Part shown: positions 1 through 64,000 of the stretch, one piece after another | How the letters are laid out: every line of letters begins with the position of its first letter | Position numbering within the stretch: the stretch's first letter is position 1 | Assembly: GCF_018885265.1 (NCBI RefSeq) | Contig: NZ_CP076538.1 | Span: forward strand, 6,360,001 to 6,424,000 | From: Amycolatopsis aidingensis | GTDB lineage: Bacteria; Actinomycetota; Actinomycetes; Mycobacteriales; Pseudonocardiaceae | Direction: 5' to 3' | Length of the DNA: 64,000 nucleotides | Position numbers and translations under genes: made by a program | Notes under the pieces: generated by a model | Database searches by the model: none | Told to the model about the DNA's origin: nothing | The model's input: only the letters and a program-made list of their open reading frames with translations

Positions 1-392
1 TCCTTGGCCGGATTCCCGATGAGTCGTGTCTCGATTATGTGCCCCTTGAACCTGCCCTGGGGCTTGCCGCCTCCCTCAATTAGGGCTGGCAGCGCGTCCC
101 GGAGCAATCGCCGCAGACAGGCATCGAGCCCTGCGGAAGTGAACACGATGGCGGCCCGGACCTGGTCAAGTTGGTCCTCGGAGAGACGCCCCCGAGCGTC
201 CTTGGTCTCGGCAGCCTTCTCCCGAAGCACGTGAAGAGTGTCGAAAAGGCCGCTCACGGACTTGTAGGTCGCCTGGAGCCGCGCCCAGCTCGGCTTGACC
301 TGGTCCGGACAGCCACGAGGCTTCCTGCCGAGTTCGGTCAATGCCACCCTGGTCAACTTGGGAATCCGTGTCGCTGCGGTGGACTCGGACAC
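1..392 (-). CDS. Partial hypothetical protein, HEPN-like
   Basis: An open frame runs leftward from a GTG at 392 and leaves the window without a stop, so the C-terminus is missing. A GGAGG-rich stretch lies about 9 nt upstream of the GTG. The visible 130 residues are helical and charged, with the segment LFDTLHVLREKA followed by DQLDQVRAAIVFTSAGLDA. This resembles RiboL-PSP-HEPN-type proteins of actinobacterial islands, but that is recall and not a database hit. Codon use (G/C at third positions) favours this frame over the overlapping ones. Function unknown; an RNase or abortive-infection role would be typical if the HEPN assignment is right. Confidence 0.45.
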   Translation of the reverse strand, partial: MSESTAATRIPKLTRVALTELGRKPRGCPDQVKPSWARLQATYKSVSGLFDTLHVLREKAAETKDARGRLSEDQLDQVRAAIVFTSAGLDACLRRLLRDALPALIEGGGKPQGRFKGHIIETRLIGNPAK

Positions 393-573
393 CGGTCACC
401 CTCCTCTCCTCGAATCGGGACCAGGAAAACGTTTCTCCGAACGAAAGGACACCCCCAAGCCGCCACCCCCCTCGTTACCGAGTCGTTGCAAACCTGGAGT
501 TCAGCAGAAGGCGATGTGCATTACCGGTGACTCATGTGGTGGACACGGCCAGGTGGTGGTCGGGAGAATCGGG

Positions 574-1978
574 CTACAAACAGACCTTCGCCGGGTTCAT
601 GTGCTTATCTGTGCCGGTCGGGTTGTGCCCCAGGTCGGGGAGGATCTCGTCGGCCTCCAGTAGTTCAGCTTCGTAAGGGGCCGAGCTGTCCTGTGTGAGG
701 TAGATGGCGAGCGACAGTTGCGCAGTGTGATACGTCCCTACCCACATGTAGTGGTTGTTCCAGTCGCCGTCGTAGACCTCGATGGAGAGGTCGTTCTCGC
801 CGTAGTAGTCGGCCTTGAAGGCCATACCTTCCAGGAGAAGCTGTGCGGTGACCGACACGTCCATCACAGGGCGGCCGTCGATGTCTCGACCTTCGATCTT
901 CCAATCGAGCGTGGAAAAGTCTGGCTGGATGTCTTGCAGAGTGGCTTCGTCCTCAATGACCGTGCGAAAGCCGCTGAAGTCGGCATCAGCCCTCCATCGG
1001 TCATCGCGCTCGCCAGTCCGGGTCTCATGACCAGAGAGAGCAGAGCACGCCTCAGTCACCGCCTCGATGACCAGCTCGCGCGACGGCTCGACTACCGGCA
1101 GTTCGTCAGGTGCCAGCCCGGCGTCGAGCTGTTCAGCCACCTCCAGGTGCTCCACGGCAGCCGCGAGATCCCGCGCGGTCACCACTGGAGGCGAGCAAGT
1201 CTGTGCGACTTCATCCCGCAACTCGCGCAGCAGTTCACCCGTCTTCTTCACACAGAAATCGCTAGTGTTCTGGGTAATGAACACGACCTTCGTAGTGCCG
1301 TTGGTCTGCTCGCAGACCTTTAGTAGTGCTTTGTTAGGTTGCGCTGACGTGCGCAAACGTGGACGTGCCACGGTCTCGTGCCGAGTGCGCGGTTCAGCGT
1401 TCACGCAGGTCACGACTTCGGGGACGCTGGGCACCGGCGGTACTCGAGCCCGGCTCGCCGCCGACCGGACAAAGCCCAGTTAGGACGGTGTGCCAGATCA
1501 AGGCGTCGCGGTAACCGTTCTTGCCTTCACCGTCGAAGGGTTTCCGGTTCTCTAGCGCTCTAGTGAGCAGCGTCTGCTGATCAGTTTGAGGCACCGGCAC
1601 GATCACGAACTGCCGCTCATCGATGCGGGCTCGCAGCATCGGCCCGTATGCGTCGATGCGAGGCTCGACACTGGCCTTGAAGTCCTTGATGGTCGACGGA
1701 ACGTCCAGCCCCAGCAGCTTGCTCAGCTTCCACAGCTTGAGGTTGTTCAACCCGGCTACCAGGTCGTTGGTTTCGCGTTTGTATCCGCGGATCACCTCTT
1801 GGATGACCACTTCGGGAACGCACACGCGCACGAGACCATGCTCGACGAAGACCTGCAGGGTGTCCCAGGCCGGGTGCTCAAGCGCCCAGTCGTTCCAGAT
1901 GACGTTCGAGTCGATCATCACGGTGATGAGCTGCCGTCGGGACATGAGACGAGCATAAGCCGCAGACTGCGATATCAC
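574..1978 (-). pseudogene. PIN-domain (DUF4935-like) ribonuclease gene, split by a frame change
   Basis: Two minus-strand frames together carry one PIN-like protein. Frame A (1978 to 1394) has the N-terminal nuclease part: ITVMIDSNVIWNDW with the first metal-binding Asp, and GYRDALIWHTVL with the late acidic cluster. Frame B (1434 to 574) resumes with KVVFITQNTSDFC, the usual C-terminal strand with Asp, and then a long C-terminal domain (SDYYGEND-like FKADYYGEND, DGDWNNHYMWV). Neither half alone has the complete acidic site. The break lies between about 1480 and 1330. The start could be GTG 1978 or ATG 1945. Likely a decayed toxin or defence nuclease of the island. Confidence 0.6.
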
Positions 1979-2228
1979 CTCTCAATTGGAGCCACAGCCG
2001 GCCGGATGAGTCAGGCAACAAAGAGAAGCCTAGCCGGTCAAAGAACGCCCTGGTGTGCTCGTCCTCGGTGATGGATGCGCCGATGCGCAGCACGAGGTGC
2101 TCGCTGCCCACATCTGCAGCCAAACGTGCGAAACAGTTGACCAGTCGCTCGCCGAGCGTCGGCTTACCCGGCGCGGCAGTAACTAGCAAAGCGAATATCG
2201 TCGGTGAGCGGAGGCGTGTTATCCAGGC
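1878..2228 (-). pseudogene. GNAT-like remnant upstream of the PIN gene
   Basis: The frame contains GERLVNCFARLAADVG followed by HTRAFFDRLGFSLL, which has the look of the last helix-strand unit of a GNAT acetyltransferase (…ARxLYxRLGF…). The N-terminal part and the acetyl-CoA loop are not recognisable and no convincing start is present. The frame ends inside the PIN gene. A small inverted repeat (CATACT/AGTATG) at 2300-2314 lies upstream and could be an old operator. Treated as a remnant; an unknown short protein is the alternative. Confidence 0.3.
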
Positions 2229-2340
2229 ATTCCAGCAGCGCAGTGACCGCAGTCTTCGTCGGCTCTCTTGGCAGACGCGTACCGCTTGACGCTGCACATC
2301 ATACTGAAAGTATGACGCCACCGAAGGTGCGCGGCCATCT

Positions 2341-2586
2341 TCACCCCACCGTGTGAGACACCCACCCGACTGCACCGACCCCGTGCACCGCGCTCGTGAT
2401 GAGCTGCGCCCGTTCGCGCTCTGGCAACTGCCTCCAGTTGACGACGTCCGATAGGGATCGGTCGACCAACTGCATCGTGCCGGGCGTCAGGTGGTCGCCG
2501 CAACAGTGGCAGGCGGTGCCGCCAGCCCCGTAACGCCGGTTCTGCTTGGGCTCGACATCGATGCGCTCTAGGACGACCCTGGCGTC
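2341..2586 (-). pseudogene. Truncated zinc-ribbon protein remnant
   Basis: This minus-strand frame is bounded by stops at both ends and has strong third-position G/C bias. It reads VLERIDVEPKQNRR, then a CHCCGDHL zinc-ribbon-like pair of cysteines, then LSDVVNWRQLPERER and a short tail. No ATG/GTG with a ribosome-binding site opens it, so the 5' end has probably been lost. The flanking sequence carries other gene fragments, consistent with a graveyard of mobile DNA. Function not assignable. Confidence 0.35.
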
Positions 2587-2621
2587 CTATCGACGTCAAC
2601 TCCAGCCCTTCGGCGACGAGA

Positions 2622-3035
2622 TTGGTCCGGGAGCTCAGACGCGCCGCGACATGGAAGTCTTGGAACTATCCAGGGACTGCGCCTCACCACCATCGCAGCC
2701 GACGGACGGACCCGCCACAAACTGCGCGGCCGGGTCTTCAGGGCCGCAAGCTGACCGGTGACGAGGCCGATTGGGTCGTGCTCGACGTCGTCCACCAGGC
2801 GGTCGAAGTCCTGTTGCAGATCAACGACGACCCCACCCACCTGTTCGGCTACCGACTCCGGCCCGCCAGCCGGCCACGCCTGGCGAACAACCTCACCGAG
2901 CGCCTCCGTGCTTTCCGTGACCATGTCAATGAGCTGTTCTGCACTGCGACTGAACTGTTCATCCCCACCGACGGTGACCAGCGGTGGGTACCACACTGGG
3001 TATGTCCTAGCAGGAGGACTGATAGACATGCGTGA
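2622..3035 (+). pseudogene. Tyrosine-recombinase fragment
   Basis: Within this frame the stretch from about 2750 to 2990 (LTGDEADWVVLDVVHQA … NNLTERLRAFRDHVNELF … LFIPTDGDQRW) resembles the internal part of long actinobacterial phage-type integrases, upstream of the catalytic domain. The Arg/His/Tyr catalytic residues are absent and the frame ends shortly after. The first about 35 codons look non-coding. It is most likely the leftover of an earlier integrative element in the same island. An unrelated small protein cannot be excluded. Confidence 0.4.
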
Positions 3036-3104
3036 TAGACATACCGAGAAGACGGAGCGTCATCGGCCAATGGCTCGATGACAGCGAGCGAGAGAGGCGT
3101 CCGC

Positions 3105-3386
3105 ATGAGCGAGCCCGAGGAAGTCCTTCAACTTCGCGCCTGCCGGGCCGAGGTCGAAGAGATCAGGAAGGAGCTGGAGGACGCTCGCGAACAACAGGCC
3201 AAGCTCGAAGAGAAGATCAACGGCCTGCTGAAAAAGCAACGCGAAGCCAGGAAGAAGCGGCGCGAGGCGGTACTCGCTGCCGACGCAGCCAGGGTTCCAC
3301 GGTTGCGGATCTCCAAGGAAGTCGGCATGCAACGCAGCAACGTGTACAAGCTGCTGGAGGGCGCAGACACCGGCGATAATTCGTGA
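3105..3386 (+). CDS. Small coiled-coil / helix-turn-helix protein
   Basis: 93 residues. ATG 3105 is preferred over the upstream ATG 3078 because GAGAGAGG lies 7 nt before it. Residues about 8-55 form a highly charged heptad-like coiled coil (EEIRKELEDAREQQAKLEEK, then basic KKQREARKKRREA). The C-terminus, LRISKEVGMQRSNVYKLLEG, looks like a short helix-turn-helix of the kind used to read DNA in small plasmid or phage regulators. No enzyme motif. Probably a DNA-binding accessory or regulatory protein of the island; the function is inferred from architecture only. Confidence 0.6.
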   Translation: MSEPEEVLQLRACRAEVEEIRKELEDAREQQAKLEEKINGLLKKQREARKKRREAVLAADAARVPRLRISKEVGMQRSNVYKLLEGADTGDNS

Positions 3387-3599
3387 GCGCAATCGCCACG
3401 AGCACGTCCGGCACCGTGTCTGAACGCTTCCCATCACCGGACGAACACGGTGAGTCACGTATTCGGCCAGGGGCTGACGGGCGGCTCGAACTGTCGGCCC
3501 GAAGCGGATGGTGCAGCGACTTCGGAGCATGACACGCTGCCTGACTACTGTCGGCACGCGGCTCCAAGCTCGTTCCATCCGAACCTGCTGCGGGGATCA
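3387..3599. other. Intergenic stretch, no convincing gene
   Basis: Overlapping frames here show no consistent codon bias, no ribosome-binding site and no recognisable protein. Nothing can be supported in it. Confidence 0.5.
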
Positions 3600-3905
3600 T
3601 CACCGCGTTGTTTCATCGCGCCCCGAAGGAGTCGCCGCCGCCTCGCTGACCGGGCGCCCAATCCGTGTCCTGGATGCGCTCGGCAGCGTCGTATCGCTGC
3701 CTGTATCGGCGGTGGGCGATCGACCTCCAAGGCTGATCACGAGAGAACCTAAGCAATCAAGGATCTTGAGTGCAGTTCGTTGCCGCGACGCTGATAGCGC
3801 GAGGCTGACCAAACTGATGGTAAAGATGCCCAAGATCAAGACCAGTAGCGGAAGTGCCGTCACCAGCACGTCGACCAGCCGCCGCTGCTGAAAGAGGCCA
3901 TCCAC
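3600..3905 (-). CDS. Small membrane protein, unknown
   Basis: 101 residues from ATG 3905, with AAGGAG about 11 nt upstream. One long hydrophobic segment lies at residues about 12-37 (VLVTALPLLVLILGIFTISL and on), preceded by a positively charged start, and a soluble basic tail follows. No family recognised. Genes of this kind are common in conjugative elements as membrane accessories, but no direct evidence links it to one here. Confidence 0.4.
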   Translation of the reverse strand: MDGLFQQRRLVDVLVTALPLLVLILGIFTISLVSLALSASRQRTALKILDCLGSLVISLGGRSPTADTGSDTTLPSASRTRIGRPVSEAAATPSGRDETTR

Positions 3906-3996
3906 TGTCTCGTCTCCTTGCTGGTGGGATCGGGTCCCGTCGTTGGGATGGTCAAATCTTGACGTGCCGCACAGTCTCGGCGCACCCCAAGGTAGT

Positions 3997-4079
3997 CGAC
4001 GCTTTGGCCCGCATATAGATCATCAAGGTTCCTGACCTACTATCAGGCGCTCTGTGTGTAAATGCGGGCCAAAGCGTCG
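3997..4079. repeat. Perfect 18-bp inverted repeat with 47-bp spacer
   Basis: Positions 3997-4014 (CGACGCTTTGGCCCGCAT) are repeated exactly in inverse orientation at 4062-4079. A second small palindrome, CCTGA…TCAGG, lies in the spacer at 4031-4047. The right arm contains the first ATG of the following ORF. Possible operator, recombination site or the end of a small mobile unit. Confidence 0.8.
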
Positions 4080-4112
4080 CGGCCAACCGGTCCAACTTGT
4101 AGGCTGAGCAGG

Positions 4113-5099
4113 GTGTCACGCGAGATCGAACGGCTGCAGAGGCGGCGAACCCGCCTGGAACGGCTGCAGAAGCAGCACGAACACGTCTGTGCGCGGCGCC
4201 GCATGGTGCACTCAGCCGGGCTGAAGCCGCGGCACATCCTTGTCCGCCGGGAATTTCTGCAAGCCGACGCGACAGGTCACTCACCAATCGCCCGACTGAT
4301 CACGCCCCGGGGGGTGGCTCTTCAGACCTTCCTCGTCGCGCTGTTCGAGGCCCAATGCATGCACAGGTACGGCACTAACCCTGTCAACAACCGTGTACTG
4401 CGTGCGACGGAGCGGGGTGAGATCGGCTGGCTAGACCTCGTCGCCTCCGTCGCGGATGCAGACCCAGCAAACTCGGTCGAACGTACGACTGAACAGGGCA
4501 ACCTGCTCAGGCAGGTGAAGGCAGCGTTACGCACCCTTGCGGCGGCACATCTAGCACGCCTGGCTGGAGGGACTACGCAGAATGGTCGATTCGAGGCGTT
4601 TGAGATCGGCCATGAGTCCGGCGGAGACGATTTCCTCCCCTACACTGTGCCCCGCGTTCGTCTTCCTGGGCTTATCCGCGTTCCAGTTGACTTCTTCCTC
4701 AAGGGCTGGGCACATGTCCTTTCGCCTGCTGAAATCGCGACATACCTCATGTTTTCCGACTTAGCTTCACAGTTTCCGAGCCAGCACAAGGAAAATGGAG
4801 TCTTCGTCGCGGGCAGTACACGCGAAAGACTGTACGGACTGCGGCGCGACATCTACGAAGCACACCGTTCGCTCACCGACTTTCGCTTGGTCGAACGGCT
4901 TCCAGATCCGAAGCGCTGGCCCAACGGGAGGATCCGCAACTACCGGGAACTGACCAATCGCGGTGAAGTAGTTTCCTCACACCGGTTCCGGCTACTGGAC
5001 TCTGGCTTCAACCGCGATGCCCTACGGGTGGTGAAGAGGGGACTGGAGAACTACAAACGCGCGGGCGAATCGACGGCCGGCCGCGAGGCCGCCAGATAG
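4113..5099 (+). CDS. Hypothetical winged-helix-like protein
   Basis: 328 residues from GTG 4113; an in-frame ATG at 4062 is disfavoured because it sits inside the inverted repeat and has no ribosome-binding site. Residues about 1-25 are a basic amphipathic helix. The C-terminal half (PVDFFLKGWAHVLSPAEIAT … RERLYGLRRDIYEAHRSLTD … VERLPDPKRW) has the rhythm of a winged helix as in replication or transcription regulators. The last about 16 codons lie antisense to the tail of an NlpC/P60 gene, so the natural C-terminus may have been replaced. Island gene; function unknown. Confidence 0.55.
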   Translation: MSREIERLQRRRTRLERLQKQHEHVCARRRMVHSAGLKPRHILVRREFLQADATGHSPIARLITPRGVALQTFLVALFEAQCMHRYGTNPVNNRVLRATERGEIGWLDLVASVADADPANSVERTTEQGNLLRQVKAALRTLAAAHLARLAGGTTQNGRFEAFEIGHESGGDDFLPYTVPRVRLPGLIRVPVDFFLKGWAHVLSPAEIATYLMFSDLASQFPSQHKENGVFVAGSTRERLYGLRRDIYEAHRSLTDFRLVERLPDPKRWPNGRIRNYRELTNRGEVVSSHRFRLLDSGFNRDALRVVKRGLENYKRAGESTAGREAAR

Positions 5100-5185
5100 T
5101 CATCCCCATACCAGCGGTAGTTGCTGACCTGGACCGGCTGTCCGAACGTCGGGGCGTGCACCATCTTACCGGCGCCGATGTACAG
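5051..5185 (-). pseudogene. 3' remnant of an NlpC/P60 peptidase gene
   Basis: Reading leftward from 5185 the frame gives VGLYIGAGKMVHAPTFGQPV and then SNYRWYGDDYLAASRPAV before a stop at 5051-5053. This is the typical C-terminal part of C40-family NlpC/P60 cell-wall peptidases, including the VGLYIG strand and the conserved His of KMVHAP. A TAA lies directly upstream and the Cys-bearing N-terminal half is missing. Such domains usually end the transglycosylase gene of actinobacterial conjugative elements, so this is probably debris of a conjugation-associated muralytic gene cut off by insertion of the adjacent nuclease gene. Confidence 0.65.
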
Positions 5186-5404
5186 GCCAACTTATGTGGG
5201 TGATCGGTGTCAAGTTGGGTGTTCACGCGCTGGCTCGGTACGTCCGGTGCTGGGGCATCGCGCTACCTGCCGGCAGGGCGAGAACCGTCGTTCGATAAGC
5301 CGTGAACGGTTAAGTATAAAGATCGCTCCCAGTTGCGGCCGAAACGATCGAGAGTCTTGACGGTTTCTCGTGTCAGGTGATGCAGTTTCTGTTCTGCGCT
5401 CCTG
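5186..5404. other. Intergenic stretch, no gene seen
   Basis: Apart from the end of the NlpC/P60 remnant, no coding frame with a start, ribosome-binding site and coherent protein is visible here. Confidence 0.5.
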
Positions 5405-6196
5405 TCATTTCGAACCCTCGAAGAGTGGCGTGAGATCGTCTATCGAGTACTCGCTGGCGAGTGCCCGTGCGTCCCATTCTTCAAATGTAAACTTCTGTCG
5501 TCCATCTTCCTCGAAGGGCTGCAATATTGCGAAACTCTTGCCCTCTTGATCGGCGCATAGCATAAGAAATCTGAGAGCGGGTTGTTCAATTCCTCGAACA
5601 CATACGCTGGGTGACGCATCGTATGCAACTTTGTGGAACAGCTTGGCGTGCGGCTTGGAGTAAAATAGGGGGAAGACGCCATATGACTTATTGCCAGGAT
5701 GAGGGACTAGGCACCAGGTTCCGGTGGTGCCGCCTTTCTCGAACTCCATCAGTGTCCAGAAAGGTTGACCGACGGCTGAATCGGCAGGAAGCGCGATCGG
5801 CGATATCATCGATGCCAGAACGCTGCCAAAATGGGGAAGTTCTCCGCCGTCGTAGTACAACAATCCATGATCTTCGAGGTACTTTTTCGCCGCTGCCTGA
5901 AATCCGCCGTTTGAGATGAATATCCCGATTGTGCTGGGCATATCACGAATCTTACCCACAAAAGCGATCACGTCATCTCGCTCGACTGGACGACGAGTGT
6001 CTTTGCACTCTATAGCGACTCGATGGTGCACGCCGGCCACATCAAACTCATAGAAGACATCGATATTGTACGGATTTCCCCGATTATCGTAAACTGTTGC
6101 TCGTCGGGAAACTGAAATGTTCTTTCCTTGTGCCCCGAGAAGAGTTTGGTATACGAATTGGACGTAATCTTCGAAGATGTCCCCACGTTTCGGCAT
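5405..6196 (-). CDS. Mrr-like PD-(D/E)XK restriction endonuclease
   Basis: 263 residues from ATG 6196, with AAGGAGGGG upstream. The N-terminal domain holds a PD-(D/E)XK core: acidic start (GDIFEDYVQFVYQTLLG), NIDVFYEFD with the catalytic Asp, and VAIECKDTRRPV with the E-x-K pair, followed by IGIFISNGGF as in Mrr/restriction-endonuclease-like nucleases. The C-terminal 130 residues are unassigned. Base composition is clearly lower in G+C than the neighbours and the promoter region is AT-rich (6200-6250), suggesting recent transfer. No partner methyltransferase or specificity subunit is adjacent, as expected for a type IV (modification-dependent) enzyme or an orphan. Confidence 0.7.
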   Translation of the reverse strand: MPKRGDIFEDYVQFVYQTLLGAQGKNISVSRRATVYDNRGNPYNIDVFYEFDVAGVHHRVAIECKDTRRPVERDDVIAFVGKIRDMPSTIGIFISNGGFQAAAKKYLEDHGLLYYDGGELPHFGSVLASMISPIALPADSAVGQPFWTLMEFEKGGTTGTWCLVPHPGNKSYGVFPLFYSKPHAKLFHKVAYDASPSVCVRGIEQPALRFLMLCADQEGKSFAILQPFEEDGRQKFTFEEWDARALASEYSIDDLTPLFEGSK

Positions 6197-6324
6197 GCCC
6201 AGCCCCTCCTTGTTGAAAACTTAATCCGCCCATTTTTGCCGTATTTTACACGACGGCCAGCGCAAGCGAGTGCCCTCTCAGCTTCTGGCGATTTAGGTGC
6301 CCGCTCGACAGTTGTGGGGGCGGT

Positions 6325-7299
6325 TCAGTAGATGGAGATATGGACGTGATCGTAGTGGCAGCCGGTGAGGTTGGTGGGATTGGGGCAGCCATAGGGGCGG
6401 GAGTGGTAGGGCCTCCAGGTGGGGTTGTCGGCGGACCAGTATTGGCCATGCCAGATGAGGTATCGCACGGCGAGGGTGGCTTGGCGGGTGGTGAGCCAGT
6501 TCGCGACGCGCCATCCATCGGCGACCGAGGCGGGGTCATGGGGGTTGAACATGATGTCGCAGGCGCGGCCTTTGGGGTGGTCGGAGGTGGGGTTGGCGGG
6601 CCGGTGGGCGTAGCAGCCCAGCCCGGTGCCGGTCATGTCGGCGACCTTTAGGGCATGGACGAGGGCGAGGGTGCGGGGTGTGATGGGGCCGTTGCTGGTG
6701 GGGTCGGGCATGGTGGCCTGTTGCGGTGGCCAGTCGGTGCGAAGTTGGCCAGGCGCTGCGGCGGGTGTGGTGGTGCGGTATGTCTGGGCTTGGGTGAGGA
6801 TTTTGTCGACGTACCAGTTGGCGTGGTTGTAGGCGTAGATCGCGGCGCGCAGGTCGCGTCCGTCGCGGGCGCCGTTGTCGCAGAGGTATGCGGCGGCGGC
6901 GTGGATGGCGTCGTGGGGGTTGTAGCGGGAGGGTGGGTCGGCTCCGCCGGGCGGTATCGGGTGCTTGCGGACGACGGCGTCGAAGGTGGGCTGGAGGAAC
7001 TGCATGGGGCCACCGGCCCCGGCGAAGTTCTCACCGCTGTGGACGCCGGGCGCGCGTAGGCGGCCGTGGTCGGTTTCGATCTTGCCGATGGCGGCGAGGA
7101 TGGACCAGTCCAGGCCGGGGCACACGGGGGCCGCCGCTTGGTAGAGGGCGAGGTAGTCGGCGGGGATGTCGGCAAGTGCTTCCTGGCTGGGCTGGGTGCT
7201 GCCGCTGCCGAAGATCGCCTTGACGATGGCTTGGCCAATACCGCCTATGAGGATGGGAACGGCGATGATGGCCGCGACAGCTGCGATGGCGATCTTCAT
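6325..7299 (-). CDS. Transglycosylase with C-terminal metallopeptidase-like domain (conjugation)
   Basis: 324 residues from ATG 7299. A signal anchor spans residues about 3-30. Residues about 45-170 are a lytic-transglycosylase domain (LDWSILAAIGKIETDHGR with the catalytic Glu, GGPMQFLQPTF, and ALYAYNHANWYVDKIL-like AIYAYNHANWYVDKIL). The C-terminal domain has SDHPKGRACDIMF and YDHVHISIY, the His/Asp pattern of the ARB-07466/VldE-like fold. It would sit outside the membrane and open the peptidoglycan for the secretion channel. It is the last gene of the leftward transfer operon. Unlike many homologues it lacks an NlpC/P60 domain, a remnant of which lies at 5051. Confidence 0.85.
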   Translation of the reverse strand: MKIAIAAVAAIIAVPILIGGIGQAIVKAIFGSGSTQPSQEALADIPADYLALYQAAAPVCPGLDWSILAAIGKIETDHGRLRAPGVHSGENFAGAGGPMQFLQPTFDAVVRKHPIPPGGADPPSRYNPHDAIHAAAAYLCDNGARDGRDLRAAIYAYNHANWYVDKILTQAQTYRTTTPAAAPGQLRTDWPPQQATMPDPTSNGPITPRTLALVHALKVADMTGTGLGCYAHRPANPTSDHPKGRACDIMFNPHDPASVADGWRVANWLTTRQATLAVRYLIWHGQYWSADNPTWRPYHSRPYGCPNPTNLTGCHYDHVHISIY

Positions 7300-8360
7300 G
7301 GTTCACCCCTCGGGAAGCGGCTGGTCGGTGGGCGTGGTGGGAGTGGTGCCGGAGCGGCGAGTTCTGCGGGCGCTTGCTGGCTGGTGGTCGAGGTCGACGG
7401 CTGTATCGACGGCTGCGTGGTCTGCGTCGTGTCGGTGTGGGGCCAGAGTTGGGCGAGCTCGACGAGCCGGAGTCGGCCGGGCCGTCGCGCGGATGGGCCA
7501 GAGATCGGGAGCCACCGGGCGACGGCGGGGTTGTTCTCACCGGCCACGCCCGCGACGTCCGCAGCGCTGGTGGCCACCGGCACCAACGTGGGACGGTCCA
7601 GTTGGGACAGGGCGTCGGTCAGTGCGTGACGTGCGGAGGTTTCACGCCGGTTGGTGGGCAGCCACACGAGGACGGGTGTGGTGATTCCGGTCGTGGTGGC
7701 GAGCCTTTCGTAGCCATGGAGCTTGCTCGCGAGCGTGCCGAGGTCCTCGGTGCCGAAGTCGAATTCGAGGAAGAACTCGATCTCGTGGCCGTCTTCGCGC
7801 CAGCGGCCGTAGGCATCGGGGCGGGCCATGTCGCCGAAGTGCCGGCCGCAGCGCAGCTCGGACCACCACGCGGTCAGGCGTCCGCGGGCGCAGGGGCGGC
7901 GGCTGAGCGCGACGAGGGTGCTGAAGAAGCCGTTGACGCCGACGGTGTGGGCCAGGCGCAGCGAGTGCGCGATGCCGATCGCGTCCTCGTGACGGTAGGC
8001 GAGTTTCTTGGGGTCGAGGCCGTCTTCGTAGGCCAGGGCGACCGCTCCGGCGATGTCGAGCACGTAGTGCATCGGCGCGGTGCCGGAGGTCACGAACGGT
8101 TGGAACCGGTCGACCACGCGCCACTTGAACAGGTCGAGCAGGCGGTGGTTGGCCGCGCGTGTGGTCGGGAACGCCATCTCGACGAGTTGCTGGGTGGTGA
8201 ACACCCTGTGCTCGTGCAGCATCCGGACCAGCCACCGGTCCCGGAGGGTGAGTCGCCCGGCGAGGTGGGCGTGGTGCTCCCCGGTGGTGGCTGCCCGTGG
8301 CGTGGGGCGTTGGGGCATGTGGCCGCGCAGCGCCCGCTGCGGTGTCGGATTCGTAATCAT
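7296..8360 (-). CDS. Replication-relaxation family protein
   Basis: 354 residues from ATG 8360; its stop overlaps the transglycosylase start by 4 nt. The N-terminal winged helix (RDRWLVRMLHEHRVFTTQQL … TRAANHRLLDLFKWRVVDRF) and the following FDFGTEDLGTLASKLHGYE segment match the Replic_Relax family of actinobacterial plasmids and conjugative elements. The family is thought to act in plasmid replication or DNA relaxation, and some members are proposed as non-canonical relaxases. No other relaxase is visible in the element, so this is the best candidate for DNA processing. The tail is Pro/Thr-rich and probably disordered. Confidence 0.85.
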   Translation of the reverse strand: MITNPTPQRALRGHMPQRPTPRAATTGEHHAHLAGRLTLRDRWLVRMLHEHRVFTTQQLVEMAFPTTRAANHRLLDLFKWRVVDRFQPFVTSGTAPMHYVLDIAGAVALAYEDGLDPKKLAYRHEDAIGIAHSLRLAHTVGVNGFFSTLVALSRRPCARGRLTAWWSELRCGRHFGDMARPDAYGRWREDGHEIEFFLEFDFGTEDLGTLASKLHGYERLATTTGITTPVLVWLPTNRRETSARHALTDALSQLDRPTLVPVATSAADVAGVAGENNPAVARWLPISGPSARRPGRLRLVELAQLWPHTDTTQTTQPSIQPSTSTTSQQAPAELAAPAPLPPRPPTSRFPRGEP

Positions 8361-8491
8361 GATGAGGCACCTCCCAGGTAGCCGGTAGAGCCAGCAGTGG
8401 TGTGGTGAGGCAAGGGCGCATGCGGGCCTGCGACGCCGTGTGGTGGCGTGCGTGAGTCCCGCATGCGTTGTGGGTTAACGAAAGTGGCGAG

Positions 8492-11038
8492 CTAGGCCGC
8501 GCGGCGTGGATCCGTAGTGGGCTGCCTGGCTTGGCCCGATGTGTTGTCGATGCTGGTGACGGGCGGGCGGGTGTTGACCCTGGCCGCTTTGCGGATTGTC
8601 TTGGCGGGTCCGGGAATCGCGGGCGGCAGTTTCTCGGTGACCGCGGTGAACGGCGGTGCTTCCTCGCCACCCAGGACGAGTCGTGCAGCGACGTGATAGA
8701 CACCGAGGTTAGACAGGTCGTGATCAGAAAGCTGCGGCATGGTGTGCCGGGCCAGCCGCTTCGCGTCTTCGGGACTGGCGTTAAAGAAGATCTTCGACCG
8801 AGCGTTGGTGCTGATGCCCTCTTCGAGCTCGTTCGGTAGCTGTCCGAGGTACTGATGCGCCAAGGTCATCGACAGGCGGTAGCCCCTTGCCTCAGCCAAC
8901 ATGTCTTCGAGTGGATAAGCCAAATTCAGAAAATTGTGGCACTCGTCGACGTACAAGCCGCAGTCACGACGTTGACGCTGCGGGATGCGGGCTCGGCGGG
9001 TGGCGGCTTGCCAGGTGCGGGCGACGACGATCGAGCCGACCAGTCGTGCGGTTTCCATGCCCAGGGCGTCGCGGGCGATCCGGACCAGGCAGATGCCGCC
9101 GGTGTTGAGCACTTCGTCCATGTCGACGGTGGAGGTGCCGCCTGCGATGGCGGCGCGGACGAAGGGTCGTAGGAGGAAGCCGCGGATTTTGTTCATCAGT
9201 GGCGCGGTCACTTGCGCGCGGCTGGCTTCGGAGAGGTCATCGTACCAGGACCAGAAGCCTTTGAGCACGTCGTCGTCGATCTGGCCGCAGGCCCGAGCTC
9301 GGAACGCCGGCACCGTGAGCAGTTTGGGCAGATCGACCAAGGTCGGCGTGCCGGGCATCGCGGTCAGGGTGAGCAACCCGGCGCGGAGGATGTCGTCGGT
9401 GCGCGGCCCCCACGAGGAGGCGTAGATCCGGGAGAAGATCGACACGAGGTTGTCGACCGCGCGGGCCTTGTCCGCTCCTTCCAAGGGGTTGAGCACGGGC
9501 GGGCGGGCGCGTGAGTCGGCGTCGAACAGCACGGCCTTCTCGCCGAGTTCCTCGGGCAAACGCATCAGGATGTCCGAGACGAGGTCGCCTTTCGGGTCGA
9601 CCACGACCACGCCGCGGCCAGCTTCGGCGTCGGTGAGGATCATCCGGGCCATCAGCTCGGACTTGCCGGAGCCGGTGGCGCCGAGGATGTGCAGGTGGTG
9701 GCGGGCGTCGGCGACGTGCAGCCCGACCGGACGAGAGTGCCCGGAGTCCGACAGCCCGAGCGGCTTGATCTGCTCGCCGGTCGTGGCGATGCCCGGCGGG
9801 GGCGGCACGGCCTTCGCGCCGGCCCGCTGCAGGCCAGGGGTGGCTTCGTCGATCGGCAGGTGCGCGATCGCGGCCAGCTCCGGGATCGAGAGCAGGTCGC
9901 CCTTGTCGAGCCGGCGTTCGGCCAGTACGGCGACCGGGTCGTGGCGCAGCCGGACCCGGTGGTAATAGTTGTATTCGGAGTAGGCGGCGAACGCTGAGGC
10001 GATCGCGTGGCTGCGGCCCCGCAGCACCTCCCGTACCGCCTGGACCTCGCCCGAGGTGGCGTCCTTGGGGACGGTGGTGGCCACGGCGTAGCGGATGCGG
10101 GTCTCGAACTGGTTGGCACGTAGCTTCTCCACGACCGCGCGGTCTTGGGCGGCGTACTCCAGGCTGGTCTGCCGATCCAGCCCCGACGTCCGTGTGCTGG
10201 TGGACGGCTTCGGGGTCTTGCCGGGCGTGAGGACGTCGAGCAGCCGGCCGACCAGGTGGACCGAGCCCCCCGCGTGCACGCGCCGGGCCGCGCGGCGCGC
10301 CTTGGTGACCCGGTGGCCGGCGACCGGGCGGGCGAGGATCTGCACGCAGGCTCGTTCGTGCGGGCCGAGCCCGACTGGCGCGCCGAGCATCGCGCGGATC
10401 GGGTCAGCCGGATGGTCGGTGCGGATCGGCAGTGCCTCTGAGCGCGCCAGCCGTAGCTCGCCGCCGACCGCTTCGATCTGCCGGCCTGCCGCTGCGGTGG
10501 TCGGGATCGGGGGCTTGGCGGGGGTGGTGCGGGTGTGTGCGCCGGGCCAGGCGGCCTCGATCGCGCGCTCGACCATGCCGGGCGGTACGAGGCCGGGCAC
10601 CCACAGCCGGATCTGCACGCCGTCGTCGGTGAAGGTCAGCTCGAAGGCCAGATGTGGCTGCCCGCCGAAGCGGCGCAGCCACCCCGGCCGCAGCAGGCCA
10701 ACCAGGTTGGACCACACGGTGATTGCCCCGGACGGGTCGACCGTGGGCGGTGCCAGCACGGTCACCAGCCGAGCATCGGTAGCCAGGCGCTGGTGGTAGC
10801 GGCGGCGCCACCGGCGCCGTGCGACGACCGCGGCGGTGACGGCGACCGCGAGCACCGGCCCGACGATCGGGCCCCACGTGAGGGCGAGGTCGCGCAGGTG
10901 GGCCAGCAGGTTCTGGAACGCACCGAGCGGGTCGCGCAGGTAGTCGCCCATCGGTGAGGCGAGCACATCCACTGCCGGTTCGGCGTGCGGATGGGCGGCG
11001 ACGGAAGCAACGGGTACGGCGGTGATCGACAAGGACAT
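8492..11038 (-). CDS. VirD4/TraG-like type IV coupling ATPase
   Basis: 848 residues. ATG 11038 is chosen because GGAGG stands 7 nt before it; a longer open frame upstream only shadows the next gene. One or two membrane segments lie at about residues 45-70. The ATPase core has Walker A GATGSGKSE, a VVVDPKGDLVSDIL strand, Walker B GLYVDECHNFL, and LAHQYLGQLP with the sensor Gln, all typical of VirD4/TraG/TrwB coupling proteins. It would link the processed DNA to the secretion channel at the inner membrane and pump it. Placed between the GP88 and replication-relaxation genes in the leftward operon. Confidence 0.9.
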   Translation of the reverse strand: MSLSITAVPVASVAAHPHAEPAVDVLASPMGDYLRDPLGAFQNLLAHLRDLALTWGPIVGPVLAVAVTAAVVARRRWRRRYHQRLATDARLVTVLAPPTVDPSGAITVWSNLVGLLRPGWLRRFGGQPHLAFELTFTDDGVQIRLWVPGLVPPGMVERAIEAAWPGAHTRTTPAKPPIPTTAAAGRQIEAVGGELRLARSEALPIRTDHPADPIRAMLGAPVGLGPHERACVQILARPVAGHRVTKARRAARRVHAGGSVHLVGRLLDVLTPGKTPKPSTSTRTSGLDRQTSLEYAAQDRAVVEKLRANQFETRIRYAVATTVPKDATSGEVQAVREVLRGRSHAIASAFAAYSEYNYYHRVRLRHDPVAVLAERRLDKGDLLSIPELAAIAHLPIDEATPGLQRAGAKAVPPPPGIATTGEQIKPLGLSDSGHSRPVGLHVADARHHLHILGATGSGKSELMARMILTDAEAGRGVVVVDPKGDLVSDILMRLPEELGEKAVLFDADSRARPPVLNPLEGADKARAVDNLVSIFSRIYASSWGPRTDDILRAGLLTLTAMPGTPTLVDLPKLLTVPAFRARACGQIDDDVLKGFWSWYDDLSEASRAQVTAPLMNKIRGFLLRPFVRAAIAGGTSTVDMDEVLNTGGICLVRIARDALGMETARLVGSIVVARTWQAATRRARIPQRQRRDCGLYVDECHNFLNLAYPLEDMLAEARGYRLSMTLAHQYLGQLPNELEEGISTNARSKIFFNASPEDAKRLARHTMPQLSDHDLSNLGVYHVAARLVLGGEEAPPFTAVTEKLPPAIPGPAKTIRKAARVNTRPPVTSIDNTSGQARQPTTDPRRAA

Positions 11039-11091
11039 TGGGGGACCTCCCCACGGAGACGGCGACAGAGGGCATGGACTGCGGAGGTGGG

Positions 11092-11946
11092 TCAGGCCGC
11101 TCGCGGCTGATCGACCTGGACCTGGATCGGGGCGCGGTCGGTCGCGGCGGGCTGCTGGGCCGAGTCGGGGCGTGTGTTGTCGGCGACCAGGCGCAGATGC
11201 CGACGGCCCCGACGGGTGGCGCGTTCGGCGTCGACTTCGGCCTGCCATTCGGAGAACCGGCGACCGGCCAGTCGCTTCAGGTAGGCGGGAATGCGGTTGG
11301 CTGGCACCCCGACCAGCCGCGGGCCGAGCACTGCGAGCAGGTCGCTGGCTTCCTGCGAGGCCCACCCCGCTGCGGCGATCGAGTCCTCGTCGGGAAACAC
11401 ATCGGCCACCCGGTCGACAGCGGGATTCAGCGCGGCATCCTGTGTCCCGCCGTAGGAATAGACCCAGAGGAAATTCGGAGGCGGGTCCGGTTCTGTTAGG
11501 CGACGAAAGCGGTCGACCTCTTTCGTGTATGCATAGAAGTTGACGTCTGGACGCGCACGGAAGATGCGGAGCCACGCCTGAAGGTACTCGTCGCTGAAGA
11601 AATCGCCGCTGTCATGAATTCTGATCCAGGCGCCGTGGAATTTGGCCGCGCCGAGTTCGGCGATCATGGCGGTCTGCCAGCCGTCCAGGTCGTCGAGGAC
11701 GAACATCAGGTTCGCTTGATGTTTGGCGCGGACGACCGGCCATGTGTAGGTGCCGTGGCGGGCGTAGCACGCCTGGGCGCAGATTCCGGCCGACGGACAT
11801 GTGTTGTAGGTTCGGCCATCGGCCAGTCGGCCGGCCCACGCGGGCAGCGACCAGTTCCACACGCCGATCTGCTTCATCTCGCTGTTCTGGGTGAGCAGTC
11901 GGGTAGGACGACAGACGGTTCCGGAATCAGGATTAATTGCCAACAT
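11092..11946 (-). CDS. GP88-family protein
   Basis: 284 residues. The protein carries a cysteine cluster CPSAGICAQACYARHG near residue 50 and the conserved IRIHDSGDFFSDEYLQAW and NFYAYTKEV segments of the phage 'gene 88' (GP88) family. The family is found in actinophages and mobile elements; its activity is not established. The three spaced Cys suggest metal or iron-sulfur binding, which is inference. The C-terminal 60 residues are basic and probably disordered. It sits in the transfer operon, 53 nt ahead of the coupling-protein gene, so a role in DNA processing or modification during transfer is possible. Confidence 0.75.
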   Translation of the reverse strand: MLAINPDSGTVCRPTRLLTQNSEMKQIGVWNWSLPAWAGRLADGRTYNTCPSAGICAQACYARHGTYTWPVVRAKHQANLMFVLDDLDGWQTAMIAELGAAKFHGAWIRIHDSGDFFSDEYLQAWLRIFRARPDVNFYAYTKEVDRFRRLTEPDPPPNFLWVYSYGGTQDAALNPAVDRVADVFPDEDSIAAAGWASQEASDLLAVLGPRLVGVPANRIPAYLKRLAGRRFSEWQAEVDAERATRRGRRHLRLVADNTRPDSAQQPAATDRAPIQVQVDQPRAA

Positions 11947-12101
11947 GACTATCCCCTTTAGTGAAATTCGTCAATGGACAGGTCTAATGCAGGAAAGTGT
12001 GGGTCGCGATGCGACTGGGAGGTGTCGAGTTTGCGCTGCGAAGCCGTGTCGCTGTCGGAGACGTTCGAGACTCCGACTTCGTGCGGAGTGGACGGGCGTT
12101 G

Positions 12102-12371
12102 TCAGCGTGATCGAGGCACGTCGTGATCGGAATATTCGTCGGGTGTCAGCGTGATCACAAACTTGAGGCTCCTGGTATCTCGACGGTGTTCCCAGATCTC
12201 GATGGCGGCACCAATCGACACCAGGACGACAATGCCGAGATAGACCACAAGGGACTGGATTGGCCAGTGTGCGACAACGGCGATCAGGATGATGAACAGT
12301 CCCAGGCGAAGTAGGAGTGCCAGCGCGCGTCGGCCGGATGAAGAATTGCCGTTTATTCGTTGAGATTGCAT
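12102..12371 (-). CDS. Small two-helix membrane protein
   Basis: 89 residues from ATG 12371, preceded by AAGGAG at a good distance. Two adjacent hydrophobic segments (ALLLRLGLFIILIAVVAHW and SLVVYLGIVVLVSIGAAIEI) make a hairpin, with basic ends. No family recognised. Its place between the VirB4-like ATPase and GP88 genes suggests a small subunit of the conjugation apparatus (VirB3- or entry-exclusion-like), but similarity cannot show this. Confidence 0.65.
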   Translation of the reverse strand: MQSQRINGNSSSGRRALALLLRLGLFIILIAVVAHWPIQSLVVYLGIVVLVSIGAAIEIWEHRRDTRSLKFVITLTPDEYSDHDVPRSR

Positions 12372-12436
12372 GATGAACTCCTTGAATAGGCTTATCGATA
12401 CGGTTACCTTGGTGCGGGTTATCACTTGGTGTCGTT

Positions 12437-14347
12437 CTATGCGGCGTCGAGTTCGATCTGCGAGGCGCCGTCATCGTCGAACGAGTCCGCGATTCCAGTG
12501 GTGTCGTCCGAGCCGAGTTCGACGAAGGAGTTCTCGTTTCCTGACAAGGTGTCGGAATACTCGGCGAGTTCTGCGGGGTTGGACGTGACCAGGTGGTGCT
12601 CGACCGGTGAGGCGATGGACTGGAAGGCCACCCGCTGCGTCCCGGTCGACAAGAGACCCTGGCCCCGATCCGCGGAAAGCAGGAACTGTCGCTCGCCCAT
12701 GGAGAGGTCGAAGGTTCGGGTGATGTCGTCGATCGCCTGCGAGGCTTGCCGTAGCAGGATCTGGGTCGCGGCATTCGCGACCACTGCTTTACCCAGGTCT
12801 GAGCCCAGCACGTCGGCGGTGTCTTGGGTGGCCACGGTGAGCCCGGCCCATTGCTTCCGTGAGGCTTTGGCCATGCGGAACAGGAACTCGGCCCCGGCGG
12901 GCTCCTTCATGAGCAGCCAGGCTTCGTCGACGACGACCAGCCGTGGCTTGCGGATGGCCGGATGGCTCACCTGCCGCCATACCGCGTCCAGGGTCAGCAG
13001 GGTGCCGATGGGCTTGAGTTCGTCGGCGAGATCCCGCAGCGAGAACACGACCAAATGCCCCTCTGGTCGCGTCGTCGTGGGGCCGGAGAACAGCCCGGAG
13101 AACGCACCGGTGACGTACGGGTGCAGCCGGGCCGCCAGCTCGACGCCTGCCGTGTCGCCGCTGTCGGCGAGCACCTCGGCGAGGTCGGCCAGCAGCGGCG
13201 CTGGGCGCGTCCAGGTCCGCGGGTCTGATGTGATGCCGACGCGCTGGTAGGTCGCGGTGATCGCCCGGTCCAACGCGGCCCGCTCGGTCGCCGCGAGCTC
13301 GCTGCCCAATAGCACCGTGATGACGGTGTGCAGGAACAGCGACCGACGGATCAGTGCGTCGCGGGGCGCGGTGCGACGACCGTCGGGGCGGGTGTGGATC
13401 GGCAGGTCCATGGGGTTGAGGCGGACCTGCTCGGCGCCGACGTGGACGTAGGTGCCGCCGACTGCGGCGGCCAGCCGGGCGTACTCGTCCTCCGGGTCGA
13501 TGACATGGATCTCGGTCCCCCGGTACAGCGAGCGCAGCAACTCCAACTTCACCAGGTAGCTCTTGCCCGCGCCGGAGCGGCCGAGGATCACCGAGTTGTG
13601 GTTGTCCAGCGCGAACCGGTCGTGGTGGACCAAGCCCTGGCTTCCGACGTTGAAGCCGTAGAGCACGCCGGTTGGCGCGCCCACGGATGTCGGATCGGGT
13701 GGGGGCAGGTCCGGCGAGGTGAACGGGAATGCGGCACCCAACGCCGAGGTGTCGAAGGTGCGGCGCATGCCGACCAGGTCCAGGCCCATCGGCAGGCTGG
13801 TGATCCAGCCTTGCAGGCTGCGGTAGGTGGTGGGTTTGCAGTCCAGTAGCAGCGACGCCGCCAGCGACCGGATAGCGGCGACTTCGTCACTGAGGGCTTG
13901 TTCGGTGGGGGCGTGCACCGTCAGGTACAGGCCGAGCCGGTAGAGCTTGCCTTCGCCGCGGGCGACCCGTGCGGACAGGTCGTAGGCGTCCTCGGTGGCC
14001 GCTTCGACGTGCGGGTCGATCAGCCGTCCCTTCTCGCTCGTGTGCCGCCGCCCGGACTCCAGTTTCGACAGCTGCTTCTTGAGCCGGTTCGCTGCGGTGA
14101 CCGGGTCGATCGGCTCGATGTGCAGGCTGACGTCGACGCGTCCGGGGTAGGTCAGCAGCGGCTGCAACCAACCGGGGTGCACCTCGCGCGGGTAGCCGAC
14201 AACCGCGAAGCTGGCGACCCATTCGCCTCCGACTTCCAGCGCGCGGGGCCGCACGGAAATGGCGTCCGGGGTGAACGCGCCGGCCCGCCCGAGCGGCGGC
14301 TGCGCGACCGGTGTCTTCTGGCCGCGGCGCTTGGCCTTGGTTCTCAT
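12437..14347 (-). CDS. VirB4-like conjugation ATPase
   Basis: 636 residues from ATG 14347, with GGAGG upstream; a much longer open frame through neighbouring genes is a shadow. The N-terminal half (VASFAVVGYPREVHPGWLQP) is of the actinobacterial SCO6880/TraC-like type. The ATPase half has Walker A GRSGAGKSYLVK, EIHVIDPEDEY, Walker B RLVVVDEAWLLM and TVATQDTADVLGSDLG. It energises assembly and DNA transport in type IV secretion. The gene lies 5 nt downstream of the PrgI-like gene, so the two are co-translated neighbours. Confidence 0.9.
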   Translation of the reverse strand: MRTKAKRRGQKTPVAQPPLGRAGAFTPDAISVRPRALEVGGEWVASFAVVGYPREVHPGWLQPLLTYPGRVDVSLHIEPIDPVTAANRLKKQLSKLESGRRHTSEKGRLIDPHVEAATEDAYDLSARVARGEGKLYRLGLYLTVHAPTEQALSDEVAAIRSLAASLLLDCKPTTYRSLQGWITSLPMGLDLVGMRRTFDTSALGAAFPFTSPDLPPPDPTSVGAPTGVLYGFNVGSQGLVHHDRFALDNHNSVILGRSGAGKSYLVKLELLRSLYRGTEIHVIDPEDEYARLAAAVGGTYVHVGAEQVRLNPMDLPIHTRPDGRRTAPRDALIRRSLFLHTVITVLLGSELAATERAALDRAITATYQRVGITSDPRTWTRPAPLLADLAEVLADSGDTAGVELAARLHPYVTGAFSGLFSGPTTTRPEGHLVVFSLRDLADELKPIGTLLTLDAVWRQVSHPAIRKPRLVVVDEAWLLMKEPAGAEFLFRMAKASRKQWAGLTVATQDTADVLGSDLGKAVVANAATQILLRQASQAIDDITRTFDLSMGERQFLLSADRGQGLLSTGTQRVAFQSIASPVEHHLVTSNPAELAEYSDTLSGNENSFVELGSDDTTGIADSFDDDGASQIELDAA

Positions 14348-14352
14348 CGGCG

Positions 14353-15573
14353 CTACCTCCTCGCTGGGTTGTCGTAGTCGTCGGCGTCCTCGGCGTCCTC
14401 GGCGTCGTCGAAGTCGTCGTCCCAGGCGTCCTCGCCGTCGGGGAACTCGTCGGCGGCAGTGAACACCGAGTGGCCGAACGCGGTGGTGTCCCAGCCTTCG
14501 TCCGGTGCGGTGGTGATGACCTCGTCCGCCCCGGCCAGCCACGCGGTCGGCGGGATCAGCGAGTCCGGGTTGCACGCCGCGGCGAGCACCGCGGTGGCCT
14601 GCCCGGCATCCAGTGGGGTGACTGTGATCCCGGACGGGGAGAGCAACTCGACCGCCTCGCCGAGCCGCCGCACGAGCCGGGCTTCGGCAGCCCTGCGGGT
14701 GGCCTCGTCGACCAAGACGGCCCGCTTGGCGGCCTTGCGTTTCGCGGTCAACGCCGCCAGCGGCGAGGCGCCGCCGAGCCCGTCGGTTGGGCTGCTGGTG
14801 AGTAGCGGTTCGCGCAGGATCAGCAGGACCTGGCGGCGCAGCAGGTCGGTGGCGCGGCCGAGCTGGTCGAGGTACTCGGCGTGTTCGCGCGCCGCCTGTT
14901 CCAGTGCTGGGTGCGGCAGGCCGCCGGCCTGGTCGCGGAGCTCGGCGATTTGCCCGGACAGGTCCAGTCGCTCGGCGCGGACCAGGACCTGCACCGGCGC
15001 GGTGAGCGAGTGCAGGTACCGCCCGAAGGAGGCGACGAGGGACTCTTGTTCGGCCGGGGTGCGGAGCCCGAAGTTGATCGTGGAGCAGACCGCGACTACG
15101 GCTACGCCGTCGCGGCCGAGGTCGATGACGCCGGTGTCGGTGACGGCCTCGGCGGGCAGCCGCAGCGCGGCCGGCGACACCGTCGACGCTGCGGTGCCCG
15201 CGCTGTTCTTGCCTTTGTCGCTGCCCTTGGAGTTGGTGCTCGCGACGTGGCCCAGCCACTCGGGGGCGGGACGGATGCCTTCCGGCGCGGCTACTCGGTG
15301 CTGGGGGCTCATCCGCTGCCGCAGCGCTGCGAGGACCAGCCGATCCAGGGTGATGCCGTCGCGCTGCCCCAGCGCGAGGAACGCGGCGGTCACCCCGATC
15401 GGGATGGCGACGATGAGGAACACGGCCAAGGGCACAAGCTCGCTGGTGATCGTGTACGTCCCGTACAGCACGATCCCGGTCACCGCGAGGATGAGCAGCT
15501 GACGACCGGTCAGCGGGCCGATTACCCGGTCCTCGCGATCGACGTCGGCGGGAATCCTGACGGGCTGACTCAT
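14353..15573 (-). CDS. PrgI/SCO6880-like type IV secretion membrane protein
   Basis: 406 residues from ATG 15573, overlapping the stop of the upstream gene by 4 nt. The N-terminus (RIPADVDREDRVIGPLTGRQ) followed by two close membrane helices (LLILAVTGIVLYGTYTI; LAVFLIVAIPIGVTAAFLAL) is the PrgI-family signature, equivalent to VirB3. The remaining 300 residues form a soluble domain of unknown role, ending in a very acidic tail. In Gram-positive elements PrgI-type proteins partner the VirB4 ATPase, whose gene follows directly. Confidence 0.8.
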   Translation of the reverse strand: MSQPVRIPADVDREDRVIGPLTGRQLLILAVTGIVLYGTYTITSELVPLAVFLIVAIPIGVTAAFLALGQRDGITLDRLVLAALRQRMSPQHRVAAPEGIRPAPEWLGHVASTNSKGSDKGKNSAGTAASTVSPAALRLPAEAVTDTGVIDLGRDGVAVVAVCSTINFGLRTPAEQESLVASFGRYLHSLTAPVQVLVRAERLDLSGQIAELRDQAGGLPHPALEQAAREHAEYLDQLGRATDLLRRQVLLILREPLLTSSPTDGLGGASPLAALTAKRKAAKRAVLVDEATRRAAEARLVRRLGEAVELLSPSGITVTPLDAGQATAVLAAACNPDSLIPPTAWLAGADEVITTAPDEGWDTTAFGHSVFTAADEFPDGEDAWDDDFDDAEDAEDADDYDNPARR

Positions 15574-17564
15574 TTCCCTTCACCTCCTCCTGGGGCGGGT
15601 TTCGGTGCCCGGAACATCGGCGGCGGAGCTGACTGCGTGCGCCGGTAGGCGTCGCCGATGCGGGGCTCGGGCTGCGCCTGTCGGAACGTCGGTGCTGCGG
15701 GCGGGCCCGTCGGCCTGACCGGTGGGGACGGCTGCGGCGCTGGCGGCGTGGCAGGTCGGAATTGCAGTTGCGGGGGCACCGACGCGGTGCGGATCGGGCG
15801 GGCCGGTGGCGGGGTGGCGCCGCGTCGACGCGGCTCCCCGGCGGCTTGGAATCGGGGTGCCGATCCCGGCCGCTGCCCTCGCCGTGGCGTGGGCGTGGCG
15901 GGCGTGGGTGCGGAACTGAACTCAGGAGGCATGGCTGGTCCCTGGTTCGCCGGGGTGACGGCGGGGTCGTGGGTGGGGTCTTGCGGTGTGGGCTGCAGGA
16001 ACTGCGGCGCCTGCGAGGGCAGCCGCGACCGGCGGGCCGCGCGGGTGCGCTCGGCGTCCTGGGCGGCCTGGAGCCGCTTGTTGACCATCTCCGGGGTCGG
16101 CGCGAGGCGCGGCTGCGCAGGCCACGGCGGATTCGCCGACGCACCGCCACCGCGGCCACCCCCACCACTGCCCCCGCGGGTCTTCGCGGCACCGGCGGCG
16201 CCGGTCTTGCCGAACGCCCCGGTCTTGCCGGCGACCATGCCGAAGGTCTTCGCCGCGATGTACGCACGGACGAGACCGCCGAGGAGCGAGCGCCCCGAGC
16301 TGACCTTGACTGCCTTCAGCAACCAGAACGGGATCTTGAACAGGATGAAGAACAGCGCGATGGCGGCGACCAGCGTGCCGAGCGCGGACAGCGTCGAGCC
16401 GAACAGATGCACGCCGCCGGACAGGAACGTGCGCACCGCAGTGATCAGCACCAGCGCCTGGGCCACCTGGATGCCGAGCACCGCCACGAGCGCCTTCCAC
16501 CACCAGCGGGCTAGCGGGTCGGTGTGCGGCAGCGCGTGGAACATCAGGAACAGCGGCCCGCTGATGATCAAGACGAGGGTGATGACGATCCGGACCACGT
16601 AGACGACCAGGAGGCCCAGGCCCAGTACCACGAGCACGAGGCCGACGAGGATGATGAACAGCCCGCCGGTGGCGATGCCCGCAACCGCCTCCTCCAGGGT
16701 GCTGCCCAGCGAGGGCGCGTTCACCCCGTTGCCGAGGATGCCCAGGGTCAGGCCGTTGGCCAGTCGGATGAGCTTGTCGGCGAAGAACAGCGACAGCGCC
16801 GAGGCCACGAATGCGATCGGGATCCGAGGGCCGATCTCCTTGATCGAGTAGCGCCCCTGCAGGCTCTCGTGCCCCATCACGACGATGCCGCCGAGGAGGA
16901 TGAGCAGGCCGTAGGCGGCGACCACGATCTCCCACGAGTTGTTCCACAACTCACCGATGCCGGGCAGGTCGCTGATCGTCGGCGTGGACAGCGCGGTGTG
17001 CCCGATCAGATCCAGGATCGGTGAGAGGGCGGCGTCGACGACGCTACGGAACGCCGAGTTGATGGCCTCGGTGATGCAGGCGCCGATGTCGGTGATGCCG
17101 CAGTCCGAGTCGTCCTCGCCGCTGCCGGTGCCGGGCTCCTGCGGGTCGGTGTTCGGCGGCGGTGTGGTCGGCTGCGGGATGCAGTCCTCACCGGTGCACG
17201 GCGTGGTCGGCGCTGGCGACGACGGCTGGGCAGGCGTGGTTGGTGCTGGGGGCGCCGGTAGGGGCGGTGTGGGAGCCGGAGCACAGGGGATCGGCCGCGG
17301 ATCAGGGCCTGAGCAAGGGTCGGGTTGCGGTGTGGTCGGCTGCGCCGAGGCGCTCACCGTGAGGAGGAGGCCGGCCAGGAGCACGACGATGCTCAGCGCC
17401 AGCATCAAGCCCGCGCGCCAGCGCCGCGACCGACCGGTCGGCGGCCGGTCGGCGCTGGCGCCGGAGGCCGAGGAGAGCATCGCTCGGTCCGCGGCGGCAG
17501 CAGTCTCGACCCGGCCGCCGGACCGGCGGTGCGGGCGAACCGTGGGCGGAGTGCTGACGGCCAT
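15570..17564 (-). CDS. VirB6/TrbL-like polytopic channel protein
   Basis: 664 residues from ATG 17564. A membrane helix at about 50-72 is followed by a long Pro/Thr-rich extracellular stretch, then about seven hydrophobic segments between residues 190 and 430 (for example LLILLGGIVVMGH, GGLFIILVGLVLVVLGLGLL, LVAAIALFFILFKIPFWLLK). The C-terminal 230 residues are Pro/Arg/Gln-rich and cytoplasmic. This arrangement fits the VirB6/TrbL channel component of actinobacterial conjugative systems. It lies 3 nt downstream of the pilin-like gene and overlaps the PrgI-like gene. Confidence 0.8.
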   Translation of the reverse strand: MAVSTPPTVRPHRRSGGRVETAAAADRAMLSSASGASADRPPTGRSRRWRAGLMLALSIVVLLAGLLLTVSASAQPTTPQPDPCSGPDPRPIPCAPAPTPPLPAPPAPTTPAQPSSPAPTTPCTGEDCIPQPTTPPPNTDPQEPGTGSGEDDSDCGITDIGACITEAINSAFRSVVDAALSPILDLIGHTALSTPTISDLPGIGELWNNSWEIVVAAYGLLILLGGIVVMGHESLQGRYSIKEIGPRIPIAFVASALSLFFADKLIRLANGLTLGILGNGVNAPSLGSTLEEAVAGIATGGLFIILVGLVLVVLGLGLLVVYVVRIVITLVLIISGPLFLMFHALPHTDPLARWWWKALVAVLGIQVAQALVLITAVRTFLSGGVHLFGSTLSALGTLVAAIALFFILFKIPFWLLKAVKVSSGRSLLGGLVRAYIAAKTFGMVAGKTGAFGKTGAAGAAKTRGGSGGGGRGGGASANPPWPAQPRLAPTPEMVNKRLQAAQDAERTRAARRSRLPSQAPQFLQPTPQDPTHDPAVTPANQGPAMPPEFSSAPTPATPTPRRGQRPGSAPRFQAAGEPRRRGATPPPARPIRTASVPPQLQFRPATPPAPQPSPPVRPTGPPAAPTFRQAQPEPRIGDAYRRTQSAPPPMFRAPKPAPGGGEGK

Positions 17565-17567
17565 CGG

Positions 17568-18095
17568 TCAGGCCCCCACGATCCCTTTGAGGACCTCCAC
17601 GACCAGCGGCGCCAGCGCCGCCAGCCCATAGCCCCACCCAGCGGACTTGAACGCGGTCTTCGCCTTCTCGACCTCGCCGGGATCGCCGCCGCCCATCACG
17701 TAGCGAACCCCGCCGATGGACAGGAACACCGTCGCGAGACCCGCGAGGATGCCCATGATCCAGTTGCGGACGTTGTTCAGCACGGTGGTCACCGAGTCCG
17801 CGAGCGCGAGCACTACGACATCGGCGTGGGCCGTGGCCGTCGTTGTCGACGCGGTCAGCGCGAGTGCCAGAGCCGCGATCTCGACGACCAGCAGGGACCG
17901 GCGCGCACGCCTCGCTCCGGACTTGCGGCCGAACGCAGTCATCGGAGCGCTGGAAGGTACGTGGCGGGTGGACTCCGGTGGCACACACGGCGTCGCCGAG
18001 GGGGCCGGGGACTGTGACGGGGACTGCGGGCGGCCGTCGGGGCGGGTGCGGCGGGGCTGAACCGCGGCGGTCGGGAAACGAGCAATCAGGCGCAT
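17568..18095 (-). CDS. VirB2/TrbC pilin-like membrane protein
   Basis: 175 residues from ATG 18095, with GGAGGT 7 nt upstream; the inner ATG 17942 has no ribosome-binding site. A proline-rich basic leader of about 50 residues is unusual. Then come a signal-like helix (SLLVVEIAALALALTASTTT, with AHA before the mature part) and two hydrophobic segments (IMGILAGLATVFLSIGGVRYV and GYGLAALAPLVVEVLKGIVG), as in VirB2/TrbC pilins. The start overlaps the end of the preceding gene by 10 nt. A conserved 33-nt element lies 45 nt before its ATG. Confidence 0.75.
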   Translation of the reverse strand: MRLIARFPTAAVQPRRTRPDGRPQSPSQSPAPSATPCVPPESTRHVPSSAPMTAFGRKSGARRARRSLLVVEIAALALALTASTTTATAHADVVVLALADSVTTVLNNVRNWIMGILAGLATVFLSIGGVRYVMGGGDPGEVEKAKTAFKSAGWGYGLAALAPLVVEVLKGIVGA

Positions 18096-19063
18096 TGGGG
18101 CACCTCCAGAGGTCGGGCGGAACGCGGGTGTCCCCCGCAGCCCTGAACTCCGGATTTCGGGCCCGTTTTGGACATGCGACCCTGAACTTTTTGCGCCGAA
18201 TCGACCTCGACGGGCGACACGGACAGTGACGAACGAGCGGCGTCCCGGACTGGCGCGGGCGCCTGCGCCAAGGCCAGCGAGGTGACGACCTGGTCGGTCA
18301 GTGGATCGGTCGGGTCGTCGGAGACGGCGCCGTCACGCAGGTAGGCGACCAACCGGAGCTCGGCACGTTTGCGCGCCTTGTAGACCGCCCACTCGCCGGT
18401 CTGATGCCAGGCCGCCCAGTCAGCGACGGGCACCTCTTCCAACCGGGTCGCGCCGATCAGCGCAGCCTCGGTCGGGGTCAGGACTCCGTCCGCCACAGCG
18501 CGGGCGAGGACCAGATCCGGATGCCCCCACGGCGGGTGCGGCGGGGTGGATCGGAAGCCCGGCGCGACTGGAGTCGGACCCGCGAGCGCTTCCTCCAGAG
18601 CCTGATAGCCGGACCGGTACGCCTCCCATCGCAGCCGCAGCATGATCCGCGGCGGACGCAGGTCGACGGTCGACAACGCGGCCAGGAAGCCGCGCACCAC
18701 CTCGGCGTGCACGTCGGCCGGATCGCCGGCGAACCGGTCGGTCAAGGTGGCCGCGACAGAGGTCAGCGCGGGCAGCGCAACCCCGACCGCGGCGACCGTC
18801 CAGGTCGCTCCTTCAGTACGGGAGCGCAGCACCAGATGCGCCCACACCGCGTCCCGCGTCGCCTGGGGGCAGCGGCGAGCCAGCAGCTGGTCGCGGACCT
18901 CGTCCAGCGGGATGTGCCGGGCGGGCAATCCGGGAAACAACCGGCCGTTCAGTGACAGCGGATCCGGTCCGGTCACCAGCCAGGTAAACGTATCCCGCGC
19001 GACGTCCAACGAGTTCGGAACAGCGTCGTCATCACCGCGACGAAAAACGGATTGTGCAGCCAT
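18086..19063 (-). CDS. Conserved element protein with sigma-like C-terminal helix-turn-helix
   Basis: 325 residues from ATG 19063 (GGGAG upstream; the 17 codons before it look non-coding). No family recognised with confidence. Residues about 195-265 (GHPDLVLARAVADGVLTPTE, then AALIGATRLEEVPVADWAAW, then KARKRAELRLVAYL) resemble the sigma-70 region-4 type helix-turn-helix of hypothetical proteins that open conjugation operons of actinobacterial elements. Its last codons are made from the 33-nt element repeated upstream of the opposite operon. As the first gene of the transfer operon next to the inverted-repeat region, a regulatory or origin-binding role is plausible but inferred. Confidence 0.6.
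   Translation of the reverse strand: MAAQSVFRRGDDDAVPNSLDVARDTFTWLVTGPDPLSLNGRLFPGLPARHIPLDEVRDQLLARRCPQATRDAVWAHLVLRSRTEGATWTVAAVGVALPALTSVAATLTDRFAGDPADVHAEVVRGFLAALSTVDLRPPRIMLRLRWEAYRSGYQALEEALAGPTPVAPGFRSTPPHPPWGHPDLVLARAVADGVLTPTEAALIGATRLEEVPVADWAAWHQTGEWAVYKARKRAELRLVAYLRDGAVSDDPTDPLTDQVVTSLALAQAPAPVRDAARSSLSVSPVEVDSAQKVQGRMSKTGPKSGVQGCGGHPRSARPLEVPQCA
18141..18173 (-). promoter_or_regulatory. 33-nt leader element, copy A
   Basis: On the minus strand this stretch begins GTCCAAAACGGGCC and ends CCGGAGTTCAGGG. A near-identical copy lies at 19548-19580 on the plus strand. The distance from its end to the pilin-like ATG (18095) is 45 nt, against 42 nt for copy B. It lies inside the 3' end of the preceding CDS. 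Operator or RNA leader element of unknown role. Confidence 0.6.
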
Positions 19064-19131
19064 GTCGTGACTCCCACGGCGTCGATGCGAACAACAACGA
19101 CGCCAGGAAGCCACGGCGGCTACTACGGAAA

Positions 19132-19161
19132 TACTACGTCATTACTAGATCACTACTAGAA
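19132..19161. repeat. 30-bp inverted repeat, left arm (ori/oriT candidate)
   Basis: This arm begins TACTACGTCATTACTA. Its exact reverse complement lies at 19282-19311. A further direct copy of the first 16 bases with one change lies at 19177-19192. The repeats sit in the AT-richer gap between the two divergent operons of the element, the usual place for an origin of transfer or replication and for regulator binding. Confidence 0.8.
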
Positions 19162-19281
19162 TGATCGTCGCTGAGCTACTACGTCACTACTACGCCCCTC
19201 GCAGGCCAGTCTCGTCAAGATCGACTTTCGATCTCCCGGCGCAGGGTGGCTTGATCGGACTTAGTAGCGTTTGAACTGCTG

Positions 19282-19311
19282 TTCTAGTAGTGATCTAGTA
19301 ATGACGTAGTA
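19282..19311. repeat. 30-bp inverted repeat, right arm
   Basis: Perfect reverse complement of 19132-19161 with a 120-bp spacer; it ends in ATGACGTAGTA. The rest of the gap (19312-19547) has two further small inverted repeats (TTCAAGAT near 19350 with ATCTTGAA near 19381, and GTGCC/GGCAC near 19434-19450) but no gene. Confidence 0.8.
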
Positions 19312-19547
19312 GCCCTCCAGGCCCTCCGTGGTCGCCATCCCGAGCAGGGGCTTCAAGATCAATAGTAGATCGCGGGGAAAATCTTGAAAAATCCGCCGGT
19401 GGCCGGCCCGGGACTGCCCCGGAGAGGCTCACAGTGCCTGCGCAAGGCACGGTTTCCCCGTCCCCAAAGAATGCACAATCAAGGGTATTTCCACGAGCGC
19501 GTGTCGGTAGCCCCGGCAAGGTTGGGTCAACGAATTTTCGGAGGCGT

Positions 19548-19580
19548 GTCCAAAAACGGGCCAAAAAACGGAGTTCAGGG
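19548..19580 (+). promoter_or_regulatory. 33-nt leader element, copy B
   Basis: Begins GTCCAAAAACGGGCC and ends CGGAGTTCAGGG; about 27 of 33 positions agree with copy A on the other strand. It ends 42 nt before ATG 19623. Present in mirror orientation, so each divergent operon carries one copy in the leader of an early gene. Confidence 0.6.
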
Positions 19581-19622
19581 GTGTCAGAACGCACAGCACC
19601 CACCCGTCGGAGGAGACCCAAC

Positions 19623-20627
19623 ATGACCCCGACCCACGGCTCCGGCTCACCAGGAGACCGCTCCCCGGAGCACAACCAGCCCGACCCGACCACGCCCGTG
19701 CCGCTGCCACGGACCCCGCGGACCGAGCGCCTGCGCGCCCTACGTCTCGCGCTTGGCCACCCCCGACCGCCGCGCCCGAGCACCGTCTGGCCCTGCGCCG
19801 GGGACGACCTTCACAAGGGCACCGGCGTGATCGCCAACTGGCTGCTGACCGCGGTCATCAAGATCGTCACCACCTACACCCAACCCGGCCAGCGCGTCCT
19901 GCTGCTCGCCCCCTCACCGTTCGGCGGATCGCCGCGCTCCCACCCGCCGGCCACAGTCCGGACCAGGCTCCAGCACGGCCCGTATGACGGCCTGCTCGAA
20001 GCCGGCTGGACCGTGGTCCGACTCGGCCGCGGCATCCAGACCCAGACCGCCGGAGCACCCCCCGAAGCTGACACTGACCACCCCACCGACCACCTCGTCA
20101 ACCCGACCGTCGAGTCCGCGTCCGGACCCCGACCGCACCCCGACAGTCCGGACCCCGACGACCACGCCCGGCCATCCCCGACCGGCCGTCCCGGTCCGGA
20201 CCGGCGGCCGACCGGACAGGGTCCGGACCGCTTCGCCCTGATCATCACCGCCGCCGAGCCACCGACCCTGGACTGGCTCCGGCCGACCGACTGGGCCAAC
20301 GCCCTCACCCCGACCGGCGCCCTCACCATCATCACCCATAGTGACCACTCGCGAGGTCGGCTCGGCGACCCGGCCGGGCCGGTGGTGACCGCCGCGCACC
20401 ACGCCGGACTGCGCTACCACGACCGCATCGCACTGCTGCGCGTCCCCGTCCGCAACGGCGCACTCGCCGACAGCCCCGTCGATGCCGGTGGCCCGTCCCG
20501 GCCCCCACACGGACCCCTGACGGCCCCCGTCCGGCACACCCAGGCGCACGACGACCTCCTCGTGTTCACGCGGCACGAACAGGCCCCGAGCGGCGCCGTC
20601 GGCGGCGAGGAGACCTCCGATGACTAA
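19623..20627 (+). CDS. Methyltransferase-like protein with degenerate SAM site
   Basis: 334 residues from ATG 19623, with GGAGGAG upstream; first gene of the rightward operon. The protein appears to be a divergent relative of its downstream neighbour: VIKIVTTYTQPGQRVLLLAP aligns with AAHAIATYTHPGDLVLDPDC there, but the glycine-rich SAM loop is replaced by LLLAPSPFGG. The middle (about residues 145-215) is a Pro/Asp-rich low-complexity insert. The C-terminus (HDDLLVFTRHE) mirrors HREVLVFELAHD of the neighbour. Probably a non-catalytic partner subunit; this is inference from sequence comparison within the window. Confidence 0.6.
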   Translation: MTPTHGSGSPGDRSPEHNQPDPTTPVPLPRTPRTERLRALRLALGHPRPPRPSTVWPCAGDDLHKGTGVIANWLLTAVIKIVTTYTQPGQRVLLLAPSPFGGSPRSHPPATVRTRLQHGPYDGLLEAGWTVVRLGRGIQTQTAGAPPEADTDHPTDHLVNPTVESASGPRPHPDSPDPDDHARPSPTGRPGPDRRPTGQGPDRFALIITAAEPPTLDWLRPTDWANALTPTGALTIITHSDHSRGRLGDPAGPVVTAAHHAGLRYHDRIALLRVPVRNGALADSPVDAGGPSRPPHGPLTAPVRHTQAHDDLLVFTRHEQAPSGAVGGEETSDD

Positions 20628-21561
20628 CCATCCGACGGGGCCCTGGCCGCTCCCCCTGCCGCCGGGGGAGGAGCCGCCGATGCCGCCGCTGTCGGTCTGG
20701 CCGACCGGCCAGCGCGACCCGGCCGCGCAGCTGCGCGAGGCCGGCTGTGTGCCCGGCACCGAGACCGACATCGACCTGATCCCGCCCGCCATCGCCGCCC
20801 ACGCGATCGCCACCTACACCCACCCCGGCGACCTCGTCCTCGACCCCGACTGCGGGGCTGGCACCGTCCTCGTCGAGGCACTGCGCGCAGGCCGCCACAC
20901 GCTCGGGTTGACCGCCCGCCACCGGTGGTGGACCCTCGCCCGCGCCAACATCACCGCCACCAAGGCGGCAGGCGCCTGGCGCGACGGGTCGGTCCTCGAC
21001 GCCCGCCCGACGCTGCTGGCCACCATCCGCGCCGCCGGTCTCGTCGGCCGTGTCGGGCTCGTCCTGACCGCCCTGCGCACGCCGACCGGAGACGACGCAC
21101 TCGGTCCGGACCACGACTCCAGCTCGGCGTTCGATGAGCAGCTGTCCGCGACGGTGCGCTACTGCGAACCGCTGTTGCGCTCAGGTGGGCACCTCGTGGT
21201 CGTCGCCCACCCCCGCCGGCACCCGGACGGCGCACTGGCCGACCTGGCCACTCGCCTGATCACCGCCGGGGCGTCCGCCGGTCTGGTGCCCGTCGAGCGG
21301 TGCCTCGCGTTGACCGCGGCCCTGCGCGGCAGGCGGCTGATCACCCGCGCGTCGTTCGCCGAACGCCGGGCCGCCGCTCGCGCTAAGGGAGCACCCATCG
21401 CGCTCACCGCACATCGCGAAGTGCTCGTCTTCGAACTCGCTCACGACGCCGAACTGGCCGCTGCGGCAGCCGGCACCTCCTGGCCGGACGACGCGGTCGC
21501 GGCGCCGCGACAACGCACCATCGGAGCCGCTTACCGACCGGACGGGAGGCGAGCCGCATGA
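20620..21561 (+). CDS. SAM-dependent methyltransferase, TRM11/DNA-methylase-like
   Basis: 313 residues from ATG 20620, overlapping the previous gene by 8 nt. Residues about 55-85 (IAAHAIATYTHPGDLVLDPD, then CGAGTVLVEALRAGRHTLGL) form SAM motif I of the DPxCGxGT type used by N6-adenine/N4-cytosine DNA methylases and TRM11-like enzymes. The expected (D/N/S)PP(Y/F) catalytic motif is not present; the matching strand reads RVGLVLTALRTPTGD. Either the catalytic motif has diverged or activity depends on a partner. Substrate unknown; the context suggests DNA of the element. Confidence 0.65.
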   Translation: MTNHPTGPWPLPLPPGEEPPMPPLSVWPTGQRDPAAQLREAGCVPGTETDIDLIPPAIAAHAIATYTHPGDLVLDPDCGAGTVLVEALRAGRHTLGLTARHRWWTLARANITATKAAGAWRDGSVLDARPTLLATIRAAGLVGRVGLVLTALRTPTGDDALGPDHDSSSAFDEQLSATVRYCEPLLRSGGHLVVVAHPRRHPDGALADLATRLITAGASAGLVPVERCLALTAALRGRRLITRASFAERRAAARAKGAPIALTAHREVLVFELAHDAELAAAAAGTSWPDDAVAAPRQRTIGAAYRPDGRRAA

Positions 21562-22343
21562 CCACCCGCCTGTATTGCCGCGAGTGCGGCTGGCACCCCG
21601 TGTTCCGAGGCAAGCGCACCGCGCTGCGCGCCGCCGCCCGGCACCACTGCGCCACCACACCGCTGGCCGATACCACCCCGCGGCGGTGGTCCTGGTCCCG
21701 GCTGTGGACGTACCTGTTCGGTACCTCGCCGACCGCGGCGGAAAACGTCACCGAGGACGCCACGAGCGGCGACCGGGCGACCGACGCCGCCGAGTTCGTC
21801 GACACCTACGGCAGCCGCATCCAGTGGGCCGTGCTCGCCGCGCACCACGCCGAGACCACCCGCCGGGCCCGAGCGGCGATGGTCGAACTCGTCCGCGCTG
21901 GCTACCAGATCGGGTCCCCGCCCTACGGCTACCGAGCCCTGCGCATCCGCGTCACAGACCCGACCGGACACAGCAAGCTCCGCGCCGTCCTCGTCCCGGA
22001 CTGGCAGACCGCCGCGGTCGTCAAGCAGATCTTCGCCTGGCGCGCCGACCACGGGCTCGGGTTCGCCGCCATCGCGGCGCGGCTCAACAGCAACCCACGC
22101 CAATATCCGCCTCCAGCCCGGTCGGGACGGTGGAACGCGCAGGCCGTGCGGCGCGTCGTCACGAACCCCAAGTACCTCGGCCGGCAGGTGTGGGCGCGTA
22201 CCGTCGCCGGTCGCCCGGCCCCGGTCGAGCAGTGGGTCACCTCCGCGCCGAGGGTGCACGAGCCCCTCGTTGACGAGCGCACCTTTCGTCAAGCCCAGCC
22301 AGGGCACCCGATCGGGGGAGGCAACCATGGCCTCCCAGCGTGA
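21558..22343 (+). CDS. Recombinase-domain protein lacking the resolvase catalytic domain
   Basis: 261 residues from ATG 21558, overlapping the previous stop as ATGA. An N-terminal zinc-finger-like stretch (LYCRECGWHP … RHHCA) and a 60-residue linker precede the 'Recombinase' DNA-binding domain of large serine integrases (GYQIGSPPYGYRALRI … VVKQIFAWRADHGLGFAAIA … WNAQAVRRVVTNPKYLGRQV). The resolvase domain with catalytic Ser is absent and no room exists for it. It could bind the attachment sites and act as a directionality factor or competitor of the full-length recombinase at 28229; that is inference. Confidence 0.75.
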   Translation: MTTRLYCRECGWHPVFRGKRTALRAAARHHCATTPLADTTPRRWSWSRLWTYLFGTSPTAAENVTEDATSGDRATDAAEFVDTYGSRIQWAVLAAHHAETTRRARAAMVELVRAGYQIGSPPYGYRALRIRVTDPTGHSKLRAVLVPDWQTAAVVKQIFAWRADHGLGFAAIAARLNSNPRQYPPPARSGRWNAQAVRRVVTNPKYLGRQVWARTVAGRPAPVEQWVTSAPRVHEPLVDERTFRQAQPGHPIGGGNHGLPA

Positions 22344-23877
22344 CCTCCGCCGGCATTCCGGTGCCGAGCGTGAACTGGTGATCGGCTCCCTATGCACCGG
22401 ATACGGTGGACTGGATCTCGGCGTGCTCGCCGCGCTCGACGGCGGACGCACCGCATGGGTCGCCGATCCCGACCCCCACATTCGCGCCGTCCTCGCCACC
22501 CGGATGTCCGGCGTACCGAACCTGGGCGACATCACCACCGTCGACTGGAACCAGGTCGAACCCGTTGACGTGCTCACCGCCGGGTTTCCATGTCAAGACA
22601 TCAGCGCAGCCGGCCGCGGCGCCGGTATCAGGAAAGGAACTCGCAGTGGAATCTGGCACCAAGTCGTCGCGGCCGTTCGCCATCTACGACCGGCGATGCT
22701 CGTCGTGGAGAACGTCGCCGCACTCCGCTGGCGCAAGGGCGGCCTCGACGTCGTACTCGGCGACCTGGCCGAAGTCGGGTATGACGCGCACTGGACAAGC
22801 GTTCGAGCGTCCGACATCGGCGCGCCTCACCGGAGGGAGCGCGTTTTCCTCCTCGCCTATCCGGCCGGAACCCGCTTCACCGCATGGCCTACCGACCCCG
22901 CTGGCACGGGACTGGAAGCCAGCGAGCCCGGCGGATCCTGGGCGGCAGGCACGTCACGGGACCAATCTACCCACCGCCGTCTCGGAGCTGTTGCCGACCC
23001 CGCAGGCGCGAGACGACACCCGAATGGGGTGCTCACCGGCCTCTCGGAAAGCGCGGGGGCATCAGGTGAACCTGCCCGACGCGGTGACGACGTTCCTGCC
23101 AACCCCGGCGAGCAGCAATCCCAACGACGGCGAGGGCCCAACCGACTGGCTAGCGCGGCGCGCCCGGCACCAGGCCCGGAAGATCAACGGCAATGGGATG
23201 GGGATGCCACTGTCGATCGCGGTTCGGTTGCTGCCGACTCCTCGGGCCAGCGACACCGGCACTCCGGGTCGGCGAGCGGGCACGGGATTCCGTCCGCCAC
23301 TGTCGCAGGAGGTGCTGCCGCTGTTCCCGACTCCTCGCGGAACAGAAGGTACGAAAGGCAGCCCGAACCAGCACGGCTCGAAGGGCGATTTGACCTTGTC
23401 CTCGGCGGTGGTCCGGCTGCGGGCGACGGCCCGAGCCGGAGTCAGCCGCAACAGCCAGGCCGCCGTGAAGATCTACGGCTCCGGGCCGGGAGCGCAGCAC
23501 GCGGTCGAGATCGCCGTGGAGCCTCCTCCCACAGAACAAGTGGCATAGGCCAAGACTCCACCAGCACACCAGCCAGTGTCGACTGGGGCACCTATGAAGC
23601 GGCCATCCGGCGCTGGGAGGCCGTTCTCGGCGTGGCCGCTCCGCATCCGACCGAACCGAACAGAAACGGCCGCGCCCGGCTATCCCCGGCCTTCGTCGAG
23701 TGGTTGATGGGCCTCAGCGCCGGCTGGGTGACCGACGTTGAGATTCCCCGCACTGCCCAGTTGAGAGCTCTCGGAAACGGGGTCGTTCCACAACAGGCGG
23801 CGTTCGCCGTCCACCTGATGCTCGCCGACCTCCTCGCCCTTGACGCCGAACATCGGGAAGGGTCACGAGCGGCATGA
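22327..23877 (+). CDS. C5-cytosine DNA methyltransferase, centre in a shifted frame
   Basis: The frame from ATG 22327 (GGGGAG upstream) carries motif I (LCTGYGGLDLG), motif IV with the catalytic Cys (AGFPCQDISAAG), motif VI (VVENVAALRW), motif VIII (GAPHRRERVF) and motif X (LRALGNGVVPQQAAF). Between about 22866 and 23546, however, the +1 frame has the better codon bias and the LLPTPxAxD repeats typical of actinophage-type C5 methylases (LPTPLARDW, LLPTPQARD, FLPTPASSNPND, LLPTPRASD, LFPTPRG). The annotated frame stays open there but looks non-coding. Two compensating frame changes, in the DNA or the assembly, are the simplest reading. The stop overlaps the next ATG (ATGA). Confidence 0.75.
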   Translation: MASQRDLRRHSGAERELVIGSLCTGYGGLDLGVLAALDGGRTAWVADPDPHIRAVLATRMSGVPNLGDITTVDWNQVEPVDVLTAGFPCQDISAAGRGAGIRKGTRSGIWHQVVAAVRHLRPAMLVVENVAALRWRKGGLDVVLGDLAEVGYDAHWTSVRASDIGAPHRRERVFLLAYPAGTRFTAWPTDPAGTGLEASEPGGSWAAGTSRDQSTHRRLGAVADPAGARRHPNGVLTGLSESAGASGEPARRGDDVPANPGEQQSQRRRGPNRLASAARPAPGPEDQRQWDGDATVDRGSVAADSSGQRHRHSGSASGHGIPSATVAGGAAAVPDSSRNRRYERQPEPARLEGRFDLVLGGGPAAGDGPSRSQPQQPGRREDLRLRAGSAARGRDRRGASSHRTSGIGQDSTSTPASVDWGTYEAAIRRWEAVLGVAAPHPTEPNRNGRARLSPAFVEWLMGLSAGWVTDVEIPRTAQLRALGNGVVPQQAAFAVHLMLADLLALDAEHREGSRAA

Positions 23878-24482
23878 CAACTCAGCCACCATCGACTGCG
23901 GAGTCTCGTGAAACCGGAAGCCGGATTCGAACCGGTCAACGGCCCCAAGGACAACCACGCCCGGCGCGGCGGGGACGCAGGCTTGCGGAGGCGGTCCTGC
24001 TCGCAAGCTATCCAGCGGCCATCGTGGCGGCCAATTGGGCCACGACCCTCTGGCCAGCGGTCGCCGTCGCGACCCTGCGGATTCCCGCCGGGGCATTCGT
24101 CGCCGGTCTGGTATTCACCCTGCGCGACCTCGTGCAGGAGGCCCACGGCACGCGGACAGCGCTCCTCGCGATCGCCGCCGGGGCGGCGATGTCCGGGCTG
24201 GTCGCGTCACCGCGCATCGCGCTGGCCAGCGCGGCGGCGTTCGCCGTCTCTGAACTGGCTGACTTCGCCGTTTACACCGCGCTGCGCCGCCGAAATCGGA
24301 TCGTCGCGGTTGGCCTGTCGAACGCGGTCGGGCTGCTCGTCGACAGCCTGCTGTTTCTGCCGCTCGCGTTCGGCTCGCTGGCCTACCTGAGCGGCCAGGT
24401 CACCGGGAAGACCGCCACCACGCTCCTCGCTGTCGTGGTACTTGCAGGCGTCCGCGCACCCCGGAAGGCGGCGTTGACGTGA
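23874..24482 (+). CDS. VUT/YhhQ-type 7-deazapurine (queuosine precursor) transporter
   Basis: 202 residues from ATG 23874, overlapping the methyltransferase stop as ATGA. After a basic 38-residue leader there are about five membrane segments, including AEAVLLASYPAAIVAANWAT, LRIPAGAFVAGLVFTLRDLVQE, GLVASPRIALASAAAFAVSE and AVGLSNAVGLLVDSLLFLPL. The Arg-Asp of FTLRDLVQE and the SE-L-DF motif (VSELADFAVY) are typical of the VUT family (YhhQ), known importers of preQ0/preQ1. No preQ0 biosynthesis gene is nearby, so the transporter would supply the base for the DpdA-like enzyme encoded next. Confidence 0.8.
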   Translation: MTTQPPSTAESRETGSRIRTGQRPQGQPRPARRGRRLAEAVLLASYPAAIVAANWATTLWPAVAVATLRIPAGAFVAGLVFTLRDLVQEAHGTRTALLAIAAGAAMSGLVASPRIALASAAAFAVSELADFAVYTALRRRNRIVAVGLSNAVGLLVDSLLFLPLAFGSLAYLSGQVTGKTATTLLAVVVLAGVRAPRKAALT

Positions 24483-25267
24483 AGTTCTTCCTCGGCATCC
24501 ACCAGCCCATCTGGTTGACCCGTGTGCGGGACATTCCGCTGCTGGTCTCGCACCGACGGCTCGGCCACCGGCGCACCCTGCCCAGGGCTGTCACTGAATG
24601 GGCGCTCGACTCCGGTGGGTTCACCGAGCTGCAGCTCCACGGCCGCTGGCAGACCGACGAGCACAGCTACGTCCGGGCGGTCCGCCGCTACGCCGACGAG
24701 ATCGGCAACCTCACCTGGGCCGCGCCCCAGGACTGGATGTGCGAACAACACATTCTCAAGCGCACCGGCCTGACCATCCGCGAGCACCAACGGCGGACGG
24801 TGCGCAACTTCCTCCGCCTTCGCGAACTGGCGCCCGACCTTCCTACCCTCCCCGTGTTGCAGGGCTGGACCGCCGCGGACTACCAGCGCTGCGCTGATCT
24901 TTACGAACTGTCCGGGATCGACCTGGCATCCGAACCGCTTGTTGGAATCGGGACAGTGTGCCGTCGTCAGCATCGAGCTGACGTGGAACACATCGTGCGG
25001 ACCTTCGCGTCCCGCAACCTTCGCCTACACGGGTTCGGCGTCAAGATCGGCGGCATCGGCCGGTACGCTGAGGCACTCTCCAGCTCGGACTCCGCATCCT
25101 GGAGCAGGCGTGGCCGCTACGTCCCCGGATGCGGTCCGAGCCACCGCACCGAGTCGAACTGCCTGCGCTTCGCGCTGAGCTGGTACCGACAGATTCACTC
25201 CACGCTGGCTTCGGCCGGAGCGTCCGCGGAAGACATGTCCCCCAGTCCCTCGGCGAGGGTCGCATGA
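24479..25267 (+). CDS. dpdA: DpdA-like DNA 7-deazaguanine transglycosylase
   Basis: 262 residues from GTG 24479, overlapping the transporter stop as GTGA. The protein is a compact tRNA-guanine-transglycosylase paralogue: WALDSGGFTEL matches the DSGGF substrate-binding motif of TGT, followed by AAPQDWMCE, LPVLQGWTAADY, LVGIGTVCRRQ, LRLHGFGVKIGG and SSDSASWSRRGR, where the Asp corresponds to the TGT nucleophile region. Homologues of this short type (DpdA2) in actinophages exchange guanine in DNA for preQ0-type bases. The C-terminal Cys group is reduced to two Cys (PGCG … ESNC). Coupling to a deazapurine transporter supports the assignment. Expected product: deazaguanine-modified element DNA. 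Confidence 0.8.
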   Translation: MKFFLGIHQPIWLTRVRDIPLLVSHRRLGHRRTLPRAVTEWALDSGGFTELQLHGRWQTDEHSYVRAVRRYADEIGNLTWAAPQDWMCEQHILKRTGLTIREHQRRTVRNFLRLRELAPDLPTLPVLQGWTAADYQRCADLYELSGIDLASEPLVGIGTVCRRQHRADVEHIVRTFASRNLRLHGFGVKIGGIGRYAEALSSSDSASWSRRGRYVPGCGPSHRTESNCLRFALSWYRQIHSTLASAGASAEDMSPSPSARVA

Positions 25268-25298
25268 AGACCATCGCTGCGCTGTTCGCGCCGCGGGC

Positions 25299-25580
25299 TC
25301 ATTGCTCGCCGCGCGGCTCGGCGTTGTCCGGCTCGCCGACGAGCGACACCTCGCGTGGCGTGTCGATCCCGAACAGCTCGTTCGGTGTACATCGCAGCGT
25401 TGTACACAGCGCCTGCAGCGTCGCCATCTTCACCTGGACCGGCTGCTTCTTCATCAGGTCGGACACCGCCTGGAGGGACAGCTCATACCCCGCCCGTTGG
25501 ATGAGCAGCTCGCGCAGCTCCTTGGTGGCCCAGACGTCACGGGAGGCCATGACCTTCCGCAGCCGCCACTCGATCCGCAC
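25299..25580 (-). CDS. XRE-type helix-turn-helix regulator
   Basis: 93 residues from GTG 25580, with GGAAGG about 8 nt upstream. The whole protein is one helix-turn-helix domain of the Cro/CI type (TKELRELLIQRAGYELSLQA, then VSDLMKKQPVQVKMATLQAL), followed by LRCTPNELFGIDTP, as in HTH_26 regulators. It is convergent with the modification operon and faces a 27-bp palindrome at 25730-25756 upstream of its start. Likely the switch regulator of the element. Confidence 0.8.
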   Translation of the reverse strand: MRIEWRLRKVMASRDVWATKELRELLIQRAGYELSLQAVSDLMKKQPVQVKMATLQALCTTLRCTPNELFGIDTPREVSLVGEPDNAEPRGEQ

Positions 25581-25729
25581 CTGCTGCCTTCCCACGCTCG
25601 TCCCCGAGGCGCTCCGCGCCGTCGCCAACCGACACACAGTGTCCCCGATGCTCTGCCGAAGCTGGCCACAGCACCTCCCGGCGTGTTCGGCAGACACCCA
25701 ATCCAACAAGCATCACTCGAAGATTCGCG

Positions 25730-25756
25730 GTAACACTTGGAGTACTCAAGTGTTAC
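25730..25756. promoter_or_regulatory. 27-bp palindromic operator candidate
   Basis: GTAACACTTG at 25730-25739 is exactly mirrored by CAAGTGTTAC at 25747-25756, and the centre GAGTACT contains the palindrome AGTACT. It lies between the leftward XRE gene and a rightward ORF in a locally AT-rich stretch, the place expected for an autoregulated divergent promoter. Confidence 0.7.
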
Positions 25757-25765
25757 TTTGATAAA

Positions 25766-26286
25766 ATGGCAGACCTGTGCACGGCTCGACAGAGAGGAGG
25801 TGCCTCGGCACCCATCACCTTCAACGCCATGCCGACGCAACGCCGTTTGCGGCCTGCGCCGGTAGTGATCTTCTGGACTCGCGTCGACCGGCCACCTCGT
25901 AGCCACGAGGTGCTCCAACACGAGTTCGGCAAGGCTCACGGTCCTGCCGAACAGCAAGAGTCCAGCACGGCCACGAGCGCCGGCCCCGCACATACGCCGT
26001 CGGGGAGTAGAGGCCCGTTGGTCGTGACAGCTTCGGCGTTCCCAGCTCATTCAACGCACGTCATGGTGCGTGCCCGCGTCGCCACGAAACCCGCCTCGCG
26101 CGGACCGGCGACCGCAGGTGTCGACGGCTGGGAGTGCCCGCTGTGTCGACGGTTCCTGTCGCCGACCAGCACGCCCGCGCCCGTTCTCTGCCGAGCAGGG
26201 AACCTCGCGGAGCGAGGCGGGAGGTGCGCCATGCGCCACCCACGCAACACCCCAGAACCACCAGAGCCCAACTGTCGGTTCCGGCT
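25766..26286 (+). pseudogene. ORF interrupted by the IS30 element, unknown
   Basis: A frame opens at ATG 25766 just after the palindrome and is still open when the IS30 left end begins at 26287. If the IS is removed, the frame appears to continue at 27602 as TGVDTQRPDPTSAAH and stop at 27650. The protein is not recognised; it includes a Cys pair (WECPLCRRF). An internal start at 25829 (MPTQRRLRP) is possible. No ribosome-binding site is obvious before 25766. Codon bias is modest, so the gene may not be real. Confidence 0.35.
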
Positions 26287-27601
26287 GAATACTGACCCCC
26301 TGGTTCCGCTTGGGTTCCAGTGCTTGTCGCAACACTCCTGGTAGAAGAGGGCGTGCTGATGGCGAGGCGTGGAGCGAAGCGGCGGCTGGATCTTGAGTCG
26401 CGGTACTGGCAGTTGATCCTGTCGGGGGTAGGGACGGTCGAGGCGTGCCAGATCATCGGGATCGGCCGTAAGACCGGCTACCGCTGGCGGGCGGAGAACG
26501 GCGGGCTCCCACCTGCGTTGGTCGCCGAGGAGGCCCGTTCGAGCCGATATCTGTCCCGGTCCGAACGGCAGCGGATCGCCACCCTGCGGGCCCAGAAACT
26601 GTCGATCCGGGAGATCGCGCGGCGGATTTGCCGTCACGCTTCCACGGTCAGCCGGGAGCTGCGCCGCAACGTCCGGCCGCATGATCAAGGGCGCTACGAC
26701 GCTGACCTGGCGCATTCCCGGGCCCGGCAACGTGCGCGTCGGCCGCGCCAGGCTCGGTTGATCCAGGATTCGCAGCTGCGGGCGGCCGTGCAGGCGAAGC
26801 TTGAGCTGGAGTGGAGTCCCGAGCAGATCGCCAACTATCTGCGGTCCGCTTTCCCTGATCACGCCAGCTGGCACGTGTGCCACGAAACGATCTACCAAGC
26901 GCTCTACCACGGTGGCAAGGGCGGTCTGAGCCGCCGGCTCACGCAGCGTCTGCGTACCGGCCGGGCGTTGCGCAAGCGTCGCCGCCGCGCTGATCAGCGA
27001 CGGAGCCGGTTCGTCGCGCCCACTCTGCTGATCGAGCACCGCCCGGCGGCGGCCCACGAGCGGACCCGCGTTGGTGATTGGGAAGGTGACCTCATCGTGG
27101 GCCGCGGCAACCAGTCGGCCATCGCCACCCTTGTCGACCGCTCCAGCCGCCTCCTGCGTCTGGTTCACCTGCCCGGCAACCGCGGCGCCGACACGGTCCG
27201 CGACGCCCTGATCGCTGTCCTGGGCGCCCTTCCCGAAGCAGCGCGACTGACGTTGACCTGGGACCAAGGATCCGAAATGGCCTACCACGAACAGATCGCA
27301 CCGCTGCTGCGTGAAGGTGTGTTCTTCGCGCACCCAGGAAGTCCATGGCAGCGCGGCACGAACGAGAACACGAATGGCTTGCTGCGCCAGTACTTTCCCA
27401 AACGCACCGACCTCGCGATCCATACGCCCGAGCACCTCGGCATGGTCGAGCACAAGCTCAACCACCGGCCACGCAAGACACTCGGATGGCGGACACCCGC
27501 CGAGGTCTTCCACAACGCCGTGGCATCATAGACCCCGTCACCGTTGCGACGACCGCTCGAATTCGCCCTGGAACCCAAGCGGACCAGGCGGGTCACGATT
27601 C
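26287..27601 (+). mobile_element. IS30-family insertion sequence
   Basis: Imperfect terminal inverted repeats of about 28 bp lie at 26293-26320 and 27568-27595, sharing CCGCTTGGGTTCCAG; the match can be extended outward by GAAT/ATTC to 26287 and 27601. The single transposase gene fills the interior. No clear target duplication was found at either boundary. Confidence 0.8.
26359..27531 (+). CDS. IS30-family transposase
   Basis: 390 residues from ATG 26359. The N-terminal part has the IS30 helix-turn-helix (SRSERQRIATLRAQKLSIRE followed by IARRICRHASTVSRELRRN), then SPEQIANYLRSAFPD and CHETIYQALY. The DDE catalytic core shows the first Asp in RVGDWEGDLIVG, the second in LTLTWDQGSEMAYH and the Glu in GTNENTNGLLRQYFPK. 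Length and motif order are those of intact IS30 transposases, so the copy may be active. Confidence 0.93.
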   Translation: MARRGAKRRLDLESRYWQLILSGVGTVEACQIIGIGRKTGYRWRAENGGLPPALVAEEARSSRYLSRSERQRIATLRAQKLSIREIARRICRHASTVSRELRRNVRPHDQGRYDADLAHSRARQRARRPRQARLIQDSQLRAAVQAKLELEWSPEQIANYLRSAFPDHASWHVCHETIYQALYHGGKGGLSRRLTQRLRTGRALRKRRRRADQRRSRFVAPTLLIEHRPAAAHERTRVGDWEGDLIVGRGNQSAIATLVDRSSRLLRLVHLPGNRGADTVRDALIAVLGALPEAARLTLTWDQGSEMAYHEQIAPLLREGVFFAHPGSPWQRGTNENTNGLLRQYFPKRTDLAIHTPEHLGMVEHKLNHRPRKTLGWRTPAEVFHNAVAS

Positions 27602-27723
27602 GACCGGCGTTGACACCCAACGACCCGATCCCACTTCGGCCGCCCACTGACCCTACCGGCGCTGCCCGACGACGGCGAGCAGCGGACACGAACTGGGAGA
27701 TCGAACGCGTCGAGACCACACCA

Positions 27724-27825
27724 ATGACGCCCGAGCAATACGAGACCGCCGTGTCCACGCTCGCCACCTTGATCACGCAGTGGCTGCGGGACACCCGACA
27801 GCAACCCGACGACCAGGCGGCCTGA
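27724..27825 (+). CDS. Possible small protein upstream of the recombinase genes
   Basis: 33 codons (MTPEQYETAVSTLATLITQW, then a charged tail). Good third-position G/C and a helical amphipathic protein suggest a small gene, but no clear ribosome-binding site is seen. Small helical proteins of this kind often precede large serine recombinase genes and some are excision factors; that link is speculative here. Confidence 0.35.
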   Translation: MTPEQYETAVSTLATLITQWLRDTRQQPDDQAA

Positions 27826-27886
27826 ACTCGCCGCCAACCGATGGTCGACCGCTCGAAGACCCGTGACACCGAGAGGAGTTGGAACC

Positions 27887-28171
27887 ATGTGGCCATCCGC
27901 AACCACACGACGCACCAAGAACGCCGCGATGAGCACGACGGGTGCCGTCCGGGCGTGCACCTACATCCGATGCACCACTGAGGAGCCCCGACCCCGCTCG
28001 ATCGACGCCCAAGCCGCCAGCATCCGCGCCTTCATCGCCACCCAGCCGAGCTGGCACCTGATCGAACCCGCCGAGGACACCGCGGTGGCCAACACCGCCC
28101 GAGCCGACTCGGCCCGAGGCCACCGCAGGCACACCGGGGTTACACCGCCGCCCCCATCCGCAAGTGCGTGA
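27887..28171 (+). pseudogene. Truncated serine-recombinase N-terminus without the catalytic Ser
   Basis: 94 codons from ATG 27887 with GAGGAG upstream. The protein parallels the start of the full-length recombinase that follows: TRRTKNAAMSTTGAVRACTY against AQRTKKAAMTTLGEDVRVGV, then RSIDAQAASIRAFIATQPSW against YSIEAQDTRLAAYIDSQPGW. The catalytic serine of RRSTDD is replaced (RCTTEE) and the protein ends before the rest of the resolvase domain. Probably a tandem duplication remnant, though it keeps a ribosome-binding site and an open frame. Confidence 0.6.
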
Positions 28172-28228
28172 GCGTCGGCCTCGCGCCATCCAGAAACCCA
28201 CAACGGAAACCTGTAAGGAGTTTGAGCA

Positions 28229-29920
28229 ATGGCGCGATCCGCAACCGCGCAGCGTACGAAGAAAGCTGCGATGACCACGCTGGGCGAAGACGTGCGGGTC
28301 GGCGTCTACGTCCGGCGCTCCACCGACGACGAACATCAACCCTACTCGATCGAGGCCCAAGACACCCGTCTGGCCGCCTACATCGACTCCCAACCCGGCT
28401 GGCGCCTCGTCAAACGATTTCCCGACGACGCCTCGGGCGCAAGCATCGACAAGCGGCCCGGCCTGGCCAAGGCGATAGCCGCGGCCCGAGCCGGCCTCAT
28501 CGACGTCCTCCTCGTCTACCGAGTCGATCGCTTCAGCCGCAACCTGCGCGACATGGTCACCCTGCTCGACGAACTGGACCAAGTCGGCGTCGTGTTCCGC
28601 TCGGCCACCGAGCCATTCGACACCAGCACACCGATGGGACGGATGCTGGTGCAGATGCTCGGCATGTTCGCCCAGTTCGAACGCGACACCATCATCGACC
28701 GGGTCATCGCCGGCATGGAACGCAAGGCATCCAAGGGAAAATGGAAAGGCGGGCGCCGTCCCTTCGGCTACACCGTCAACAAGGACACCCACCAGCTCAT
28801 CCCGCACAAGGACGAAGGGGCGATCGTCCGGTTGATCTTCGAGCTGTACACGCGCAAGCGTCTCGGCGGCAAGGTCATCGCCCGCGTTCTTAACGAACGT
28901 GGGCACCGGACCACTACCGGCGGCCGGTGGTCGTCCTACCAAGTGCTGCGCGTCCTAGCCAACCGCGTCTACATCGGCGAACTGAACTTCCGCGGCATCG
29001 CCACCACCGACTGCCACGACGCCATCGTTGACCTGGACGACTTCGAGAAGGCTCAGCAGATCCTGGCCGCTCGCGGTGAGGATTACAGCCACCGTGCCGC
29101 CAACGGCTCGGATTACCAACTCACCGGCAAGATGCGCTGCCCGAAGTGCAACAAGGCCATGATCGGTACCCGCGCCCACGGCAAGACCAAGATCTACCGC
29201 TACTACACCTGCTTTAACAGGTCCCGCTACGACACCGACAAGTGCGACGCCACCCGCATCAACGCCGACGCCATCGAACCCGCGGTGCTCGACGCGCTCA
29301 GCAGCTTCTACCGCGACCATCACCGCCTCATCGCCGACGCGATCACCCGCGCCCAGGCTCAACACCTCGCCGGAGAAGACAACCAACGCGCCGAACTCGC
29401 CACCATCGAAGCCGAACTCACCAAGACCAACCAAGCCATCGACCGCTATCTGGGCGCCTTCGAAAACGGCACCCTGGACGAAGAAGACCTCGCCAGCCGA
29501 CTCGCCACCCTCAAGACCAAGACCAAGCAACTCCGCACCCGCCGCGACGAACTCGCCGATCAGCTCACCGACGCCCCGCAGCCACTCCCGAAGGAGGCAC
29601 TCGCCAACATCGCCAACCACATCTCCGAGATCATCGCCAGCGGCACCGACAACCAACGCAAGGCCCTTATCGAGACCCTGATCGCCGAGATCAAGATCAC
29701 CGCAGCCGACCGCATCGTGCCCGTCTTCCGCATCCCCCAACCGCGAGCAGAAGAAGCCCCCCTCAACGCCACAGAAGCCCCAACCAGAGCAAAAACCCTG
29801 GCCAGAGCCTCTAAGGAAGGAGTTCGTGCAATGACTAATTTGGTGGAGCTGAGGGGAATCGAACCCCTGACCTTCTCGATGCGAACGAGACGCGCTACCA
29901 ACTGCGCTACAGCCCCTTGA
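28229..29920 (+). CDS. Large serine recombinase (integrase) of the element
   Basis: 563 codons from ATG 28229, with AAGGAG upstream. The resolvase domain has VYVRRSTDDE with the catalytic Ser, YRVDRFSRNLRDM and GRMLVQMLGMFAQFERD. The 'Recombinase' domain follows (GGRRPFGYTVNKD … GRWSSYQVLRVLANRVYIGE), then a zinc ribbon (CPKCNKAM … YYTC … DKC) and a coiled coil (about 385-475). The natural end is unclear: the frame runs through the whole tRNA-Ala gene on the opposite strand and stops 4 nt beyond it. Catalyses site-specific integration and, with a partner, excision. Confidence 0.92.
   Translation: MARSATAQRTKKAAMTTLGEDVRVGVYVRRSTDDEHQPYSIEAQDTRLAAYIDSQPGWRLVKRFPDDASGASIDKRPGLAKAIAAARAGLIDVLLVYRVDRFSRNLRDMVTLLDELDQVGVVFRSATEPFDTSTPMGRMLVQMLGMFAQFERDTIIDRVIAGMERKASKGKWKGGRRPFGYTVNKDTHQLIPHKDEGAIVRLIFELYTRKRLGGKVIARVLNERGHRTTTGGRWSSYQVLRVLANRVYIGELNFRGIATTDCHDAIVDLDDFEKAQQILAARGEDYSHRAANGSDYQLTGKMRCPKCNKAMIGTRAHGKTKIYRYYTCFNRSRYDTDKCDATRINADAIEPAVLDALSSFYRDHHRLIADAITRAQAQHLAGEDNQRAELATIEAELTKTNQAIDRYLGAFENGTLDEEDLASRLATLKTKTKQLRTRRDELADQLTDAPQPLPKEALANIANHISEIIASGTDNQRKALIETLIAEIKITAADRIVPVFRIPQPRAEEAPLNATEAPTRAKTLARASKEGVRAMTNLVELRGIEPLTFSMRTRRATNCATAP
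29841..29916 (-). tRNA. tRNA-Ala(CGC), attachment-site target
   Basis: The minus strand folds as a cloverleaf: acceptor GGGGCTG/CAGCTCC including the G3-U70 pair that identifies alanine tRNAs, D arm GCGC/GCGC, anticodon loop TTCGCAT (anticodon CGC), T arm CAGGGGTTCGATTCCCCT, and an encoded CCA at 29843-29841. The element abuts its 3' end, so the tRNA spans the right attachment site. Confidence 0.95.
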
Positions 29921-29933
29921 TGGAAGCTCGACG

Positions 29934-29939
29934 AGCATA
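29934..29939 (-). promoter_or_regulatory. -10 box of tRNA-Ala
   Basis: TATGCT on the minus strand, 17 nt upstream of the first tRNA base. It lies on the chromosomal side, so the tRNA keeps its promoter when the element integrates. Confidence 0.5.
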
Positions 29940-29973
29940 ACAGCCCGTGCCGACCCGCCGGACGGGTGGGTGC

Positions 29974-30882
29974 CTACTCGCCTGCCGCCCGCCGGAAGGG
30001 GACGGAGCCCGGCTCGTCCAGCTCGTGGAAGGCCGGGTCCTCGTCGTCGGGGTCCACCACGACGGCGTTCTGCCGGGTGCGGGCGGTCGGCATGGGCTTG
30101 CGCTCCACACCGGGGATGTCCCTGCGCGGCGGCGTGGGCCGGGCCGGGGCAGAGGCAGGCGCCTCCCGAGGCTCCGGGCGGGCGGCGTGACCGGAGGCGT
30201 TGAGCCTGGCCATCCGCCGCTGCCGGATCTCCTCCTCGATCCGGACCTGCCTGCGCAGGTAGACCAGGTACCCCACCAGCACGAGGTCGACGGCACCGTG
30301 CAACCACCACAGCACCGGCAGCAGGAATCCGGCGAGCACACCGGTGACCACCGCCACCAGCAACAAGGCGACCACCACGCGCTGCCGGTAGGCGTACTTG
30401 GCGCGGGCGGCGATCTCGGCGGCCTCGGGATCGAACCCGCCTCGGCCAGGGCGATACTGCCGGCCCGCACCGGCCGCCCGGTCGGACCCGCCGGTAGCGC
30501 GCTGGCGCGCGGGCTCCTCGGGTGCCATCGGTTCCTCGTCGGGGAGGTCTTCGAGGTCATCATCGAGATCGGCGTCGAAGCCGTCCTCGAAGTCCTCGTC
30601 GAGGTCGGCCGGGTCGTCGACGTCCCCGGCATCGTAGTGCGCCACGCCCGGGGTGTCCTCGTCCTCGACCGGCGTGTCCCTTTCTGACTGCGCGTTTTCG
30701 GACAAGGCGAACTCCTCCCGGCGACTGACGAACGCGCCGTTCCCCCTCCCGCTGCGCACGACTCTGGCCGCCAATGCGGAATCATTGGTCCGTGCGATTT
30801 CCTGGCGCTTGCGCGCGATCATCGGAACAAGAACGACGAGCCATGCCGCGGCCAGCGCGACAATGATCAACGAGCTCGGCAT
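29974..30882 (-). CDS. sepX: Divisome membrane protein SepX/GlpR (gephyrin-like Glp receptor)
   Basis: 302 residues from ATG 30882 (GGAGG 9 nt upstream). An N-terminal membrane helix (LIIVALAAAWLVVLVPMIAR) leads into a long acidic, disordered region (EDFEDGFDADLDDDLEDLPD), then two close membrane helices (VVVALLLVAVVTGVLAGFLL and DLVLVGYLVYLRRQV), and a basic/proline tail. This layout and the place after galU, a MoeA-like gene and a RimJ-like gene match SepX (Streptomyces) and GlpR (Corynebacterium), membrane proteins of cell division. First chromosomal gene beyond the integrated element. Confidence 0.8.
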   Translation of the reverse strand: MPSSLIIVALAAAWLVVLVPMIARKRQEIARTNDSALAARVVRSGRGNGAFVSRREEFALSENAQSERDTPVEDEDTPGVAHYDAGDVDDPADLDEDFEDGFDADLDDDLEDLPDEEPMAPEEPARQRATGGSDRAAGAGRQYRPGRGGFDPEAAEIAARAKYAYRQRVVVALLLVAVVTGVLAGFLLPVLWWLHGAVDLVLVGYLVYLRRQVRIEEEIRQRRMARLNASGHAARPEPREAPASAPARPTPPRRDIPGVERKPMPTARTRQNAVVVDPDDEDPAFHELDEPGSVPFRRAAGE

Positions 30883-31017
30883 CTCCCGTCACCTCCCCCG
30901 ACTACGACTCCGGTAGTCACGCTAGCCACAGGAGTAACAGATCGGGCGGAGCCACGCCGAAACGGATCTTGAAAAGGAGTCACCGAATACGGTGAAGATC
31001 ACGAGGGGTGTGTAACG

Positions 31018-31692
31018 CTAGCCGGCGTGCTCGGCCAGCCCAGCGGCGATGATCCGGCGCACCAGCCCCTCGCCGGTCTCCTCCGCGGTCAGCGCGAAAC
31101 ACAGGTGGTCACGCCAGTCCCCGGCGACATCCAGGTAGCGCTGGAACAGCCCTTCCTTCCGGAAGCCCACCTTGTCCAGCACCCGCAGGCTCGCGGTGTT
31201 CTCCGGCCGCACGGTTGCCTCGATCCGGTGCAATCCCGCCTCACCGAACGCGTGGTCGACGGCCAGCGCCACGGCGCCGGTCGCCAGTCCCTTCCCGGCC
31301 AGCTCCGCCGACACCCAGTAGCCGATCCACGCCGAGCGCAGCGAGGACCTGATCACGTTGCCCAGGGTGAGCTGCCCGGCGAGCCGCCCGTCCAGGGTGA
31401 TCGCGAACGGCAGGCAGTGCCCCCGCCTGGCCAGCCCACGCAGCGCCCACCACTGCGGCAACCATGCCGACAGCCCGTTGCGCTCCTGCCAGGTCCCGGC
31501 GGAGGTCGGCTCCCAGTTCTCCAGGTAGGTCCGGTCCCGCAGCCGGATACGGCTCCACTCCGCACCGTCCCGCAGCCGCACCGGCCGCAGCGCGAGCTCC
31601 CCTCCCGCTACCCGCAGCGGGCCCGGCCTCGCCGGCCAGCCCGGATGGCGCGGTTCGACCGCGTACTGCGTGGGATGCCCAGGCGTGGACAT
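31018..31692 (-). CDS. RimJ/RimL-type GNAT acetyltransferase
   Basis: 224 residues from ATG 31692; a GTG two codons earlier is an alternative. The protein has the GNAT layout of RimJ homologues: LRPVRLRDGAEWSRIRLRDR, LTLGNVIRSSLRSAWIGYWV, the acetyl-CoA loop AGKGLATGAVALAVDHAF and ENTASLRVLDKVGFRKEGLF. It lies 13 nt downstream of the glp gene and belongs to the galU-glp-rimJ-sepX group conserved in actinobacteria. Substrate unknown; N-terminal protein acetylation is the family's usual role. Confidence 0.85.
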   Translation of the reverse strand: MSTPGHPTQYAVEPRHPGWPARPGPLRVAGGELALRPVRLRDGAEWSRIRLRDRTYLENWEPTSAGTWQERNGLSAWLPQWWALRGLARRGHCLPFAITLDGRLAGQLTLGNVIRSSLRSAWIGYWVSAELAGKGLATGAVALAVDHAFGEAGLHRIEATVRPENTASLRVLDKVGFRKEGLFQRYLDVAGDWRDHLCFALTAEETGEGLVRRIIAAGLAEHAG

Positions 31693-31705
31693 ATCCACCC
31701 CGACG

Positions 31706-32992
31706 TTACGCGCGCTGCGCGAGGAAGGTCACGTTCACCTGCTCGCCCGCGGCCACCTCCGTAAGCTCCTCCTCCACGGTGATCAGGCAGTTCGCCTCGG
31801 CAAGCGAGGCCAGCAGGTGCGCGCCAGAGGTCCCCAGCGGCTGCACCAGGTACTCCCCGTTGGACTCGTCCCGCAGCAACTGCCCCCGCAGGAAGCCCTT
31901 GCGGCCTGCGGCCGAGGTGATCGGGGAGAGCAGCCGGGCACCGACCACCCTGCGATGCGGGTTGCGGGTGCCCCGCGCCAGCCGGATCAGCGGCCGGATC
32001 AGCACCTCGAACACCACCAGCGCGCTCATCGGGTTCGCGGGCAGCAGGAAGGTCGGCACCGAGTCCGGGCCGAGCCTGCCGAAGCCCTGCACCGAACCGG
32101 GATGCATGGCGACCCGGGTCATATCGATCCGGCCGAGGTCGGACAGGGTGGCCCGGACCTCCTCGCCCGCGTTCCCGCCCGCGCCGCCCGCCACCACGAC
32201 GACCTCGGACATCAGCAGCCTGCCCTCGACGGTCTCGCGCAGCTTGCGCGCGTCACTCGGCACGATGCCGACCCTGCTGACCTCGGCGCCCGCGTCCCGC
32301 GCGGCCGCGGCCAGCGCGTAGGAGTTGACGTCGTACACCTGGCCCACCGAGGGCGTGCGGTCGATGTCCACCAGCTCGTCGCCCACGGAGACCACCGACA
32401 CCCGGGGCCGCGGGTACACCAGCACCTTGGATCGCCCGACCGCGGCGAGCAGCCCGACCTGCGCGGAACCGATGGTGTCGCCCTGCCGCACCGCCACGTC
32501 GCCGATCTGCACGTCCTCCCCGGTGCGGCGCACGTACCCGGCCGATGGCACCCCCTGGTGCACGGTCACCCGGGCCTGATGGCCGTCGGAGTAGGCGGTA
32601 GGCACCACCGCATCGGCCAGGGTGGGCAGCGGGGCACCGGTGGCGACCCGCACCGCCTGCCCCGGCTGCAGCCGCCGGGGCTGCCGGGACCCGGCCGGGA
32701 TCTCCCCGACCACCGGCAGCTGCACCGGCTCCTCGCCAGCGGTGCGCACGTCCACGCTGCGCACCGCGTAGCCGTCCACCGCGGCCTGGTCGAAGCCGGG
32801 CAGGGCGTCCTCGGCCACGACCTCCTCGGCGCACAGCAGCCCTTGAGCCTCCGAGATCGCCACCCGCACCGGCCGCGGGCGCACCGCGGCGTCGAGCACG
32901 AGGGAGAGCTGCCGGTCGACCGGGCGGAACTCGGTCGCGGGCTCGGTCGCGTCCGGTTTCTCAGTGGCGTAGGTCGGCTCGGGTCCGGTCAT
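31706..32992 (-). CDS. glp: Gephyrin/MoeA-like protein Glp
   Basis: 428 residues; the start overlaps the galU stop. MoeA domain order is clear: FDQAAVDGYAVRS, GQAVRVATGAPLPTLADAVV, then VVSVGDELVD and DVNSYALAAAARDAGAEV. The central motif, GG(T/V)SVG(D/E) in active MoeA, reads VAGGAGGNAGEEV, and the later PGKP loop reads HPGSVQGFG, so molybdenum insertion is doubtful. In Corynebacterium the orthologous Glp works with its membrane receptor GlpR in division. The neighbouring sepX/glpR gene supports that role here. Confidence 0.85.
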   Translation of the reverse strand: MTGPEPTYATEKPDATEPATEFRPVDRQLSLVLDAAVRPRPVRVAISEAQGLLCAEEVVAEDALPGFDQAAVDGYAVRSVDVRTAGEEPVQLPVVGEIPAGSRQPRRLQPGQAVRVATGAPLPTLADAVVPTAYSDGHQARVTVHQGVPSAGYVRRTGEDVQIGDVAVRQGDTIGSAQVGLLAAVGRSKVLVYPRPRVSVVSVGDELVDIDRTPSVGQVYDVNSYALAAAARDAGAEVSRVGIVPSDARKLRETVEGRLLMSEVVVVAGGAGGNAGEEVRATLSDLGRIDMTRVAMHPGSVQGFGRLGPDSVPTFLLPANPMSALVVFEVLIRPLIRLARGTRNPHRRVVGARLLSPITSAAGRKGFLRGQLLRDESNGEYLVQPLGTSGAHLLASLAEANCLITVEEELTEVAAGEQVNVTFLAQRA

Positions 32993-33894
32993 GAGCGTAG
33001 TGTTCCGATTCGTTCTGTCAGCCAGGTACGCAAGGATGGCCCGTACTCAGGATCCTCGAGCGCGAAGTCCACCGCAGCACGAAGGAACCCGCCAGGGTTG
33101 CCGAGGTCGTGTCTGCCGCCCCGGTGGACCACGACGTGCACCGGATGCCCCTCCTCGATCAGCAGCGCGACGGCGTCGGTCAGCTGCAGCTCACCGCCCG
33201 AGCCGGGGGTGATCCGGCCGAGCGCGTCGAAGACCGCCCGGTCCAGCAGGTACCTGCCCGCCGCGGCGAAGGTGGATGGTGCCTGGTCCGGAGCCGGCTT
33301 CTCCACCATCCCGTGCACGCGCTTGACGTCGTCATCCGCGGTGTCGGCGACGTCGAACACCCCGTAGGCGGAGATCTGCTCGCGAGGCACGTCGAAGGCG
33401 CACAGCACGCTGCCACCATGCGCGGCGCGCACCTCGGCCATCCGGCTGAGCACCCCGGTCGGCAGTACCAGGTCGTCCGGCAGCAGCACCGCCACGCAGC
33501 CGTCCTCGGGGTCGAGGTTGGGTTCGGCCTGCGCCACGGCGTGCCCGAGCCCGAGCGCCTCGTGCTGGATCGCCACCTCGACGTCCAGCAGCCCCGGCCC
33601 CCTGCGCACCTTCTCCAGCAGTGCGGTCTTGCCCTTGCGCTCCAGGGTCTCCTCCAGCTCGGGGGAGCCACGGAAGTAGTTGACCACCGCCTCCTTGCCA
33701 GGGGAGGTCACGATCACCAGGCGTTTCGCGCCGGAGTCCGCGGCCTCGCCTGCCACCAGCTCGATCCCCGGGGTGTCCACCACGGGAAGCAGCTCCTTGG
33801 GCACGGCCTTGGTGGCCGGCAGAAACCTGGTACCAAGGCCTGCGGCCGGCACGATCGCGGTTCGGAACGTCTGGTCTGTTTCGGCGCCCGTCAT
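32989..33894 (-). CDS. galU: UTP-glucose-1-phosphate uridylyltransferase
   Basis: 301 residues from ATG 33894; upstream GTG starts would overlap the divergent gene. The nucleotidyltransferase signature AIVPAAGLGTRFLPATKAVP with KELLPVVDTP, then LPDDLVLP with the metal-binding Asp pair and VEKPAPDQAPS, identify GalU. It makes UDP-glucose for cell-wall sugars. First gene of the leftward operon with glp (4-nt overlap), rimJ-like and sepX genes. Confidence 0.93.
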   Translation of the reverse strand: MTGAETDQTFRTAIVPAAGLGTRFLPATKAVPKELLPVVDTPGIELVAGEAADSGAKRLVIVTSPGKEAVVNYFRGSPELEETLERKGKTALLEKVRRGPGLLDVEVAIQHEALGLGHAVAQAEPNLDPEDGCVAVLLPDDLVLPTGVLSRMAEVRAAHGGSVLCAFDVPREQISAYGVFDVADTADDDVKRVHGMVEKPAPDQAPSTFAAAGRYLLDRAVFDALGRITPGSGGELQLTDAVALLIEEGHPVHVVVHRGGRHDLGNPGGFLRAAVDFALEDPEYGPSLRTWLTERIGTLRS

Positions 33895-33915
33895 GGGCGC
33901 AAAGCCTAACCTGGG

Positions 33916-34521
33916 GTGGTGCACGGTTGCGGCAATGAGCGCCCCGGCAAGGCCGAGTGGCGCAAATGGTTGACGGCCCGGCGGGCGGAGGTCTCCGTCC
34001 AGCAGCGGGTCAGTGAGGCGAGCGCACTGGCCACGGCGGTGGCGGAGATCACGGCGGAGGTGGCCTGCTGTTACCTCCCGTTCGGGACCGAACCCGGTTC
34101 ACTCGCGTTGCTCGACATGCTGCGCGAGCGCGGGACCAGGGTGCTGCTCCCGGTGGTGCCCAGGGAGCCTGGACCGCTGGACTGGGCCGAGTACACCGGG
34201 ACATCCAGCCTGGTCAACGGCAGGTTCCGCGGGCTACTGGAACCCTCGGGCACGCGGCTGGGTCCGGCCGCCCTCGGCACGGCCTCCCTGGTGCTGGTGC
34301 CCGCGCTGGCGGTGGACCACTCCGGGGTGCGGCTGGGCAGGGGCGCGGGCTACTACGACCGCTCGCTCGGTTTCGCCGCGCCGGAGGCCCAGCTGGTGGC
34401 CGTGGTCCGGGACGCCGAGCTGGTCGAGCAGCTGCCCGCGGAGGAGCACGACATCCGGATGGCCGCCGCACTTACCCCCGGACGGGGGATAGTCCGGCTG
34501 CCTTACCCCGATCCGGTGTGA
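33916..34521 (+). CDS. 5-formyltetrahydrofolate cyclo-ligase
   Basis: 201 residues; GTG 33916 or 33919 are the possible starts, 22 nt from the divergent galU. The family pattern is complete: an N-terminal basic helix (KAEWRKWLTARRAEVS), CCYLPFGTEPGSLALLDMLR, VLLPVVP, VPALAVDHSGVRLGRGAGYY, and DRSLGF. It converts 5-formyl-THF to 5,10-methenyl-THF using ATP in the cytoplasm. The gene order next to galU and the FmdB-type gene matches mycobacteria. Confidence 0.9.
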   Translation: MVHGCGNERPGKAEWRKWLTARRAEVSVQQRVSEASALATAVAEITAEVACCYLPFGTEPGSLALLDMLRERGTRVLLPVVPREPGPLDWAEYTGTSSLVNGRFRGLLEPSGTRLGPAALGTASLVLVPALAVDHSGVRLGRGAGYYDRSLGFAAPEAQLVAVVRDAELVEQLPAEEHDIRMAAALTPGRGIVRLPYPDPV

Positions 34522-34566
34522 CGAATCCAGGTTTGCACTCCGGGAACGCCGTACCGCAGAATTGTG

Positions 34567-34593
34567 TTAGCACTCTTGTCCCTCGAGTGCCAG
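34567..34593 (+). promoter_or_regulatory. CIRCE-like HrcA operator
   Basis: TTAGCACTC, a 9-nt spacer and GAGTGCCAG match the CIRCE consensus TTAGCACTC-N9-GAGTGCTAA at 16 of 18 positions. It lies 17 nt before the GTG of the FmdB-type gene, so HrcA binding would block its transcription or initiation. Confidence 0.8.
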
Positions 34594-34610
34594 CGCGTGA
34601 AGGAGCACCG

Positions 34611-35021
34611 GTGCCCACCTACCAGTACGCCTGTAAGGAATGCGACCACCAGTTCGAGACGGTGCAGTCGTTCTCCGACCCGAGCCTGACCGAGTGCCCA
34701 CAGTGCTCGGGCACCCTGCGCAAGCTGTACGGCGCGGTCGGGGTGATCTTCAAGGGCAGCGGCTTCTACCGCAACGACGCGCGTTCCGACTCCGGGAAGT
34801 CCAGCCGGAACGGCTCCGCCGCCGACTCCGGCGGCAGCGGCGAGACCGCGAAGTCCGAGAAGTCCGATTCCGGCAGCTCGGACTCCGGCAAGTCCGAATC
34901 CTCGAAGTCCAGCGGCTCCGGTGGCTCGGACAGCGGCTCTTCCTCGAGTTCCTCAAGTTCCTCGAGTTCGTCGGGCTCATCGAGCTCCTCCGGTACGAAG
35001 GCGGCCGCGGCGGCTTCCTGA
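34611..35021 (+). CDS. FmdB-family zinc-ribbon protein, Ruc-like chaperone
   Basis: 136 residues from GTG 34611 (AAGGAG upstream). The first 60 residues are the FmdB zinc ribbon with four Cys in two pairs (YACKECDHQFE; LTECPQCSGTLRK) and GVIFKGSGFYRND. The remaining 75 residues are disordered and almost pure Ser/Gly/Lys, with a run of Ser near the end. In Mycobacterium the syntenic Rv0991c protein (Ruc) has this build, is under HrcA control and is a redox-activated chaperone. The CIRCE site upstream supports an orthologous heat- and oxidation-responsive role. Confidence 0.85.
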   Translation: MPTYQYACKECDHQFETVQSFSDPSLTECPQCSGTLRKLYGAVGVIFKGSGFYRNDARSDSGKSSRNGSAADSGGSGETAKSEKSDSGSSDSGKSESSKSSGSGGSDSGSSSSSSSSSSSSGSSSSSGTKAAAAAS

Positions 35022-35151
35022 GAGTTGTCCACATCAGCCGGGTTGTCCACAGCCCGGCGATCCACCGCTTTCCCTCCCGGCATCGCCCTGCCTAACGTCG
35101 GTTGAACCGCGGGGCGGGTGGTCCGCCCCGCGACCGGAAAAGGGGGCGGTC

Positions 35152-35826
35152 ATGGGCGGGACATCCACTATCAGCCGGCTGTGGGACAGAGCCTCGCCCG
35201 CGCGGCTGCGCGGGCTGCTCAGCGGCAGGCGAGCCCTGTTGCTGCGCCGCACGCTGGCCATCTCCTTCCTGGTCGCCGCCGGGGTGCTCGCGGTGTACCC
35301 GGCCGCCGCCGACCGCGGTACCGGGGACCGCAGGCCGACCGTGGTGTCGGCGCGCGACCTCCCTTCCGGCGGCACGCTCGGTGCGGCCGACCTGCGCGTG
35401 GCACAACTGCCTGCCGCCCTGCGCCCGCGGGGCGCGCTGAGCGTTCCGGAGGCCGCCGCTGGCCGGGTGCTCGCCGGTGCCGCCAGGGCGGGTGAGCCGA
35501 TCACCGACGCCCGGCTGGTGGACCCGGCCGCCGCGACTCCCGGCACCTCCACGGTCCCGGTCCGGCTCGCCGACGCGGGGGTGGCCGAACTGCTGCATCC
35601 CGGCCGCAGGGTCGATGTCGTCACGGTCGGCCCCGGCGAGGAGGGGCGGCGGGTGCTGCCCCGCCCCGCCACGGTGCTCACCGTGCTGGCCACGGGCGAC
35701 CGGTCACGGGACGGACCGGCGCGGTCCGGGGAAGGCCCGCTGGTGCTGCTGTCCGTGCCGGTGGCGGACGCGACCCGGCTCGCGGCCGTGTCGCTGGCTC
35801 ACCCGGTAGCCATTACCCTCCGGTAG
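35152..35826 (+). CDS. SAF-domain (CpaB/RcpC-like) membrane-anchored protein
   Basis: 224 residues from ATG 35152. One membrane helix (LAISFLVAAGVLAVYPAAAD) is followed by an extracellular SAF domain (VVSARDLPSGGTLGAADLRV … GRVLAGAARAGEPITDARLV) and a second part with TSTVPVRLADAGVAELLHPG RRVDVV, as in CpaB/RcpC proteins. In pilus systems these assist assembly, but no tad/flp genes are near; in this conserved actinobacterial position, upstream of mscL, the role is unknown. Confidence 0.8.
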   Translation: MGGTSTISRLWDRASPARLRGLLSGRRALLLRRTLAISFLVAAGVLAVYPAAADRGTGDRRPTVVSARDLPSGGTLGAADLRVAQLPAALRPRGALSVPEAAAGRVLAGAARAGEPITDARLVDPAAATPGTSTVPVRLADAGVAELLHPGRRVDVVTVGPGEEGRRVLPRPATVLTVLATGDRSRDGPARSGEGPLVLLSVPVADATRLAAVSLAHPVAITLR

Positions 35827-35861
35827 CAAATTTCCGGAGATCAGTATGGCGGGAGTGGGGC

Positions 35862-36263
35862 GTGTTCAAGGGCTTCAAAGACTTCATCATGCGCGGCAAC
35901 GTGATCGACCTCGCGGTCGCGGTGGTCATCGGTACCGCGTTCACCGCGATCGTCACGGCGTTCACCGAAGGCCTGATCAAACCGCTGATCAACGCGCTGG
36001 GCGACTCCGGGGCCGGGCAGGGGCTCGGCTTCCGGATCCTGGAGGACAACGAGTCCACCTTCATGGACTTCGGGAGCGTGCTGAACGCGGCGATCAACTT
36101 CCTGCTCATCGCCGCGGTGGTGTACTTCGTGATCGTGTTGCCGGTGCAGAAGCTACAGGCCCGGCGCAAGCGCGGGGAGGAGCCCGGGCCTGCGGCGCCC
36201 ACGGACACGGAACTGCTGGCCGAGATCCGGGATCTGCTCCGCGAGCAGCAACGACGGGGCTGA
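35862..36263 (+). CDS. mscL: Large-conductance mechanosensitive channel MscL
   Basis: 133 residues from GTG 35862. The N-terminal amphipathic helix and first membrane helix (FKDFIMRGNVIDLAVAVVIG), the periplasmic loop and second helix (INFLLIAAVVYFVIVLPVQK), and the C-terminal helix (TDTELLAEIRDLLREQQ) are typical of MscL. Homopentamer in the cytoplasmic membrane that opens under osmotic downshock. Follows the SAF gene by 35 nt. Confidence 0.95.
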   Translation: MFKGFKDFIMRGNVIDLAVAVVIGTAFTAIVTAFTEGLIKPLINALGDSGAGQGLGFRILEDNESTFMDFGSVLNAAINFLLIAAVVYFVIVLPVQKLQARRKRGEEPGPAAPTDTELLAEIRDLLREQQRRG

Positions 36264-36270
36264 GCGGCCG

Positions 36271-36462
36271 CTACCGGTCGCCGTGGTGCGGCGGCCGGTT
36301 CTCCAGGTACCAGGAATCCGAGCCGGGGGGCCGTTCGCCCGGCTCGCGTTCGTCCGAAGTGGTGTCCGGCAGCACCTCGCCGAACACCTCGTCGAGATCG
36401 CGCCGCGCGGGGCCCCGCCGCGACCGGCGCGGCGGTTCACCCGCGGGCATCTGCTCGGTCAT
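36271..36462 (-). CDS. Small hypothetical protein
   Basis: 63 residues from ATG 36462, 3 nt downstream of the moaB stop, same strand. The protein is hydrophilic and Pro/Arg/Asp-rich (MTEQMPAGEPPRRSRRG … DEVFGEVLPDT), probably disordered. No family recognised. The tight spacing behind moaB and the good codon bias support a real gene. Confidence 0.55.
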   Translation of the reverse strand: MTEQMPAGEPPRRSRRGPARRDLDEVFGEVLPDTTSDEREPGERPPGSDSWYLENRPPHHGDR

Positions 36463-36465
36463 CGG

Positions 36466-36972
36466 CTAGGCCTGCGCCTCCTCCAACCCGGACAGCTCGC
36501 CGATCACGTACGGCACCAGGCCGGAAAGGGTCGCCATCCCGTCCCGCACCGCGGCGCGGGAACCTGCCAGGTTCACGACCAGGGTGCTGCCGGAGACCCC
36601 GACCAGGCCACGGGAGATTCCCGCGTCCACCGCCCCGGCGGCGAGGCCGGACGAGCGCAGCGCCTCGCCGATCCCCGGGATGGGGCGATCCAGCACGCCC
36701 GAAGTGGCGTCCGGGGTGACGTCCCGCGGTGACACCCCGGTTCCGCCGACGGTGATCACCAGGTCCGCGCCGCCGATCACGGCGGTGTTGAGCGCGTTGC
36801 GAATCGCCACCGTCTCCGCATGCACGACGACGGTGCCGTCGACGATGAACCCAGCCTCTTCCAGCAACTCGGTGACGAGCGGACCGGCGGTGTCCGCATT
36901 CTCGCCATGAGCGGCACGGTCGTCGACGATCACCACGAGGGCGCGGCCGAGCCGCTGTGCACTCCGTTCCAT
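36466..36972 (-). CDS. moaB: MoaB/Mog-family molybdopterin biosynthesis protein
   Basis: 168 residues from ATG 36972. It has the MPT-binding fold shared with MoeA: ALVVIVDDRAAHGENADTAG, VAIRNALNTAVIGGADLVIT with VGGTGVSPRDVTPD, and GISRGLVGVSGSTLVVNLAG. Catalyses adenylylation of molybdopterin or an equivalent scaffold function. Mycobacterial moaB2 stands at the same place between pepD and mscL. Confidence 0.9.
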   Translation of the reverse strand: MERSAQRLGRALVVIVDDRAAHGENADTAGPLVTELLEEAGFIVDGTVVVHAETVAIRNALNTAVIGGADLVITVGGTGVSPRDVTPDATSGVLDRPIPGIGEALRSSGLAAGAVDAGISRGLVGVSGSTLVVNLAGSRAAVRDGMATLSGLVPYVIGELSGLEEAQA

Positions 36973-37107
36973 GGCCCCCACCGTAGCCGGTCCGCACCGG
37001 CGCGATCGCACCACTCGATCGGCGGATCGTCGAGCGAGATATGACCGAAGGCTTACGCCCTCGCCTGCCCGGCTGCGCCGCGAGCGGGCTCCCCCTAGCG
37101 TGAGGGC

Positions 37108-38184
37108 GTGCGCGTTCTCGTCACCGGAGGAGCCGGGTTCATCGGCTCCCATATCGCCGACCTGCTGGCCGCCGAGGGCCACCAGCCGATCGTGCTGGAC
37201 GACCTGCTCCCCACGGCACACGGCTCGGCCGCCGCACCGGCGTACCTCAGTGCGCACCGGTTCGTCCGGGGCGATGTCGCCGATCCGGCGACGCTGGACG
37301 GCCTGCTCTCCGAAGTGGACGCCGTCTGCCACCAGGCCGCGGTGGTCGGCCACGGCGTGGACCCGACCGACGCACCCTCCTACGCTCTGCACAACGACTA
37401 CGGCACCGCCGTCCTGCTGGCCGGCATGTACCGGGCGGGAGTGCGCAAGCTGGTGCTCGCCTCCTCGATGGTGATCTACGGGGAGGGCCGGTACTCCTGC
37501 GTCGAGCACGGCATCGTCTGCCCCGCCCCGCGCGGGCGGTCCGATGCCGACGCCGGGCGCTTCGAGCCCCGCTGCCCCGGCTGCGGCGCCGAACTCGGCT
37601 GGCTGCTGGTTCCCGAGGACGCCCCGCCTGCCCCGCGCAGCACCTATGCCGCCACCAAGCTCGCCCAGGAGAACCTCGCGGCCGCCTGGGCCCGGCAGAC
37701 CGGTGGCTCGGTGTGGGCGCTGCGCTACCACAACGTGTACGGACCCCGGATGCCGCAGAACACCCCGTACGCGGGGGTGGCCTCGCTGTTCCGCTCCGCC
37801 CTGCGCCGCGGGGAGGCCCCAGGGGTGCTGGAGGACGGCGGGCAACGGCGCGACTTCGTGCACGTCCGCGATGTCGCGCGGGCCAACCTGCTCGCCCTGC
37901 TGGCCGAGACCGAACCGGGTGAGCTGATGCCGGTGAACGTCTGCTCCGGCGAACCGCGTACCGTCGGTGAGCTGGCCGCCGAACTGGCGAGTGCCTGCGG
38001 CGGGCCACCGCCCCGGATACTCGGCGGCCTGCGGCCCGCGGACGTGCGGCATATCGTGGCCGACCCCGCGCGCGCCGAGAAGCTGCTGGGCTTCACCGCG
38101 CGCACCGGTTTCGCCGAGGGTATCGCCGCCTTCGCCACCGACCCGCTGCGCGACCCAACTCAGTCCACTCCCGAAAAGCCCTGA
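37108..38184 (+). CDS. NAD-dependent epimerase/dehydratase
   Basis: 358 residues from GTG 37108. Extended SDR enzyme: TGGAGFIGSHIADLLAAEGH for NAD binding, ASSMVIYGEG, YAATKLAQENLAAAWARQ with the Tyr-x-x-x-Lys pair, and LRYHNVYGPRMPQNTPYAGV. An insertion after the active-site strand holds four Cys (RYSCVEHGIVCPAP … PRCPGCGAE), unusual for the family and possibly a zinc site. Probably a nucleotide-sugar epimerase; substrate unknown. It converges on a sensor kinase gene. Confidence 0.85.
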   Translation: MRVLVTGGAGFIGSHIADLLAAEGHQPIVLDDLLPTAHGSAAAPAYLSAHRFVRGDVADPATLDGLLSEVDAVCHQAAVVGHGVDPTDAPSYALHNDYGTAVLLAGMYRAGVRKLVLASSMVIYGEGRYSCVEHGIVCPAPRGRSDADAGRFEPRCPGCGAELGWLLVPEDAPPAPRSTYAATKLAQENLAAAWARQTGGSVWALRYHNVYGPRMPQNTPYAGVASLFRSALRRGEAPGVLEDGGQRRDFVHVRDVARANLLALLAETEPGELMPVNVCSGEPRTVGELAAELASACGGPPPRILGGLRPADVRHIVADPARAEKLLGFTARTGFAEGIAAFATDPLRDPTQSTPEKP

Positions 38185-38193
38185 ACGGACCGC

Positions 38194-39243
38194 TCAGGGG
38201 GCGGCTAGCGGGAGGCGGACCTCGAAGCGGCAGCCGTGGCCCTCGTTACGGACCCCGATCTTGCCCCGGTGTGCCTCCACCAGGCCCTTGGCGATGGCGA
38301 GGCCGAGCCCACCGCCCGCGGTGCTCGCGCCACGTTCGGGGGTACGGGCCTGCGTACCGCGGTACGCCACGTCGAACACCCTGCCGATCTCATCCTCGGG
38401 GATACCGCCGCAGGAGTCGTTCACCGACAGCAGGGCGTTCCCGTCCTCCACCCCGACCTGCACCGCAACCGTGCCGTCCGGCGGGGTGTGCCGGATCGCG
38501 TTGGACACCAGGTTGCGCACCACCCTGGCCAGCTCGGGGTCGCTGCCGGACACCACCGGCCAGGACTGGGCGCTGGCCAGCACCCGTACCCGCTTCTGCC
38601 GGGCCAGCGGGGCCTGCGCGGCCACCGCGTCGCTGACGATATCCCGCAGCGGTACCGCCGACAGGGTCAGCTCCAGCGCGCCCGCGGTGATCCGGGACAG
38701 CTCGAACAAGTCGTCCACCATCGCCGAGAGCCGGGTGGCCTCCCCACTGATCCGGCCCGCGTAGCCCGCGACCTCCTCGGGTTCGGCGACCACGCCGTCG
38801 GCGAGCGCCTCGGCCATCGCGCGGATCCCGGACAGCGGGCTGCGCAGATCATGGCTGATCCAGGCGACCAGCTCCCGCCGGGAGGCCTCGGCGGCGCGCT
38901 CCCGCTCCCGCGCCTCGTGCTCCCACACGCTGCGCCGCGCGATGGCCCTGCCGAGCAGGATCGCCACCGGCACGGTGATCAGCGCGACCAGCAGGCAGAC
39001 CACCAGCATCGTGGTCAGCGTGGTGTTGAACATGAACCCGCTGACCCCGAGCACGCCGACCAGCGAGGCCAGTACCGGGACCAGCACCAGCACGGTCAGC
39101 GTGCTGGCAAGGGAACGATGCCGCAGCCAGTACAGCAGCAACCCGCCCAGCAGGGCGATCGGCAGCGCGACGGCCAGTGCCACCGGCAGGATGTGCCAGA
39201 TATGCGCGAGGAACTGGCTGAAGGACTCGTTCGGTTCGATCAC
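38194..39243 (-). CDS. Sensor histidine kinase
   Basis: 349 residues from GTG 39243, whose GTGA overlaps the response-regulator stop. Three or four N-terminal membrane helices ([60 protein letters not shown]) without a sizeable extracellular domain, then the H-box [21 protein letters not shown]-box [13 protein letters not shown] and G-boxes [29 protein letters not shown]. It phosphorylates the regulator encoded just upstream. The signal is unknown; the layout suggests membrane-embedded sensing. Confidence 0.9.
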
Positions 39244-39953
39244 GAGGGCTGTCCCGACTGTCCGGGGTCGTAGCGGTAGCCGACGCCCCACACCGTGGCC
39301 ACCCGGACCGGCTTGGCCGGGTCGCGCTCGATCTTCTCCCGCAACCGTCGCACATGGACGGTCACAGTGGACTGGTCACCGAAGTCCCAGCCCCACACCT
39401 TCTCCAGCAAGTCCGCACGGGAGTACGCGGTTCCCGGATTGCTCAGGAAGAACGCGAGCAGGTCGAACTCCCTCGTGGTCAGCGGCAGCTCGGCACCGCC
39501 GAGGGTGGCCAGCCGCGCGTCCAGCCGCAGCAGCAGGTCGCCGTCGGCCAGCTCGGTGCGGGCCGGTTGCCTGCGCGGCATCCGTGCCCTGCGCAGCACC
39601 GAGGAGACCCGCAGCGCCAGCTCGCGCGGGCTGAACGGCTTGGTGACGTAGTCATCCGCGCCCAGCTGCAACCCGGCGATCCGGTTCTCCTCCTCGCCGA
39701 GCGCGGTCAGCATCACCACCGGCACCTCGCTGGTCTGCCGCAGCTGCCTGCACACCTCGAGGCCGTTGATCCCCGGCATCATCACGTCCAGCACCACCAG
39801 ATCGGCGGGCCGGGCGGCGAAGCGGCGCAGGGCCTCCGCCCCGTCTCCGGCCACATCGACCGTGAAGCCCGCGACCTCGAGGTAGCGGCGCACCACATCG
39901 CGCACCGTCTCGTCGTCGTCGACCACCAGCACCCGGCCTGCCGCTTCGCTCAT
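39240..39953 (-). CDS. OmpR-type response regulator
   Basis: 237 residues from ATG 39953. Receiver domain with the acidic pocket VVDDDE, phosphorylated Asp in [10 protein letters not shown], and [13 protein letters not shown]-terminal winged helix [20 protein letters not shown] … [15 protein letters not shown] … [10 protein letters not shown]. Works with the histidine kinase that follows (4-nt overlap). Transcribed 11 nt after a polytopic membrane protein gene, so the three may share a promoter. Confidence 0.92.
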
Positions 39954-39964
39954 CTCACCCGTCC

Positions 39965-41347
39965 TCACCAGATCGTCAGCACCAGATGGTTCACCGCCAG
40001 CGCGAGCGCCGCCTGCGCGGCCAGCCACCATCGCCGCGATCCCGCAGGCAGCAACGCCGTCGCCGGCAGCAACCACACCGCGAACGGTAACCAGATCCGC
40101 TCCACCTCCGCCTTGGACAACCCGGAAAGGTCGGCGAAGGCGACGGCCAGCAGGGCCGCCACGACGAGCAGCACCACCGCGTCCCGGCGCGCGGGCCGGG
40201 ATACCGCTGCCACGGCGGCGCGCCGCACCCCGGCCACCGTCGCGAGCCCCACCGCCAGCACCAGGCAGGCCAAGTTGGCCCACACCCAGTACGAGTACGG
40301 CCGCTTGGCACCGATGCCCTGGTAATAACGCTCGACAACCAGGTGGTACCCGTCCAGCCACCAGAACCCGGCCAGGGCGAACACACCGACCACCACCCCG
40401 GCGCCGAGCACCGCCAGCAGCAGGGTCCGCAGGCTCCGCCCCGCCGCCACGACGGCCAGCGCCACCAGCCCGAGCAGCAGCAGCCCGTAGGAGAGGAAGA
40501 TCCCGAAGCCGAGCACCACTCCCGCGGCAACGGCAACCGGAGTCGCCGACCGGCGTCCCCCGGCGAAACCCCGGCAGGCGCAGGCCAGCAGGGCCAGCCC
40601 GACCGCGGTGACCCCGGCGAACAGCCCGTCGGCGGACACCCCGACCCAGACCGCGCCGGGGAACAGCACCACGAAGGGCAGGCTCGCCCGCGCAGCCTCG
40701 GCCCGGCCGAGTGCGGCCAACGTGACCGGCACGGCCACCGCCACCAGGCAGCCCGACAGCACGCAGACCGCGGCCGCCCACACCCCGCCGGAGAGGCCGA
40801 GCCGGTCCAGCCACACGAACACCAGGGTGGCGCCCGGCGGGTGGCCGGCGACGTGTGTGGTCCAGGAATCCGGGCTACCCGCGAGGATGCGGTCGGCGAA
40901 CCCGCCCAGCATGGCCGGGATGTCCACGATGCCCGGCACCTCGTGCAGGTACTCGAACCGGTTGGTCAGCCTGCCCGCGAACCCGCGGTCCCAGCCATCC
41001 ACCATGGCCAGGCCGAAGGTCCAGCACAGCGCGGTCAGGTAACCCAGTGCCAGCAGCGGGCGCCAGCGCAGCCGCGCGGCCAGCGCCGGGCCGTAGCCGA
41101 CCACCGCGACGGCGGTGAGCACGGCGAGCACCGAACCCGGCCCGATATGCGGCAGCCAGCCGCCGTACAACGGGGGCGCGAAGGCCCAGATGACCACACC
41201 CGAGCCGGGCCGGTTGTAGTACACCCCGACCGCGACCGCCAGGCCGACCAGCACCAGCGCCCCGCCCGCGACGATCAGGTCGCCGAGTACGGCACGCCGG
41301 TTCGCCGTCGATCCGGTCACCGGGCCGACGGCAGCAGAGTCTCGCAC
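39965..41347 (-). CDS. Polytopic membrane protein, glycosyltransferase GT-C-like
   Basis: About 460 residues; GTG 41347 is a tentative start because the region before it lacks coding character. About 11-12 hydrophobic segments are visible. An extracytoplasmic loop has NRFEYLHEVPGIVD … WTTHVAGHPPGATLVFVWLD with the His-Pro-Pro-Gly seen in several GT-C-type mannosyl/arabinosyl transferases. No exact family can be named. The divergent neighbour is a GT2 enzyme and the downstream genes are a two-component system, suggesting envelope glycan work under regulation. Confidence 0.6.
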   Translation of the reverse strand: MRDSAAVGPVTGSTANRRAVLGDLIVAGGALVLVGLAVAVGVYYNRPGSGVVIWAFAPPLYGGWLPHIGPGSVLAVLTAVAVVGYGPALAARLRWRPLLALGYLTALCWTFGLAMVDGWDRGFAGRLTNRFEYLHEVPGIVDIPAMLGGFADRILAGSPDSWTTHVAGHPPGATLVFVWLDRLGLSGGVWAAAVCVLSGCLVAVAVPVTLAALGRAEAARASLPFVVLFPGAVWVGVSADGLFAGVTAVGLALLACACRGFAGGRRSATPVAVAAGVVLGFGIFLSYGLLLLGLVALAVVAAGRSLRTLLLAVLGAGVVVGVFALAGFWWLDGYHLVVERYYQGIGAKRPYSYWVWANLACLVLAVGLATVAGVRRAAVAAVSRPARRDAVVLLVVAALLAVAFADLSGLSKAEVERIWLPFAVWLLPATALLPAGSRRWWLAAQAALALAVNHLVLTIW

Positions 41348-41498
41348 CGCCGCACGATAACCGCACCGGAGCCGGGCACCAAGCCGGGGCCGCCGCACGT
41401 CAGCACTTGGTAAGAACTGGGCCCCCGCTCGGTTACGTCAGAAATCGGTAAGCATGGCAACGCTTTCCGACCGTCCACGGTGGATCTAGCTTGGAGGC

Positions 41499-42161
41499 GT
41501 GAACGCAGACGAGGTCGATGTCGTCCTACCGTGCCTGAACGAGGCCCGCGCGCTGCCCGGCGTCCTCGGCGCCCTGCCGGCTGGCTACCGCGCGATCGTG
41601 GTGGACAACGGATCCACCGACGGCTCCGCCGAGGTGGCCGCCGGGCTCGGCGCGCGGGTGGTGCCCGAGCCCCGCCCCGGCTACGGCGCCGCCGTGCACA
41701 CCGGCCTCGAGGCCGCCACCTCGGAGGTGGTGTGTTTCGTGGACGCGGACGGGTCGCTCGATCCCGGCGAGCTGCCCCCGCTGGTGGCCGCGGTCGCCGG
41801 TGGCGAGGCCGAGCTGGCCGTGGGCCGCAGGGTGCCGGTGGCCCCCGGGGTGTGGCCCTGGCACGCGCGGGCTGGGAACCTGCTGCTGTCCGCGCTGCTG
41901 CGGCGCAGGGGGCTGCCGGTGCACGACATCGCACCGATGCGCGCGGTCGGCCGGGCCACCCTGCTGGAGCTCGGTGTGCTGGACCGCGCGTTCGGGTACC
42001 CGCTGGAAATGCTGATCAGGGCCACCCGCGCGGGCTGGCGGGTCCGCGAGTTCGACGTGGCCTACCGGGAACGGGCGAAGGGCACCACCTCCAAGGTCTC
42101 CGGGTCCGTGCGCGGCACGGCGCGGGCGGTGCGGGACATGGGCCGGGTGCTGACCCGATGA
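41499..42161 (+). CDS. Family 2 glycosyltransferase
   Basis: 220 residues from GTG 41499. GT-A fold: VDVVLPCLNEARALPGVLGA, IVVDNGSTDGSAEVA, GYGAAVHTGLEAATSEVVCF with the metal-binding VDADGSLDP, and FGYPLEMLIRATRAGW. Resembles dolichyl-phosphate sugar synthase-type transferases. First of five genes with 4-nt overlaps, so the operon works as a unit. Substrate unknown. Confidence 0.88.
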   Translation: MNADEVDVVLPCLNEARALPGVLGALPAGYRAIVVDNGSTDGSAEVAAGLGARVVPEPRPGYGAAVHTGLEAATSEVVCFVDADGSLDPGELPPLVAAVAGGEAELAVGRRVPVAPGVWPWHARAGNLLLSALLRRRGLPVHDIAPMRAVGRATLLELGVLDRAFGYPLEMLIRATRAGWRVREFDVAYRERAKGTTSKVSGSVRGTARAVRDMGRVLTR

Positions 42162-42844
42162 CCGCCGGGTTCTGCCTGCTCGTGGTGGCCAAGGCCCCGG
42201 TGCCGGGGCTGGCCAAGACCCGGCTGTGCCCGCCTGCCACCCCGCGGGAGGCGGCCGAGCTGGCGGCGGCCGCGCTGCTGGACACCCTGGATGCGGTGCT
42301 GGCCGTACCGGGGGCCGAGCCGGTGGTGGCGTTCACCGGTGAGCTCGGCGAGGCGGCAAGGGCAGCCGAGCTGGAAGACATGCTGCGGCGCTGCACGGTG
42401 CTCCCGCAGCGCGGCACGGACTTCGCCCGCAGGCTGGCCCGCGCGCACGCGGACACCGGCGCGCGGTGGCCGGGACACCCGGTGCTGCAGATCGGGATGG
42501 ACACCCCGCAGGTCACCCCCGAGCTGCTGGTCTCGGTGGCCGCGCCGCTGCGGGCGGACGGTACTCCGGACGCGGTGCTCGCCCCGGCGACCGACGGTGG
42601 CTGGTGGGCACTCGGGCTGCGCGGACCCGACCACGCGCGGGTGCTGGCCGGAGTGCCGATGTCCCGCGCGGACACCGGTGCGCGCACCGCGGCCGCCCTG
42701 CGCGCGGCCGGGCTCAGGGTGGCCACCGGACCCACGTTGTCCGATGTGGACACCATGGCGGATGCGGAGCGGGTCGCGGCCACGGCGGGCGGCCGGTTCG
42801 CCGAGGCGCTTGCCACGGTGCACGGACGGATCACCGTGCCATGA
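42158..42844 (+). CDS. DUF2064/TIGR04282-type nucleotidyltransferase-like protein
   Basis: 228 residues from ATG 42158 (ATGA overlap). VVAKAPVPGLAKTRLCPPAT is the family's mark and resembles the loop of nucleotidyltransferases; LQIGMDTPQVTPELLVSVAA and APATDGGWWALGLRG follow. Members accompany GT2 enzymes in sugar-lipid or arsenosugar-type clusters and are annotated as glycosyltransferase-like. The exact reaction is unknown. Confidence 0.85.
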   Translation: MTAGFCLLVVAKAPVPGLAKTRLCPPATPREAAELAAAALLDTLDAVLAVPGAEPVVAFTGELGEAARAAELEDMLRRCTVLPQRGTDFARRLARAHADTGARWPGHPVLQIGMDTPQVTPELLVSVAAPLRADGTPDAVLAPATDGGWWALGLRGPDHARVLAGVPMSRADTGARTAAALRAAGLRVATGPTLSDVDTMADAERVAATAGGRFAEALATVHGRITVP

Positions 42845-43482
42845 CCGCGCGGGCCACCAGGGGAGGCGAGTTCGACCGGGCGCTGCTGGGCGACCCGTGC
42901 TGGCTGGAGCTGGTCACCGGCGAGTGCGTGGCGCTCCCGGTGCACCGCTGGCGGCGGCCGCCGGCTGGCGGGGACGAGCTGCTGCTCGCCCGCTGCACCG
43001 GGCCGACCCTGGACGTCGGCTGCGGGCCGGGCAGGCTGGCAGGCGCGCTGGGCGAGCGGGGTGTGCTCGCGCTTGGCATCGACACCTCGGCCACCGCGGT
43101 ATGGCTGACCAGGCAACGCGGCGGGGTCGCGCTGCGCAGGGACGTGTTCGGCCCGCTCCCCGGCGAGGGTCGATGGCGGCATGTGCTGCTCGCCGACGGC
43201 AATATCGGCATCGGCGGCGACCCGGTCGGGTTGCTGCGGCGTATCGCCGAACTGATCGGCGCTAGCGGCAGCGCGCTGGTGGAGCTGGAGCCGCCCGGTG
43301 GCGGGCTGCGGCACGCCAGCGTCCGGCTGCGCGGCCACGGAGCGGACGGCGGCTGGTTCTCCTGGGCCTGGCTGGGCGCCGACGCCATCTCGGTGGTGGC
43401 GCGGCGGGCCGGGCTGCGGGTCGCCTGGGCCGCCACCCACGGGCGGCGCTGGTTCGTGGAGCTGACCGGACGGCCGGAATGA
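42841..43482 (+). CDS. Class I SAM-dependent methyltransferase
   Basis: 213 residues from ATG 42841 (ATGA overlap). PTLDVGCGPGRLAGALGERG is SAM motif I, followed by VLALGIDTSATAVWLTRQRG; later parts include LADGNIGIGGDPVGLLRR. Small-molecule type methyltransferase. Its place between the DUF2064 and oxidoreductase genes suggests the product acts on the same glycosylated or lipid substrate. Confidence 0.85.
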   Translation: MTARATRGGEFDRALLGDPCWLELVTGECVALPVHRWRRPPAGGDELLLARCTGPTLDVGCGPGRLAGALGERGVLALGIDTSATAVWLTRQRGGVALRRDVFGPLPGEGRWRHVLLADGNIGIGGDPVGLLRRIAELIGASGSALVELEPPGGGLRHASVRLRGHGADGGWFSWAWLGADAISVVARRAGLRVAWAATHGRRWFVELTGRPE

Positions 43483-44591
43483 GCCGGTTCCGCAGCAGCG
43501 TGCATTCCGAGCGGGTCGCCGCGCGGGTGGGGATGTGGCTCGGGATCGCATTCGGGATCTGCTTCGTCACCGGGTTGATCAGCCACGCCATTCAGCACCC
43601 GCCATCGTGGTTCCTGTGGCCGAGCCGGCCGGTGAATCTCTACCGGATCACCCAGGGCCTGCACGTCATCTCCGGGATCGCGGCGATCCCGCTGCTGCTG
43701 GCGAAGCTGTGGAGCGTCTACCCCAAGCTGTTCGAACGGCCGGTGGTGCGCTCGCTGCCGCATGCGATCGAGCGCGGCTCGATCCTGGTGCTGTCCGGGG
43801 CCGCGTTCTTCCAGCTGATAACCGGCTTGTTCAACGTGGCGCAGAACTACCCGTGGACCTTCTTCTTCCCGGCCGTGCACTACGCGCTCGCCTGGGTGGC
43901 AGCCGGGTCGATCCTGGTGCATGTGGCGGTGAAACGGCCGGTCATCCGCAGGGCGCTGACCAGGGACACCGCGGGCGAGGACCGGGAGCGCGGTGCGACC
44001 GGGTTGTCCCGGCGCGGTTTCCTGCGCACCACCTGGCTGGCCACCGGGACGGCGGTGCTGGCCACGGCCGGTGCCACCGTCCCGCTGCTGCGCGAGGTCT
44101 CGGTGCTGTCCTGGCGCACCGGCAAGGGATCCCAGGGCGTTCCGGTGAACCGCACCGCCGCGGCCGCCGGGGTGCTGGAGGCCGCGCGGGCAGCGGACTG
44201 GCGGCTGGAGGTGGTCACCGGGGAGCGGACCCGCCGGTTCTCGCTCGCCGAGCTCCGCGCGCTCCCGCAGACCACGGCCGAGTTGCCGATCGCCTGTGTC
44301 GAGGGCTGGAGCCAGTCCGCGAGCTGGACCGGCGTTGCCGTCGCCGACCTGCTGCGCGCGGTCGGGGCCGAGCCCGGTGCGGAGCTGGCGGTCGGCTCGC
44401 TGGAGCGGTCCGGGCTGTGGTCGGCCAGCACACTGCCCGGAGAGCACACGGCCGATCCGCTGACCCTGCTCGCGCTGCGGCTGAACGGCGAGGTACTGAA
44501 TGTGGACCACGGCTACCCCTGCCGGATCATCGCGCCGAACCGGCCGGGGGTGCTACAGACCAAGTGGGTCAGCAGGCTGGAGGTCCGATGA
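43479..44591 (+). CDS. Membrane molybdopterin oxidoreductase (sulfite-oxidase-like)
   Basis: 370 residues from ATG 43479 (ATGA overlap). The N-terminal 150 residues form a four-helix cytochrome-b561-like membrane part with several His (HAIQHPP, GLHVISGIAAIPLL, VHYALAWVAAGSILVHVAVK). A Tat-like segment LSRRGFLRTTWLATGTAVLA leads to the external molybdopterin domain with PIACVEGWSQSASWTGVAV, whose Cys would bind Mo, and LNGEVLNVDHGYPCRIIAPN. Fusion of cytochrome and Mo domains resembles YedYZ in one chain. Substrate unknown. Confidence 0.85.
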   Translation: MSRFRSSVHSERVAARVGMWLGIAFGICFVTGLISHAIQHPPSWFLWPSRPVNLYRITQGLHVISGIAAIPLLLAKLWSVYPKLFERPVVRSLPHAIERGSILVLSGAAFFQLITGLFNVAQNYPWTFFFPAVHYALAWVAAGSILVHVAVKRPVIRRALTRDTAGEDRERGATGLSRRGFLRTTWLATGTAVLATAGATVPLLREVSVLSWRTGKGSQGVPVNRTAAAAGVLEAARAADWRLEVVTGERTRRFSLAELRALPQTTAELPIACVEGWSQSASWTGVAVADLLRAVGAEPGAELAVGSLERSGLWSASTLPGEHTADPLTLLALRLNGEVLNVDHGYPCRIIAPNRPGVLQTKWVSRLEVR

Positions 44592-45097
44592 GCACGCGGG
44601 TATGGCGGGAGGCGCCGCGGGTCGCGCTGGCCGTGGCCGGGCTGGCGCTGCTGGCCTGGGGTGTGGTGCTGGTGGGCGAGCTCGCGCTGCCCGCGGGGCC
44701 GCATACCCTGCGCCTGCTGGGCTGGCTGGTGGGCGGGCCGCTGGTGCACGACCTGCTGCTGGCCCCGGTCGTGGGGCTGGCGGGCCTGGCGCTGAGCCGG
44801 TTCGCCAGGCCCGCCTGGCGGGCGCCGCTGACGGCGGGCGCGGTGATCAGCGGGGTGCTGGTGCTGCTGTCGGTCCCGCTGCTGTGGCGGCGTTACGGGG
44901 CCCCGCCCAGTCCTGGGCTGCACGAAGGGGGCACCGGCACCGGCCTGCTCATCGCACTCGCCCTCGTCTGGGCCATCGCCCTGATCGCCGGCACCACACG
45001 CCACCTGCGCCGCCGACGGGGGGTTGGTCTCGGCCGCGAGCTGCGGCCGAGCGTGGGTGGGGTCAGTTCACCGGGACGTCCTGGCCGCCGAGGGTGA
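44588..45097 (+). CDS. Membrane protein, last gene of the oxidoreductase operon
   Basis: 169 residues from ATG 44588 (ATGA overlap). Four hydrophobic segments (ALAVAGLALLAWGVVLVGEL, LLLAPVVGLAGLALSRF, LTAGAVISGVLVLLSVPLLW, GLLIALALVWAIALIAGTTR) and a basic tail. No named family. Converges with pepD and overlaps its 3' end by 35 nt. Probably an accessory membrane subunit of the molybdopterin enzyme. Confidence 0.7.
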   Translation: MSTRVWREAPRVALAVAGLALLAWGVVLVGELALPAGPHTLRLLGWLVGGPLVHDLLLAPVVGLAGLALSRFARPAWRAPLTAGAVISGVLVLLSVPLLWRRYGAPPSPGLHEGGTGTGLLIALALVWAIALIAGTTRHLRRRRGVGLGRELRPSVGGVSSPGRPGRRG

Positions 45098-46457
45098 CCT
45101 CGACCGTGCTGTTGTCCGCAAGGGTGAAGGTGACCTTCTCGCCGGGCGCCCTGGTGCGCACCGCCGCGACGAGGGTGTTGGCGTCCTCGATGGCCCGGTC
45201 GCCCATCTTGGTGATCACGTCACCCGCCTTCAGGCCCGCCTTTTCCGCGGGGCTGCCCGGGGTGATCTCGGCCAGCAGCGCGCCGCCGGAAGGGCTGTCC
45301 TTGACCCCGGCGCCGATGTAGGTCTGCTTGGCCGTGCCGGTGTCCATGATCTGCTCCGCGGTGCGGCGCGCCTGGTCGATCGGGATCGCGAAGCCGATGC
45401 CGACGTTGCCGCCCTCGGACCGCTGCCCCGGCAGCCCACCGGAGCCGGACTGCGGGCTGTAGATCGCCGAGTTGATGCCGATCACCTGGCCTGCCATGTT
45501 CACCAGCGGCCCGCCCGAGTTGCCCGGGTTGATCGCGGCGTCGGTCTGGATCGCGTCCATCACCGTGGTCTGGTCGCCGGGGCCGCCGCCCGCGCTCACC
45601 GGCCGGTGCAGCGCGCTGACGATACCCGAGGTGACGGTGCCGGCCAGCTCGAACGGCGAACCGATCGCCACCACGCCCTCACCGACCCGCAGGTCATCCG
45701 AACGCCCGATCTCCACCGGGGTCAGGCCGCTCACGCCCTCCGCCTTGACCACGGCGATATCGGTCGTCGGGTCCCTGCCGACGATCGTGGCCTCCGCCTT
45801 GTCCCCGTTCTGGAACACGGCCTGGATCTGGCCGCCTGCCGCGGCGACCTCGACGACATGGTTGTTGGTCAGGATGTAGCCGTCCTGGCTGAGCACGAAG
45901 CCGGAGCCCTCGCCCTGGCCTGCCCTGCCGGTGACACGCAGCTGCACCACGCTCGGCAGCACCTTCTGCGCCACCGACTCGACGCTGCCGTCCGGGGCGT
46001 TGCCGGTGCGCTTGGCCGGGGGCTGCTGGTCCAGCGCGGTCACCGAGGAGCCGCCGCCCGCGGGCTCCGCTACCAGGTAACCGGCGATGCCACCGGCGCC
46101 GCCGCCGAGCAGCAGGGCCAGCACCGCAACCCCGGCCACGATCTTGCCGGAGCCGCCCTGCTGCCGTCGCCCGGCGTCCGGCGGGGTCGGGAAGATCGCG
46201 GTGGACGGGCTGCCGTACGGCCCGTGCTGGCCGGGCTGCACCGGCTGCCCTGCCAGGCCCGGCTGCTCCGACTGGCCCGTCTGGCCCGTCTGGGCGTACG
46301 GGTTGTAGCCGTACTGCGGCTGCTGCGACCCTGGCTGCGCCCCCTGCGCAGACCACGGGCTGGGGGCGGACTGCGTGGGCCAACCGCCGTGCTCCGGCGT
46401 GCCCGGGTTGTCCTGTTGTCCCTGGCGATCCTGAGCTGTGGGGTCGTTCTCGGTCAT
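45063..46457 (-). CDS. pepD: HtrA-like S1C serine protease with PDZ domain (PepD)
   Basis: 464 residues from ATG 46457. A Gln/Pro/Gly-rich cytoplasmic N-terminus of 105 residues is followed by one membrane helix (IVAGVAVLALLLGGGAGGIA), the trypsin-like domain with the triad His (ILTNNHVVE), Asp (PTTDIAVVKA) and Ser (NPGNSGGPLVNM), and a C-terminal PDZ domain (SPAEKAGLKAGDVITKMGDR). Acts outside the membrane in protein quality control. In mycobacteria pepD follows mprAB and is controlled by it; here galT and a DeoR gene separate them. Confidence 0.9.
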   Translation of the reverse strand: MTENDPTAQDRQGQQDNPGTPEHGGWPTQSAPSPWSAQGAQPGSQQPQYGYNPYAQTGQTGQSEQPGLAGQPVQPGQHGPYGSPSTAIFPTPPDAGRRQQGGSGKIVAGVAVLALLLGGGAGGIAGYLVAEPAGGGSSVTALDQQPPAKRTGNAPDGSVESVAQKVLPSVVQLRVTGRAGQGEGSGFVLSQDGYILTNNHVVEVAAAGGQIQAVFQNGDKAEATIVGRDPTTDIAVVKAEGVSGLTPVEIGRSDDLRVGEGVVAIGSPFELAGTVTSGIVSALHRPVSAGGGPGDQTTVMDAIQTDAAINPGNSGGPLVNMAGQVIGINSAIYSPQSGSGGLPGQRSEGGNVGIGFAIPIDQARRTAEQIMDTGTAKQTYIGAGVKDSPSGGALLAEITPGSPAEKAGLKAGDVITKMGDRAIEDANTLVAAVRTRAPGEKVTFTLADNSTVEVTLGGQDVPVN

Positions 46458-46525
46458 GTCCTCACCATGCGCCTCGGTCCTGAGAGCTTGCTGAGCCGAA
46501 CCTGTGGGTACGACATGAGTGTGCC

Positions 46526-47611
46526 TCAGGCAGGCAAGGCGGCTCGCAACCTGTCGGCGATCTGCTCCGGGGTCGCGTCGTTCACCCACACCGCCATGCC
46601 GGACTCCGACCCCGCAAGATACTTGAGCTTGTCCGGTGCGCGCAGCACGGAGAACAGCTCGAGGTGCAGCCAGCCCAGCTCCCGGTCCCGGTGCACGGGC
46701 GCCTGGTGCCAGGCGGCGACATAGGGCAACGGCCGCCCGTAGAGCGCGTCGCAGGAGCGCAGCACGCGCAGGTACACCTCGGCGAAGTCATCCCGCTCGG
46801 CCGCGGTCAGCGCGGCGATGTCCGGGACCTGGCGGTGCGGCACCACCCGCAGCTGCACCGGCCAGCGCGCGGCGGGCGGGACGAAGGCGGTCCAGTGCTC
46901 ACCGCGGGCCAGCAGCCGCGCGCCGGAACGGAGCTCGGCGGCGAGCACGTCCCCGAGCGGGTGACTACCGTGCTCGGCGAGATGCGCGCGGGCGACCTCG
47001 ATCATCCGCTCGGTGCGCGGGGTCACGAACGGGTAGGCATAGATCTGCCCGTGCGGGTGATGCAGGGTGACCCCGATCTCCTCCCCCCGGTTCTCGAAAG
47101 GGAAAACCTGCCGCACACCCTCCACTGTGGAGAGATACTCGGTGCGATCGGCCCAGGCGTCCATCACCGTGCGCACCCGCCGCGGGCTCAGCTCGGCGAA
47201 GGAGCGCTGGTGGTCACTGGTGAAACACACCACCTCGCACCGGCCCCGGCCCGGCGCGACCGGCACCACCCCCAAACCATCCACAGTGGTCTGATCACCG
47301 GTAACCCCGGCCGCGAAGGAGGGGAAGCGGTTCTCGAAGACCGCGACGTCGTACTCGGCCTCCGGGATCTCGCTCGGCCGCCCCGGTTTGGTCGGGCACA
47401 GCGGGCACAGGTCAGCCGGTGGCTTGTAGGTGCGGCTCTGCCGGTGCGCCGCCATGGCGACCCACTCGCGGGTGAGCGGGTCGAGCCGGATCTCCGAGGC
47501 GGCGACCACCGGGGGCAGGTCCCTTTCGTCCACCGCATCCCGCGGTACCGGCCGCTCGTCGAAGTAGATGATCTCGCGGCCGTCGGCGAGGCGCCGGGTG
47601 GTCCTGTTCAC
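46526..47611 (-). CDS. galT: Galactose-1-phosphate uridylyltransferase
   Basis: 361 residues from GTG 47611, which overlaps the upstream stop as GTGA. Zinc-binding CPLCPTKPG, NRFPSFA, the active-site HHPHGQIYAYP with the nucleophilic His, and AWHQAPVHRDRELGWLHLEL are complete. Leloir pathway enzyme that swaps UMP between UDP-glucose and galactose-1-phosphate. Co-transcribed with a DeoR-type repressor. No galK or galE follows directly in the window. Confidence 0.92.
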   Translation of the reverse strand: MNRTTRRLADGREIIYFDERPVPRDAVDERDLPPVVAASEIRLDPLTREWVAMAAHRQSRTYKPPADLCPLCPTKPGRPSEIPEAEYDVAVFENRFPSFAAGVTGDQTTVDGLGVVPVAPGRGRCEVVCFTSDHQRSFAELSPRRVRTVMDAWADRTEYLSTVEGVRQVFPFENRGEEIGVTLHHPHGQIYAYPFVTPRTERMIEVARAHLAEHGSHPLGDVLAAELRSGARLLARGEHWTAFVPPAARWPVQLRVVPHRQVPDIAALTAAERDDFAEVYLRVLRSCDALYGRPLPYVAAWHQAPVHRDRELGWLHLELFSVLRAPDKLKYLAGSESGMAVWVNDATPEQIADRLRAALPA

Positions 47612-48432
47612 TCCGCATCTCCCGCGACCGTGGCGATCATCAGCTCGCCGACGTGCTCGGCAAGGGCCTCCCTGGCATGGGCCGGTAGCCCGTCGTCGGT
47701 GACCACGACGTGTGCCTCTTCGAAGTCGGCGATGGTCGAGATGCCCACCGTCCCCCACTTGCTGTGGTCGGCGAGCACGACCAGTCTGCGGCCCGCCTCG
47801 ACAAGGGCCCGGTTGGTCTCGCTCTCGGTCAGGTTGGGGGTGGTGAACCCTGGGCCGTCGGCCATCCCGTGCACGCCGAGGAACACCAGGTCCAGGTGCA
47901 GGGTGCGCAGGCTGTTCACCGCAACCGGGCCGACCAGCGCGTCCGAGGGGGTGCGGACGCCCCCGGTCAGCACCACGGTGCGGTCGGGCTGGGCGGAGCC
48001 GCGCAGTACGTCGGCGACCTGGATCGAGTTGGTCACGATGGTGAGGCCGGGGATCGCGTCCAGCGCGCGAGCCAGCGTCCAGGTGGTGGTGCCCGCGGAC
48101 AGCCCGATCGCGGTACCCGGCCGGACCAGCCCGGCCGCCACCGCGGCGATGGCTTCCTTCTGCGCGCGCTGCTGCACCGACTTGGCCTCGAACCCCGGCT
48201 CGTCGGTGCTCTTGCCGACCACCGAGGTCGCCCCGCCGTAGACCTTCTCGACCAGTCCCCTGCTGGCCAGCACATCGAGGTCACGGCGCACGGTCATATC
48301 CGAGACGCCCAACCTGCCGACGAGGTCACTGACCCGGACCGCGCCGGTCCGCCGCGCCTCCTCGAGAATCACCGCTTGCCGCTGCCGCGCCAGCACCGTC
48401 AACTCCGTCCCGCGCCCGAACGTCAACTGCAC
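47608..48432 (-). CDS. DeoR/GlpR-family sugar-responsive repressor
   Basis: 274 residues from GTG 48432. N-terminal helix-turn-helix VRVSDLVGRLGVSDMTVRRD and the C-terminal sugar-phosphate sensor with GLSAGTTTWTLARALDAIPG, TNSIQVADVL, LTGGVRTPSDALVGP and LADHSKWGTVGIS. Translationally coupled to galT, so it probably responds to a galactose intermediate and controls this pair. Confidence 0.9.
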   Translation of the reverse strand: MQLTFGRGTELTVLARQRQAVILEEARRTGAVRVSDLVGRLGVSDMTVRRDLDVLASRGLVEKVYGGATSVVGKSTDEPGFEAKSVQQRAQKEAIAAVAAGLVRPGTAIGLSAGTTTWTLARALDAIPGLTIVTNSIQVADVLRGSAQPDRTVVLTGGVRTPSDALVGPVAVNSLRTLHLDLVFLGVHGMADGPGFTTPNLTESETNRALVEAGRRLVVLADHSKWGTVGISTIADFEEAHVVVTDDGLPAHAREALAEHVGELMIATVAGDAE

Positions 48433-48471
48433 AAAATCCTACACGAACAAACATGTGCTGGATCAGGTGCC

Positions 48472-49866
48472 TCAACCGGGAATGCCGGGCAGCCGGATCG
48501 TCATCAGCGCCCCGCCTTCCGGTGCCCGGCCCGCGTACACCGAGCCGCCGTGCCGCTCCGCGGTCTGCTTGACGATCGCCAGGCCGAGCCCGGAGCCGGG
48601 TAGGGTACGCGCCTCCGAGGAGCGGTAGAACCGCTCGAACACCTTGGGCAGGTCGGCATCAGCGATACCCGGGCCCGCGTCGGCGACCTCCAGCACCGCG
48701 GTGCCGTCACCGAGCGGCCGCAGCCGGACCACCACTGCGGAGTCGGCAGGCGCGAACTTCACCGCGTTGTCCAGCAGGTTCAGCACGGCGCGTTCGAGTG
48801 CCCCGGCATGCCCGCTGACCACCCACGGCTGCAGGGAGACGTCGAACTCGATCTCGCCCGCCCGCCGCCGGGCCCGGTCCAGCGCCCGTTCCACCACCTC
48901 GATCAGCTCGACCCGCTCGAACTCGGCCCGCGTCTCGTCCTGCCGCGCCAGCTCGACCAGGTCGCCGATCAGCTGGGTCAGCTCGTCCAGCTGCGCGCGG
49001 ATGTCGGCCTCGATCTCCGCCCGGTCCTGCTCGGACAACTGCCCGGTCTGCGAGCGCTGCGCGGCCAGCAGCAGCTCCAGGTTGGTGCGCAGCGAGGTCA
49101 GCGGGGTGCGCAGCTCGTGCCCGGCGTCGGCGACCAGCTGCCGCTGCCGCTCCTGGGACTCGGCGACCGCGGCCAGCATGGTGTTGAAGCTGTGCGTCAG
49201 CCTGGCCAGCTCGTCGTCCCCGCTGACCGGAATCGGCCGCAGGTCGGCGGTGCGCGCCACCCGCTCGGTTGCCGAGGTGAGCCGCTCCACCGGGTGCAGC
49301 CCGGCACGGGCCACGGCGGTACCGGCCAGCGCGGCCACGATGATGCCCGCACCGCTGATCAGGAACAGCACCAGGGACAGCTCGCCCAGCGTGTGCTTGG
49401 TCGGGGCCAGCGACTGGGCGAGCACCATGGCCTGCCCCGGCCCCGAGGGCAGCGCGATCACCCTGGTGTTGGTCTCGGTGTCGGTGCGCAGCGAGTAACG
49501 CGAGGTGCCCTGCGCGACCGCCAGCTCATCCGGCCCGGATGCGGGCCTGCGGCCCTCGCTGGGGGCGATCATCTGGTTGTCCGCGTACAGCAGCCCGATC
49601 TGGATGTCGGTACTGGTCAGGAACGCGCCGGGGATGGTCTCCAGCCGGTTGCGCACCAGCGGCACCTCGACCGCGGAGGACGCCCGCTCGATCAGGTTCT
49701 CGTCCAGCTGCTCGTACAGGTTGTCCCGCACGGTGAGGTACGCGCCGAGCGAGACCAGCCCCACCGCACCGGCCACGCAGATCGCCGCGAGCAGGGTGAC
49801 CCGCGAGCGCAGCGAGAACCGGCGGCCGCCGGCACCGCGGCGGCGGGTGACGTCCACCGCCGTCAC
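48472..49866 (-). CDS. mprB: MprB-like sensor histidine kinase
   Basis: 464 residues from ATG 49866, overlapping the regulator gene by 4 nt. Two membrane helices ([40 protein letters not shown]) flank an external sensor domain of about 120 residues; HAMP domain ([20 protein letters not shown]), H-box [21 protein letters not shown]-box [12 protein letters not shown], and [20 protein letters not shown]. The [18 protein letters not shown] stretch is characteristic of MprB. Envelope-stress sensing through misfolded proteins is the known role. Confidence 0.88.
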
Positions 49867-50555
49867 GGGGGCGTGTCCCGCAGCACGTAGCCGACCCCGC
49901 GCACGGTGTGGATCAGCCGCGGCTCGCCGTCGGCCTCGGTCTTGCGCCGCAGGTACCCCACGTAGACCTCGAGCGCGTTACCCGAGGTCGGGAAGTCGTA
50001 GCCCCAGACCTCCTCCAGGATCCGGCTCCTGGTCAGCACGTGTTTGGGGTAGGTGAGGAACAGCTCGAGCAGGGCGAACTCGGTGCGGGTCAGGCTGATC
50101 GCCCGCTCGCCCCTGCGCACCTCCCTGGTGCCGGGGTCCAGGGTCAGGTCGGCGAAGCTCAGCGTCTCGGCGTCCTGGTCGGCCTGGTTCTCCGCACTGG
50201 CCCTGCGCAGCAGCGCGCGCAGCCGGGCCAGCAGCTCCTCCAGCGCGAACGGCTTGGGCAGGTAGTCATCGGCGCCCGCGTCCAGCCCGGAGACCCGGTC
50301 GGAGACGGTGTCCCGCGCGGTGAGCACCAGGATCGGCAGGTCGTCACCGGTGCTGCGCAGCCTGCGCGCCACCTCGAGACCGTCCAGCCTCGGCATCATG
50401 ACGTCCAGCACCATCGCGTCCGGGCGGTTGGCCACGATCGCGTCCAGTGCCTGCGCACCGTCGCTGGCCAGCTCCACCTGGTACCCGTTGAATTCGAGGG
50501 AGCGGCGCAGGGACTCACGAACGGCCCGGTCGTCGTCGACAACGAGAATGCGCAT
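49863..50555 (-). CDS. mprA: MprA-like OmpR-type response regulator
   Basis: 230 residues from ATG 50555. Receiver [20 protein letters not shown] with Asp in [12 protein letters not shown] and [13 protein letters not shown]; winged helix [40 protein letters not shown] and [10 protein letters not shown]. Partner of the MprB-like kinase. In mycobacteria MprA activates pepD and stress sigma factors; pepD lies 3.4 kb away here on the same strand. Confidence 0.9.
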
Positions 50556-50607
50556 GGGCACAGTCTTACCTGCCCGGCTGAGACCGGGCTTAGAGCGCGG
50601 GGTGACT

Positions 50608-51219
50608 TCACTCCCCGGTGCCACGCGCGACCGGCGCGTTCCACCTGCGCCACAGGGCCAGCACCCGCACCCCGACCACCACCCCGGCGGCGACCAGGGT
50701 GACCGGCGCGGCTGGCAGGCCGAGCAGGTGACCCGCGCCGACCAGCACGGCCCCGGCCAGCGCGGCCAGCGCGTAGATCTCCTTGCGCAGCACCAGCGGG
50801 ATCTGGCGCAGCAGCAGGTCGCGCAGGGCCCCACCGCCGATGCCGGTGGTCATGCCGATCAGTATCGCGGTGTACACCGGGGCGCCCTCGTACAGCGCGA
50901 TCACCGTGCCGGTGGTGGCGAACACCCCGAGCCCGACCGCGTCGGCAAGTAGCACGGCCTTGCGCAACCGGGCCATCACCGGGTGGAAGGCGAACACCGC
51001 CAGCGCCACGGCCGCGCCGGTCGCCAGGTACGGCCAGGTCCGCAGGGTGGTAGGCGGGTGGGTGCCGAGCAGGACGTCCCGGATGATCCCGCCGCCGAGC
51101 GCGGTGGTCAGGCCGAGCACGATCACGCCGAACAGGTCCAGCCGCGCGCCGACCGCCGCCAGCGCGCCGGACGCCGCGAAGGCGGCCAGCCCGACCATCT
51201 CCAGCGCGGCGAGCACCAT
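50608..51219 (-). CDS. TRIC-type (UPF0126) membrane channel
   Basis: 203 residues from ATG 51219. Two internally repeated units each with a glycine-rich kinked helix: [20 protein letters not shown] and [20 protein letters not shown], the hallmark of bacterial TRIC/YicG proteins, with about seven membrane helices in all. Trimeric monovalent cation channel by homology. Converges on nothing; 53 nt upstream of mprA on the same strand. Confidence 0.88.
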
Positions 51220-51229
51220 GAATCGTGAC

Positions 51230-51880
51230 TTACTCGATCAAGCCGCCCCGGTAGGCGAGCAAGGCGGCCTGCACCCGGTTCGCGGCGCCGATCTTGGACA
51301 GCACCGCCGAGACATAGCCCTTCACCGTCGCCTCGGAAAGGTGCAGCTTGCTGCCGATCTCGGCGTTCGACATGCCCTGGCCGATCAGGCCGACCACCTC
51401 CCGCTCCCGCTCGGACAGCGAGGCCAGCAGCTTGCGCGCGGGCTGGGCGGCCCGCTGCTCGTCCCGGTGCACCTGCACCATCCGGGCCGCCACCCCGGGA
51501 TCGAGAACCGCGCCCCCGCGGGCGAGATCGCGGATCGCCCGCAGCAGGGCGGGCGGGTCGATGTCCTTCAGCAGGAACCCGTTCGCGCCGAGCCGCAGCG
51601 CAAGGCTGACGTACTCGTCGATGTCGAAGGTGGTGAGCATGGCCACGTAGGGCGGTTCGGGCAGGGCCTGGATCGCGCGCAGCGCCCGGATCCCGTCGTC
51701 CGCGGAACGCATCTTGATGTCCAGCAGGGCAACGTCCGGGTGAAACCTGCGTGCCGTCTCCACGGCCGACCGGCCGTCGTTGGCCTCCCCGACGATGTCG
51801 ATGTCATGCGCGCTGGAGAGCATGGCACGCAGACCCGAGCGGACCAGTTCCTCGTCGTCCGCGAACATGACCTTGATCAA
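51230..51880 (-). CDS. LuxR/NarL-type response regulator, orphan
   Basis: 216 residues. TTG 51880 is chosen because GGAGG lies 5 nt before it and the receiver starts at once (IKVMFADDEELVRSGLRAML). The phosphorylated Asp is in VALLDIKMRSADDG, with LLKDIDPPALLRAIR as the Lys switch. The C-terminal GerE-type domain is SEREREVVGLIGQGMSNAEI, then GSKLHLSEATVKGYVSAVLS. No histidine kinase is adjacent, so the partner is unknown. Confidence 0.88.
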   Translation of the reverse strand: MIKVMFADDEELVRSGLRAMLSSAHDIDIVGEANDGRSAVETARRFHPDVALLDIKMRSADDGIRALRAIQALPEPPYVAMLTTFDIDEYVSLALRLGANGFLLKDIDPPALLRAIRDLARGGAVLDPGVAARMVQVHRDEQRAAQPARKLLASLSEREREVVGLIGQGMSNAEIGSKLHLSEATVKGYVSAVLSKIGAANRVQAALLAYRGGLIE

Positions 51881-52035
51881 CGATGCCTCCGGCCAGACGT
51901 GCGGCGGGTCACCCCGCGTGCGGTTAACGAAGGCTACCGACTGGGTGGCCGTTAACGAAAACCACACGCGAGGCCGGACCGGAAGGCAGGTCCCCTCGCC
52001 GGGGGATCGCGGCGGTAGGTACCCTTGCCCAGGTA

Positions 52036-52108
52036 GCCCGCGTAGCTCAGGGGATAGAGCGTCCGCCTCCTAAGCGGTAGGTCGCAGGTTCGAATCCTGC
52101 CGCGGGCG
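52036..52108 (+). tRNA. tRNA-Arg(CCT)
   Basis: Cloverleaf with acceptor GCCCGCG/CGCGGGC, D arm GCTC/GAGC, anticodon loop CTCCTAA (anticodon CCT, reading AGG) and T arm GCAGG TTCGAAT CCTGC. CCA is not encoded. No integrated element is seen next to it. Confidence 0.95.
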
Positions 52109-52168
52109 CACTATGCCGCCGTCGGGGCCAATGTGCTGACGCTTTCCGGCCCCGCTGGCCGAGACCGG

Positions 52169-53050
52169 TCAGGTCCTGCTCCATCCGGCCAGCGCGAGGC
52201 CGGTGCTCGTGGTGACGATCCGCCCGGCGGTCGGGGGTGGAAAGTGGGTGCCCAGCACGAGGGTGCCGGTGTCGGCGAGCGAGTTCAGCAGGGAGCGGCG
52301 GGTGACCTCGGCACGGGCCGGGTCGATGTCCACGCAACTGCCGATCTCCGGCCGGGACAGCTGAACCGGATGATGGACGCAGTCGCCGGTGATCAGCGCG
52401 GCGCGGTCGCCGCTGCTCAGCCGCACGGCGAGGTGGCCGGGGGTGTGCCCGGGTGTCGGCAGGAGCCGCAGGCCGGGCACGAGGTCCATCCCGTCGGCGG
52501 GCACGTCGACGAGGTCCAGCAGGCCCGCCTCCTCGACGGGGTGCACGGAGTCCCGGAACATCTGCCGCCGGGCTTCGTCCATGTCATAGCCGGCCCAGAA
52601 GTCCCGTTCCACCCGGGAGGTCAGGTACCGGGCGTTCGGGAAGGTCGGCACCCACTCACCCGCCACCGACCGGGTGTTCCACCCGACGTGATCGGTGTGC
52701 AGATGGGTCAGTACCACCAGATCGACGGACTCCGGCGCGAACCCCGCCGCCGTGAGCCGGTCGAGGTAGCCGGTCCGCAGGTCGTGCCAGGCCGGGTTGG
52801 CCCGCTGCTTACCGTTGCCGATCCCGGTATCCACGACGACCTTCAGCCCGGCCGCCGAGATCGCGAAGCTGTGGCTGGCCAGGCGCAGCACACCCGTGTC
52901 GTCGGCGAAGTCCGGGCGCAGCCATCCATGGCTTGTGACGACCTCAGGGGTCGCCGCGGGCAGTAGCCAGGGACCGGTCTCCGGCGGCAGTGGCACCTCG
53001 TCCACGCGCCACACCCTGAACTCGCCCACGCCCCAGGACGGCATCATCAT
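52169..53050 (-). CDS. MBL-fold metallo-hydrolase
   Basis: 293 residues from ATG 53050. The metal site THLHTDHVGWN, later GHTPGHLAVRLSSG, TGDCVHHPVQL and LGTHFPPPTAG supply the His/Asp ligands of the lactonase/hydrolase group of the metallo-beta-lactamase fold. Divergent from a TetR-type regulator with a palindromic site between them, so expression is probably substrate-induced. Substrate unknown; quorum-type lactones or other esters are typical. Confidence 0.88.
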   Translation of the reverse strand: MMMPSWGVGEFRVWRVDEVPLPPETGPWLLPAATPEVVTSHGWLRPDFADDTGVLRLASHSFAISAAGLKVVVDTGIGNGKQRANPAWHDLRTGYLDRLTAAGFAPESVDLVVLTHLHTDHVGWNTRSVAGEWVPTFPNARYLTSRVERDFWAGYDMDEARRQMFRDSVHPVEEAGLLDLVDVPADGMDLVPGLRLLPTPGHTPGHLAVRLSSGDRAALITGDCVHHPVQLSRPEIGSCVDIDPARAEVTRRSLLNSLADTGTLVLGTHFPPPTAGRIVTTSTGLALAGWSRT

Positions 53051-53069
53051 TGCCCCTCCAAAAGCAACT

Positions 53070-53116
53070 TATTTGCGTTAATTCACGCTAGACCCCGACA
53101 GGGGCTGACGCAAATA
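53070..53116. promoter_or_regulatory. Inverted repeat operator between MBL and TetR genes
   Basis: TATTTGCGT at 53070-53078 is exactly mirrored by ACGCAAATA at 53108-53116 in the 116-bp divergent intergenic region. Likely binding sites of the adjacent TetR protein controlling both genes. Confidence 0.65.
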
Positions 53117-53166
53117 CTTTGCCTTTGACGGGGTTGGCGCGACAGGTTTGCTTTAAGCTGGCTGCC

Positions 53167-53724
53167 ATGAGCCGCAGGGCAATGGTGCGTCCCGGGGGCC
53201 GGAGCGCCCGTGTCCAGGAGTCGGTGCACACGGCCGTCCGCGAACTCGAGGCAGAGGCGGGACGCGAAGCGCTGACCGTGCCCCGGATCGCCACCCGAGC
53301 CGGGGTCACGCCCTCCACCATCTACCGCCGGTGGGGTGACCTGCACCGGCTGCTGTCCGACGTCGCAGTCGAACACCTACAGCCCGAATCGCCACCGCAG
53401 GACCGGGGCGGCCTCGCCGCGGACCTGGAAGTGTGGGCCGAGCAGTTCCTCGACGAGATGTCCTCCCTCCCGGGCCGCGCCTACATCCGGGACGCCCTGC
53501 TCGGCGACCCGGACGGCGGCAACGCAGGACAGTGCTCTGCGTATGCGGCCGGGCAGATCGAGGTGATCCTCGCGCGGGCCACCGAGCGGGGTGAGCGCAC
53601 GCCGGATGTGGAGACGGTGCTGGACCGGCTGGTGGCGCCGATGATGTATCGCATCCTGTTCCGCCCCGGCGGGCTCGGTCCCGATTACGCGCGACGGCTG
53701 ACGGCCGGGCTGCTGGGCCGCTGA
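53167..53724 (+). CDS. TetR-family regulator
   Basis: 185 residues from ATG 53167. Helix-turn-helix LTVPRIATRAGVTPSTIYRR-WGD near residues 37-60, followed by the ligand-binding part ending LVAPMMYRILFRPGGLGPDY, as in the TetR_C_16/TetR_C_11 type. Probably represses itself and the divergent hydrolase through the paired sites upstream. Confidence 0.88.
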   Translation: MSRRAMVRPGGRSARVQESVHTAVRELEAEAGREALTVPRIATRAGVTPSTIYRRWGDLHRLLSDVAVEHLQPESPPQDRGGLAADLEVWAEQFLDEMSSLPGRAYIRDALLGDPDGGNAGQCSAYAAGQIEVILARATERGERTPDVETVLDRLVAPMMYRILFRPGGLGPDYARRLTAGLLGR

Positions 53725-53736
53725 CGGCCGGGCGCC

Positions 53737-54627
53737 TCAGCGACTCAGCGCGACCTCCCGCTGCATATGCGTCAGCTTCTCGGGGTTGCGCACCGCGTAG
53801 AGCCCGGTGATGCGGCCCTCGTCGATACGCAGCGCCACGACGGTGTCGAGCTCGCCGTCCTGCCGGAGTACCAGCGCCGGGTAGCCGTTGACCTGCGCAG
53901 GCCCCAGTGTGGCCGTGGCTGGAAGCTTGCCCAGCCCGATGACCAGCAGGCGGGCCACCTTGTCGGCCCCCACGATGGGCCGCGGGATGGCCTGCTTGAC
54001 CCCGCCGCCGTCACCGAGCATGACGACATCCGGCGCCAGGACGTCCAACAGGCCCTGTAGGTCGCCGGTTTCGGCCGCCCGCTGGAAGGCCTCAAGTGCT
54101 GCCCTGGTCTCCGCCGCGGATGCGGGCCCACGTGGCCTGCGCGCGGCGACATGCTCCCGTGCCCGGTGCGCGATCTGACGAACCGTGGCCGGGTTCTTGC
54201 CGACGGCCTCGGCGATCTCCTCGTAGTCCACAGCGAACACCTCCCGCAGCACGAACACCACTCGCTCGGTCGGCGTGAGCGTCTCCAGCACCAGCAGCAT
54301 CGCCATCGAGACGCTGTCGGCCAGTTCGACATCCTCGGCCACATCGGGCGCGGTCAGCAGCGGCTCGGGCAGCCAGGAGCCCACATAGGACTCCTTGCGC
54401 CTGCCGAGGGTGCGCAGCCGGGTGAGCGCCTGGCGGGTGGTGACCCGGACCAGGTATGCCCGCTGGTCCCGCACCGTGCCGAGATCCACGCCGGTCCACC
54501 GCAGCCAGGTCTCCTGCAGCACGTCCTCCGCGTCGGCGGCCGAGCCGAGCATCTCGTAGGCGACGGTGAACAGCAGGTTGCGGTGGGCGAGGAAGGCCTC
54601 GGTGGCGGGGTCAGGGCTGCCTGCCAT
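53737..54627 (-). CDS. ECF41 (SigJ-type) RNA polymerase sigma factor
   Basis: 296 residues from ATG 54627. Sigma region 2 (FTVAYEMLGSAADAEDVLQE followed by TWLRW), the WLPEP linker motif (GSWLPEPLL), region 4 (LREVFAVDYEEIAEAVGKNP, then VRQIAHRAREHV) and a SnoaL-like C-terminal extension ending in the NPEKL motif (YAVRNPEKLTHM). WLPEP and NPxKL define group ECF41, in which the extension replaces an anti-sigma factor. The divergent carboxymuconolactone decarboxylase gene is the usual ECF41 target. Confidence 0.9.
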   Translation of the reverse strand: MAGSPDPATEAFLAHRNLLFTVAYEMLGSAADAEDVLQETWLRWTGVDLGTVRDQRAYLVRVTTRQALTRLRTLGRRKESYVGSWLPEPLLTAPDVAEDVELADSVSMAMLLVLETLTPTERVVFVLREVFAVDYEEIAEAVGKNPATVRQIAHRAREHVAARRPRGPASAAETRAALEAFQRAAETGDLQGLLDVLAPDVVMLGDGGGVKQAIPRPIVGADKVARLLVIGLGKLPATATLGPAQVNGYPALVLRQDGELDTVVALRIDEGRITGLYAVRNPEKLTHMQREVALSR

Positions 54628-54674
54628 GGTGGCTCCTCGTTACGTCTCGGCTGGGTCATCCACGTCATCCACCA

Positions 54675-54701
54675 GACACCGCGGCCGGCCGCTTTGTGAC
54701 A
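54675..54701 (-). promoter_or_regulatory. ECF41-type autoregulatory promoter
   Basis: On the minus strand TGTCACA (54701-54695), a 16-nt spacer and TGTC (54678-54675) match the reported ECF41 promoter pattern TGTCACA-N16-CGTC except for one base, 48 nt ahead of the sigma factor start. A second TGTCACG at 54746-54752 on the plus strand could serve the decarboxylase gene. Confidence 0.55.
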
Positions 54702-54814
54702 CCGGGGGCCTGACTCTGGGCGTGGCGCGCGTCACAGCACCGAACTGTCACGGCCGGTGGGTTCGGCGGCATCTGGTGTTCGTTCCGTGCAACACCACGA
54801 GTGAGGACGAGGCC

Positions 54815-55300
54815 ATGGAAGCCCGATTCAACATGTTCGAGAACGAGATCGTCGCCAGGTTCACCAAGCGGTTCGCCGGCGCGGGCCAGGTGATCCACCA
54901 GTCGGCGCTGCCGAACTCCACCCAGGAGCTGGTTTCGCTGCGCGCCAGCCAGATCAACGGCTGCGGCTGGTGCATCGACATGCACACCAAGGAGGCCGCG
55001 GCCGCAGGGGAAACCGCGGTCCGGCTCAACCTGGTCGCCGCCTGGCGCGAGTCCACGGTGTTCACCGAGGCCGAGCGGGCCGCGCTGGCGCTCGCCGAGG
55101 AGGGCACCCGGCTCGCCGACGCCCACCCGGGGGTCTCCGACGAGACCTGGGCCGAGGTACGCAAGCACTACGACGACGACCAGACCGCCGCGCTGATCTG
55201 CATGGTCGCCCTGATCAACGCCGCCAACCGGCTGGCGGTGATCGTGCACCAGCGGGGAGGCTCCTACCAGCCCGGCGCGTTCGCGGACATGGCGGGCTGA
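54815..55300 (+). CDS. Carboxymuconolactone decarboxylase / AhpD-like protein
   Basis: 161 residues from ATG 54815. The redox motif is complete: LVSLRASQINGCGWCIDMHT with the CxxC pair and downstream His, then the helical WRESTVFTEAERAALALAEE and ALICMVALINAANRLAV. AhpD-like alkylhydroperoxidase core; forms oligomers of helical units. Genetic partner of the divergent ECF41 sigma factor. Physiological substrate of these COE proteins is unknown. Confidence 0.9.
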   Translation: MEARFNMFENEIVARFTKRFAGAGQVIHQSALPNSTQELVSLRASQINGCGWCIDMHTKEAAAAGETAVRLNLVAAWRESTVFTEAERAALALAEEGTRLADAHPGVSDETWAEVRKHYDDDQTAALICMVALINAANRLAVIVHQRGGSYQPGAFADMAG

Positions 55301-55319
55301 CCGGCCAGCCTGCGAAACC

Positions 55320-55355
55320 GGCCCGGTCCGGGATCAGCCGATCCGGGGCCGGGCC
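55320..55355 (+). terminator. Hairpin terminator after the decarboxylase gene
   Basis: A 16-bp stem with two mismatches (GGCCCGG…GATC / GATC…CCGGGCC) and a 4-nt loop, 19 nt after the stop. No U-tract, as is common in high-GC actinobacteria. Confidence 0.5.
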
Positions 55356-55448
55356 CGCCCCCGGAAATTTCTCGGCGCGGGGTGTCGTGTTCGGTGGCTC
55401 TCGTTCGACGCACTGCCGACAGCACATCAACACCACCAAGGAGCACCC

Positions 55449-56024
55449 ATGCGCACCCTGATCAGCACCGCGTTCGTCTCGCTCGACGGCGTCATCGAGG
55501 GGCCTGGCGGCGAGCCCGGCTACCGCAACTCGGGCTGGACCGTCAACGACATCGAGTTCGAAGAGGCCGCCTACGAGATCAAGGGCCGGGAGCAGGAGGA
55601 GGCCACGGCCATGCTGCTGGGCCGGGTCAGCTACCAGGCGTTCGCGCCGGTGTGGCCGGACATGACCGAGGAGTTCGCAGGCTACAACGCGATGCCGAAG
55701 TACGTCGTGTCGACCACGTTGCGGGAGACGGACCTGGTGTCCAACTGGGGCGAGACGCACATCCTTCGTTCCCTTCCGGACGTGGCCGCGCTCAAGGAGA
55801 CCGAAGGCGGCCCGATCATCGTGCACGGCAGCGCCGCGCTGAACCGCAACCTGTCCGATGCCGGCCTGATCGACCGCTATCACCTGCTGGTCTTCCCGGT
55901 CCTGCTGGGCGCGGGCAAGCGGCTGTTCAGCGATACCGACAAGGACAAGCAGAACCTCAGGCTGATCGAGAGCGAGTCCTTCGCCAACGGGATCCAGAAA
56001 CTGGTCTACGGCCTCGCCCGCTGA
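55449..56024 (+). CDS. Dihydrofolate reductase-family (RibD C-terminal-like) protein
   Basis: 191 residues from ATG 55449. STAFVSLDGVIEGPGG at the start, MLLGRVSYQAF, TEGGPIIVHGSAALNRNLSD (GSxxL NADPH loop) and LLVFPVLLGAGKRLF are typical of RibD_C/YyaP-type reductases. NADPH-dependent; substrate unknown. Single gene between two hairpins. Confidence 0.88.
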   Translation: MRTLISTAFVSLDGVIEGPGGEPGYRNSGWTVNDIEFEEAAYEIKGREQEEATAMLLGRVSYQAFAPVWPDMTEEFAGYNAMPKYVVSTTLRETDLVSNWGETHILRSLPDVAALKETEGGPIIVHGSAALNRNLSDAGLIDRYHLLVFPVLLGAGKRLFSDTDKDKQNLRLIESESFANGIQKLVYGLAR

Positions 56025-56029
56025 CCGCG

Positions 56030-56072
56030 CCGGGGGTGGGGTCGGCCGCCGGGCCACGGTGACCCCACCCCG
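56030..56072. terminator. Bidirectional hairpin terminator
   Basis: A 13-bp stem (CCGGGG…GGGGTC / GACCCC…CCCCGG, with one bulged G) lies between the converging reductase and DoxX genes and can serve both strands. Confidence 0.6.
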
Positions 56073-56077
56073 GCCGG

Positions 56078-56464
56078 TCAGGCGGTGAAAGACCAGGGAC
56101 CGAACCGGCCCCAGGCGATGAATGCCGCGAGCGCCAGATAGAACGAGGTCACCGCCACGAACTTGGCACCGTCGCGGTAACGCACATGGGTGCTGATCGC
56201 GCCGATCATCAGCAACACCCAGCAAGCGGCCGTCACCGGCACCAGCACCGGCGCGATATCGAGCACGGCGGGCAGGATCAGGCCGGCCGCGGCCAGGAGT
56301 TCGAGGATCCCGAGGGTTTTCACGAATCCGACACCGGCGTCCGCGGTCCATCCCCCGCCGGCGGTCTTGCCCAGTTTCGCCTTGGGCACGAACGTCTTGC
56401 TGATGCCGCCGGTCAGGGCGACCGCGGCGAGCAATCCGGTGGCGATCCACAACGCGAGGTCCAT
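56078..56464 (-). CDS. DoxX-family membrane protein
   Basis: 128 residues from ATG 56464. Four membrane helices (LALWIATGLLAAVALTGGIS, VKTLGILELLAAAGLILPAV, VPVTAACWVLLMIGAISTHV, SFYLALAAFIAWGRFG) with the Gly-Ile-Leu-Glu centre of DoxX proteins. Role unknown; some members act with oxidoreductases in redox homeostasis. Confidence 0.82.
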   Translation of the reverse strand: MDLALWIATGLLAAVALTGGISKTFVPKAKLGKTAGGGWTADAGVGFVKTLGILELLAAAGLILPAVLDIAPVLVPVTAACWVLLMIGAISTHVRYRDGAKFVAVTSFYLALAAFIAWGRFGPWSFTA

Positions 56465-56534
56465 GAGGCTCTCCTTTGTTTCCGGGAGTCGGCCTCAAGA
56501 CACCGCCCGATCCGTCGCCGTGACACCACGTGAG

Positions 56535-56771
56535 TCAGGTCACCCCGGGGCGGCGGCCACGCATCCGGCCGGGAACCAGCGCATGCAGTTCACCGCCCGC
56601 GTGCAGCGCCTGATCGCAGGCCAGCGCCAGTTCGGGCGTCGCAGCCTTTCCCCCGTTCTCGACCCTGCTCAGATGACCCTTGCTGTAGTGCACGAGCCGG
56701 GCCAGCCTGCTCAGCGAAAGCCCCCGCGCCCTGCGCAGGCGCCTCAACCGGTCCGCGAACGCATCCCGCAC
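56535..56771 (-). CDS. Short XRE-type helix-turn-helix protein
   Basis: 78 residues from GTG 56771, with GAGGGGG upstream. DRLRRLRRARGLSLSRLARL followed by VHYSKGHLSRVENGGKAATP is a complete Cro/CI helix-turn-helix, with ELALACDQALHAGGEL after it. Only the DNA-binding domain is present; larger homologues carry a long C-terminal domain, so it may be a truncated or stand-alone form. Divergent from the Nudix gene. Confidence 0.75.
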   Translation of the reverse strand: MRDAFADRLRRLRRARGLSLSRLARLVHYSKGHLSRVENGGKAATPELALACDQALHAGGELHALVPGRMRGRRPGVT

Positions 56772-56900
56772 GGCGACACCCCCTCGGATCAGTATCGCAG
56801 TCCGATTCCGGTCTGAGCCCGCTTGTCCAGCATCTGTCCAGCTTTCGGCAGTCCCACCTCCGCCGCCGGATGGTTGTATGTTCGTATGGGGTTCGGGTGT

Positions 56901-57467
56901 ATGAACGAGCAGGCCGGTGTCGTCATGGCGTGGCAGCTGTTGAAAAGTGACGTCGTGCATTCGAACCCGTGGTTCGACGTCCGCCGCGACCTGGTGATCC
57001 GCCCGGATGGTGCGCGGGACGTCTACGCACATGTCGTCACCCCGGATTCGGTGACGATTCTGGCCCAGTACCAGGACGACAGCGTGGTCCTCACCCGGCA
57101 GTGGATTTACACCCACGGCGGGACGGAATGGCGGCTGCCCGGCGGGGTCGTCGAGGCCGGGGACACCGATCCGGCCGCCGCCGCCCGGCGCGAACTCGCC
57201 GAGGAGACCGGCCTGCGCGCCAGTAGCTGGCGCAAGCTCGGCGTGGTGCACGGCGCCGACTCGCTGAGCAATCACGTCGACCACCTCTTTCTGGCCACCG
57301 GACTGACCGAGGGACCGGACGCACTCCGGCCCGGCGAGTCCGACCTGCAGGTACGCAGGCTGGCATTCACCGACGCACTGTCCCTGGTGCGCGGCGGGCA
57401 ACTCCCGCACGCGGGCAGCGGCCATGCCCTGCTGCTCACCGCGTTGCGCCGCGCCGAGGTCGGCTGA
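56901..57467 (+). CDS. Nudix hydrolase
   Basis: 188 residues from ATG 56901; ATG 56925 is an alternative. The Nudix box GGVVEAGDTDPAAAARRELA-EETGL matches G-x5-E-x7-R-E-U-x-E-E-x-G-U exactly. The N-terminal KSDVVHSNPWFDVRRDLVIR and VTILAQYQDDSVVLTRQWIY are of the ADP-ribose/NDP-sugar pyrophosphatase type. Cytoplasmic housecleaning enzyme; substrate not inferred. Confidence 0.9.
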   Translation: MNEQAGVVMAWQLLKSDVVHSNPWFDVRRDLVIRPDGARDVYAHVVTPDSVTILAQYQDDSVVLTRQWIYTHGGTEWRLPGGVVEAGDTDPAAAARRELAEETGLRASSWRKLGVVHGADSLSNHVDHLFLATGLTEGPDALRPGESDLQVRRLAFTDALSLVRGGQLPHAGSGHALLLTALRRAEVG

Positions 57468-57505
57468 CCTTCCACCGCCGTTTTCCCTGGTTACCGGGCG
57501 TTTCC

Positions 57506-57538
57506 GGGTTTCCCATCCGAGCTGGAAACGGGAAACCC
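57506..57538 (+). terminator. Hairpin after the Nudix gene
   Basis: GGGTTTCCC at 57506-57514 pairs with GGGAAACCC at 57530-57538 across a 15-nt loop, 39 nt after the Nudix stop. The rest of 57540-57700 is AT-richer and contains no gene; it probably holds the promoter of the following small ORF. Confidence 0.5.
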
Positions 57539-57714
57539 ATTCCAATTCAGAAGATTCGAAACGTAACCTGAAAACGTCGAGAACAAATCGACGTCAATTA
57601 TCGGGTTCGCCACATTGCCCATTCGAAAACCGCTAGCGCGCTGCCGGCACGCGCTCATTTCGAATGACAGGGACGGCGAATCAAGCGAATCGAATCGACG
57701 GAAGGAAGCAAAAC

Positions 57715-57771
57715 ATGGAACCGCACGCCCTCATCGAGCTGCTCACCGTTCTGTTCACCGTGTTCGGCTGA
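57715..57771 (+). CDS. 18-residue peptide ORF
   Basis: ATG 57715 with GGAAGGAAG upstream encodes MEPHALIELLTVLFTVFG and stops at 57771. A perfect 15-bp hairpin begins 10 nt later, so the ORF has its own ribosome-binding site and terminator and is preceded by about 170 nt of AT-richer leader. The peptide is hydrophobic and would be a membrane-active, signalling or leader peptide. No homologue can be checked here. Confidence 0.5.
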   Translation: MEPHALIELLTVLFTVFG

Positions 57772-57780
57772 CCGGAAACC

Positions 57781-57823
57781 GGGCCGGGGTTACGGTCGCC
57801 ACTGGATGCCGTAACCCCGGCCC
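57781..57823. terminator. Perfect 15-bp bidirectional terminator
   Basis: GGGCCGGGGTTACGG at 57781-57795 pairs without mismatch with 57809-57823 over a 13-nt loop. It ends both the small ORF and the converging gene, whose stop (57790-57792) lies inside the stem. Confidence 0.75.
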
Positions 57824-58743
57824 GGCCGGGGTTCGGTGAAGGAGGCGGCGACCTCGCCCACCCCGTTCACCGTAAGCTGATCGGCACCGGGCTCGCCCTC
57901 GTCGGCGTCCCGGTGAAACACATCGGACAGCCGCCACACCGCTTCCGGAATCCGTTCCAAACCGAACCGGATCACCAGGTCGAACCGTTCGCACCGGCGT
58001 TCCGGCCAGAACACATAGGTCGGCCGCATCGCCTGCCCCTGCGGAATGCGAACCTCCAGCGAGAACGTGTGGGTCTGTCCCGCCTGAAGCCGCTCAGGCA
58101 GCTGGAGGCCCATCAGGAACCGACGCGCGGAGGGGCGCTCCGTACTGGCCAGCACCGCCCCGTGCACCACGCGCACGTCGAGATCGGCGGGCCTCCCTTC
58201 GGGACCGCGCGGAATGCTGATCGACCACGGGATCCATTCGATCCCGTCCTTGGCGGCCACGATCTCCCTGCGCTCGGTACAGACCGGCGTCGGGCCGTCC
58301 ATGCGCAGCACCGCGGAGAAATGCCGGACATGCCACGTGTGGTCCCGCTCGCCACCGTGGTCCGGCACCGGCTGCCGTCCCGCGGCCTCGACCAGCCTGG
58401 TCAGCCCGGTGTCCATCCGCCTGCGGATCGTGCGCACATCCCTGCTGGCCCCGCGCGCGAGCCAGCGCACCCGGTCACCGAGAAACGGCTGCTGCGCCTC
58501 GTTGTTCAGGCCGAGCGAGGTCGCGGTCGCGGTCCGCAGGTCCTCCGGAAAGCTTTCGATCTTGCCGAGTACCCAGCTGCGGATACGTTCCCTGATCATT
58601 TCGGCGCCGTCGTCCTTGCTGATCCCGCACAGTTCCCGCAGCGCGGGCCCGACCACGCGATCCAGGCCGGGGGCATGCAGGCCACGGCCCCGGCGCAGCA
58701 GTTTGAACTCGTCCATCAGCTGGTTCGACGAAAGCGTCATCAC
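57790..58743 (-). CDS. Hypothetical actinobacterial protein
   Basis: 317 residues from ATG 58743. The N-terminal 110 residues are helical and basic (FKLLRRGRGLHAPGLDRVVG, RIRSWVLGKIESFPEDLRTA), reminiscent of a DNA-binding or adaptor region; the C-terminal 180 residues are a beta-rich domain (RHFSAVLRMDGPTPVCTERR, IEWIPWSISIPRGPEGRPAD, HTFSLEVRIPQGQAMRPTYV). I do not recognise the family with confidence. It converges on the 18-residue peptide ORF and shares its terminator, which may or may not be meaningful. Confidence 0.65.
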   Translation of the reverse strand: MMTLSSNQLMDEFKLLRRGRGLHAPGLDRVVGPALRELCGISKDDGAEMIRERIRSWVLGKIESFPEDLRTATATSLGLNNEAQQPFLGDRVRWLARGASRDVRTIRRRMDTGLTRLVEAAGRQPVPDHGGERDHTWHVRHFSAVLRMDGPTPVCTERREIVAAKDGIEWIPWSISIPRGPEGRPADLDVRVVHGAVLASTERPSARRFLMGLQLPERLQAGQTHTFSLEVRIPQGQAMRPTYVFWPERRCERFDLVIRFGLERIPEAVWRLSDVFHRDADEGEPGADQLTVNGVGEVAASFTEPRPGRGYGIQWRP

Positions 58744-58855
58744 GCCCTCCGCTCCGACCGAAACTGGCGTCCCGAGTGTATGACACCACGGTCCCGGCCC
58801 TATCCCGGCGGCCGCGCGGGAAACCCGCCGCGGCTGCGCCGAAATCGTGATCTTT

Positions 58856-59179
58856 CTACGGCGGCCCGAATCGTTCCGGTCGAATGATCATTCCGTTTCG
58901 GCGGGCCGGGAGAGCTGGTAGGGCACCGCCGGACCGGCCCGCCGTGTCCCCCTCCGAACGCACGGCGGGCACGGTGGTGCTGGTGCCACGGGCCGCATCC
59001 CCCAAAGCGGCCCGTGGCCTGCCCAGGACGAGCTCCAGCAACTCACCAGGAACGGTCCGGCGGGCGTCGATACAGCCGAGCGTCGCCAGCAAAGTCGCCT
59101 CCCTGTTGCGAGCACCCGCATGGCGTAATTCATAGCCCAATCGAAGGCTCAGCGGGACCCCGTTCGGCCCATTGGTCAT
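58856..59179 (-). CDS. Small hypothetical protein, doubtful
   Basis: 107 codons from ATG 59179. The first 60 (LGYELRHAGARNREATLLAT followed by LGCIDARRTVPGELLELVLG) look coding; the rest is less convincing. Not recognised. Ribosome-binding site weak. Confidence 0.35.
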   Translation of the reverse strand: MTNGPNGVPLSLRLGYELRHAGARNREATLLATLGCIDARRTVPGELLELVLGRPRAALGDAARGTSTTVPAVRSEGDTAGRSGGALPALPARRNGMIIRPERFGPP

Positions 59180-59234
59180 TTATTGACCACTATCTGTCTC
59201 TTGATCATTGCTCCGGTCGCCGGATGTTTTCCGA

Positions 59235-59735
59235 TCAATCACGGGTGGACCGAAGCTGGTCCCGCAACACCTCGTCCAGGCGTTCCATGGAGTCGTTGAT
59301 GCCGTGCTCCATCCCGCTCTCCAGCGCCATGTCCCTGGCCTGCACCGAGGGGTACACCGAGTGGGTAAGCACCCTGGTCCGGCCACCGAGGTCCTCGAAG
59401 GACAGTGACTCGAGGCAGGGGTTGCCGGGGGCACCCTCGAACTCGAACGTCTGTACCACTCGCCTGGGCTCGGTCACCTCGTGGAAGACGCCGTGGAAGC
59501 CGAACTCGGCGCCCTCGGTGTCGCGGTGCACGTAGCGGTACCTGCCACCGGTGCGCGCCTCGTGTTCGATGATCTTCAGCTCCAGCTCGCGCGGCCCGAG
59601 CCAGTTCACCAGGATCTCCGGGTCGGTCCAGGCGCGGAACACGCGCTCCACCGGCGCCTCGAACTCGCGCTCGATCTCGATGAACGGGGTTCCCGGCTGG
59701 GCGGTGATCGTGGTCGGGTTCCGGTGCTCGCTCAT
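59235..59735 (-). CDS. SRPBCC (AHSA1-like) protein
   Basis: 166 residues from ATG 59735, overlapping the ArsR stop as ATGA. FIEIEREFEAPVERVFRAWT with DPEILVNWLGPRELELK, then GGRYRYVHRDTEGAEFGFHG and TRVLTHSVYPSVQARDMALE … GINDSMERLDEVL are typical of the AHSA1/START-like ligand-binding fold. Often paired with ArsR repressors, as here; ligand unknown. Confidence 0.9.
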   Translation of the reverse strand: MSEHRNPTTITAQPGTPFIEIEREFEAPVERVFRAWTDPEILVNWLGPRELELKIIEHEARTGGRYRYVHRDTEGAEFGFHGVFHEVTEPRRVVQTFEFEGAPGNPCLESLSFEDLGGRTRVLTHSVYPSVQARDMALESGMEHGINDSMERLDEVLRDQLRSTRD

Positions 59736-60079
59736 TTTTCCTGCTCCTTCATTGTTTCCAGTACGGCATCGAGCCGGCGGTACTGCCGCTCGAGGTTGAG
59801 CCGATGGGTGTCGATCCAGCTCGTCAATGTCTCCAGCGCCGCGGCCTCCAGGTGACAGGGGCGACGCTGACCCTCGCGGCTGCGGGTGATCAGCCCGGCC
59901 GACTCCAGCACCTGGATGTGCCGGGACACGGCCTGCTTGGTGATCGGGAACGGCTCGGCCAGCTCGTTGACGGTCGCGTCGCCGTGGGAGAGCCGGGCGA
60001 TCAGCGCCCGCCGGACCGGATCACCCAGTGCCGTGAACGCCCGGTCCAGCCACTCCTCCACATCTTCGTCAACCGCCAT
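59732..60079 (-). CDS. ArsR-family repressor
   Basis: 115 residues from ATG 60079; a TTG at 60088 is less likely. Winged helix: FTALGDPVRRALIARLSHGD, ATVNELAEPFPITKQAVSRH, IQVLESAGLITRSREGQRRP. Metal-binding Cys of classical ArsR are missing, so it senses something else. Operon with the SRPBCC gene, under the repeated operator just upstream. Confidence 0.9.
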   Translation of the reverse strand: MAVDEDVEEWLDRAFTALGDPVRRALIARLSHGDATVNELAEPFPITKQAVSRHIQVLESAGLITRSREGQRRPCHLEAAALETLTSWIDTHRLNLERQYRRLDAVLETMKEQEK

Positions 60080-60080
60080 C

Positions 60081-60119
60081 TTTATCAACCAATCTGTTTA
60101 TCAACGAACTGGTTGATAA
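60081..60119. promoter_or_regulatory. ArsR operator: three TTATCAAC half-sites
   Basis: TTTATCAAC at 60081-60089 and 60097-60105 in direct order, and GTTGATAA at 60112-60119 inverted, at regular 6-7 nt spacing, ending 2 nt before the ArsR start codon. A typical autoregulatory ArsR site. Confidence 0.65.
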
Positions 60120-60242
60120 CCTAGCCGACGTGCGCCGCACCGTCAAGCCGGATGGCCGAGGAGGACCCCGACGAAAGTCAGGGACGGCCGCTGCCGTTGG
60201 TGCACCGCGCCGGGGCGCACGCTTGCCCTAGCGTCGGCGGGA

Positions 60243-60887
60243 ATGGAAAGACAATCACCAGAACCCGTGCTGACCAGCGGGAACATCGAGGATGTTCCGG
60301 ACGCCAGCGCCGCGCTGTACCGGGAGATCGTGGATCTGGCCGCGGGCACCCCTTCCTGGCTGCAGTCCTTCGCCGGGTTCTTCACCGATGCCGCGATCGT
60401 GCTACTGGCCGGGTTGATGGTGCTGTGCTGGTGGCGCGCCCGGCGACTGCCTGCCCGCACGATGGCGGTGACAGTGCTGGCCCCGGCAGCCACCGTCCTC
60501 GCCTACGGGCTGAGCGAGATCCTCAAACTGGTCAAGCAGGTGGAACGCCCCTGCCGCACGCTGCCCGAGGTGGTACCGATCGTGGACTGCCCGCCGCCAG
60601 GCGACTGGTCCTTCCCCAGCAACCACGCGGTGGTCGCGGGCGGTGCCGCGGTCGGCATCCTGCTGGCCTGGCGGGCACTGGGCGCGCTCGCGCTCCCGAT
60701 CGGCCTCACCGCCGCGGCCTCCCGGGTTTTCGTCGGCGCGCACTACCCGCATGACGTGGTGGTCGGACTGCTGCTCGGCGCGCTCGTGGTGGGTGTGCTG
60801 ACCGGACTGCTGCTGCGGCCCGCCACCGAGCTGATCACGCGGCTGCGCGAGCGGCAGCGGACCGGAGCGCCGCGACAACCCTATTGA
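60243..60887 (+). CDS. PAP2-family membrane phosphatase
   Basis: 214 residues from ATG 60243. About five membrane helices and the three-part acid phosphatase signature: KLVKQVERPCRTL (K-x6-RP), SFPSNHAVVAGGAAV (PSGH-like, with Asn in place of Gly) and SRVFVGAHYPHDVVVGLLLG (SR-x5-H-x3-D). Resembles undecaprenyl-diphosphate or decaprenyl-phosphoryl sugar phosphatases. Active site outside the membrane. Confidence 0.88.
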   Translation: MERQSPEPVLTSGNIEDVPDASAALYREIVDLAAGTPSWLQSFAGFFTDAAIVLLAGLMVLCWWRARRLPARTMAVTVLAPAATVLAYGLSEILKLVKQVERPCRTLPEVVPIVDCPPPGDWSFPSNHAVVAGGAAVGILLAWRALGALALPIGLTAAASRVFVGAHYPHDVVVGLLLGALVVGVLTGLLLRPATELITRLRERQRTGAPRQPY

Positions 60888-60915
60888 ACATAATTTTCGA
60901 TTACACTGCGCCGGT

Positions 60916-61725
60916 ATGAACGCAGAGGCGATCGGCGGCGTCTTCAGTGCCGCGCACCGGGAGTTCACCGGCTGGTCGGGACGGCTGTGGCGGCCGCTCG
61001 GGGAGATCACGGCCGCGGTGGCCAGGCCCGCGCCGGGCGAACGGGTGCTGGACGCCTGCTGTGGCGCGGGGGCATCGGCGATTCCCGCCGCACGCGCGGT
61101 GGGCTCCCGCGGGGTCGTGCATGGCGTCGACGTGGCCGAAGGGCTGCTCGAGCACGGCAGACGCGAGGCCGCGGCACTCGGCCTCGATCACCTCCGGTTC
61201 GTCAACGCCGACGTGCTGGCCTGGCGGGACGACGCCCCCTACGACCTCGTGCAGTGTGCCTACGGCGTGTTCTTCTTTCCCGATATGGACGAGGGGTCCC
61301 GGCGGCTGGCAGGCCTGCTCCGCCCCGGCGGCCGGTTCGCCGTGACCACGTGGCTGCGGGACGGTATGGCACGGCTGGTGCCGATCGGCGTGGCGGCGGC
61401 CCTGCCCGAACGCCCCGAACTGGCCGAGTACCGGCAAGGCCGGGGACCGGATGGCCGGGTGGACACCCCCGAGAAGGTGCACTCCTGGCTCACCTCGCTC
61501 GGGCTACGGGACGTCACGGTCGAGGAGGTGCGCTTCACCCAGCCGCTGCACGTCGAGGACGCCTGGTCGTTCTTCCTCTCCGCGGCCATGCGCGGTTTCG
61601 TCGAAGGACTTCCGCCGGACGCCATCGACCGGGTACGGGCCCGGTTCGAAGAGGGGTTGCGGGAGGCGGATATCGGCATCCTCGACGGCAGCTCACTGAT
61701 CGGCATCGGGCACGCACCTGGCTGA
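60916..61725 (+). CDS. Class I SAM-dependent methyltransferase
   Basis: 269 residues from ATG 60916. GERVLDACCGAGASAIPAAR is motif I (UbiE/Coq5 style), followed by VVHGVDVAEGLLEHGRREAA, FVNADVLAWRDDAPYDLVQC and LLRPGGRFAVTTW. Small-molecule methyltransferase of unknown substrate. Stands 28 nt after the phosphatase gene, perhaps in one transcript. Confidence 0.87.
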   Translation: MNAEAIGGVFSAAHREFTGWSGRLWRPLGEITAAVARPAPGERVLDACCGAGASAIPAARAVGSRGVVHGVDVAEGLLEHGRREAAALGLDHLRFVNADVLAWRDDAPYDLVQCAYGVFFFPDMDEGSRRLAGLLRPGGRFAVTTWLRDGMARLVPIGVAAALPERPELAEYRQGRGPDGRVDTPEKVHSWLTSLGLRDVTVEEVRFTQPLHVEDAWSFFLSAAMRGFVEGLPPDAIDRVRARFEEGLREADIGILDGSSLIGIGHAPG

Positions 61726-61835
61726 GCCGCCGCCCGGCTGCGCCAGCACCGGAAACGCCCGAATGCAAATCGATCACCTCGCGTACCGAATCCCAACGCT
61801 TGACTGGACAACACGGTAACCATAATCTGTGCCGC

Positions 61836-61853
61836 GTCAGAAAATTTTCTGAC
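61836..61853. promoter_or_regulatory. Perfect 18-bp palindrome upstream of a secreted protein gene
   Basis: GTCAGAAAATTTTCTGAC is fully self-complementary and AT-rich in a GC-rich setting. It lies 125 nt before the start of the secreted protein. A CTTTCGG/CCGAAAG hairpin follows at 61870-61887. Probable regulator site; no gene lies in 61726-61978. Confidence 0.55.
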
Positions 61854-61978
61854 ATCACCAGGTACGGCACTTTCGGAATGCCGAAAGATTCACGTTCCAC
61901 CGCGCACGAACAAAACGTGCGAACCGGGAGCGCCGTGCGACGTCCTGATCGTTTTCGGAACGGTATCGAGGAGGCAAA

Positions 61979-62575
61979 ATGCGTACCACAAGCAAAGGAA
62001 CTCGTATTTTCGCTGCCGTCGCGACACTACTCGCCGGAATGACGGCCGCGGCACCGGCGGCACAGGCGAGCGAGGCCGAAACGCGGCCGCTCCCGCACTG
62101 CACGATGTACATATCCGCCGGTACGGTCGACTGCTACGCCACCTTCCATGAGGCCATCGCCAACGCGACCGGTGGCAAGGTCACCGACGCTCCTTCGGCC
62201 GCTTCCGCCATGCACGACGAGGTATTCGCGCAGCGTCTCAACTCGTTGACCGAACCCGACGGCAGCCCGAAAACCGGCGTGGCCAGAGTGGTGACCTCGA
62301 TCGAGTTCCAGCACCCGAGATACCAGGGTGCGACTTTCACCTGGTACCAGAGCCGGGGCTGCGACAACGACACCGGGGTCGAATACTCCGTCCGGAATAT
62401 CAAAGACCACAACTCATGGTGGAACGACCGCATATCCTCGTTCCGAGGCTACTCCAAATGCCAGGTGAACCACTACGAACACACCGGTTTCAGAGGCGCG
62501 AGAACCGGATACCGCAGTGAGATGAGCACCATGGGCGTGATGGAGGACGAAACCTCGTCGCTGAGATGGAGATGA
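61979..62575 (+). CDS. Secreted protein, unknown (crystallin-like C-terminus)
   Basis: 198 residues from ATG 61979 (GAGGAGG upstream). Signal peptide: basic start, hydrophobic IFAAVATLLAGMTAAAPAAQ and an AQA-S cleavage context near residue 30. The mature part has four Cys (HCTMY, DCYAT, GCDND, KCQVN). The stretch WWNDRISSFRGYSKCQVNHY with EHTGFRG resembles the repeat of peptidase-inhibitor I36/beta-gamma-crystallin proteins common in actinobacteria. Extracellular; function unknown. Confidence 0.75.
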   Translation: MRTTSKGTRIFAAVATLLAGMTAAAPAAQASEAETRPLPHCTMYISAGTVDCYATFHEAIANATGGKVTDAPSAASAMHDEVFAQRLNSLTEPDGSPKTGVARVVTSIEFQHPRYQGATFTWYQSRGCDNDTGVEYSVRNIKDHNSWWNDRISSFRGYSKCQVNHYEHTGFRGARTGYRSEMSTMGVMEDETSSLRWR

Positions 62576-62599
62576 TCCCGGGCACACCGAGGTGAACAG

Positions 62600-62639
62600 C
62601 CGCCCGCGTACCAGGAACCGGCCACCGGTACGCGGGCGG
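62600..62639. terminator. Bidirectional hairpin terminator
   Basis: CCGCCCGCGTACC pairs perfectly with GGTACGCGGGCGG over a 14-nt loop between the converging secreted-protein and VOC genes. Confidence 0.7.
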
Positions 62640-62650
62640 TCACCCGCCGG

Positions 62651-63052
62651 TCACTGCAGCGCTGTCGGGTCCATGTAGACGACCTCCCAGAGGTGACCGT
62701 CGAGGTCGTAGAAGCTACGGCCGTACATCGGGCCCTGGTCCATGGGCTCGCGCACGACCTGCCCGCCCGCGGCGAGTGCCTTGTCGACCAGCTCGTCCAC
62801 GCCCTGTCTGCTGTCCGCGCTCAGCGCCAGGGTCACCTCGGTGGTCTTGGTAGCGTCCGCGACCTCCTTGCTGGTGAAGCCGGCGAAGAACGACTCGACC
62901 AGCAGCATCACGTAGATGTCCTCGCTGATCACCACGCAGGAGGCGTTCTCGTCGGTGAACTGCTCATTGATCGAGTAGCCGAGCTTGGTGAAGAACTCCT
63001 TCGACTTGTCGAGGTCACGGACCGGGAGGTTGACGAAGATCTTGGTGGACAT
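62651..63052 (-). CDS. VOC-family (glyoxalase-like) protein
   Basis: 133 residues from ATG 63052; four extra upstream codons are possible. KIFVNLPVRDLDKSKEFFTK with LGYSINEQF, and QGPMYGRSFYDLDGHLWEVV with the usual D-x-D-G-x-x-W-E end, identify the VOC fold of the PhnB/lactoylglutathione-lyase-like type. Divergent from a TetR gene with palindromes between. Confidence 0.88.
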   Translation of the reverse strand: MSTKIFVNLPVRDLDKSKEFFTKLGYSINEQFTDENASCVVISEDIYVMLLVESFFAGFTSKEVADATKTTEVTLALSADSRQGVDELVDKALAAGGQVVREPMDQGPMYGRSFYDLDGHLWEVVYMDPTALQ

Positions 63053-63119
63053 GCGGGCTCCCACTTTCTACGGGTAACACAGGTGTCTTGTGGATACTTT
63101 GCTTCCGCCGGACTCGTAA

Positions 63120-63167
63120 GTGTCCGGCGGACACATCGGTGTACACTAGACACCCGAGTCGGGTGTC
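63120..63167. promoter_or_regulatory. Two palindromes between VOC and TetR genes
   Basis: GTGTCCGGCGGACAC (63120-63134) and GACACCCGAGTCGGGTGTC (63149-63167) are both fully symmetric and share GACAC/GTGTC ends; a GTGTACAC lies between. Likely operator of the adjacent TetR protein. Confidence 0.65.
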
Positions 63168-63242
63168 GGCAAGACCCGGATCGTCCGGATTCATGGACAT
63201 CCACGAACGGACATGAACGGTCACGGACGGAGAGGAGAGCGG

Positions 63243-63989
63243 ATGGCGAGCTCGGGCGAGGACGCTGCCGGGGATCAGGCTGGCAGCATCGAGCTGCTCT
63301 GGGGGCTGCGGGACCGGCAGGCCAGGAAGCAGCGACCGGCGCTCACGGTGGACCGCATCGCCAGGGCCGCGATCGAGCTCGCCGACACCGAGGGCATGGC
63401 GGCCGTGTCCATGCAGCAGGTGGCGAGCGCACTCGAGGTCACCAAGATGGCGCTGTACCGGCATGTCTCCAGCAAGGCCGAACTGGTCGCGGTGATGATC
63501 GAGACCGCGGTCGGCGAGCCGCCCGACCTCGGCGCGGTGCCGGGAGGCTGGCGGGCCAGGATGGAAGCCTGGGCGGCCGGGATGCGGGAGACCTGGCAGC
63601 GGCATCCCTGGCTCCCGGTCGCCACCGTCGGCCAGCGGGTGATGGGGCCGAGGGAGATCGGCTGGACCGAATGCGCGGTGGCGGCGCTGGAGGGAACCGG
63701 ACTGAGCGGCGACGAGCGGATGGACGCGGTCTTCCTGCTCAGCGGCCACATCCGCAACACCCAGTCCGCCGCGGCCGCCGGCACCCAGCCGTGGACCACC
63801 CAGCGGCGGCTGAATCCGCTGATCGAGGAGCTGATGCGCACCCGCGACGTCCGGTTTCCCGGGCTGGTCGGCGCCACCGAATCCGCCGACGGCGCCCCGC
63901 TGGACAACGGCTGGGAGTTCGGCCTGCGCCGTATCCTGGACGGGCTCGCCACGCTGATCGCCGAGCGCGCCGAACCCGATGTCCGATAA
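63243..63989 (+). CDS. TetR-family regulator (TetR_C_1/TetR-class)
   Basis: 248 residues from ATG 63243 (GGAGAGGAGAG upstream). Helix-turn-helix: LTVDRIARAAIELADTEGMA followed by AVSMQQVASALEVTKMALYR-HV. The C-terminal part (WRARMEAWAAGMRETWQRHP … EFGLRRILDGLATLI) is of the TetR_C type found in tetracycline-class regulators. Probably controls the divergent VOC gene and itself. Confidence 0.9.
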   Translation: MASSGEDAAGDQAGSIELLWGLRDRQARKQRPALTVDRIARAAIELADTEGMAAVSMQQVASALEVTKMALYRHVSSKAELVAVMIETAVGEPPDLGAVPGGWRARMEAWAAGMRETWQRHPWLPVATVGQRVMGPREIGWTECAVAALEGTGLSGDERMDAVFLLSGHIRNTQSAAAAGTQPWTTQRRLNPLIEELMRTRDVRFPGLVGATESADGAPLDNGWEFGLRRILDGLATLIAERAEPDVR

Positions 63990-64000
63990 TCGCTGGCACA

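Follow-up and report, generated by a model that had tools for sequence, protein, structure and literature searches.

We report that an element with conjugation genes in the actinobacterium Amycolatopsis aidingensis carries a gene for a Vut_1/YhhQ-type transporter directly followed by a gene for DpdA, a base exchanger of the TGT superfamily. Sequence comparison provides strong evidence that this transporter goes with DpdA, because the host lacks TGT, a credible QueC and any further Vut_1, and because 61 of the 66 Vut_1-bearing genomes of the family also hold DpdA. We think it probable, though well short of certain, that the pair is a salvage-and-insert module which most likely makes the DNA of the element resistant to restriction.

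The transporter-DpdA pair and its surroundings

The features below lie in the window, the whole stretch of DNA analyzed (64,000 nucleotides, positions 6,360,001 to 6,424,000 of NZ_CP076538.1). Loci are the 80 DpdA loci kept for comparison; family stretches are ten hand-picked relatives, taken upstream of the pair, none of them extending farther than 20 kb from VUT.

5405-6196: Mrr-type endonuclease (PF04471, 36.2 bits)
6325..7299, minus strand: transglycosylase (SLT) protein (PF01464, 29.1 bits)
7296..8360, minus strand: Replication-relaxation protein (PF13814, 152.6 bits)
8492..11038, minus strand: VirD4/TraD-like coupling protein (PF10412, 30.5 bits; PF01935, 32 bits)
12437..14347, minus strand: VirB4/TraC-like ATPase of the type IV secretion system (T4SS) (PF19044, 68.5 bits; PF12846, 40.6 bits; PF11130, 33.1 bits)
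14353..15573, minus strand: PrgI-family T4SS protein (PF12666, 74.4 bits)
15570..17564, minus strand: large protein, called TrbL/VirB6-like from its position only (no Pfam match; in 8/10 family stretches)
17568..18095, minus strand: T4SS pilin (PF18895, 70.9 bits)
18086..19114, minus strand: conserved unknown protein of the element family (no Pfam match; in 9/10 family stretches)
19434..20627, plus strand: probable divergent paralogue of the 20620..21561 protein, first ORF of the run, start uncertain
20620..21561, plus strand: N6/N4 DNA-methyltransferase-like protein with a degenerate motif IV (PF01555, 33 bits)
21558..22343, plus strand: protein with a serine-recombinase "Recombinase" domain (PF07508, 59.2 bits)
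22327..23877, plus strand: C5-cytosine methyltransferase ORF, 516 aa (PF00145, PHROG 116, substitution pattern)
22877..23548, plus strand: LPTP-repeat region in the +1 frame inside the methyltransferase gene, part of an ORF at 22406-23548
23874..24482, plus strand: Vut_1/YhhQ-type transporter, 202 aa, six long predicted helices (PF02592, TIGR00697, model)
24479..25267, plus strand: DpdA, TGT-superfamily base exchanger, 262 aa, whose GTG start overlaps the transporter stop
25299..25697, minus strand: Cro/C1-type regulator (PF13443, 38.3 bits; relatives in 14/80 loci)
26320..27531, plus strand: transposase, presumably IS30-type (HTH_38 above and rve below cut-off; unmatched in the 80 related loci)
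28229..29920, plus strand: serine integrase, its 3' end opposite the tRNA gene (PF00239, PF07508, PF13408)
29841..29916, minus strand: tRNA-Ala (cgc) (ARAGORN)

Six overlapping ORFs follow one another in series on the plus strand, with the T4SS genes on the minus strand. A preliminary description of this DNA had placed the last three ORFs of the run, joined by 4-nt overlaps, beside conjugation genes: their stop/start overlaps are exact, and Pfam searches of the neighboring proteins confirmed the location. The protein at 19434..20627 had no match in Pfam, and a profile grown from the 20620 protein, whose degenerate motif IV is seen in an alignment of the window protein with 18 relatives, matches relatives of the 19434..20627 protein in other loci. 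In the 21558..22343 protein PF07508 is the sole Pfam family over cut-off, with no resolvase catalytic domain detected.

The locus holds both a VirB4 ATPase and a VirD4 coupling protein, two marks of a T4SS-type integrative conjugative element (ICE), and the only candidate for a relaxase among the proteins scanned is the Replic_Relax protein. The SLT protein may serve as the wall-opening enzyme of the T4SS. The tRNA-Ala gene is the probable attachment end of the element; the left attachment site was not found, and no further 18-nt stretch matching the tRNA region turned up either in the window or in the 60 kb to its left. VirB4, PrgI, the TrbL-like protein and the pilin all occur in eight of the ten family stretches, the ninth having the pilin and the 18086 protein and the tenth none of them; VirB4 is found in 8/10 and VirD4 in 6/10. 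T4SS genes flank 25 of the 80 loci, 23 of them with VUT.

DpdA matches PF23859 with 261.5 bits (Pfam cut-off 27, E 1e-77) and its predicted fold is of the TGT type, both agreeing with the initial assignment of the 262-aa protein to the TGT/DpdA superfamily; the DSGGF, LQGW and HGFGVK motifs ascribed to it are all present. Invariant in an alignment of 45 sequences (the window sequence and 44 picked from the 80 loci) are D44, S45, G46, G129, H184, G187, K189, D204, H222 and C228, among which we take D44 and D204 to correspond to the two catalytic aspartates of TGT. A sequence search of the PDB with the DpdA alignment gave no hits, and the single sequence retrieved nothing beyond one match that looks unrelated (E 0.04). 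The transporter scores 58.8 bits against PF02592 (Vut_1; Pfam cut-off 27.2), in keeping with the VUT/YhhQ type first proposed, and 48.8 bits against TIGR00697, the NCBIfam equivalog for queuosine precursor transporters, below its cut-off of 50.95. Its model (pLDDT 86.2) predicts helices at residues 30-59, 72-91, 93-110, 113-137, 142-166 and 172-201; a fold search returned nothing at E 0.001, ECF S-components being only weakly similar. Another purine is a possible substrate of the transporter.

Association across genomes and possible sources of the base

Vut_1 lies directly upstream of DpdA in 30 of the 80 loci (a script found 29; the other is L039, with a broken DpdA), a few of which are near-identical copies, and in 28 of these 30 a start codon gives the identical 4-nt overlap. 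Among 390 genomes of the family, 99 carry DpdA, 66 carry Vut_1 and 61 both, against 16.8 expected (66 x 99 / 390; Fisher p 1e-38, for genomes that are not independent). DpdA is found at most 300 bases downstream of Vut_1, on the same strand, at 60 of 75 Vut_1 places, and eight of the other 15 are within 7 kb of QueC. A tree of 83 DpdAs requires at least six gains or losses of VUT. Fifty of the 80 loci lack Vut_1 in the stretch examined.

The genome of A. aidingensis has one DpdA and one Vut_1, those of the element itself, and a search for TGT (PF01702) that was positive in 14/14 controls finds none in it. The proposed lack of preQ0 synthesis genes on the element holds for QueC and QueD, the two searched for in this genome. 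The only QueC match in the host (25.7 bits over 58 residues) was rejected, lying in an ORF that is asparagine synthase-like by eye. The host has a PTPS/QueD-family gene (79.6 bits), beside ORFs that by eye are dehydrogenase-like and glycosyltransferase-like.

TGT exceeds its cut-off in 6 of the 390 genomes, one of which (G065) is among the 57 bearing the pair. QueC (E 1e-10) is commoner with the pair, being present in 22 of 57 pair genomes versus 52 of 333 others (Fisher p 2e-4), and the remaining 35 would therefore need salvage. When the loci were searched by phmmer with the proteins of one plasmid, QueC, QueD, QueE and DpdB had no match in any of the 80, the DpdB query being a single plasmid protein cut at its start. 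With Vut_1 missing from 50 loci and synthesis genes from all 80, many DpdA genes thus persist with no visible source of the base.

The methyltransferase gene and its second frame

The methyltransferase ORF matches PF00145 over residues 20-180 (Pfam; 112.6 bits, E 3.5e-32) and PHROG 116 over 14-509. By substitution pattern, the N- and C-terminal parts of the 22327..23877 frame are conserved and the middle part is not; substitution pattern, alignment score and frame count show the middle third conserved in the +1 frame. Over the LPTP region (22877..23548) this frame is backed by codon-position GC, and the alignment score peaks in it. The contrast is clear in 7/11. In a single-chain C5 methyltransferase the target-recognition region would share one frame with every motif, which is not the arrangement found; the out-of-frame middle presumably is that region. 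In a weak test, synonymous shuffling of the LPTP frame, the methyltransferase frame is open in 13/13 loci, with P 0.014 for the window, 0.054 for L034 and at least 0.14 for the other 11 (L031 offers only 27 codons, and the L031 and L040 shuffles never produced a stop).

The preliminary description had made the methylase a fixed partner of the pair. This view is not sustained: besides the conservation of its middle third in another frame, it lies upstream of the pair in just 10 of the 80 loci by script (11 with L039) and somewhere within the stretch examined in 13. The same neighbors occur with no methylase between them in the closest relatives (L012-L020), which rules out the triad as a conserved unit.

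Proposed function and comparison with known systems

The sequence itself shows the order and families of the genes, the predicted fold, the conservation of the overlap, the linkage of the transporter to DpdA and the absence of TGT; the identity and source of the base, its insertion into DNA and its protective effect we infer as follows. The transporter and DpdA would form a translationally coupled module in which Vut_1 imports a 7-deazaguanine base (preQ0 or preQ1) into a cell mostly without its own synthesis, the base coming from other soil organisms or being made by some hosts. DpdA would swap it for guanine in DNA, and the module, carried alongside methylase-like genes and next to a T4SS, would most likely render element DNA resistant to restriction. 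Conjugation through a T4SS sends a single strand; marks made in the donor would therefore be on one strand only, and the recipient would also have to express the module early. Resistance to restriction enzymes has been shown for deazaguanine phage DNA (PMC6884629).

Tentatively, we extend this to a possible scheme. The family of elements would label its DNA using a base that the majority of hosts do not synthesize and have no other use for, and the transporter would serve DNA modification and nothing else. Where the C5 methylase is present, both overlapping frames of its gene would be translated: a nested product of the +1 frame would supply the target-recognition segment and act jointly with the N- and C-terminal parts encoded in the main frame.

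Mycobacteriophages account for 391 of 399 phage matches of DpdA, with about 45-51% identity among the matches listed, where mycobacteriophage Orion is absent. Orion, which has DpdA only, is reported to have DNA without deazaguanine (PMC6884629); this fits a missing precursor and is no proof that such enzymes are active. Orion, the 50 loci without Vut_1, the TIGR00697 score and the higher frequency of QueC with the pair weigh against a salvage-and-insert module. Orion also suits the alternative of a decayed pair, or of one devoted to a different purine, in which the transporter takes up something else and DpdA leaves DNA unaltered, as do the DpdA genes without a visible base source, the DpdA fragments and internal stops in some family genomes and the description of COG1738 as functionally mixed (PMC5372724, section 2.4). 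We hold this to be unlikely, given the invariant active-site-type residues, the conserved overlap and the recurrence of the association in unrelated elements. Since dpd islands have a restriction operon (PMC11888242) and an Mrr-type endonuclease lies in the window, the module might mark host DNA for a linked nuclease that destroys unmarked DNA. Such a defense role seems quite improbable: DpdB is unmatched in the 80 loci, DpdA has no match in PADLOC, and the Mrr gene, found in 0/10 family stretches, was set aside as a partner. Modification of tRNA by DpdA in place of the missing TGT is very improbable for a protein matching the DpdA profile so strongly in a genome where the TGT profile finds nothing, and of a family also carried by phages and plasmids.

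Some self-transferring elements of soil actinobacteria directly couple an enzyme of the type that exchanges an unusual base into DNA to a transporter, the probable importer of this base, and the likeliest effect is to shield element DNA from host defenses. So far, deazaguanine DNA has been associated with phages and dpd islands; a conjugative lineage conserved around import and insertion would add conjugation to the settings of hypermodified self-marking and would explain how DpdA can work in organisms without queuosine. As the pair is small and self-contained, a laboratory host would allow a direct test of what a singleton DpdA does. If both its frames are translated, the methylase would represent an uncommon means of keeping or varying a target-recognition domain.

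The combination had been called little described. This holds for T4SS elements, on which the VUT-DpdA pair is undescribed in the literature searched, a body with few subscription papers; it does not hold for the connection of the transporter with DNA deazaguanine genes, already noted (PMC5372724, PMC6884629, PMC11888242). Nine phage records match Vut_1; in each of the six examined, a gene of the TGT/DpdA type lies no more than three genes away. Sinorhizobium phage phiLM21, Mycobacterium phage StevieRay and Arthrobacter phage Aoka are such cases and, as here, synthesis genes are unannotated in the stretches shown; unlike them, the present elements have a T4SS and an integrase, a conserved 4-nt overlap and methylase-like neighbors, and the enzymes of StevieRay, Aoka and Pam5 belong to PHROG families other than that of the present DpdA. 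In dpd islands of the Salmonella Montevideo type, DpdA is reported to insert preQ0 in DNA, with YhhQ in about 9% of islands (PMC11888242). Such islands are recognized by dpdA with dpdB and by linked preQ0 synthesis genes, the latter a feature of only part of them, whereas the present DpdA family has no nearby match to DpdB, QueC, QueD or QueE in the 80 loci. A plasmid of Methylobacterium sp. XJLW, typed as conjugative, shares a Vut_1 gene within a DNA-deazaguanine cluster, but that cluster has dpdB with queE, queD and queC, while the present element is without QueC or QueD. Finally, if the +1 product is translated, the methyltransferase resembles the two-polypeptide enzymes M.AquI and M.EcoHK31I (PMC3404938) in having its parts on separate polypeptides, with the difference that the out-of-frame part is here the middle variable region, rather than motif IX alone or the C-terminal part.

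Gene order of the element and its cargo

The C5-cytosine methyltransferase (C5-MTase), Vut_1/YhhQ-type transporter (VUT) and DpdA genes lie where the preliminary description had placed them, with the 4-nt overlap it reported between each. They are the last three of a run of six overlapping ORFs on the plus strand, which we name by start position:

19434, +, MTase-like ORF
20620, +, MTase-like ORF (N6/N4-type)
21558-22343, +, recombinase-domain gene
22327-23877, +, C5-MTase
23874-24482, +, VUT
24479-25267, +, DpdA (PF23859)
Left of the run, opposite strand: T4SS-type genes (VirB4-like ATPase, VirD4-like coupling protein, PrgI, pilin, SLT transglycosylase, replication-relaxation protein)
Right of the run: Cro/C1-type regulator, transposase, serine integrase

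The last codons of the serine integrase gene (28229-29920) lie opposite a tRNA-Ala gene (29841-29916); integration of serine recombinases at tRNA genes is termed rare in a passage of an actinobacterial ICE survey (PMC3218068). The left end of the element was not located in the window or the 60 kb to its left. The host genome is a single contig of 7.66 Mb.

We collected DpdA relatives by a pattern scan of one genome per species (84,980 species), which returned 208, and used the best 80 of these, each locus covering up to 8 kb upstream. T4SS genes of the window's type lie beside 25 of these 80 loci, 23 of them with VUT. We also fetched 10 stretches upstream of VUT from 60 pairs in genomes of the host's family. 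VirB4, PrgI, a TrbL-like protein and the pilin are found together in eight; the ninth carries only the pilin and the conserved 18086 protein, and all five are missing from the tenth. The stable cargo comprises the 18086 protein, both MTase-like ORFs, VUT and DpdA, with the recombinase-domain gene (3/10) and the C5-MTase (5/10) as optional additions. When 20620-21561 is aligned with 18 relatives, the TSPPY motif is kept in 10, while the window and the other eight have TALRT or similar, a replacement that makes methylase activity of the window's copy unlikely. The 20620 and 19434 proteins resemble a diverged paralogous pair. The 21558-22343 gene has a Recombinase domain with no resolvase catalytic domain detected; in the closest relatives it keeps its place immediately before the transporter gene. 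The window also encodes an Mrr-type restriction endonuclease-like protein (5405-6196; 0/10 related stretches) and, between the VirD4-like and VirB4-like genes, a PF17338 'Gene product 88' protein (11092-11946, 202.9 bits; 1/10).

The transporter-DpdA pair and the source of the base

Vut_1 lies directly upstream of DpdA in 30 of the best 80 loci (29 identified by script, and L039 with its broken DpdA). A start codon giving an exact 4-nt overlap with the transporter stop is present in 28 of the 30, L039 and L090 being without one and L026 having an additional 1-nt option. A DpdA tree (89 rows, merged to 83 different sequences), in which the nearest rows to the window's protein are Pseudonocardiaceae, the family inferred for the host, needs at least six changes of VUT label, so the association was gained or lost several times. 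Neither Vut_1 nor preQ0 synthesis genes are in view at 50 of the 80 loci (among L022-L091), and the loci lacking Vut_1 include an 11-member Streptosporangiaceae/Thermomonosporaceae group.

Across 390 genomes of the family, DpdA is found in 99, Vut_1 in 66 and both in 61 (Fisher p 1e-38, a value that overstates independence since the genomes are related). DpdA follows within 300 bases on the same strand at 60 of 75 Vut_1 places; eight of the remaining 15 are less than 7 kb from a QueC gene, and TGT exceeds its cut-off in only six of the 390 genomes. Co-occurrence, adjacency, QueC proximity and the rarity of TGT together place the transporter in this family with DNA-type deazaguanine genes rather than with tRNA queuosine. 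A second locus type, with Vut_1 less than 7 kb from QueC and no DpdA directly downstream, occurs in G057, G065, G071, G072, G079, G187, G188 and G230.

The host genome carries one DpdA and one Vut_1, the window's own. No TGT was found in it by a search positive in 14/14 controls, and no credible QueC, the only match being 58 residues of an ORF that looks by eye like asparagine synthase; the neighbours of its one PTPS-family gene are, by eye, not queuosine genes. As QueC is present in 22 of 57 family genomes with the pair (versus 52 of 333 others), some hosts may be able to make preQ0, while the other 35 would rely on uptake.

Conservation in two frames of the C5-MTase gene

The third codon position of the main frame changes fastest in the N-terminal part of the C5-MTase (11/11 comparisons) and in the C-terminal part (9/9 reaching that far), both evolving as coding sequence in this frame. 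Across the middle ~600 nt the first position is fastest in 10/11, a contrast that fits selection on the +1 frame and is clear in seven (L034, L031, L030, L033, L028, L023, L027), while L040 is intermediate, L024 and L029 show it weakly and L042 lacks it. The +1 frame also gives the best alignment score there in 11/11 relatives compared, narrowly for L003 and L005, and encodes LPTP repeats (window 22877-23548). We fetched 11 LPTP-repeat proteins among 120 listed of 1031 matches: the repeats are, by eye, in frame with both MTase halves in six (P0021, P0030, P0062, P0095, P0106 and P0090, the last with one end cut), joined to the N half only in three, and alone in two. The frame of the repeats was counted at 16 non-duplicate loci where both parts were detected, after six loci missing a part had been skipped and one duplicate and the two loci of the window itself set aside. 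It is +1 at 14 of them, +2 at two and the main frame at none. Where the C part is visible, it shares one ORF with the N part at 12 of 13 loci. The +1 signal could reflect a nested +1 product, frameshifting, or an old frame slip with its signature unfaded. Two-chain C5-MTases occur in nature (a passage of PMC3404938).

Proposed function and relation to known systems

There is good support for the transporter and DpdA acting as a single functional module, which likely inserts a 7-deazaguanine into DNA. The most natural reading, and also the weakest step, is that this would protect the element during transfer.

Vut_1/DpdA-type pairing also occurs in phages of other hosts, in the six records opened of nine matching: phiLM21 has a PF23859 DpdA close to Vut_1, and StevieRay, Aoka, Pam5, RHph_X2_30 and RHph_N3_2 have different TGT/DpdA-type genes there. 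A Methylobacterium plasmid typed as conjugative (L131, NZ_CP017427.1 33248-39694) carries a single dpdB-queE-queD-queC-Vut_1 cluster.

Among the passages of earlier work consulted, COG1738 was noted in TGT-less bacteria with deazapurine DNA genes (Zallot et al., 2017, PMC5372724), and YhhQ in some phages, uncorrelated with any group (Hutinet et al., 2019, PMC6884629); the latter work detected no deazaguanine in Orion, a Mycobacterium phage carrying DpdA alone. A GATOR-GC preprint (PMC11888242) describes YhhQ in ~9% of dpd islands; it required dpdA with dpdB, and so would miss the window's DpdA family. The word 'queuine' is absent from the available text of the ICE survey (PMC3218068), and our literature searches found no account of the transporter-DpdA pair on T4SS elements.
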